Below, piece after piece: positions 1-30,850 of a DNA stretch of 30,850 bases (position 1 is its first letter; each line of letters begins with the position of its first letter). Origin of the DNA: a virus. The position numbers were made by a program, and so were the translations under genes. The notes under the pieces are model-generated. The model searched no databases, had not been told where the DNA came from, and was given only the letters and a program-made list of their open reading frames with translations. Location of the stretch: IMG/VR virus record IMGVR_UViG_3300032291_001706, positions 1-30,850 of that record. One strand, written 5' to 3'.

Positions 1-2930
1 AACAATCTTCTAACATTAATTCTGTCAAGTGCAGATTGTTTAATTTGTAATGTCTTGTTACCCCAAATTACTGTACCAACATCAGAGAATGTTGCGATAG
101 GATTAATTCTTCCTTCATATAACACATCTCTATCTTCTTGTGATAATTTCTTTCTCGCTTTAACCGAATTAACAAGACCTCTTGTGTAACCAGCGGTTGC
201 GAACCAAGGGAACGCGATGTTGTCAGTTAACGCCAAGTTTCTTGTTACTTCCGCAGTCGATGGGATGTAGATTTGTGTATTATTTACAGTGTCTCTCGTC
301 AATACCCAAGGATAGTAAGTTGCCGTGTAATTTGAATCAATACCTGAGTTGTATAGATTATCAACCGCCTCTTGTGGTAATATCTGATCTGATTCAAAAC
401 CTGTTGTCGGAACAAACATGTTATAGTCAGGTGTTGTAACGATGTAAATAGAGTCAGCTCTATCCAATTCAACCATATTAATTGTTTGTTCAACCAAATT
501 TGAATTATTTACATAATCAATACCGGGTGTAACAAATACGTTAATATTAACCGCCTCAGGGTTTGCAAATGTTTGAATACCTAAAAGGTATGCATAGTAA
601 TCTGTGTTAGCCCAATCGACAGAATTTTGATTTACTGTTATGTTTCTAAATAATCCACTTCCTGTTGAAGTTGGGTATCTATCGGATGCACAAGCTCCTT
701 TTTTATATCCTGAACCACCTAATACGAATGAATCACTATTTGTTCTATATTCTCTGTATATATCCCATCCATCAAAACCTCCGTAAGGTAATACCGTGAA
801 TTTACGAGCAAATGTTCTGTAATACGGATTATCTTGTGACTCAGGGTCATTTTGGAATGTTGCCGAACCTACTTCAAATTCAGATGTTCCACTTGTAACA
901 TAAGAGTTTGATATTGTAATCGCACTTGCCTGAATATCCATATGGAATCCTTTGGTTCTGTAATTCCAAGAATTAAAATCGTTGGTTGTACAGAAACTTA
1001 ATGGAACTTGTTTACCTTTATATTCTAAGAAGTCAGAGTCAATACCGATCTTATCTGAGAAACCTAAATACGTTCTTCTTACGTTATCACCAGAACTTGT
1101 AACTGAATTATCAGATCCTGATGTTGTACCAAATGGTGGGTTATAAATAACTTCACCTGGGAAATCATATTTTGTCTTGTAGATTGCAAATGGTGGTTCT
1201 GCACCTGAGTATTCTCTCATATTGTAACCTTCAAAACCACATGGTAATGAATCCGACGGTGCGTCTTCATTCATTTCTAACATAATAAATTTAGAAAGTA
1301 ATGCGTAATCACCATTAGATGTACCCACTTTTTTAGCAACGTAGTTGTTTAAAGTTGGGTCCATTGTACAATTAGTGAATTTCTCAATAACCACAGGGTT
1401 TGAATCCGTGTCATTAAAATCTCTAACTAAGATGTCAAATGTATTATTTGCAAATGACATGTTTGCTAATGATATTTTTATTTGTGTATTAGCATCAGAA
1501 CCATCTGAAATAAGAATAGCTTTGAATAATTGGTAAACTGTGTTACCACGAACTTCTGATACAACCCAAGGAGTTTCAGGTGTTTGGTATTTCTCCAAAT
1601 AATTACCGATTGAGGTAACGTCTAAACTTCTTGCATCATCTAATGAAATTAGTGAGCAATTTAAACCTCTAATGTATCCTTTGTTGTAAGCCCATCTTAA
1701 CATGTTTGAATATCTTTCTTCAACAAATAGTGGTACTTCGGTTCTTGGTTTTTCAAAATTACCAACACCAAAAACTTTTACCAAATAATTTGTATTAGAT
1801 ACATCTAATGATGTTTCAAAATCGAACGTTTGATTTGATCTTGTTCTACCTGATAATTTAAATGTTGAGAAAGGATTTTTAGTTACTCCTGAGTAATCTC
1901 CCGTACATATCATGGTAACATCTGATGTTCCAGATACTTGATATACAGGTCCGTTATCAGATCCGTAAGTTGCAATACCTCTTGATCTTAATGTTGAAAC
2001 TACAATATTATCATAATCGGTAAATGAGGTTCCTGTAAATATACCTAAACCTAAATTTAACCTACCAAGTACTGAAACGCCTGGATTGACTTGCATAGAG
2101 ACACTGTTTTGTTGATACACATAAAAAGAATATCCCGCACAATCACCGTCGATGTTAGTAAATAAGGAATAATACCAAGGATCGTTAGTTGAGTTTGTTA
2201 GTGTGTTAGCCGATAATGGAATACCAGGAATATCGAAAACATTTGTTGAATTCGTTAATCCTGTTAATGCGTCTTGTGCTGTTCCGCTAACTAATGATTG
2301 ATAAATACTATTAGGAATACTACCGAAATAAGAAATCTCAGTATTTCCTGAAAGGGTTCCTCCCGTTGCATTGTTCGCCAAAGTAATACACAAATCACTA
2401 ATATCCTCACGGAATGTCGATACACTACCGTCGAATTTCTGATATTGAACATCCAATAAAGATTGGATTTCTGTTGGAAAATCAGAGTCTTTTAATGATA
2501 TGGTAAATGGACTCGTTGTCGTATTGGCCGTAAAATCGATCCCTGTTGTTATTGCTGATGTCGAATACCCAATCGTTGACGGGTCAACGTTTGCCACGGT
2601 TCTAATCGACCAAGACGGTCCCGCATCGTAACCCGATAAACCTAATATTCTTGTTACGAAAAGTTGATTTGATTGTTGTAAGTATGATTTAGCGATATAT
2701 GCCGCCTCATATTTAGGAATTTGTGTATTCACAAATTTTTCGGGAGATGTTCCTCCGAACATTGCTTGAAATTCGTCAAAATTAGAGATGAAGATAGGTT
2801 CAAATGCGGGACCATTTAATGTCTCCCCAACGATACCTAATGTTGTTACACCAACACTCGAAGCGACGAAGCTCAAATCAACCTCTGAGGTATAAACTCC
2901 AGGTGAAACGAATACTTTACTATTTGCCAT
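1..2930 (-). CDS. Tail sheath protein (T4 gp18-like), C-terminus cut by window edge
   Basis: This is the contractile sheath subunit that polymerises around the tail tube and shortens on infection. Translated from the ATG at 2928-2930, the frame stays open to base 1, giving 976 visible codons. The N-terminus (MANSKVFVSPGVYTSEVDLS) is the usual sheath opening. A middle segment reads EKFTNCTMDPTLNNYVAKKVG, as in other sheaths. The C-terminal part contains FPWFATAGYTRG, then KLSQEDRDVLYEGRINPI, and ends at ALDRINVRRL, the hallmark of the conserved sheath C-domain. T4 gp18 is about 660 residues, so this one carries several hundred extra residues, mostly Ser/Thr/Asn-rich beta segments between residues ~100 and 700, probably surface-exposed insertions. 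An ATATTTAT element lies 33 bases upstream. Identity is very secure; only the extreme C-terminus is missing. Confidence 0.95.
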   Translation of the reverse strand, partial: MANSKVFVSPGVYTSEVDLSFVASSVGVTTLGIVGETLNGPAFEPIFISNFDEFQAMFGGTSPEKFVNTQIPKYEAAYIAKSYLQQSNQLFVTRILGLSGYDAGPSWSIRTVANVDPSTIGYSTSAITTGIDFTANTTTSPFTISLKDSDFPTEIQSLLDVQYQKFDGSVSTFREDISDLCITLANNATGGTLSGNTEISYFGSIPNSIYQSLVSGTAQDALTGLTNSTNVFDIPGIPLSANTLTNSTNDPWYYSLFTNIDGDCAGYSFYVYQQNSVSMQVNPGVSVLGRLNLGLGIFTGTSFTDYDNIVVSTLRSRGIATYGSDNGPVYQVSGTSDVTMICTGDYSGVTKNPFSTFKLSGRTRSNQTFDFETSLDVSNTNYLVKVFGVGNFEKPRTEVPLFVEERYSNMLRWAYNKGYIRGLNCSLISLDDARSLDVTSIGNYLEKYQTPETPWVVSEVRGNTVYQLFKAILISDGSDANTQIKISLANMSFANNTFDILVRDFNDTDSNPVVIEKFTNCTMDPTLNNYVAKKVGTSNGDYALLSKFIMLEMNEDAPSDSLPCGFEGYNMREYSGAEPPFAIYKTKYDFPGEVIYNPPFGTTSGSDNSVTSSGDNVRRTYLGFSDKIGIDSDFLEYKGKQVPLSFCTTNDFNSWNYRTKGFHMDIQASAITISNSYVTSGTSEFEVGSATFQNDPESQDNPYYRTFARKFTVLPYGGFDGWDIYREYRTNSDSFVLGGSGYKKGACASDRYPTSTGSGLFRNITVNQNSVDWANTDYYAYLLGIQTFANPEAVNINVFVTPGIDYVNNSNLVEQTINMVELDRADSIYIVTTPDYNMFVPTTGFESDQILPQEAVDNLYNSGIDSNYTATYYPWVLTRDTVNNTQIYIPSTAEVTRNLALTDNIAFPWFATAGYTRGLVNSVKARKKLSQEDRDVLYEGRINPIATFSDVGTVIWGNKTLQIKQSALDRINVRRL

Positions 2931-2962
2931 TTTTTGCTAGTTGTTAAGATTTATTTTTTTAT

Positions 2963-2975
2963 GATAAATATTAAC
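2963..2975 (-). promoter_or_regulatory. ATATTTAT-type upstream element, sheath gene
   Basis: The coding strand reads GTTAATATTTATC, 33 bases before the sheath ATG. It shares the ATATTTAT core seen before several other genes in the window. It is a candidate phage promoter or leader; the role is inferred only from recurrence. Confidence 0.45.
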
Positions 2976-3048
2976 AAATAATGCAAAAACTTTACTTGTT
3001 ACAAACTATTTATATTTTAGGTAGATTATTTTCTTCCTTTTTTATCTT

Positions 3049-3213
3049 ATGGATTCTAAAGACACAGAAGTAAAAAATTTAAAGATTTCTAAAGAAGTTC
3101 ATGACATCTTAAAGAGATATTGTGAAAAACGAGGTATTAAAATTTATCGTTTTTTGGAATCTTTAATTCGTGAAAAATGTTCAGATAAGAAAGACATATA
3201 CGGCGAAAACTGA
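3049..3213 (+). CDS. Small ribbon-helix-helix-like protein (54 aa)
   Basis: A short ORF runs from ATG 3049 to TGA 3211-3213. It has a short beta-strand-like stretch (VKNLKISKEV), then two predicted helices separated by a turn (HDILKRYCEKRGIKIYRFLE and SLIREKCS). This is the size and layout of Arc/MetJ-type DNA-binding proteins, which act as dimers. It lies on the opposite strand inside the virion cluster. It ends one base before the stop of the gp15-like gene and diverges from the sheath gene across a 118-base region, so it could regulate that promoter (inference). A TATTTAT-containing stretch precedes it. Base composition and codon use fit a real gene. A structural role cannot be excluded. 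Confidence 0.65.
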   Translation: MDSKDTEVKNLKISKEVHDILKRYCEKRGIKIYRFLESLIREKCSDKKDIYGEN

Positions 3214-4248
3214 TTATTGTCCTTCAAAGATTATTTGAGCCTCTTGGGTATTGTCGTTTTTAACTACGTCAATTCTCATGTAATCGTTAGCGCTTATTTG
3301 TATGGTCGTTAAGTTGGATCCATAATAGTCACCATTAACATATACATCATAAGTATTAACATTTGTCTCTAACAATCTTACTAAATCATAACTTTTAGTA
3401 AATGATAATGTTTGACTCGTATTTCCCGATGGATAAGTGTATATAATTTGTTTAACTGTATCGTCAGTATTGGTTCCAATATTTTTTCGTAGTTTTGTTT
3501 TTGTATCAACCTCGATTACTTGGACCACTCGGTTTATTGCGGGACTTACCGTAAATTCCTCCTCATCAATTAAAAAACCTAATACTACAAATTCATAGCT
3601 TTGAACGTAGTACTTTCTTTTATCTAAATCCATAACGGACTCGTCGGTAATATTATTCCATATAATTGGAATGTAATGTCCTTTTACAACCATATAAGAT
3701 TGTCTTGATGCAAATTTTTCCAATATAATTTGATTGAACTTATTAAGTTCTCTCATTCTATTACAGATTATTTTTACTTGGTATGTGATATCCACAGGAA
3801 TTGGTTGTGGTATTTTATATACATCGGCACCCATTCTATTACCATCCCAATTTGGTACGGTTGCATAATAATACTGTTTTCTATTTGGTATATTATAAAT
3901 CAATGCGGGATTTGATCCAAATTTAACTTCGGGTTGTCTTATTGTTGTGACGAAAGGCGGTTTAACATTAAAATCCGAATCGGCAAAATTCCAAGTTTCC
4001 GTAAATTGTGACCAATTTTGAGTTGTAATTATAATATCAACTGTCGGTACAGTTTGTCCATCAACTACTACTTGTAAATCATCTCTAACAAAATCCAAAA
4101 ATCCTCTATCTAAATCTGCATGTAATACTGATTTAGGTAGAAATGTTCCATCTTTATTAATCATGTCTAATAACTCTTGTCGTCTAGGATATAAAGTCGG
4201 TGGATATGTTAATGGTAAATTTTTTTTTATCTTTTTTGGAAATCCCAT
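3214..4248 (-). CDS. Probable tail-completion / sheath-stabiliser protein (T4 gp15-like)
   Basis: This 344-residue protein lies just upstream of the sheath gene in the same orientation. Around residues 150-240 it has a pattern typical of gp15-type tail terminators: ITYQVKIICNRMRELNKFNQ, an amphipathic helix, then IPIIWNN, then a paired beta segment RKYYVQSYEFVVLGFLIDEE. In T4, gp15 caps the tail tube and sheath so that the head can join. The last ~90 residues form an additional beta-rich segment (NTYDVYVNGDYYGS and following) not expected in the short T4 protein. Its start codon follows the zinc-ribbon gene stop by two bases, implying co-transcription. Family assignment rests on pattern memory rather than alignment, so it is moderate; membership of the virion module is much safer. 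Confidence 0.5.
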   Translation of the reverse strand: MGFPKKIKKNLPLTYPPTLYPRRQELLDMINKDGTFLPKSVLHADLDRGFLDFVRDDLQVVVDGQTVPTVDIIITTQNWSQFTETWNFADSDFNVKPPFVTTIRQPEVKFGSNPALIYNIPNRKQYYYATVPNWDGNRMGADVYKIPQPIPVDITYQVKIICNRMRELNKFNQIILEKFASRQSYMVVKGHYIPIIWNNITDESVMDLDKRKYYVQSYEFVVLGFLIDEEEFTVSPAINRVVQVIEVDTKTKLRKNIGTNTDDTVKQIIYTYPSGNTSQTLSFTKSYDLVRLLETNVNTYDVYVNGDYYGSNLTTIQISANDYMRIDVVKNDNTQEAQIIFEGQ

Positions 4249-4250
4249 AA

Positions 4251-4415
4251 TTATTTATCTTCTGTATTATCGTTACCACATTTATGACATAAGTATGGAT
4301 CGTCACCACCGTCAGATAAATCCCAAGACCAACCACAAGAATCGCAAATAACTTTTTCGTTATCTATTAATTCCATTAATCTGGTCATTTGTCTTTCGGT
4401 TATTTGTATTTTCAT
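4251..4415 (-). CDS. 54-aa zinc-ribbon protein with capsid-tag-like N-terminus
   Basis: The ATG is at 4413-4415 and the TAA at 4251-4253, with gaps of one and two bases to its neighbours, so it sits inside a tight operon. Cysteines C24, C27, C43 and C46 form two CxxC knuckles 15 residues apart, a clear zinc-ribbon layout (CDSCGWSW ... YLCHKCGN). Residues 1-17 (MKIQITERQMTRLMELI) form an amphipathic helix ending in L-M-E. That resembles the short N-terminal targeting peptides of T4 internal head proteins, which the prohead protease cleaves after (L/I)-x-E. Function unknown; a small virion or assembly protein is the best guess from position. Confidence 0.7.
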   Translation of the reverse strand: MKIQITERQMTRLMELIDNEKVICDSCGWSWDLSDGGDDPYLCHKCGNDNTEDK

Positions 4416-4416
4416 A

Positions 4417-4929
4417 TTATATACCTCTAAATTCGTTATCTGTTACCGGTGACGCCATAATTGTTCTGTAAAAAGCTTTGTATCCACCGTATGTGTGTTT
4501 ATTATCCGAAACAACACGACCATCGTCAATTACAGAATAATATCTAACTTTCGTTTCTGTTTCATAATAACCTATATAATCACCAAATGATATATCGATA
4601 TTTAATTCTTCTAAATGTTTTGTATATACCGACACTCTAATATTTCCAGGTTCTGTTTGTTCTATTTTTGAAGTACCGTATGTTTTGGTGATAGGTGCCA
4701 TAACCTGAACGAATCCTTTAAACTCTATTGGGGTATCAAACTGAATTCCGTCTTTTAGTGTCTCACCATATACGTCGTCTTTCTTTGTTTTATTTCGATT
4801 AACTCGATATAAAACCAAAGTAAAATTCATATCACCCTCCAACCATTCGGATCCCATATCGATATCCAACGAATAGTCTTCCGCTCCGAAAAATTTACCT
4901 AATCTTGTTATTGGGACTTTCTTTGCCAT
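4417..4929 (-). CDS. Virion protein, head-tail connector candidate
   Basis: This 170-residue protein is the first gene of the minus-strand virion module (this gene, zinc ribbon, gp15-like, sheath). The sequence is mostly beta, with a segment IDISFGDYIGYYETETKVRY followed by YYSVIDDGRVV. This 'GDyi...yEV...dg' arrangement recalls head-closure or neck proteins, which have a barrel of this length. In T4 the corresponding genomic position, upstream of 15 and 18, belongs to gp14, but I cannot match it to gp14 by motif. I see no signal peptide or membrane segment. An ATATTTAT element lies 7 bases before the ATG. The CDS is certain; the connector role is inferred. Confidence 0.4.
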   Translation of the reverse strand: MAKKVPITRLGKFFGAEDYSLDIDMGSEWLEGDMNFTLVLYRVNRNKTKKDDVYGETLKDGIQFDTPIEFKGFVQVMAPITKTYGTSKIEQTEPGNIRVSVYTKHLEELNIDISFGDYIGYYETETKVRYYSVIDDGRVVSDNKHTYGGYKAFYRTIMASPVTDNEFRGI

Positions 4930-4935
4930 AATATT

Positions 4936-4948
4936 GATAAATATTTGT
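4936..4948 (-). promoter_or_regulatory. ATATTTAT-type element in a divergent intergenic region
   Basis: The minus strand reads ACAAATATTTATC, 7 bases before the ATG of the connector candidate. The core AAATATTT is self-complementary and lies in the 52-base gap that also leads into the plus-strand SNF2 gene, so it could serve both directions. Confidence 0.4.
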
Positions 4949-4981
4949 TAATCACTTATTTTTAGTTGTAAAACTTTTTTT

Positions 4982-6736
4982 TTGGAAAACATACACTCAA
5001 TAGAACAAAAAGCATTAAACATTCTATCATCTTATGATGGTGGTAATAATTTTATATTGAGGTTAAAACAACAGTCTTTAATTAATAAAAAGTTTTTTCC
5101 AACTAGGACTCAGTCAGATTACATAATTACTTATCATTCCGAAAAACCAAAGGTTGCTAAAAAGTGGGTAGATTTAGACCCATACTTCGCCAAAAAATTT
5201 GCCGATGAAAAATTATTTAGGGAAATACCTGAGAAGGTGTATGTGGAGAAACTATTGGTTGAAAAAGAAAAATCTTACCACATATGGGGTAAATTTTTTG
5301 AGAATGAGAGTATGGTCGATTTTTGGGTCCCTAAAGGAGCGTTGATTAAAACCCATACCATAGAAAAAGTGGATATCGATTATTCAAAGTATGATCATAG
5401 ACCCCCTCTTAATCATCAAAAAGAGGCTATTGAAAAACTTGCCGGAAGTAAAAGGTTTATATTGGCCGATGATATGGGATTGGGAAAGACAACCTCAACC
5501 ATTATCGCGGCATTGGAGTCGGGGGCGAAAAAAGTTTTAATTATATGTCCCGCATCTTTAAAAATAAATTGGGCAAGAGAGATTGAAAATTACACAGACA
5601 AATCAATTTATATTTGTGAAGGTAAGAACTTTTCGGCTAATGAGGATTTTGTTATTGTTAATTATGATATTATAAAAAACTTTCACGATATGAAAGACAA
5701 AGAAAATTCTCAGATATTAAAGTCGGGATTTGATTTGGTTATAATCGATGAGGCCCATTATATTAAAAATTCACAAGCTCAAAGAACAAAATTAATTAAT
5801 CACTTTGTAAAAAATGTTAATAGACTATGGTTATTAACCGGAACTCCAATAACATCGAGACCGATTGATTATTATAACTTATTATCCTTGGTCGAATCTC
5901 CTGTTGCTCAGAATTGGATGGCGTATGTTATTCGTTTTTGTGAGGGATACCAGTTTAGAGCGGGAAAGAGAAAGGTATGGAACGTAAATGGGGCGTCGAA
6001 TTTGGATGAACTTCGTGATAGGACTTCGAAACAAATATTAAGAAGATTAAAGACTGATGTATTAGATTTACCTGAAAAAATTATCAACCCTGTTTATTTA
6101 AGGTTAAAATCAAAAGAATATGAAAACCTTATGGGTGAATATTATGATTGGTTTAGAAACAATAAAGAGGAATCATCGTCTTTAACAATTCAATTTTCAA
6201 AGTTAATGAAAGTTAGACAAGTCATAGCCGAGGAGAAAGTATCACAAACCATAGAACTTGCTGAGAATATTTTAGAACAAGGAAAAAAAGTTATCATATT
6301 TTCAAACTTTACAGAACCTTTAAAAAGAATTTACGAACACTTTGGTAAGTCCTCAGTTTATTTGGACGGTTCCTCTACCAAACCTGCAAGACAAAAGGCG
6401 GTTGATGATTTCCAAGATAATGAAAAGGTTAAAGTATTTTGTGGTAACATAAAAGCCGCAGGTGTTGGTATCACATTAACATCGGCAGAAGTTGTTATTT
6501 TTAACGATCTATCTTTTGTTCCTTCGGACCACTCACAGGCGGAAGATAGAGCTTATCGATATGGTCAGAAAAATAGTGTTTTAGTTTATTATCCTCTATT
6601 TGAAAATACAATTGAAGGGGCGATATATGACATCCTAATAAGGAAAAAAGGTATCTTTGAAACGGTGATGGGTGACAATTTAGATAGGGGTAGTGTTGCT
6701 GAATTAATACTCGACTCGATCAATTCTGATGGATAA
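4982..6736 (+). CDS. SNF2-family DNA helicase/translocase
   Basis: A 584-residue superfamily-2 ATPase of the SNF2/SMARCAL1 type. Walker A is DDMGLGKT (residues 163-170), the DEAH box is at 256-259 (VIIDEAHYIKN), motif III is LTGTPI (285-290), and motif VI is QAEDRAYRYGQ (519-529), which is diagnostic for SNF2. The ~140 residues before the ATPase core look like an accessory domain. Phages use such enzymes to remodel replication forks and recombination intermediates, the role UvsW fills in T4 (family knowledge; role here inferred). The only usable start is TTG at 4982, directly after a run of nine T. The in-frame stop is at 4949-4951 and no ATG lies between them. The next Met is near residue 111, so the exact N-terminus is uncertain. 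The gene diverges from the virion module. Confidence 0.9.
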   Translation: MENIHSIEQKALNILSSYDGGNNFILRLKQQSLINKKFFPTRTQSDYIITYHSEKPKVAKKWVDLDPYFAKKFADEKLFREIPEKVYVEKLLVEKEKSYHIWGKFFENESMVDFWVPKGALIKTHTIEKVDIDYSKYDHRPPLNHQKEAIEKLAGSKRFILADDMGLGKTTSTIIAALESGAKKVLIICPASLKINWAREIENYTDKSIYICEGKNFSANEDFVIVNYDIIKNFHDMKDKENSQILKSGFDLVIIDEAHYIKNSQAQRTKLINHFVKNVNRLWLLTGTPITSRPIDYYNLLSLVESPVAQNWMAYVIRFCEGYQFRAGKRKVWNVNGASNLDELRDRTSKQILRRLKTDVLDLPEKIINPVYLRLKSKEYENLMGEYYDWFRNNKEESSSLTIQFSKLMKVRQVIAEEKVSQTIELAENILEQGKKVIIFSNFTEPLKRIYEHFGKSSVYLDGSSTKPARQKAVDDFQDNEKVKVFCGNIKAAGVGITLTSAEVVIFNDLSFVPSDHSQAEDRAYRYGQKNSVLVYYPLFENTIEGAIYDILIRKKGIFETVMGDNLDRGSVAELILDSINSDG

Positions 6737-6749
6737 ATCAAAACCGCAA

Positions 6750-6760
6750 GATATTTATTG
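6750..6760 (+). promoter_or_regulatory. ATATTTAT-type upstream element
   Basis: GATATTTATTG lies 21 bases before the ATG of the SOD-nuclease fusion and carries the recurrent ATATTTAT core. Function inferred from recurrence only. Confidence 0.4.
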
Positions 6761-6781
6761 ATACGAATATTAATATAAGTA

Positions 6782-8314
6782 ATGAAAAAACTTCAAGAAA
6801 AAGTAGAGAAGGTAGCCAATCAAATAAAAGAAATAGAAACGAGGGATAATGAAAAATTGTTTATAAATGAGATGAAGAAAATAGGTATTGAAAAATTACC
6901 TTATACTTATTCCGCCTTAAAACAGTTTATAGATCCCGAAACTATGTCATACCACTATAACGGTCATTATAAGACTTATGTGGATAAATTAAACGACGCA
7001 TTGAGTAAAAAAGATTATGGTGATGTTGAGTTGGAAGAAATAATTAGATCAATTGGTAAATACAATAAAACAATTAGGAACAATGCCGGAGGAGCCTTTA
7101 ATCATGCCTTGTTTTGGAAAATGTTATCACCGACAGAACAAAAATGTACCGGAGAAATTTACGATAGAATTAAAAAAGATTTTCATAATTTTTTAGGTTT
7201 TAAACAAGAATTTACGGAAAAAGCAAAAAAGAACTTTGGGTCTGGTTGGATTTGGTTGGTACTTAACAAATCAGGTTCTTTAAAAATAATGACAACACCA
7301 AATCAAGATAATCCACTAATGAATATTGTTAGAAATGGGGGTTATCCTTTACTAGGACTTGATTTGTGGGAACACGCATATTATTTACGATACAAAAATA
7401 AAAAAGACGATTACATTAAAAACTTTTTTAAAGCAATCAATTGGAAGTTTGTGAATAAAATGTATAATATGAAAATTAGAACTAAACTAAATGAATCCAC
7501 AACCATTAAAAGGGTTATCTCAGAGGGGTTAAGTGAATCGTGTTCTAAGGAAGAAAATGAGTCTTATAGATTTATTTTTAATATAAATCCTAACGTTAAA
7601 CAAATTTACAAAACAGGTATACAGAACGCTCTTAAAGAAGTTTTCTCAGATAGGTATTACGAAAAAGATGAATATAAACAAGGTGAAATGGCCGGGGTTT
7701 ATGATTTAGAAAATGAGGGTAGATCGGTTATAAATTATTTAAATACAAATTATACAGGATTTTGTATCTTGGTTAAGGATATTAATAAACTTCTAACTTC
7801 TTTGGGTGAAACTCCTTTATCGTTTATTGGTCATCCCCCTAAAATGCAAATTGATGAAGTTAAAAGAATGACCGAAATTATCGATAAATTTAAATTTAGA
7901 ATATTCTCGACGAATTCTAAAACATTTCAAAATTTAATATCGACTTTAGGTAGAACAAATATGTTTGGTGAAAAAACTGAAGAATTTGCCGTTAAAAAAT
8001 TAAAAGAAAAATTTGGTGATGATAATGTTATTAAGATTGGTAGACTTGGTAGTACCGAAGATGCTATTGGGGGTATTGACGCTCAAATAACTATTGATAG
8101 TGAAACCAAAACAGCCCAAATCAAACCATTCTCAAATTACGAGGAGAAGAATGATAAATTTATTGTCTATGGAACCGCTAATGTAAAACCATATAAAACG
8201 GATTGGATTGTTTTTTATAACAATAAGTTAGGGGTTTTAATTTTTGATAACCACAAAACAAAAATATCTGGTGGTAATTTTACGTTTGATAAAGGAGATC
8301 TTATTTACAACTGA
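6782..8314 (+). CDS. Mn-superoxide dismutase fused to a PD-(D/E)XK nuclease-like domain
   Basis: A 510-residue two-domain protein. Residues ~36-230 are a complete Mn/Fe SOD, which converts superoxide to peroxide and oxygen. The metal ligands are H58 (YHYNGHYKTYV), H108 (NNAGGAFNHALFW), D194 and H198 (LDLWEHAYY), and the gateway tyrosine is Y66. Gly at 103-104 together with Q175 in NQDNPLM is the manganese-type signature. Residues ~235-252 form a linker containing IKRVISEGL. Residues ~255-390 are unrecognised. Residues ~395-490 look like a PD-(D/E)XK fold: helix glutamates near 397-401, D433 in GGIDAQI and Q446-I-K448 in TAQIKPF, the Mrr-like D...QxK form. Residues 1-35 are an added charged helix. 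The stop overlaps the next ATG (TGATG). The SOD call is near certain, the nuclease call moderate. Confidence 0.9.
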   Translation: MKKLQEKVEKVANQIKEIETRDNEKLFINEMKKIGIEKLPYTYSALKQFIDPETMSYHYNGHYKTYVDKLNDALSKKDYGDVELEEIIRSIGKYNKTIRNNAGGAFNHALFWKMLSPTEQKCTGEIYDRIKKDFHNFLGFKQEFTEKAKKNFGSGWIWLVLNKSGSLKIMTTPNQDNPLMNIVRNGGYPLLGLDLWEHAYYLRYKNKKDDYIKNFFKAINWKFVNKMYNMKIRTKLNESTTIKRVISEGLSESCSKEENESYRFIFNINPNVKQIYKTGIQNALKEVFSDRYYEKDEYKQGEMAGVYDLENEGRSVINYLNTNYTGFCILVKDINKLLTSLGETPLSFIGHPPKMQIDEVKRMTEIIDKFKFRIFSTNSKTFQNLISTLGRTNMFGEKTEEFAVKKLKEKFGDDNVIKIGRLGSTEDAIGGIDAQITIDSETKTAQIKPFSNYEEKNDKFIVYGTANVKPYKTDWIVFYNNKLGVLIFDNHKTKISGGNFTFDKGDLIYN

Positions 8315-8619
8315 TGAGCATATTCGTAGATAGTCCACAACTAGTTAGAGTAGTTAAATTATATTTAACGAAGTCATTTGGTGATTTAACGCCAGAAAAA
8401 GACCGCGATTTTGTACTTTTTTTGAATTCAGAAGGTAAAACTATAATGGAGTACGATATTGATGTTAGAAAACTTTGGGTTTCTGAGTCTAAGTTTTGGG
8501 ATAAATTGGAATATATTTTTCCCGTTGATTATGTTAATTTAATATCAATTGTGGCTGATTGGGCACAGGACCATTATGGGTTGGATATTAGAATGGTTTA
8601 TCATACTATGACAATTTAA
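8314..8619 (+). CDS. Unknown 101-aa protein coupled to the SOD fusion gene
   Basis: Its ATG overlaps the preceding TGA (TGATG at 8312-8316), so it is probably translationally coupled to the SOD-nuclease gene. The protein is acidic and mixed alpha/beta, with an aromatic C-terminal helix (NLISIVADWAQDHYGLDIRM). I see no recognisable motif, signal peptide or membrane segment. It could be a partner of the fusion protein or a small virion protein; neither can be argued from sequence alone. Confidence 0.75.
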   Translation: MSIFVDSPQLVRVVKLYLTKSFGDLTPEKDRDFVLFLNSEGKTIMEYDIDVRKLWVSESKFWDKLEYIFPVDYVNLISIVADWAQDHYGLDIRMVYHTMTI

Positions 8620-8640
8620 TTGATATAAAGCGAAATGTTA

Positions 8641-8651
8641 TAATATTTATA
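8641..8651 (+). promoter_or_regulatory. ATATTTAT-type upstream element
   Basis: TAATATTTATA lies 16 bases before the ATG of the gp13-like gene, in a 48-base gap. It has the same core as other elements in the window. Confidence 0.4.
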
Positions 8652-8667
8652 TAGAAAATATATTAAC

Positions 8668-9792
8668 ATGTCCGTAATACCTGAACCCGAAAGAAGTAAA
8701 TTATATACACAAGTAAAACATTTACTTGGTGCTCCATTACGTTCAATAGAAATCGTTGACGAGCAAATGGATACCTTATTGGAATTTTCCATTCAAGATT
8801 ATGCGCAGTACGTTCAAGATTGGTTAATCGAATCTCAGTGGACTTCTTTATATAATCTTAACTTGGATACACAATCTTTATCAAGAGCGTTTATTACTAA
8901 AAGTTTAGATTGGGAAACGAGATACACATACGCATATTCAAAAATAGTTGGGTTACAAAATAGTGGAGATTGGGTACTAAAAAAAGATTTTATTCAATTA
9001 GAGAGGGGTAGACAAATATATGAGATACCAGCAGGTCGTGAAATAAATGAATTACTTTGGTTTACACCGTCTACTTTAAATAATATTTTCTTTGACCCTT
9101 GGTCTTTTGGAGGTATCGGTTCAGGTGGATTAGGTGGTCCTGGCGGATTCGCTCAAATGGGTAATACCGTCGGTTCATATTTTATGATGCCGGCATTTGA
9201 TATGTTACTTCGTATGCAAGAGGTAAATATACAAAGAAGGATTATTGCCGGTGATTTAACTTATCGTGTTACAGCACTACCTGATGGTAAAAAAGCGGTT
9301 CACTTAATGCAAACTCCGGGTGGTAAATTTGACTTCGGTAATGCGACTTTAATGAAAGGTCAAGTTTGGTATTGGTATTATGATACCGAGGGTTCTGATA
9401 GAGATTCCTGTTTAAAGTCAAACCCCGACATTATAAAATTACCATCAGATGTTCCATTCGATGAATTAGCATGGGTTGATCTAAATAACCCCGCAAAGCA
9501 ATGGGTCCGTAGATGGTTTGTTTCTTATGTAAAAGAAACCCTATCAAGAGTTAGGGGGAAATATAGTGGTAATTTAAAAACACCTGATTCCGAATTAACT
9601 ATGGATTACACCTCTTTGGCAACTGAGGCCAAAGACGAAAAGACAAAATTAATCGAGGAATTAATTGGTCCTGAAGGTAGATTAACAAGATTAAAACCTG
9701 AAAAGGTAATGGAGAGAGAGGCGTTAATCGCTGAAAATCTTAATAAGCAAATGAAGTTCAGAGCCTTTCCAAGACAAATATATGTAATATAA
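8668..9792 (+). CDS. Probable neck protein (T4 gp13-like)
   Basis: This 374-residue protein starts with a helical region containing IEIVDEQMDTLLEFSIQDYA followed by QYVQDWLIESQW. This matches the N-terminal layout of T4-type gp13 neck proteins, which bridge the portal vertex and tail. A central segment (about residues 117-145, IYEIPAGREINELLWFTPS) and a C-terminal helical pair (WVRRWFVSYVKETLSRVRGK) are also usual in that family. A Gly-rich loop covers residues ~148-165. T4 gp13 is about 309 residues, so this is somewhat longer. It is followed after one base by a small beta-rich gene. It lies on the opposite strand from the sheath module although both serve tail attachment. The family call comes from pattern recognition, not alignment. 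Confidence 0.6.
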   Translation: MSVIPEPERSKLYTQVKHLLGAPLRSIEIVDEQMDTLLEFSIQDYAQYVQDWLIESQWTSLYNLNLDTQSLSRAFITKSLDWETRYTYAYSKIVGLQNSGDWVLKKDFIQLERGRQIYEIPAGREINELLWFTPSTLNNIFFDPWSFGGIGSGGLGGPGGFAQMGNTVGSYFMMPAFDMLLRMQEVNIQRRIIAGDLTYRVTALPDGKKAVHLMQTPGGKFDFGNATLMKGQVWYWYYDTEGSDRDSCLKSNPDIIKLPSDVPFDELAWVDLNNPAKQWVRRWFVSYVKETLSRVRGKYSGNLKTPDSELTMDYTSLATEAKDEKTKLIEELIGPEGRLTRLKPEKVMEREALIAENLNKQMKFRAFPRQIYVI

Positions 9793-9793
9793 T

Positions 9794-10129
9794 ATGGCAA
9801 TTATTCGTTCAATCCCATCTGAAAAAGTTATAGGTGGTAGAATTATTAAATCATCAGAAATTGTTATTGTTTCTGAACCCGAATACACATCAAATGGTGA
9901 AGGATTAATTATCGTAAAAGATATTGATTTTTGTAAATTAAAATTAAACCATACATCAACGGACCACGTTAGAGTAAAATCTATGACAAACACTCTCATC
10001 ATACCTGACATCGGAATGTTTGATGAAAAGTATGATGAGATGTCTATTACTTCAGAATCGTGTGTTGAGTTTTATTTCACTCAAGGTAATTGGTATATCA
10101 CATCAAGCGATGGAATAAAAATGTCTTAG
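9794..10129 (+). CDS. Unknown 111-aa beta-rich protein, likely virion-associated
   Basis: The gene starts one base after the stop of the gp13-like gene and is presumably co-expressed with it. The protein is almost entirely short beta-strands (IIKSSEIVIVSEPEY, EGLIIVKDIDFCKLKLN, CVEFYFTQGNWYITS), consistent with a small beta-sandwich or barrel such as a decoration or baseplate accessory protein. I recognise no family. Its last four bases overlap the end of the convergent DNA polymerase gene. Confidence 0.7.
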   Translation: MAIIRSIPSEKVIGGRIIKSSEIVIVSEPEYTSNGEGLIIVKDIDFCKLKLNHTSTDHVRVKSMTNTLIIPDIGMFDEKYDEMSITSESCVEFYFTQGNWYITSSDGIKMS

Positions 10130-12915
10130 ACTAATTCGCCCCAACCTTCTTCTGCTAATTCATACATATAATCGGGTTCAAGTCCTCTTTTTTCCCAATA
10201 CTTAACTTCAGGTTCAGAAATGGTTAAAACCTCTTCTAATGAATCTTGGTCACCTTCTTCAAATGGTTTTCCATTAATTAATTCGCATTGGTCTTTTGTA
10301 AATAAACCACGACTTTCAGGATCGGTAACCAAAAGTCCGTCTCTAACTTCATCTTTAAAAACCACAAGTAATGGTTCAATTCTTTTGTTGAAGACAGATA
10401 TTGCCCTTGGGACATTATACTCTCCAGTCATATCAGGGTTGTTTTCAATTTCCTTTTGATCTAACATATAACAATTTAATCTAATCATAGTGTTTATGGC
10501 GTCGTCAGGTAATTTTCCATTATTGGCAACATAATGATCTAAGTCTTCTTTTCTCCATCCGCTCTTTAATTTATTAACTTTTTGGACATCACCGTGAGAT
10601 GCTTTTACGCCATTATTAACATAATAGATAACATCACCAAGATTCACTTTGATTTTATTTTTAAGTGCCAATTCCATATGAGCCATGCGACTCATCGCAT
10701 TTCCCGCCTTTGTTTTTTCATTACACCTTTTATCGTAATCGGACAAAGACAATTTTACTTTCGCACGTTGAGCGATTTTCATAAGTGGAATTTCTTGGTC
10801 AAATATTTTTTGTAGGTATTCATAATACCACTCAACAAACTCTTGTCCTTTACCCTCCAATAACATTTTAATTCCCTTATCCAAAAAGTCCTCAATATAT
10901 AGTGGTAGTTTCTTCGACTTAATTGTATTTCCCGTAAGTTTAATTTTACCTTTGTCGGTCATCAAGGCGTAGTTTTTTCTTGCCAAGTTAATACACGAAG
11001 GCCAAGTTCCGTCGGTATCTAAGGCCATCTCACCCTTCATAAACATATCGTTAAATTCCGCAACGTCAGCGTCGGCACCTTTATATTCTTTACCTTTTTT
11101 TACCTTCCAATTGTTTCCCTTACCAATATAAATTCTATCATCACATCCTTCTGGTTTTGAGAAGTTCACACCGTCCGTATCCATTACAAGGGGCATATAA
11201 CCACGTTTCATAAAAAACTTAATCATCATACGAAGATATTGTCTTCCTGTACAAGTAATTTGTTCTCCCATATACATATCACCCCAGTGGAACACCTGTG
11301 GAGCGGATAATGCACCGAACATGGAATTGATGAAAATTTTAATCGGTAATTGTTTTCTATCGTATGAAAGGGATTTTTTCTTATCGGTTTTCTCATATTC
11401 TCCTGCCAAATTCTTATATAAAATACGAGTATCCCTAAAATACTTCAACATCGCTTTCATTCCTTGTAATACATCACAATCAGGGAATATATCATGAACC
11501 AATTGGATTGAAGGGTAAAGTGATGAGAAGTCCAATTTTAAAACGTCCTTTGAGAACCCTACTCTAAGTAGTCTTGATAATCCACCGACGAAATCTTGCT
11601 TTGCTTGTTTTTCAGGAATTGCAAGTTTGTACTTATAGGACCACGCTAACATCAACATTTTCCAAAGGGTTGCGGTCCCCATAGTTGAAACTCTTTCATA
11701 TGTGGTGGGAACCATCGATGCCAATAGGAATGTCCCTTGGTTAAATTCCTCATCCACCAATAGAGTTTCTTCCAAGTCGTCGTCAAGGTATCTCTCAACG
11801 ATCTCGTCACCTTTTACTTTTATATACGTACCAGGAAAACGTGTATCCAAATCTTCAAACGCAGGGTTATCAGCTCTTTTATATTTTCCATTTTTAACAT
11901 TTAACCAAAATTCTTCTTTTTTTGCATACATAGAACCAATTTTATCGTGGTCTATATAAACTCGGTCTTCAGATTCCGCCTCAATATATTGTGTTATATA
12001 TTTAAGTCCCGCAGACTTAATGTTTGAATTAATTGCTTGGGCTCGTCTTACTGAGTGTATAATATCAATAATATTATAACCCCACATTCCGACTTGATTA
12101 TATTTTTCAACCTCATTCGCCAATTTTAACATATTCTCTTTTTGTGAGATATTATAATTGGGATTTAATGTTTTACAGGTTTTTTTAACGTCAATATTAA
12201 GGACTTTACATCTTTCAAATATCCAAAACCAGTCGAAGTTAAATGAGTTATAACCACCGATAATTGAGGGTTTTAATGCATCAATTAATTTAAAGAAAGA
12301 TATTAATCCGTCTCTTTCTTGTTCGGGAGTTGCACATTCGATTACTTGTTGGAATCCTTTATTTGTCTTAATTCCAATCATAAAGATACGACCGTCTTTT
12401 GGTTCCAAAGAGGTCGTCTCCAAGTCGAATACAAATCTTGTGAGTTCATTATATTCTTCGAACCCTTTAAATAATCTTTTTTCTTTTTGAATTAGGTATT
12501 GTTCTACCGGTGGTAGAATTAATATTAAATCTTTTGTATTTTCACCCCAAGGGTCTATTCCGCCTTCTCTAAAAAAACTAATAAGTGATCGATATCCTTT
12601 TAAGGATTTAACCATAAATCTTAATCCGTTTTCTAATCTTTCATTACCTTTGGTTTCTAATTTTTCTATAATTATTCCATATTTGGTCATAGCCTCTTTC
12701 TGAAGGTCTTTTGAGGATTTATAGAAATTTTTGTCTTTTAGATCTCCGACCCATGCAAAAGGAACAAAACTATCTTTTTGTATTGTCTTACCTTTTTCGG
12801 GATCTTCTTTAATTTTGAAAATTGAATCGGATGCGTAATCAAATTCTACCGCAACGATATACTTTTCGGGATCGTTCCCTTCGAGAAACGACTTAATCTC
12901 ATCTTGTGATAACAT
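10126..12915 (-). CDS. Family-B replicative DNA polymerase
   Basis: A 929-residue polymerase with an intact 3'-5' proofreading domain and catalytic core. Exo I is FVFDLETTSLEP with D164 and E166; Exo II is GGYNSFNFDWFW with D228; the Exo III region is YNIIDIIHSV with D284. Pol motif A is LDFSSLYPSI (D462), motif B is IKIFINSMFGALS (N530, S531, G534), and motif C is VMDTDGVNF (D579, D581). Motif C has Gly where most family-B enzymes have Ser after the second Asp. Length and architecture fit the T4 gp43 class, which copies the phage genome with a clamp. The ATG is at 12913-12915. The gene ends four bases inside the convergent 111-aa gene. No intein or intron is visible, since all motifs lie in one continuous frame. 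Confidence 0.96.
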   Translation of the reverse strand: MLSQDEIKSFLEGNDPEKYIVAVEFDYASDSIFKIKEDPEKGKTIQKDSFVPFAWVGDLKDKNFYKSSKDLQKEAMTKYGIIIEKLETKGNERLENGLRFMVKSLKGYRSLISFFREGGIDPWGENTKDLILILPPVEQYLIQKEKRLFKGFEEYNELTRFVFDLETTSLEPKDGRIFMIGIKTNKGFQQVIECATPEQERDGLISFFKLIDALKPSIIGGYNSFNFDWFWIFERCKVLNIDVKKTCKTLNPNYNISQKENMLKLANEVEKYNQVGMWGYNIIDIIHSVRRAQAINSNIKSAGLKYITQYIEAESEDRVYIDHDKIGSMYAKKEEFWLNVKNGKYKRADNPAFEDLDTRFPGTYIKVKGDEIVERYLDDDLEETLLVDEEFNQGTFLLASMVPTTYERVSTMGTATLWKMLMLAWSYKYKLAIPEKQAKQDFVGGLSRLLRVGFSKDVLKLDFSSLYPSIQLVHDIFPDCDVLQGMKAMLKYFRDTRILYKNLAGEYEKTDKKKSLSYDRKQLPIKIFINSMFGALSAPQVFHWGDMYMGEQITCTGRQYLRMMIKFFMKRGYMPLVMDTDGVNFSKPEGCDDRIYIGKGNNWKVKKGKEYKGADADVAEFNDMFMKGEMALDTDGTWPSCINLARKNYALMTDKGKIKLTGNTIKSKKLPLYIEDFLDKGIKMLLEGKGQEFVEWYYEYLQKIFDQEIPLMKIAQRAKVKLSLSDYDKRCNEKTKAGNAMSRMAHMELALKNKIKVNLGDVIYYVNNGVKASHGDVQKVNKLKSGWRKEDLDHYVANNGKLPDDAINTMIRLNCYMLDQKEIENNPDMTGEYNVPRAISVFNKRIEPLLVVFKDEVRDGLLVTDPESRGLFTKDQCELINGKPFEEGDQDSLEEVLTISEPEVKYWEKRGLEPDYMYELAEEGWGELV

Positions 12916-13037
12916 ATTATTTTATTTTATTTAGTGGTTTATTCGCTGCCGAATATATCGACATTTACCTTGATGTGAGTAATGATAATTATTAAAGGTA
13001 TTTAAGTCAAATCATCCGATGTTGATATTTATTTGTT
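12916..13037. other. Divergent intergenic region, polymerase / 154-aa gene
   Basis: This 122-base gap holds the start regions of two divergent genes. It contains the near-palindrome AATGATAATTATT around 12980 and the ATATTTAT element at the right end. On the polymerase side, TATATTCG is a one-mismatch relative of the Bacteroidetes -7 box TAnnTTTG, but I see no convincing -33 partner. Confidence 0.35.
13024..13035 (+). promoter_or_regulatory. ATATTTAT-type upstream element
   Basis: GATATTTATTTG lies two bases before the ATG at 13038. The 13-mer TTGATATTTATTT is shared exactly with the element before the gene at 14604, the best-matched pair in the window. Confidence 0.5.
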
Positions 13038-13502
13038 ATGAGAGATTTGATAAAAAAAGTATTGATGGAGTTTCACCATCCTGTTTTAGTTTATGAGATT
13101 GTTATATGTAATAATTTACTTGAACAGGATTATATAAGAACTTTAGGTGATAAAAAGACTAGGTTATTAAAAAATTACCATTCACAAGAAAATATAGGCG
13201 GTAATAAATTTTCTCGTGTTGATCCTGAGATGATTGATGATTCAATAAGAGAAATTCAAGACGAATTAATTACCGTATCAAAAAAGATTGTTAATAATTG
13301 TTCGGGTAAACTTTGTAGTGTTGTCGTTGTTGATAACCCTAATGGTTTTGATTATCATGTTTGGTTGAGAAAAAATAATAAAAATAATATTAATCTAATA
13401 ATTAATACATCAATACATCATCCTGAACATTTATATAATAGTCTTAAAGCCCCTATGTTGATCGTCCAAATGGATGGAAGTATTAGTACCAAATTTATAT
13501 AA
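13038..13502 (+). CDS. Unknown 154-aa protein with capsid-targeting-like N-terminus
   Basis: I recognise no family. The N-terminus MRDLIKKVLMEFHH is a short basic amphipathic helix ending in L-M-E. That is close in length and end residue to the T4 capsid-targeting peptide, cleaved after (L/I)-x-E by the prohead protease. The same I-K-K/R-V-L/I-x-E pattern occurs in the linker of the SOD-nuclease fusion. The remainder has a helical region (IDDSIREIQDELITVSKK) and a beta-rich C-terminal half (KLCSVVVVDNPNGFDYHVWL and following). It could be an internal head protein ejected with the DNA (inference). It converges on the ncRNA unit, whose terminator hairpin begins just past its stop. Confidence 0.7.
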   Translation: MRDLIKKVLMEFHHPVLVYEIVICNNLLEQDYIRTLGDKKTRLLKNYHSQENIGGNKFSRVDPEMIDDSIREIQDELITVSKKIVNNCSGKLCSVVVVDNPNGFDYHVWLRKNNKNNINLIINTSIHHPEHLYNSLKAPMLIVQMDGSISTKFI

Positions 13503-13504
13503 AT

Positions 13505-13533
13505 AAAAAACCCCCATCTTTCGACGAGGGTTT
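13505..13533 (-). terminator. Rho-independent terminator of the ncRNA unit
   Basis: On the minus strand AAACCCTCGTC and GATGGGGGTTT form an unbroken 11-bp stem (13508-13533, including two G-U pairs) closed by a GAAA tetraloop and followed by a T-run. On the plus strand the two G-U pairs become C-A mismatches. The hairpin is therefore tuned for minus-strand transcripts, though it may also weakly end the convergent 154-aa gene. Confidence 0.9.
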
Positions 13534-13684
13534 CTTTTTCACCATCCGGTTGAGGTCTAAGACCTGAATCGTCACACCCGATTCTTGGCGGTCAGGTTTT
13601 AGGATTGCCGTGACCCTCCTTGTCACCGTCTTACGACGTATTCGGATTCCTCCTCCTTTTCGACATACGTTCATCGTTTGAACA
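13505..13684 (-). ncRNA. Candidate structured non-coding RNA, about 180 nt
   Basis: The unit lies between a host-type promoter and a strong terminator and is visibly richer in G and C than its surroundings. Visible helices are: ACGUAU 13665-13670 with AUACGU 13636-13641, or alternatively a CGUC-GUAA-GACG hairpin at 13627-13638; GUGAC with GUCAC closing the loop AAGGAGG (13610-13626); GAAUCG with CGAUUC (13566-13584), stacked on ACCU/AGGU; and an alternative AGGUC-UUA-GACCU hairpin (13553-13565). The one open frame across it (stop at 13495) reads through the terminator hairpin, so it cannot be completed on the terminated transcript. I do not recognise the RNA family. The transcript start is estimated from the promoter. 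Confidence 0.75.
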
Positions 13685-13687
13685 TTA

Positions 13688-13717
13688 CAAAGATATATAA
13701 AGTTTTTGAATTGCCAA
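13688..13717 (-). promoter_or_regulatory. Bacteroidetes-type promoter of the ncRNA
   Basis: On the minus strand TTG (13715-13717), a 19-base spacer, then TATCTTTG (13688-13695). This matches the known Bacteroidetes housekeeping consensus (TTG, 17-23 bases, TAnnTTTG). It is the clearest host-type promoter seen in the window. Confidence 0.8.
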
Positions 13718-13733
13718 AACTTTTTAAAAAAAT

Positions 13734-14144
13734 TTAATCGCAACATGGAAATTCCATCTCGTAGTTGGAACTGAATGCCGTGTCATCTATGGCAAAACTA
13801 TCAATAACATTAATATAGATTTTTTCCGTTATCGGCATAAATAAGACACCGTCAGTATTTTTCACCATGAATTCCCCTAAGAACCTACCGACATTTTTGG
13901 TTTGATTTTTTTTGAATTGGTAGTATGTAAAGTATTCAATTTGACCGTCTTCTGTTAATCCCGATTCAACCGTTGCCGATACCGAAGTTATCTTAGGTAT
14001 TCCAGTTTCTTCATTAACCATAGAGAAATAGACATCAGACTCCCCTAAAATAGACATCGTGTTCATATAATCACTTCTTCCGTTTTGGGAAAGTTTGACT
14101 TTGATTACTGGTAGTGTTGCGTTTTTCTTAATGAACCATTCCAT
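13734..14144 (-). CDS. BppU-like baseplate protein, paralogue B
   Basis: This 136-residue protein resembles the N-terminal domain of BppU-type upper-baseplate proteins. It opens with FIKKNATLPVIKVKL, has a central DVYFSMVNEETG strand, and then an aromatic strand pair (IEYFTYYQFKK, VGRFLGEFMVKN) with a closing strand FMPITEKIYINVID. It aligns by eye along its length with the adjacent upstream gene, so the two are tandem duplicates. The start follows the upstream stop by one base. In siphophages this domain anchors receptor-binding parts to the baseplate (family knowledge). Residue 134-135 is a CC pair near the C-terminus, absent from the sister copy. Confidence 0.5.
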   Translation of the reverse strand: MEWFIKKNATLPVIKVKLSQNGRSDYMNTMSILGESDVYFSMVNEETGIPKITSVSATVESGLTEDGQIEYFTYYQFKKNQTKNVGRFLGEFMVKNTDGVLFMPITEKIYINVIDSFAIDDTAFSSNYEMEFPCCD

Positions 14145-14145
14145 A

Positions 14146-14529
14146 TTAGTTTTGATCTATTTCGTCTGACGTATAACTTTCAGATATGTTTATATATAAT
14201 TTTTCTCTAATAGGTAAAATTAAGGTTCCTTCATTATTTTTTAACACAAACTCACCTTCGTATCTACCAACTTTACTTGTATATTTTTTTGGGAATCTGT
14301 AATAGATATAATATTCTACCTTCGCGTTTGGCTCAATCTGTGTTTTTTCAACAAATCCTGCGGGTTCCAAATGTATCTTATATGAACCTGTATCACTATC
14401 AATCATGGAAAAATATATGGTTGAGGATTCAATAAAACTCATAAATGAGTCGAACTCACCTCTTCCGTCGTCAACCACTTGCATTTTTAGTAATGGTAAT
14501 GTTCCATTTTGCTTGATGTTAAATTCCAT
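14146..14529 (-). CDS. BppU-like baseplate protein, paralogue A
   Basis: I place the start at ATG 14527-14529 (MEFNIKQNGTLPLLK), giving 127 residues. A further upstream in-frame start would add 15 residues unlike the sister protein and would overrun the ATATTTAT element. The N-terminal pattern (F-I-K-Q-N-x-T-L-P), TIYFSMIDSDTGSYKI, VEYYIYYRF, VGRYEGEFVLKNNEGTLILP and KLYINI are the strand landmarks of the BppU N-terminal domain and recur in the same order in paralogue B. Likely a small baseplate or fibre-anchoring protein. Confidence 0.5.
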   Translation of the reverse strand: MEFNIKQNGTLPLLKMQVVDDGRGEFDSFMSFIESSTIYFSMIDSDTGSYKIHLEPAGFVEKTQIEPNAKVEYYIYYRFPKKYTSKVGRYEGEFVLKNNEGTLILPIREKLYINISESYTSDEIDQN

Positions 14530-14531
14530 AC

Positions 14532-14546
14532 TAATAAATATATAAC
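14532..14546 (-). promoter_or_regulatory. ATATTTAT-type upstream element
   Basis: The minus strand reads GTTATATATTTATTA, ending two bases before the ATG of BppU-like paralogue A. Its position argues for the shorter start of that gene. Confidence 0.4.
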
Positions 14547-14589
14547 ATAACGATTTTTTTATAAAAAGTTTCACTTTTTCAAATATATT

Positions 14590-14600
14590 GATATTTATTT
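14590..14600 (+). promoter_or_regulatory. ATATTTAT-type upstream element
   Basis: GATATTTATTT lies three bases before the ATG at 14604. It is identical over 13 bases (with the two preceding T) to the element before the gene at 13038. Confidence 0.5.
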
Positions 14601-14603
14601 AAT

Positions 14604-14759
14604 ATGGGAAGAAAAACAATACCGAAAGATCAAAGAAAGGTTAAATTTGGAATAAGCTTAGACTTTGAATTATTTGATAGAATGGTTAAAGAGAAAATCA
14701 AAAAATCGACTTTGATAAACAAGTTACTCAAAGAGTATTATGGAAACAAAGATATGTAG
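14604..14759 (+). CDS. Small ribbon-helix-helix-like protein (51 aa)
   Basis: ATG 14604 to TAG 14757-14759. The layout is a basic N-terminus (MGRKTIPKDQRKVKFGISLD), a strand, then two short helices (FELFDRMVKEKIKK and STLINKLLKEYYG), as in Arc/MetJ-type DNA-binding proteins. It ends 20 bases inside the HNH endonuclease gene in another frame, so the two are very likely translated from one message. A regulator of the HNH gene or of the divergent baseplate pair is plausible but not shown. Confidence 0.7.
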   Translation: MGRKTIPKDQRKVKFGISLDFELFDRMVKEKIKKSTLINKLLKEYYGNKDM

Positions 14760-15279
14760 TAAATGCGGGGTGGAAAAAGAGGTTTGTGAGTTTAATAAAC
14801 GGAAAAACCGTAAGGGTATTGAAGTGCCTCGTGGATTTTGTAAAAAATGCCATTCATTAATGTCAATAAATTATAACAAATTAAATCCCGATAAAGTCAA
14901 ATCTCGTAGGGATACTTGGTATAAAAAAAATTATGAGGGTTTAGTTATAAAACTTAGGGAAAGGAGACAGACCGATTTACTATATAAACTAAAAATTGGG
15001 GTAAGGACCAGACTTAAAATGGCGATAAAATATAATTCAAAGAGGGGTAGTACAATTAAATTACTCGGAATTGATATTATGGGATTAAAATCATACTTAG
15101 AAAGTAAATTTATTGATGGTATGTCTTGGGAAAATTATGGTCTATATGGTTGGCATATAGATCATATAATACCTCTATCTTCCGCAAAAACAGAAGATGA
15201 ATTTTATAAATTATGTCATTATACTAACCTACAACCGCTTTGGGCTAAAGATAATTGGAAAAAAGGTAATAAATTTTAA
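14740..15279 (+). CDS. HNH endonuclease with N-terminal zinc ribbon
   Basis: A 179-residue protein. Cysteines C6, C9, C34 and C37 form a zinc ribbon (CSKCG ... CKKC). A basic helical linker is followed by an HNH core: WHIDHIIPLSS (H139, D141, H142), N163 in YTNLQPLWA, and N172 in KDNWKKGNKF. This is the layout of free-standing phage HNH nucleases, often homing-type, which nick or cut DNA at specific sites. It begins inside the upstream ribbon-helix-helix gene. It ends one base before the stop of the convergent glycosyltransferase gene, marking the border between the core genes and the glycosylation block. No flanking intron is visible. Confidence 0.88.
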   Translation: METKICSKCGVEKEVCEFNKRKNRKGIEVPRGFCKKCHSLMSINYNKLNPDKVKSRRDTWYKKNYEGLVIKLRERRQTDLLYKLKIGVRTRLKMAIKYNSKRGSTIKLLGIDIMGLKSYLESKFIDGMSWENYGLYGWHIDHIIPLSSAKTEDEFYKLCHYTNLQPLWAKDNWKKGNKF

Positions 15280-15280
15280 A

Positions 15281-16996
15281 TTAACTTTCCTTTCTTATCT
15301 CAGCGGGATAATGATCAAAACGATTGTGCTCTGTTGGTGTCATTAATAATAATCCGGCGTTTAAATTACCCTTTTTAGTTTCTTGGAACATATGACTCAT
15401 CCACGTCTGTTCGTACGGATGGGCCCACTTAGTTTCCAAAAACATTTTTTTGTTTCCTTCTTTTGATACAATTTGTACCCAATTACAATAATATATTTCT
15501 CCTGTGGCGTAAGGAACACCATCTAATGATTTAATACTATTAAATACGGTTTTTGGTGCGTTAGGATCCAATCCTTGTTGTGGTAACCTTATGTTATTTG
15601 GAAAAAAGGTTTCTCTGACTGATTGTGGTACGTTGTACCAACTCCAATTTACTGAGTTGTCACCAAAAAATTCAGAAAAATTAATTTTTAAAAAATCAAA
15701 ATTTTCATGTTTTATTATTTTTAATGTTTTATCATAAAAATTTGGGACATATCTATTAAATCCGTTTCTGCAAACTTCTCCTTTTTTTGGGTAGAAAAAC
15801 ATATCATCCTCGAACCACCAATAAAATTTATGATTTGTGTTATCAAAATGTTCAGCTACGAATTGTCTACCCCCACAAATACCCAAATTTGTTCCGTCAC
15901 CAATCATTTCAAAATTATACATATAACATAATTTATCATATTCGGCATCGGTTGTTCTATCGGTAGAATTATTCAATAAATATTTTTTTGGTTTATTGAT
16001 AAAATTCTCATCGTATTCCAACATTGACTTTATTAAAGTTTTAAACTGATTTGGTGAGTTAAACCCGATAACGTATAACGCAACTTCTTCTGCGGTTGGT
16101 TGTTGTATACTTGGGGTTGTGTTTACAATTTTATCTATTAAGAAAGTGGGATCAAATGTCGGAACTTCTTGTTTATCGTATAAACCGTTTTTAACATCCT
16201 CAAAAAACTTACCCAACAATCCTGTTTGCTCAATATTATAAATATCAATAAGATTTGGATACAAGTATGTCATTATGGTAAATAAGGATTCTTCGGTTCC
16301 CATATATCCATTATCTAATGTATCTTTCATTAGGTGATAATATATCGTATTGATCTCAGGGATACTATCTTTTTTACCACCAAAAAAACCTCCTCTTGCA
16401 ACTCTATTAACTCGGTCTTTCGAATAAATGTTTATTGAATTGTATTCAAACCCGTGAATTTCCGTACTTGTTTCATATGGGAAACAAATAAACATAAACT
16501 TATCTGTGAAGTTTGATATTTTATCTAAAACATTATCTTTGGTAAAATATCCTTGATGGACCGTGTTTGTTATTCCGGCATCTATCCAAAATAAATGATC
16601 TGAATTAAATTTGTCCAATATTTTTGCATCGTGTAACAAAAACATTTTGGACATAACAAGGGGGTTATACATTTCAAGTTTAGATTGGGTCGATTCTGAT
16701 AACCAACCTACTTGATTGTACCAATTTGGACTCGTTCTTATTTTTTGGATTTTATGGAAAAAATCGTTATTAACAAACCAAGTTAAATCTCTTTGTACAA
16801 ATTGTGTATTTTCCTCGGACCTTCTCTCAAACACAAAGTTTTTAAGGGTTTCGTCACCAAATATTATTAGGTTAACATCTAACTTTAAAAGGTCTTCTAA
16901 TTTATTTAAATAATGTTGGAAGTTTCTTGACCAACCACCTTGTAATTGGTCCCTACCGATATCCCAAAGTCCGGTTACTAGTGTTGTTTTATTCAT
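15281..16996 (-). CDS. Two-domain glycosyltransferase: HtrL/YibB-like plus GT2-like
   Basis: A 571-residue protein, last in the glycosylation operon. Residues 1-260 resemble the HtrL/YibB family: LVTGLWDIGRDQ at the start, VNLIIFGDET, and an FWIDAGI motif near 136-142 that acts like a DxD. Residues ~305-571 form a second GT-A-like domain: ALYVIGFNSPNQFKTLIKSM, then TNLGICGGRQ, then FYWWFEDDMFF with the acidic cluster at 396-398, typical of family-2-type nucleotide-sugar binding. A linker rich in Thr, Pro and Gln (about 280-302) joins them. It would add two different sugars if both domains are active (inference). No membrane segments are seen, so it should act in the cytoplasm. Confidence 0.75.
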   Translation of the reverse strand: MNKTTLVTGLWDIGRDQLQGGWSRNFQHYLNKLEDLLKLDVNLIIFGDETLKNFVFERRSEENTQFVQRDLTWFVNNDFFHKIQKIRTSPNWYNQVGWLSESTQSKLEMYNPLVMSKMFLLHDAKILDKFNSDHLFWIDAGITNTVHQGYFTKDNVLDKISNFTDKFMFICFPYETSTEIHGFEYNSINIYSKDRVNRVARGGFFGGKKDSIPEINTIYYHLMKDTLDNGYMGTEESLFTIMTYLYPNLIDIYNIEQTGLLGKFFEDVKNGLYDKQEVPTFDPTFLIDKIVNTTPSIQQPTAEEVALYVIGFNSPNQFKTLIKSMLEYDENFINKPKKYLLNNSTDRTTDAEYDKLCYMYNFEMIGDGTNLGICGGRQFVAEHFDNTNHKFYWWFEDDMFFYPKKGEVCRNGFNRYVPNFYDKTLKIIKHENFDFLKINFSEFFGDNSVNWSWYNVPQSVRETFFPNNIRLPQQGLDPNAPKTVFNSIKSLDGVPYATGEIYYCNWVQIVSKEGNKKMFLETKWAHPYEQTWMSHMFQETKKGNLNAGLLLMTPTEHNRFDHYPAEIRKES

Positions 16997-17003
16997 CTAT
17001 CAT

Positions 17004-17633
17004 TTATTGTTTTTGCATACAAACCCAAACAGCGTTAGAAAAAATCTCTTGTCTATACGGTTTTAAATTATTTTCAATACAGGATTGCTCAATATCTTCG
17101 TAAGTGATTTCTAACCAATTCCAAATTTTATTTTTGATGTTTTTTTCAAAGGTTTCTTTATCGTGACAATAATCATGTGCCAAAATAAAATCACCCGATT
17201 TTATTAATTTAGAAAATATTTTAAATTCACCTATTTTCCATCCACCATCACAAAGAACAATACTATTTCCGTCTTGTTTTATAAAATTCTCAACATCTAA
17301 TTTAACGTTAGTCCAATCTTCGTTAAAAATGTTTTCAACTCTAACATCAATACCTTTATCTAACATCTGACTATACCAAGGTCTTTCATATATGTCATAA
17401 GATAGTATTTTTGTATTTAAATTTAATTCGTCTATAATAATTTTTAAAAATTCAGTAAACCCTCCTAACGCAGTTCCAATTTCTAATATTCTCTTTGGTT
17501 TTACTTCTTTTATAAAGTCATAAAATATTTCATAAACATTATGACTTTGTTGTGCGGTATAACCCATATACGCCGATAAACTATCATTAGATTCTAAATC
17601 GGTTAATTTTGTAATATTTTCTCGTATGTTCAT
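17004..17633 (-). CDS. SAM-dependent methyltransferase, CmcI-like class I fold
   Basis: A 209-residue protein. Motif I is RILEIGTALGGFTEF (about 48-62), followed by KILSYDIY (motif II), IVLCDGGWK and DFILAHDYCHD. This order is characteristic of the CmcI/RhmE-type (cephalosporin hydroxylase-like) methyltransferases that often methylate sugars in glycan gene clusters. The substrate cannot be read from sequence; O-methyl capping of a glycan is the contextual inference. It starts two bases after the upstream gene stop, within the operon. Confidence 0.75.
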   Translation of the reverse strand: MNIRENITKLTDLESNDSLSAYMGYTAQQSHNVYEIFYDFIKEVKPKRILEIGTALGGFTEFLKIIIDELNLNTKILSYDIYERPWYSQMLDKGIDVRVENIFNEDWTNVKLDVENFIKQDGNSIVLCDGGWKIGEFKIFSKLIKSGDFILAHDYCHDKETFEKNIKNKIWNWLEITYEDIEQSCIENNLKPYRQEIFSNAVWVCMQKQ

Positions 17634-17635
17634 AA

Positions 17636-18349
17636 TTAAAATCTTATATGTAAATTTCCTGTTTTATCGTGAAATTCAAAACAATTTGGTATAAATCCTC
17701 TAAAACTATTCCAATCCCAATTCATTTCTGATTCTAAAGCAGATACCCCAATATCAAAACCATCAGGATAGTTTCTAATATTATTATGGACTGAATACCA
17801 TAAAAATTCTTCCCATCTTCTAACAAAGTACCTGAACTTCCAATTATTTTTAAAAACTAAAAATTGTTCATTAACAACATGAGCTTTATCCCATTTTGTA
17901 TGTTCGAATACGTGATAGTCTACCATTTTTCTATCAAAAAAACAATCGCTCATATTTTTTTTATGATCACCAATTAAGGATGGTCTTTCAAATAAAAAAT
18001 CTAAATCATTTCGTTCCATATGATGGAATAAGTTAAATAATTTATCCTCACTAAAATTATTTGTCATTCTCCAATCGGCATCATTATATATTATATAATC
18101 ATATCCTTTATCTAAACAATATTTTAATGATAATACTTTTAAATTTAAAAAAAAAGAAAAACCCGGATTTCCGTCATCATATCTATCTAATTTAAAAATA
18201 TCTAAATTTACTTTTGACCCTACTTCACAGATTTCATTAGTGGTAATGTTAAAATGTGCGGAGCATTTTTCACTATATTTAGTATAACATTCCGACGCAT
18301 TTTTTAAATACGAGTCCCCAACCGCTAATGTAGTGAATATATATTTCAT
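17636..18349 (-). CDS. GT-A-type glycosyltransferase, unassigned family
   Basis: A 237-residue protein beginning MKYIFTTLAVGDSYLKNASE, the usual opening strand and helix of nucleotide-sugar GT-A folds. YDYIIYNDADW (D90, D92 of the N-D-A-D-W motif) is the DxD-like metal site. Later HVVNEQFLVFKNN and a conserved acidic/aromatic C-terminal part (ALESEMNWDWNSF) resemble GTs with a small acceptor domain. Its first base overlaps the stop of the GT10 gene (TAATG). Sugar and acceptor unknown. Confidence 0.6.
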   Translation of the reverse strand: MKYIFTTLAVGDSYLKNASECYTKYSEKCSAHFNITTNEICEVGSKVNLDIFKLDRYDDGNPGFSFFLNLKVLSLKYCLDKGYDYIIYNDADWRMTNNFSEDKLFNLFHHMERNDLDFLFERPSLIGDHKKNMSDCFFDRKMVDYHVFEHTKWDKAHVVNEQFLVFKNNWKFRYFVRRWEEFLWYSVHNNIRNYPDGFDIGVSALESEMNWDWNSFRGFIPNCFEFHDKTGNLHIRF

Positions 18350-19332
18350 TAAGTTTCTACAATTTTTTCTAAAAAATTAAAAGTATAATCAAAATCATAA
18401 TAATCAGGTATTCTATTATCCAAAAAAATTGCGGATTCTATATATTTTTTGTATAACGACTGATTACTATCTATTTTTTTTATTAAAAATAAAAAATCAT
18501 TTAAATCTGTAAAGTCATGCAAATTAATGAAGCTTTCAGGATTAAATCCTTCTTCGGTTATATACTTATTACCGAAAAATATTGGTATAGCACCACTAAA
18601 AAATGCGTGATATATTTTTTCTTGTAGGATGTAATCTGTATTAGTATAATGAATTGCAATGTTAAATTTATATTTTTGAAAAAAACCTATTTTTTCTCTA
18701 TATGTTAATCCATCATTTCTACCAATATAAATAGGATCCATCCATTGATATTTATTTAACTCTTCTTCTTTTGATACATTTTGTTTCCAAGGTCCTGAAG
18801 ATGTCACTTTTTTATATTCACATAGTTTATTAAAAATAAGTTCTCTAAAGTCGTTATGGGAGGCTTGTGTAATTGAACAAAATCCAACATTTCTATTTGA
18901 AATAATATCAAAATTTCTTTTTTCAGTCAACCAATTTAATGGAGAATCCACTAATCTTGATTCATCATATAGTGTCCACACATCAAATACTCCTGATGGT
19001 TGTCTCAAAAATCTTGGGTGTTCGAATTTATTATATCCTATTGACCATTGGTTTTCATTTCTATCCAAACAGTCTTTAAAGTTTGCAACTTCTCCTGAAA
19101 CATAAATAAATTTTTTATTTTTATCGGATTGATTGAATTTTGTTGGTAAATGACCTGTATATGTATCTACGTAATTTTCATTACAATTCAAATCAGAATG
19201 GATAACAATATCGGGATTAATTGGGTCAATAATTACATTATACTTTTTAGATAAAATAAATTTAAAGTAATTAATCCAACTATGTTGTCCGTGATTTGGG
19301 AATCCTTGTCTTGTAATTCTAATAGTTTTCAT
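18349..19332 (-). CDS. GT10 family fucosyltransferase-like protein
   Basis: A 327-residue protein with the GT10 (alpha-1,3/4-fucosyltransferase) C-terminal signature: KYKFNIAIHY (220-229), DYILQEKIYHAFFSGAIPIF (233-252), then NPESFINLHDF (264-274). These correspond to the GDP-fucose-binding region, with E238 and K239 at the conserved E-K pair. The N-terminal half (about 1-150) is the variable acceptor domain. No transmembrane anchor is present, as usual for bacterial and viral members. The start ATG overlaps the upstream TGA (ATGA). It would transfer fucose or a related sugar from GDP onto a glycan, probably on the phage's own fibre (inference). Confidence 0.85.
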   Translation of the reverse strand: MKTIRITRQGFPNHGQHSWINYFKFILSKKYNVIIDPINPDIVIHSDLNCNENYVDTYTGHLPTKFNQSDKNKKFIYVSGEVANFKDCLDRNENQWSIGYNKFEHPRFLRQPSGVFDVWTLYDESRLVDSPLNWLTEKRNFDIISNRNVGFCSITQASHNDFRELIFNKLCEYKKVTSSGPWKQNVSKEEELNKYQWMDPIYIGRNDGLTYREKIGFFQKYKFNIAIHYTNTDYILQEKIYHAFFSGAIPIFFGNKYITEEGFNPESFINLHDFTDLNDFLFLIKKIDSNQSLYKKYIESAIFLDNRIPDYYDFDYTFNFLEKIVET

Positions 19333-20030
19333 TTGAAATAATCAGTTATTTTAATAGTTTCTTCATTATATCCTCCATTGTCGTGTACGAAAATTGGTAT
19401 ATTATTTTTAAATATAACAGTATCGTCATTAACGACGATATCATTTTTAGCTAAATAAGTGTTAAATACTAATTTATTTTTATAATCTAATTCAATATCA
19501 TGACTCAATAAATATTCTATTTGCCAATTACCTTGATCACATAAACCAAATAATCCGCGATTGATTATGTTTTCAACATGTGTAACAAAATGTTGAGTTT
19601 TTGCACAAAAAACGCCAGCGTTTAAAAATTTATAAGCAGTTTTAATGTTTTTAGTTTCATGTAAGTAACTATATTCGGTATTTGGCCAAAGATTAATTTC
19701 CGCTCCAAATAGTATATTACAATTATATTCGTTAAGTATTTTCGATATATCATTAATACCACCAACATAACCAACATCAGTAGCATCTAAAAGTATAAAA
19801 TATTCATACTTATTTATTAAAATATTTTTAACAAATTCAACAAATTTTTTAATTCTAAAATATTTAAATTTAAAATAGTAACTTTCATTCTTAATTATAT
19901 CACTTTCACTATTATAACGTATCACATAATAATCTTCTTTATTTATATCTTTTAATAATTTATCCTCAAATATTGGTGTAAAATTACTTGGATAATCAAA
20001 TAAAATAGTAACAACCGCAACTTTACCCAT
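19329..20030 (-). CDS. PLOD-like glycosyltransferase (GT-A)
   Basis: A 233-residue protein resembling the glycosyltransferase domain of procollagen lysyl hydroxylases and related GT25/PLOD-like proteins. Landmarks: YFILLDATDVGYVGG (acidic D82 and D85), ILFGAEINLWP (106-116), YKFLNAGVFCA (133-143), CDQGNWQIEY (164-173) and IFVHDNGG near the end. In the cellular homologues this domain glycosylates hydroxylysine of collagen-like repeats (family knowledge). Here the nearby Thr-Pro repeat fibre or a glycan on it is the likely acceptor (inference). It overlaps the GT10 gene by four bases. Confidence 0.75.
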   Translation of the reverse strand: MGKVAVVTILFDYPSNFTPIFEDKLLKDINKEDYYVIRYNSESDIIKNESYYFKFKYFRIKKFVEFVKNILINKYEYFILLDATDVGYVGGINDISKILNEYNCNILFGAEINLWPNTEYSYLHETKNIKTAYKFLNAGVFCAKTQHFVTHVENIINRGLFGLCDQGNWQIEYLLSHDIELDYKNKLVFNTYLAKNDIVVNDDTVIFKNNIPIFVHDNGGYNEETIKITDYFK

Positions 20031-20031
20031 A

Positions 20032-20664
20032 TTAATTAATTAATTGATTATAAAAAGAATTAATTAGTTCATCATCAGACTTAAATGGAATTCCATTTCC
20101 AAATATTTTGACCGGTATATCGTTTTCCCAAAAAAAAGATAGCTCACCACCTTTACTATTAATCAATATTTCATCGCTTCTTATATCGTTTTCTATCCAA
20201 GAAAATTTAGGAAAAATAATTAACTCGTTTTCTATTATATCAAAGAATTGTTTGTGGTGCGCATTTCCTCGATATTTATTTTTATATAAAAATAAAAATT
20301 CATCATATTTAGACGGTATTGCTATAAATCCGGAATTTGAAATTTCCGTCAATAGTTGTATCAAGTCTAAAGGATTAAAAACATCTTCTAATGTGTGAGA
20401 ACAAATTGAAAAATCAAATTTTCCATTTATTCTAACATAGGATAGTAGTTCTTCCCACGTTTTTTTATCTTCTAAATTTATTTTAAAAAAAATGGTTTCC
20501 TCCTTATATATAACTAAGGAATCCGCAACATACTTACACTCAGGATATGACCAATACATTGCGGACGCTCCAATATCAATAGATTTATAACCATTTTTTA
20601 ATATATATTTTTTTACGTCATCTCGTTTTCCTCCAACGTAATTATAACTCCAATTTTTTATCAT
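20032..20664 (-). CDS. Methyltransferase-like protein, divergent class I
   Basis: A 210-residue protein. KSIDIGASAMYWSY (27-40) stands where motif I (usually ExGxGxG) is expected but keeps only D-I-G-A. FDFSICSHTLEDVFNPLDLI (83-102) is a typical motif IV segment of methyltransferase-11-like enzymes, followed by GFIAIPSKYDEF. The weak motif I and a later HHKQFFDI segment suggest an altered cofactor pocket or a divergent sugar-modifying methyltransferase. Its start is ten bases from the upstream stop. Function inferred; the fold call is moderate. Confidence 0.55.
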   Translation of the reverse strand: MIKNWSYNYVGGKRDDVKKYILKNGYKSIDIGASAMYWSYPECKYVADSLVIYKEETIFFKINLEDKKTWEELLSYVRINGKFDFSICSHTLEDVFNPLDLIQLLTEISNSGFIAIPSKYDEFLFLYKNKYRGNAHHKQFFDIIENELIIFPKFSWIENDIRSDEILINSKGGELSFFWENDIPVKIFGNGIPFKSDDELINSFYNQLIN

Positions 20665-20673
20665 AAAATTATT

Positions 20674-21234
20674 TTATTTAAAATAAACAATACCAGTTCC
20701 TGTTGAGTGTCCGAGATATGTTATATCTTTTTTTAATAGGTTTATACCGTCCCAAAAAAATTTCATTTCATTATTTAAATGAATATCATCTAATAATAAA
20801 CTACCTTTATAGTTTAAATATAATAAATAATCTAAAAACTTTTGTTCAAAAACTCCATCATGAAAGGTATCTAATAGTATTATGGGTGATGCGAGTATTA
20901 TGTCGTCGTAATTACCGTTAATTACATCATCTATTATGAATTTAATATTTTTTGGTATATTAATTAATTCTAATTGATCTGTAAGATTAAAAGAATAAAT
21001 ATTATTTGTTTTATTAGTTGATAATGCTAATGCTGAACATCCTTTTAAAGTTCCAATATCTAATATAGTAACATTATTATATATTTCTGATATATAAGAT
21101 AACAACCTATAATGTTCTTTTGACGAAATTTCTTCGTAATATTCTTTATATTCTATATTATTAATATGTTTGGATGTTTTCATATCTAAATTATCCAAAG
21201 TTTCATTACTTATATTTAATATAATATTTTCCAT
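20674..21234 (-). CDS. SAM-dependent methyltransferase (methyltransferase-24-like)
   Basis: A 186-residue class I fold. VTILDIGTLKGCSALAL (55-71) is motif I; NIYSFNLTD is motif II; IILLDTFHDGVFEQKFLDYL followed by GSLLLDDIHLNNEM matches the later strands and acidic pair of the methyltransferase-24 group. Its place directly after the GlcNAc transferase gene, with seven bases between them, suggests methylation of the sugars or precursors handled by this cassette (inference). It is strikingly AT-rich, like its neighbours. Confidence 0.7.
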   Translation of the reverse strand: MENIILNISNETLDNLDMKTSKHINNIEYKEYYEEISSKEHYRLLSYISEIYNNVTILDIGTLKGCSALALSTNKTNNIYSFNLTDQLELINIPKNIKFIIDDVINGNYDDIILASPIILLDTFHDGVFEQKFLDYLLYLNYKGSLLLDDIHLNNEMKFFWDGINLLKKDITYLGHSTGTGIVYFK

Positions 21235-21241
21235 ATAAGTA

Positions 21242-22492
21242 TTACAAATTCCCCACTATTCTCTCACACCATCCCTTAGATGTTGAGTATGGCCATACAA
21301 CCCAATATTTTGGTTTGTGTGATGTTTGAAATTCTCTCCAAACTTTACAGTAACCATCAGGGTCATTTTTCATTCTATTGATCTCATTTACATCGGCATC
21401 TTTCCTAAAGATTGTTTCATCCTTATCGTCGTGAAACGCAACCACCCAAAACTCATAATCGGTTTCAGGGACTTGTGTGAATCCAATATCGATGCAGTGT
21501 TTGAAAATGGATGCAAAGCTATCTTTCCACTCCTCCTCATTTTCAAATGTATAAGGGTTCGGAGCGTATTGTTTGTCTATTGTGTATTGTTGTATAGCCC
21601 TTCTTTCAAATAGTAAACCAGAATATTTTTCATAATCCCTTAATGTTCTTTCGCTTCCGAAACCATAAATCCCGAATTCTTCGGAATTAAATGTTTCTCC
21701 GTCCATAGAGAATAATTTTCTGTTTTTAAGGTGGGCTTTATTATTTTTTGACACCCAATCTCTATCATCATCCCACTGCTTTGTTCTTCCCTTTCTTGTA
21801 TATTCATGCCAAATAAGAACTTTGTGTGGGTGGAATAAATCATACCCATGTGTATAAGCCCTTGCGGCGATTGAGATTTCTTCTCCGTGAAAATAATAAT
21901 CGGGGTCGTGTTGTACTTCTTGTGAGAACCGTCCCAAGGTAAAACAAAAATGTGCCGAATAAAATCTTGCCGTTACAGGTTCCTTTAAATCTTGCCAACC
22001 CGGAATTGTTTCGGGTAAGAAGAAAACCGCACCTTCGGGAATAAATCTATCAAAAACCATTCTCCAAGGTTCGGGAACTCTTTCTTGTGGGTCATTATCG
22101 GGATTAAATGATGACACATAACCTGTAAGTAATGGTTTTTTATGTCCTTTCTTTTGGAGTTGTTTAATCATATTAATCATCTCATCATCCCAATTTGGGG
22201 CAAACCTCATATGAGAGTCGATTTGTAAGGTATATTCTTCTCCTTTATATAATTGTTGAATTTGATTTCTCGCCCAACAAGCTCCTCTTGATTGTTGGTG
22301 TGGAATATCTAATATTCTAAACCTTTTATCTTTTCGGTATTCGTCAAGGGTATCAAAATTATCATCGGGATGAAATTGACGAGCAATTGCAAAAACTAAA
22401 TTCTTTGGTCTTTTTGCGTTTTCAATTGCCGATTTGATTGTTTTTTCTAACTCGGGATCTCTATAAGAGGCAATCTGAATAAAAATTTTCAT
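21242..22492 (-). CDS. GlcNAc transferase of the PF11397/GT60 type
   Basis: I choose ATG 22490-22492 (MKIFIQIASYRDPELEKTIK), giving 416 residues; an upstream TTG would add six residues. The opening IQIASYRDPEL, then SRGACWARNQIQQLYKGEEY, and TLQIDSHMRF with D92-S-H94 at the DxD position, are the signature of the family that includes the Dictyostelium Skp1 hydroxyproline GlcNAc transferase and the trypanosome enzymes that start mucin O-glycans on Thr. FHGEEIS (E204) and LIWHEY (H229) are later active-site segments. Residues ~320-416 are an extra C-terminal part. It is the first gene after the Thr-Pro-repeat fibre, 61 bases away, so that fibre is the obvious acceptor (inference). Confidence 0.85.
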   Translation of the reverse strand: MKIFIQIASYRDPELEKTIKSAIENAKRPKNLVFAIARQFHPDDNFDTLDEYRKDKRFRILDIPHQQSRGACWARNQIQQLYKGEEYTLQIDSHMRFAPNWDDEMINMIKQLQKKGHKKPLLTGYVSSFNPDNDPQERVPEPWRMVFDRFIPEGAVFFLPETIPGWQDLKEPVTARFYSAHFCFTLGRFSQEVQHDPDYYFHGEEISIAARAYTHGYDLFHPHKVLIWHEYTRKGRTKQWDDDRDWVSKNNKAHLKNRKLFSMDGETFNSEEFGIYGFGSERTLRDYEKYSGLLFERRAIQQYTIDKQYAPNPYTFENEEEWKDSFASIFKHCIDIGFTQVPETDYEFWVVAFHDDKDETIFRKDADVNEINRMKNDPDGYCKVWREFQTSHKPKYWVVWPYSTSKGWCERIVGNL

Positions 22493-22530
22493 GAATGTTT
22501 TTTTATTCAAAAAATAAATAACTTTTTGGG

Positions 22531-22547
22531 TTAATAAATATTAAACC
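22531..22547 (-). promoter_or_regulatory. ATATTTAT-type element before the glycosylation operon
   Basis: The minus strand reads GGTTTAATATTTATTAA, about 40 bases before the GlcNAc transferase start and just after the fibre stop. With the following CC it forms an imperfect inverted repeat (TTAATA/TATTAA). It may let the operon be transcribed separately from the fibre. Confidence 0.4.
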
Positions 22548-22553
22548 AAGGTA

Positions 22554-25500
22554 TTATGGGGGACAAATGCCACTACCCCAACTAGTAGGTCCGATGACGA
22601 TGTCAACAGGTGAAAAACTTGTTTGTAATGTAGGATTAACATAGAAATTTCCACTATATGATAATCTTGCCGAACCTGCCGGTGTCGATGTGAACGGACT
22701 TATTAATGTATATAGATAAATTGGTGATCCAATTGTCGGACATTTTTGCCATCTAAACACTCCATTAGTATCATATTGGTAAACAGTACTCCATTGTGAT
22801 ACTCCACTACTACAAATTTTTCTAATCCTAATAAAAAATGGAGGACTATTAAATATTGTTATTGTAACTCCTCCTATTGGGGGAGTACATAAAGGAAGTG
22901 TATTAGTTGTCGGACTTGTAAAGTTAAACGAATCGTCAACTTGAATCTCAACCCCTAAACAAGTTCCACATCCCACCGTACTATATTGAATTCTATATTG
23001 ACTAGGATTTGAAACCGATTGAAGTAACCCTGTTATTTGAGGAGGGCAACAAATAACTGATGGGGTTGGTGTTGGTGTCTTTGTTTGAGTAGGCGTAATA
23101 CTTGGTGATAACGTAATTGTTGGTGTAACACTTGGCGATAACGTAATGGTTGGTGTTGGCGTAGGTGTTTGACTAACTTGTGGTGGGCAAGGTAATTCTG
23201 GGTGTCCTGACGAACAGGCAGGACAATCGTCAACTCCATAAAATTCAAAGGTATTGAAATTTAAATCCTCTATGGTATATTGTTGTTCAATTTCTTGTTG
23301 GTAATTCATATTCACCACAATTGTACATCCAGTAAATCCTGTCCCTGTACTTATCGATGATGCCGATAATTCCATGTAAAAGGTTTCTCCTTCATTAAAG
23401 TCAGTATTTTGGAAGTCAGTATTAAAACGGAATATTTCATTACTACAACAAGAGCTAAACATTGTTGGACACTTATAGGTTGAGATACATATTTCACAGT
23501 CGTTGAAGTCAAAAGTATCAAAATGTTGTAACGGAGGTTCGTTACTTGGTATGTTAGTAAATCCTAAACACGTTGGTCCCGGATCCACGTTTATATCAAT
23601 CGCAACGGTTTGTCCTGCGGTAAAATTAGATGGATTAATGTTTAATGTTACCAAATCATTTGAACAACAAGAACTGAAATAATAGTTTTGATTTTCATTT
23701 TGACATGTTAAACATTCACCTTCAGTATAATCCGGTTCATTTAAAGTTATAACACTAGGTGAGTTACTTTGGACTCCGGTATTATAATAACAAATACCAC
23801 TAATAACATTAATTTCTTCTAAATTAATGTTATAATTTTCTAAATTAATTCCGACAACTATTGTCGTAGCACTAGTTTCACAATCTTTAAATTCATAATT
23901 ACAAATTACCTTATATCCCGATAAACATTCTCCACATTGTCCTGTTTGATAATTAGGGGTGTTGGATGTGGTTAATGGTGGTAAACCTGATGTTGTATTA
24001 GTTCTTGACCAACACATTCCACTATACGTTACAATATCACCTAAATCAAAGTTATTTGGATTTACCGATATTGGTATTAGTGAAGGGTAATTTGGATTAT
24101 TACAACAAGGGGTAAATAAATATGTAACATAATTAACCGATGGTGTTATTGTTGGTGTTTGTGTTAATGTTTGAGTCGGTGTAACCGTTATTGTTGGTGT
24201 TAATGTTTGAGTCGGTGTAACCGTTCTTGTTGGTGTCCTTGTCGGCGTTACCGTAGCAGTATTAGTTGGTGTAATAGTAGGTGTTGGAGTAATAGTAGGT
24301 GTTGGTGTAGGTGTTGGCGGACTTATACAGTCATCACAGTCGTTAAACGGGCCGCTACTAATTGTGGTAGAACTAAATGTACAATCAGTACACTGGGGTA
24401 TTAAGTCAACTATTGTATAACAACCACCGCTAAATCCTTCATTATAATCTAACCTAACCACCGCAACCGATTGGTTATTAGCATATCCTGTAAACGCACC
24501 ACCAAGTAAAACTTTATCGTCATTTTGAATATGAATGTCATTTACAATAGCAACACCAATATTATTATTAAAATTAAGATCAAAAGTAAATTGTTCATTA
24601 AAACTTCCGTCCTCATTTAATAACACAATCCCACGACATCCATTTCCATTAAATGATGTAAATTGACCTCCGACATAAATCTTGCCGTCAGGTCTTATTT
24701 TAATTGAAAAAACAGCATTATCAAATCCAGTACCTCTTTGGAAAGGATTATCTATAGTACCTCCCGAATTTAATCTCACTATATAATTATACGCAACACC
24801 ACTATATGTGGTAAAACTACCTCCAACTAAGATTTTACCATCGGGTTGTTCAGCAATCGCCCTTATTGTTCCGCCAAAACTTAAACTAGACCCCGTAAAA
24901 GTTGTATCCAAGGATGTGTCTTCGGATATTCTAATTATATTATTTACAATCTGTCCTTGGTATGTACAACCCCCTGAAGTAAATTGACCTCCAACATAAA
25001 AACCTTCCGCAAGTCCGATATTAGTCCTTTCTATTGCATATACACCTACACTACCTGAGAACGTATTAGTCGAGATTCTACTACCAGTTAAGGTGTCAAT
25101 CAGTATTAATCCTCTATTAGTTGATGATGTAATTCCGTTGTATGTTATTATAACACCACCTATTAATGCTCGATTACCTGTACTTAACCATTTAACCACA
25201 TAAACAGGATCACTATTTGCTACACCCACCCCCCAAGTAAATGCCGTTGATCCGTCAAAGGAGTTAAGGATACATACACTATCGCTAATATTTAACCCAT
25301 TGTAGTTTTGAAAAGACCCTCCAACCAAAAGATATTTTGAATCATACCTTAAATCAGTTGAATAAACTGGTCCGTTAAAACCTGTGGTAACTCCACTGAA
25401 CGTTGAGTCGGATATACCGTCATTTCTAAATTTAGTAATTCGGTTTTTAACACCGCTGTCAACAAAAACCCCCCCTAAAATATATCCTTCTGTATATCCT

Positions 25501-28500
25501 GACGCTCCACTAAAATATGTAATATCAAAAACCGTGTTATTTAATTGAGTTCCGGCACTAAATGTAGAATCGTAAAAAAAGTTAGAATTAATACTATATG
25601 TTCCACCGATATTAAGTTCGGTTGGATTACACAAATAATATGTATTACCATTAGTACAACTACTTAGTTCATAGTAGAATGTGTTGTTTTGTTGATTTAT
25701 CTCTAAACATTCAGTACAATCAGAATAACCTGAGTAAATAACCGAAGTACCGGTTATTTCTGTTGAAATTCGTATATATTCATAACATTTTCCACTATAT
25801 TCAAATACCGGATTTGTTAAATAATCCCAATCTTCACTAGCATATACAGTAATATCATCATTACGATCGCAACAATTTCTAGTGTCAATTAATGTTGACC
25901 TCTTACAATATTCTGAATTATCATTTAAAGCCGCTGCACAGTTTACATAATCAGGAGTTTGGAAACACGTTCTAGGTGCGTCACAAGAATCTACTTCAGG
26001 ATTACATATTCTTAAAAGAGAATAAGGTTCGCTAGTGTCAGGATCAATAATTACGTTTCCAATAACAAAATTAGATTTTCTAATATTAAAAGGTAATTCG
26101 GTAACTCCATCACAACAATTAACAAATATCCACGTTTCACAACAATCGTTATAATCAACTATACATGTTTCACAAGTTCCGGCAGAATATTCAAATGTCG
26201 GATAGTTCGCCACAGGTAATGTTGTTGAGGTAAATGTCCCATTCCAATTGTAACATTTAGTACCATTACCATCGTCGTAAGCTACAATATCACCAGTACT
26301 AAATCCGCCAGTATCAATACCAAATACTATTTCTGTAATACCTGAACAACAATCTGTAAATACACCCCAATCACAATAAAATCCATTTTCGGTTAAACAA
26401 GTTTCACATTGACCTGACGAATATTGTGGTGTATTATATGTGTTTTCTGGAGTGTCTTCCGATGTGTTTTCGGTTAAATACCAACAAGTTGAAGAGTCTG
26501 TAACAATATCTCCTGTGTTAAAATTATTTATATTAATTGAAAATACTTTTGTGAAAGCGCTTGTACAACAATCTAAAAATTCACGACTTACGTAATTAGG
26601 AACCGTTGTTGATGTAGGTGTTTGAGTAATTGTCGGAGTAATCGTTGGCGTGATTGTATTGGTAGGAGTAACCGTAGGTGTTGGTGTCACCGTATTAGTT
26701 GGTGTTACCGTCGTAGTGTTAGTTGGTGTTACAGTAGATGTCCTAGTTGGGGTTGGTGTAGGAAATACGAATCTTGTTTTGGTAGGTGTAACTGTCGGTG
26801 TAATTGTGTTGGTTGGAGTTACTGTTGGACTTACTGTTGGTGTTACAGAATTAGTTGGTGTAATTGTTGTTGTAACCGTAGGTGTTGTAGTATTAGTCGG
26901 TGTAGGACTTGGTGTTGGACAAAAATTATTTCCTGTCGTTGCTGTTAAACATGCCACACATGAAACATATCCTTCATCAATACTTTCGTTTAGATTATAA
27001 TTATTTATTGATGTTCCGTTAGTAACTATGGCACATCCTGAAAATTGTTCAGTACTTATTAAATAAATTGAGTTTAATTCTAATTCATATATTAAATTTG
27101 TTAGCGGTTCTGATAAATTAAAAACATCATTAGTACAACATGAACTGAATACTCTTGGTAATTCGCCTTGAGCACATTCCTCACAACTATTAAATGTGTT
27201 TCCTGTTGGTTCATAATCACCAACGTTATTGTTTGTGGTGGCACTACTAACCATTGTCCAACATCCTTCTAATGAAGATAAACCGAAATATAAACCCGGT
27301 ACGAAGATTAAATCTTGATCTGAGTAAACGCAATTACCCAAATTTTCTATTTGATTAAAAAATCTATTAAAAGAATTGTTTAACGTTGATGAACTAAAAT
27401 TTGTAACTGTTGGATCAATTACCCAATTAAAATTCTTTAATCCTGAACCATTTTGTAATGATATTGGTAGGTTAGTATAACTTGTATTAGCGGTAAATGA
27501 TGTAAATGCGTTATTTGTTTCCAAAGTTTCAAAAGTCCAAATGGATCCCATTCTACTATTGATGTTTGGCCATACACCACCGTTAAAATTATATGTGTTA
27601 CTAAAATACGTTGAGTTATTTATTTCTCCTTCAATTAATCCTAAAGATTCAAAATCAAATTGGAAATTTCTAGCGGCAGTATTCCCTGTATATGGATTAC
27701 CAGGAAAATTTGGATTATTTCCCGATGATGGTTCAGGAAATAAGAAATTATCCATACTACCACCAATATTATATTTTAAATCATACCATACCTTAAGATA
27801 TTTTCCATAATCAGTTTGTAAAGTAGGTGTGTTATAGAACGAGTCAGGCTGATTTAAGGTGTTACCCGTTTCAGATAATGTTTGACCTGAATTATATACA
27901 TCATTTGATTCATTAATTATCGCTATGGTAATATAGTTATTATCACCTCCGAAAGATGCTACAGATCCGTTATAAGACGATACGGGAGCACCAGGCGAAC
28001 TTCCGGGGAATCCGTTAGAATATATGTTATCCGACCCGTCAAAATTTAATCCTCTATTAATAAAATATCTTTCGTCATTATCATCACTTATTGCGGTAGG
28101 TACGGTTTCACCAACAAATTCGCCAGTGGATAAAGACCCGCCTATCAGTTTACCCAAATAAGGATATAATCCCCACCAAACCCAATTTTCAGACGCAACA
28201 CATAACTCATATAATTGACCTGTATAACCACTTAATGTTACTAAATCACCAAACCAACTTCTAACAGAATTGGATGCATTTTGTAATAATTGTCCTTGAT
28301 ATGAACCTGATGCGTCATAAAAGACATATATGTTTTTTGTTAAATCAACCGTATCCTCACACTGACAAAATTCAAAAACAGGATTTTGTCTACACGGATT
28401 TGTTGCTTCTTCACATTCAGTACAGTTAGTGTGTGTTGTTCCCGTATTTGTTTTTAAAAAGTAATTAGTAACTGATGGACCATTAACAATTCTAAAACAT

Positions 28501-30850
28501 CCTTCAATACCGTTCGCATTGAAGTAGTACGTTAATGCTGGATTTAAACTATAAATTGTGTTATAATTCATACCAAAACCACTAAAATTAAATGTTTGAC
28601 CTGACAATAAATCACAACATGCACTGAATGATAATTGTCCTGATGTTGCCGTAGGTGTTGGTGTTGTTGTGTTAGTAGGCGTTTGAGTAACTGTCGGAGT
28701 TACTGTATTCGTAGGTGTAGGTGAAGGGGTTATACCACCTTCAGTTGGTGTTACCGTTGGTGTGGTTGTATTAGTTGGGGTAATTGTCGGTGTAACGGTA
28801 TTAGTAGGCGTTTGTGTTACTGTCGGTGTTACCGTATTAGTAGGTGTAAGTGTCTGAGTAGGTGTTTGAGTTGGCGTAGGGGTAGGGCATGGATTACTTG
28901 TTGTACAAGTATCACAATCAGTTTGTGTTGTAAAAGTGTCTGATATATTATATGCGTAATTATTAGGAGCGGAAGTTAACCCACTTAAATAAGTCGCACA
29001 TCCAACAAAACCTGAACTATTAATATAATAAACAACATTATCGGTTAACCCCGTGAACACAGAATTCGGCATTGAGAATATTTGGAACACATCATTAGGT
29101 AAACAACATCCACTAAAAAATGCGTTTTTTGGTGGATATACTGTGTGTGTCGGGGTTGGAGTAGGTGTTTGAGTAGGTGTTTCTGTATTGGTTGGAGTTA
29201 TAGTCGGTGTAACAGTATTTGTTGGAGTTGTTGTGTTTGTTGGAGTTTGAGTTACGGTTGGGGTAACTGTGTTGGTAGGTGTTTCAGTTATAGTCGGTGT
29301 AACTGTATTAGTGACAGTATTAGTAGGAGTTTGAGTATTTGTAGGTGTAGGCGAAGGAGTTACGTTACCACTAGTTGGAGTATTAGTTGATGTAATCGTA
29401 TTTGTCGGTGTAACCGTTGGTGTTGTTGTTTTAGTGGGCGTTACCGTTGGCGTTTTAGTACTTGTAACAGTATTGGTTGGTGTTACCGTATTAGTTGGTG
29501 TAACAGTATTTGTAGGTGTAGGTGTCTGAGTAGGTGTTTGAGTACTTGTAACTGTATTAGTCGGCGTGTTTGTAGGAGTAACTGTATTAGTCGGTGTAGG
29601 ACTTTCTGTTGGTAGTGGTGTTCCGTCAGGTGTTCTTGTAGGTGTTACTGTTTTAGTCGGAGTAACGGTGTTAGTTGGTGTATTGGTAGAAGTTTTTGTT
29701 ACGGTATTCGTAGGGGTATTTGTTGGTGTTTCAGTTGGTGTTGCGGTATTTGTCGGCGTAACGGTAGGTGTCGTCGTTGGGGTTGACGTTACGGTTTTTG
29801 TTGGAGTAATGGTTGGTGTTACAGTATTTGTTGGTGTTACAGTACTAGTCGGAGTTTCCGTTGGTAGAGGTGTTCCATCAGGTGTTCTTGTTGGGGTATT
29901 AGTTGGTGTTGATGTCTTTGTAGGAGTTTGAGTTGGGGTATTAGTTGGAGTATTTGTATTTGTAACAGTATTAGTTGGAGTATTTGTCGTAGTATTAGTA
30001 GGAGTATTAGTAACAGTATTTGTTGGAGTCGGAGTTACGGTATTAGTTGGTGTAACTGTTGGAGTTACGGTATTAGTTGGTGTAACTGTTGGAGTTCCAG
30101 TACCTGTTTGTGTTACGGTATTAGTTGGTGTTGAAGTTTGAGTCGGTGTTTCAGTAGGAAATGGGGTTCCATCAGGAGTTCTTGTAGGAGTTACAGTATT
30201 AGTAGGTGTAATTGTACTTGTTGGTGTTACAGTACTTGTTGGTGTTACAGTATTTGTAGGGGTATTGGTTGGCGTATTTGTAGAAGTAACTGTATTTGTT
30301 GGAGTTACAGTAGTGGTGTTTGTTGGTGTTGATGTAACTGTGTTAGTTGGGGTATTTGTTGGCGTTACTGTATTTGTTGGTGTAACAGTACTAGTCGGAG
30401 TTTCAGTAGGTAATGGCGTTCCATCAGGTGTTCTTGTTGGTGTTATAGTATTGGTAGGAGTATTTGTTGGTGTTTGTGTTGTAGTTGGTGTTTGTGTTGT
30501 AGTCGGAGTTACAGTATTAGTCGGCGTAACTGTCGGCGTAACCGTATTAGTTGGAGTTATTGTTGGTGTTATAGTATTAGTCGGCGTAACTGTCGGCGTA
30601 ACCGTATTAGTTGGAGTCACCGTCGGAGTTTGTGTCGTTGTTGGGGTTGGTGTTTGAGTTGAAGTTCTTGTGTTAGTTGGTGTAACCGCAGGGGTGTATG
30701 TTGGAGTAACTGTTGGTGTGTTAGTCGGAGTTTGAGTTGGTGTAACTGTTTGAGTTGGTGTAACTGTTTTAGTAGGAGTAACAGTGTTAGTCGGAGTTAC
30801 GGTTGATGTTTTGGTTGGGGTTGTAGTATTAGTAGGTGTTGAAGTTTGTG
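22554..30850 (-). CDS. Giant Thr/Pro-repeat multidomain virion or fibre protein, N-terminus beyond window
   Basis: The frame is open to the right edge: 2764 residues are visible plus the stop at 22554. The GTG at 30618-30620 is only a Val codon in the repeat, not a start. In protein order: at least 570 residues of T-P-T-N-T-V-like repeats, then at least ten Cys-rich modules of ~70-80 residues (F-x-x-C-C ... G-C ... D-C-x-x-C) separated by four shorter Thr-Pro blocks, then a C-terminal fibronectin-III-like domain (about 23045-22554). A VWA-like domain with MIDAS motif YDASGSYQG lies near 28320. A delta-60-type beta-propeller ([20 protein letters not shown]) occupies roughly 25600-24430. Likely an adhesin-like surface fibre; the mucin-like tracts are candidate O-glycosylation sites. 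Exact role inferred. Confidence 0.85.
23058..23178 (-). repeat. Thr-Pro block E of the giant protein
   Basis: A short block of [12 protein letters not shown] units between the last Cys-rich module and the C-terminal FN3-like domain. The unit ITLSPS(V/I)TPT appears twice. Confidence 0.85.
24138..24320 (-). repeat. Thr-Pro block D of the giant protein
   Basis: About 60 residues of T-P-T-x-T repeats with interspersed Arg ([13 protein letters not shown]) and a repeated [11 protein letters not shown] unit. It follows the propeller-containing module and precedes the next Cys-rich module. Confidence 0.85.
26600..26919 (-). repeat. Thr-Pro block C of the giant protein
   Basis: About 107 residues of T-P-T-N-T-V/I repeats, broken by an aromatic-basic insertion KTRFVFPTP in the middle. 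It separates the modules after the VWA-like domain from the next group of Cys-rich modules. Confidence 0.85.
28645..28888 (-). repeat. Thr-Pro block B of the giant protein
   Basis: About 80 residues of T-P-T-N-T-V-T-P-T and T-Q-T-P repeats with a central [10 protein letters not shown] break. It lies between the first and second Cys-rich modules. Confidence 0.85.
29142..30850 (-). repeat. Thr-Pro block A, longest mucin-like tract, runs off the right edge
   Basis: At least 570 residues in which every second residue is essentially Thr, alternating with Pro, Asn, Val, Ser or Gln. The base unit is about six residues (T-P-T-N-T-V). Synonymous codons vary between units, although one 20-residue unit is repeated almost exactly at the DNA level with a 60-base period (30521 and 30581). 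The antisense strand is open in several frames purely because of this composition. Confidence 0.95.
29610..30440 (-). repeat. Higher-order repeat marked by R-T-P-D-G-T-P
   Basis: Four copies of the cassette [10 protein letters not shown](L/F)PTE(T/S)PT occur inside block A. Their matching bases (ttcc on the plus strand) start at 29621, 29873, 30167 and 30419, so spacing is 252, 294 and 252 bases (84, 98 and 84 residues). Confidence 0.9.

Follow-up and report, generated by a model that had tools for sequence, protein, structure and literature searches.

We propose that an island of genes in a large freshwater phage encodes enzymes that add mucin-like O-glycans to the Thr-Pro tracts of its virion proteins, in a way resembling mucin synthesis in animal cells, a reading to which we assign a probability of about 0.7. 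The island lies in the window, the 30,850 nucleotides of IMG/VR record IMGVR_UViG_3300032291_001706 analysed here. The proposal draws on computed gene families, a sequence motif, a predicted fold, a bookended gene architecture, and the linkage of Thr-Pro tracts to the enzymes at both genome and local level.

The candidate carrier in the window is a giant Thr/Pro-tract fibre or adhesin (22554..30848, minus strand), of which 2764 aa are seen, the 5' end being cut by the contig edge. Because the gene runs off the end of the record (30850), a GTG at 30620 was ruled out as its start; plus-strand ORFs across the gene were rejected as mirror ORFs of its repeats. Thr/Pro tracts alternate in the protein with Cys-rich domains (phrog_15511) and a DUF5122 beta-propeller. 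The main tract (29142..30848, minus strand, 569 aa seen) is 49% Thr and 19% Pro, with Thr at every second residue, and shorter tracts are found on the same strand at 28650-28910, 26613-26921, 24150-24320 and 23058-23180. With 413 Thr, 172 Pro and 4 aromatic residues among 854, the tract sequence has the dense Thr/Pro and the few charged or aromatic residues of a mucin-type acceptor. Two residues after a Thr comes another Thr 92.5% of the time, and between copies spaced 18 nt apart 62% of third codon positions differ, versus 34% of first and second positions; the tract is therefore real and constrained at the amino-acid level. A collagen Gly-X-Y run, the acceptor of PLOD-type enzymes, was not seen on reading the fibre translation.

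Eight ORFs follow 3' of the fibre gene in the same direction, reaching 15281 on the minus strand, with spacers from about 43 bases (fibre to PF11397) down to a 4-base overlap. The sequence-only reading had listed eight same-strand genes there, which ORF coordinates and domain matches bear out, and its gaps of 0-61 bases were about right. The conserved first gene encodes a PF11397/GT60-like glycosyltransferase (21242..22510, likely start ATG 22489; Pfam E 4e-68) and the conserved last gene an HtrL/YibB + GT2-like fusion (15281..16996; Pfam HtrL_YibB 6.5e-18). The latter scored 67.8 bits against the YibB equivalog model NCBIfam TIGR02192 and did not reach its cut-off of 264.9; judged by sequence, it is a relative of the domain and not YibB itself. 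The cargo genes between them include a GT10 fucosyltransferase-like gene (18349..19332; Pfam Glyco_transf_10 4.6e-10; PDB alpha-1,3-fucosyltransferase 8e-11), whose C-terminal domain passes the Pfam cut-off (39.9 bits versus 23.9), a CmcI/rhamnosyl O-methyltransferase-like gene (17004..17633; Pfam RMNT_CmcI 1e-6), and a PLOD/collagen-glucosyltransferase-type glycosyltransferase (19329..20030). The earlier PLOD-like call is upheld, since a four-sequence profile of this glycosyltransferase matches mimivirus R699 (E 1e-15) and human LH3 (7e-7), and a relative has a GT_PLOD match of 2.5e-18. Two further genes called methyltransferases proved weak: a relative of the probable methyltransferase (20674..21234) matches Methyltransf_24 at E 1e-3 only, and the putative methyltransferase-like protein (20032..20664) had no convincing match. 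The GT-A-like enzyme (17636..18349) was assigned from a DAD motif only. Single-sequence PDB searches with three cargo genes gave no useful match.

The PF11397 gene product is a probable polypeptide O-glycosyltransferase, as judged from its motif and its modeled fold. It matches the Pfam GlcNAc domain at 230.8 bits (gathering score 21), and D98-S-H100 is invariant across 27 PF11397 sequences, as are HGEE and H235. A DxH motif in place of DxD is found in GT27 and GT60, both of which carry out polypeptide Ser/Thr O-glycosylation (PMC7185993), and the GT60 enzyme TcOGNT1 initiates O-glycans at Thr of trypanosome mucins (PMC9472816). The predicted structure (pLDDT 90.5) matched mostly polypeptide GalNAc-transferases in the PDB, with the human enzymes as best match (best E 3.5e-10, TM about 0.5). 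Modelling, one of the checks suggested earlier, gave a predicted GT27-like fold, and the DSH and HGEE motifs are intact in all relatives. The match is at the level of the whole fold, and non-protein GT2 enzymes (GlfT2, chondroitin polymerase) score as well. A profile search with the PF11397 alignment returned no useful match.

Among 50 related loci, PF11397 comes first, YibB-GT2 last, and 0-10 variable genes lie in between. We counted 59 cargo families between these bookends; Pfam assigns many of them to enzymes that transfer sugars or methyl groups, and the cargo includes fucosyl-, galactosyl-, carbamoyl- and methyltransferases as well as GT25/34/PLOD-type enzymes. The cargo is AT-rich (GC 0.21-0.27) compared with bookends and core (0.31-0.36). 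The bookends are the conserved core, and the fucose and methyl genes belong to the variable interior; candidate genes for the fucosylated, methylated glycan envisaged earlier are present, but not as part of the core. Beyond YibB-GT2 lie two BppU_N-like genes of one family (14146..14529 and 13734..14144, minus strand), and such genes are found 3' of YibB-GT2 in 33 of 34 bookended loci, with Thr-Pro tracts in 30 of 72 of the BppU-like proteins. Pfam gave BppU_N at E 0.09 only, so the baseplate reading rests on a fold search; a profile search with the BppU-like alignment gave no useful match. A tail sheath with a Thr-Pro tract, suggested at a loose cut-off, was not retained at a stricter one.

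Of 37 PF11397-bearing records of 80 kb or more, 34 contained the Thr-Pro pattern, versus 1 of 18 neutral viral records, and a Thr-Pro gene was near the cassette in 17 of the 20 bookended loci with upstream sequence. The linkage expected in related phages was seen in most records and loci, but several bookended loci (L014, L180 and L185) have no adjacent Thr-Pro gene. Also counting against the reading, two PF11397 records of more than 130 kb gave no tract match. The idea that the cassette requires a neighbouring Thr-Pro gene was rejected, as several loci have none though the whole records have tracts, and so was the converse, since 26 of 44 tract-selected records have no PF11397. Outside this (polB) lineage, 24 of 29 Thr-Pro phages have no PF11397, so tracts can exist in its absence. 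The association in phages is not significant there when taken by itself (5/29 versus 0/18, p 0.14), and independent support rests on phages XacN1 and RAS14 and on bacterial cassettes. Both of these cultured phages have the same bookends plus Thr-Pro proteins, and at least two glycoproteins, left unnamed in the main text, were reported for XacN1 virions in the part of the publication available (PMC5852040).

In bacteria, PF11397 and YibB-GT2 occur paired or fused, the fusion being found in an Acidobacteria MAG. A Thr-Pro gene is at most two genes away in 14 of 70 bacterial PF11397 loci, where 5.7 were expected and none of 5000 shuffles did as well. In the 4.5 Mb genome of Jiulongibacter sediminis, all four TPTPTxTP matches fall in a single gene, whose neighbours are two PF11397 genes, a carbamoyltransferase and YibB-GT2 and whose product has a twin-arginine-like signal. 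The gene adjoining PF11397 likewise holds 3 of 3 matches in a Bacteroidia MAG and 4 of 6 in the Acidobacteria MAG with the fusion; four other bacterial genomes with PF11397 and YibB-GT2 (MAGs, perhaps incomplete) gave no match. Twin-arginine-like signals are enriched among the Thr-Pro proteins of these loci, as expected if such proteins are modified in the cytoplasm.

In the mechanism we propose, the PF11397 enzyme (GT60/GT27-type) would act in the host cytoplasm and start the chain by attaching a sugar to Thr, possibly to Ser, within the Thr-Pro tracts of the fibre and of further virion proteins. YibB-GT2 would have a conserved-core role, probably adding the next sugar or in transfer, and the 0-10 exchangeable genes (here GT10, PLOD-like GT, GT-A-like enzyme and methyltransferases) would lengthen the chain and add fucose and methyl groups. 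The glycosylated carriers would enter tail assembly and form stiff sugar-coated arms, whose outer glycan could change quickly between strains. The polypeptide acceptor in vivo, the identity of the sugars, the order of steps and the biological benefit are what we infer from the computed features. Substrates besides the adjacent fibre are likely; several relatives have tracts elsewhere in the genome and none beside the cassette, so the enzymes probably act on a genome-wide set of virion proteins with Thr-Pro tracts. The earlier view of a cassette acting on its fibre therefore stands for O-glycosylation aimed at Thr-Pro tracts (DxH, GT27-like fold, co-occurrence, XacN1 bookends, cellular cassettes) and not for the fibre alone. 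We give even odds to a wider proposal, in which PF11397 and YibB-GT2 would be the central pair of a cytoplasmic O-glycosylation system, mucin-like and not described before, that is dedicated to Thr-Pro tracts and common to large phages, tail-like particles and bacteria. It would serve twin-arginine-exported surface proteins in cells and virion arms in phages, the genes between the bookends being swapped to change the glycan.

Could the cassette instead glycosylate other virion proteins (baseplate, capsid or sheath), the Thr-Pro tracts being unmodified flexible linkers? The BppU_N-like genes are linked to YibB-GT2 more tightly than the Thr-Pro genes are, and capsid and tail tube of mycobacteriophages are reported to be glycosylated (cited in PMC12619734, available in part). 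However, we consider this improbable: the neighbour is a Thr-Pro protein in Jiulongibacter and in the Bacteroidia and Acidobacteria MAGs, the surroundings of the Jiulongibacter gene showed no recognisable phage baseplate gene, and many BppU-like proteins bear Thr-Pro tracts themselves. Slightly less probable again is that the enzymes modify host lipopolysaccharide or capsule and so block superinfection, as in serotype-converting phages. The initiator fold and DxH motif indicate polypeptide acceptors, Thr-Pro genes are linked to the cassette in cells, and the window's cassette genes included no recognisable membrane-bound lipid-carrier enzyme, flippase or O-antigen gene, although the cargo families GT25, GT10 and GT34 build surface glycans too and YibB lies near lipopolysaccharide genes in E. 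coli.

That phage DNA is the target seems very improbable, even though DNA glycosylation is frequent among large phages and a weak PHROG match to beta-glucosyl-HMC-alpha-glucosyltransferase was obtained (E 0.04). PF00303, which holds dCMP hydroxymethylase, is absent in 10 of 19 PF11397 records, some of 177-215 kb; the cassette genes are located among fibre genes; and the bookends are also present in bacterial chromosomes.

Thr-Pro tracts occur widely both among environmental phages and within this lineage, and their role has had no explanation. If the tracts are glycan scaffolds, large phages build their own mucin-like coats with relatives of eukaryotic mucin-initiating enzymes, and the variable cargo would offer a rapid route to new sugars on the surface, serving adhesion or shielding. 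With the cellular cassettes, of which the best has a single clear candidate substrate, the chemistry can be tested directly in a bacterium in culture; they also hint at a possibly unrecognised bacterial O-glycosylation route.

Literature searches on phage-encoded protein glycosylation and on Thr/Pro-rich tail fibres gave no match. Moraphages are large phages from aquatic habitats that encode PolB, uvsW and four core glycosyltransferases whose role is unknown, and they resemble this lineage in those features; a Thr-Pro target was not proposed for them (PMC12619734). In mycobacteriophages, virion O-glycans were attributed to phage-encoded enzymes (Freeman 2023, as cited in the available part of PMC12619734); as in our proposal the glycans are on virion proteins, but at the C-termini of capsid and tail tube instead of Thr-Pro tracts. 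Mimivirus R699, which glycosylates collagen, is a virus-encoded PLOD-type enzyme related to the PLOD-like gene here, whereas no collagen repeat or lysyl hydroxylase was seen in the window. XacN1 (glycosyltransferases ORF334 and ORF328) has orthologous PF11397 (ORF334) and YibB-GT2 (ORF330) with cargo between, many Thr-Pro proteins (ORF350 and ORF325 among them) and reported virion glycoproteins, but it belongs to another lineage with other cargo (carbamoyltransferase); the available part of its description does not tie ORF334 to ORF330, Thr-Pro tracts or mucin-type chemistry (PMC5852040). The GT60 enzymes (Skp1 GlcNAc-transferase, T. cruzi OGNT1) and the GT27 polypeptide GalNAc-transferases share with the window gene the PF11397 domain, the DxH motif, a GT27-like predicted fold and a Thr/Pro-rich candidate acceptor, while the window gene belongs to phages and bacteria, is presumably cytoplasmic, has its own C-terminal domain and is paired with YibB-GT2.

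The Thr/Pro-tract protein (30848-22554, minus strand), the gene of which is cut by the contig edge, is followed on the same strand by eight tightly packed genes, and we favor the reading that this cassette would place mucin-like O-glycans on Thr-Pro tracts of virion proteins. Pfam confirmed the PF11397, GT10, CmcI, and YibB domains in the cassette, and the profile of the PLOD-like gene matches human LH3 and R699, a mimivirus collagen glucosyltransferase of solved structure (activity, PMC9546862); three of the eight genes (20674..21234, 20032..20664, and 17636..18349) have a weak assignment only. Thr occupies nearly every second residue of the tract, and its variation falls mostly at third codon positions; the amino-acid pattern is therefore constrained.

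The GT60-like PF11397 protein (21242..22510, minus strand) is the first enzyme of the cassette. DSH and HGEE are invariant among its relatives, and DxH is the GT27/GT60 version of the DxD motif, polypeptide Ser/Thr O-glycosylation being common to both families (PMC7185993). The best solved-structure matches of its confident predicted model are polypeptide GalNAc-transferases, with E-values that measure whole-fold likeness. In T. cruzi, GT60 initiates O-glycans on Thr of mucins (PMC9472816).

PF11397 homologues were taken from 44 viral contigs and polymerase homologues from 80 further contigs. A same-strand arrangement that starts with PF11397, ends with YibB-GT2 (15281..16996, minus strand, in the window), and encloses 0-10 genes was observed in 50 loci, a count that takes in near-identical contigs, most loci compared being fragments or MAGs. 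The 183 interior genes form 59 families (25% identity clustering) and include, by Pfam, glycosyltransferases (fucosyltransferases, GT25, GT34, GT2, GT7-type, PLOD, RXYLT1-type), methyltransferases, carbamoyltransferases, and single sugar-nucleotide genes. In the window (15281-21234 region) their GC is 0.21-0.27 versus 0.31-0.36 in the bookends and core, consistent with recent acquisition. The predicted model of a small protein downstream of the cassette is similar to baseplate proteins of phages NF5 and TP901-1, and 30 of 72 such baseplate-like proteins carry a Thr-Pro tract. One set of large phage contigs (L034, L036-L045) has two PF11397 genes in tandem with no YibB-GT2 close by.

The window, a complete IMG/VR record of 30,850 bases, has genes of a contractile-tailed phage (sheath, UvsW-like helicase, neck protein, family B DNA polymerase). 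Its polymerase is only 23-30% identical to the closest ones in INPHARED, so the lineage has no close cultured member there. An Fe/Mn superoxide dismutase domain fused to ~280 residues of unknown type (6782-8314) adjoins the neck and UvsW genes and is kept there in relatives. An Endonuclease VII/HNH gene (14740-15279, opposite strand) lies between YibB-GT2 and baseplate-like genes; it is perhaps a mobile endonuclease, since only some relatives have it at the equivalent position.

The strict TPTxTxTPT DNA pattern was found in 33 of 41 records with PF11397, and in 19 of 20 large records chosen by polymerase alone versus 1 of 18 neutral viral records, a small set made up of smaller records. PF11397 itself was present in 17 of 18 polymerase-chosen records versus 0 of 18 neutral ones, and in 18 of 44 records chosen solely by a Thr-Pro pattern. 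Much of this association tracks one phage lineage, outside which the excess of PF11397 among Thr-Pro records over neutral ones was not significant.

Scanning genomes gave 73 loci in bacteria, of which 70 were usable. In 14 of these 70, a Thr-Pro gene stands no more than two genes away from PF11397 (5.7 expected; 0 of 5000 shuffles); with the distance cut to one gene, the excess is no more than borderline (p 0.06). The Jiulongibacter sediminis chromosome cassette (L362:4943-15145) encodes PF11397, one Thr-Pro protein of 262 aa, a carbamoyltransferase, and an FkbM-YibB-GT2 fusion, together with UDP-glucose dehydrogenase, an epimerase, and a second PF11397 gene. TPTPTxTP, picked after reading this protein and applied unchanged to other genomes, has four matches in the 4.5 Mb genome, all within that Thr-Pro gene; in the gene adjoining PF11397 fall 3 of 3 matches in a Bacteroidia MAG and 4 of 6 in an Acidobacteria MAG. 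In the latter (L384:4596-10141), a twin-arginine Thr-Pro protein is directly followed by a single 1196-aa ORF joining PF11397 with both halves of YibB-GT2; a Vicingus MAG offers a weaker case of such a polypeptide. By a crude rule, with at least one match in each direction an annotation artefact, twin-arginine-like signals occur in 6 of 19 Thr-Pro proteins of these bacterial loci and in 62 of the 882 remaining proteins (p 0.002), consistent with Thr-Pro proteins that would be modified in the cytoplasm prior to export. In Sphingomonas MAGs and Azospirillum (L375:6387-10004, L376:6400-10008, and L378), the neighborhood of PF11397 holds Thr/Pro-tract proteins resembling components of a baseplate or tail sheath, a hint of glycosylated tail-like particles.

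Glycosylation of phage DNA by these enzymes is very improbable, as PF00303 is patchy among PF11397-bearing records and cassettes also exist in cells. Alteration of host surface polysaccharide is unlikely: no lipid-carrier enzymes were recognized among the cassette genes of the window, and the Thr-Pro linkage would be left unexplained. Slightly less doubtful is that other virion proteins are modified and the Thr-Pro tracts are linkers.

O-glycosylation of the Thr-Pro tracts, the reading we prefer, can be set beside XacN1 and RAS14, cultured jumbo phages of distant polymerase that have both bookends, with Thr-Pro proteins scattered across the genome. For XacN1, at least two virion glycoproteins are reported, and phage glycosyltransferases, including ORF334, are proposed as their possible makers (PMC5852040). 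ORF334 is a PF11397 homologue, and the carbamoyltransferase of the Jiulongibacter sediminis cassette is likewise found in XacN1.
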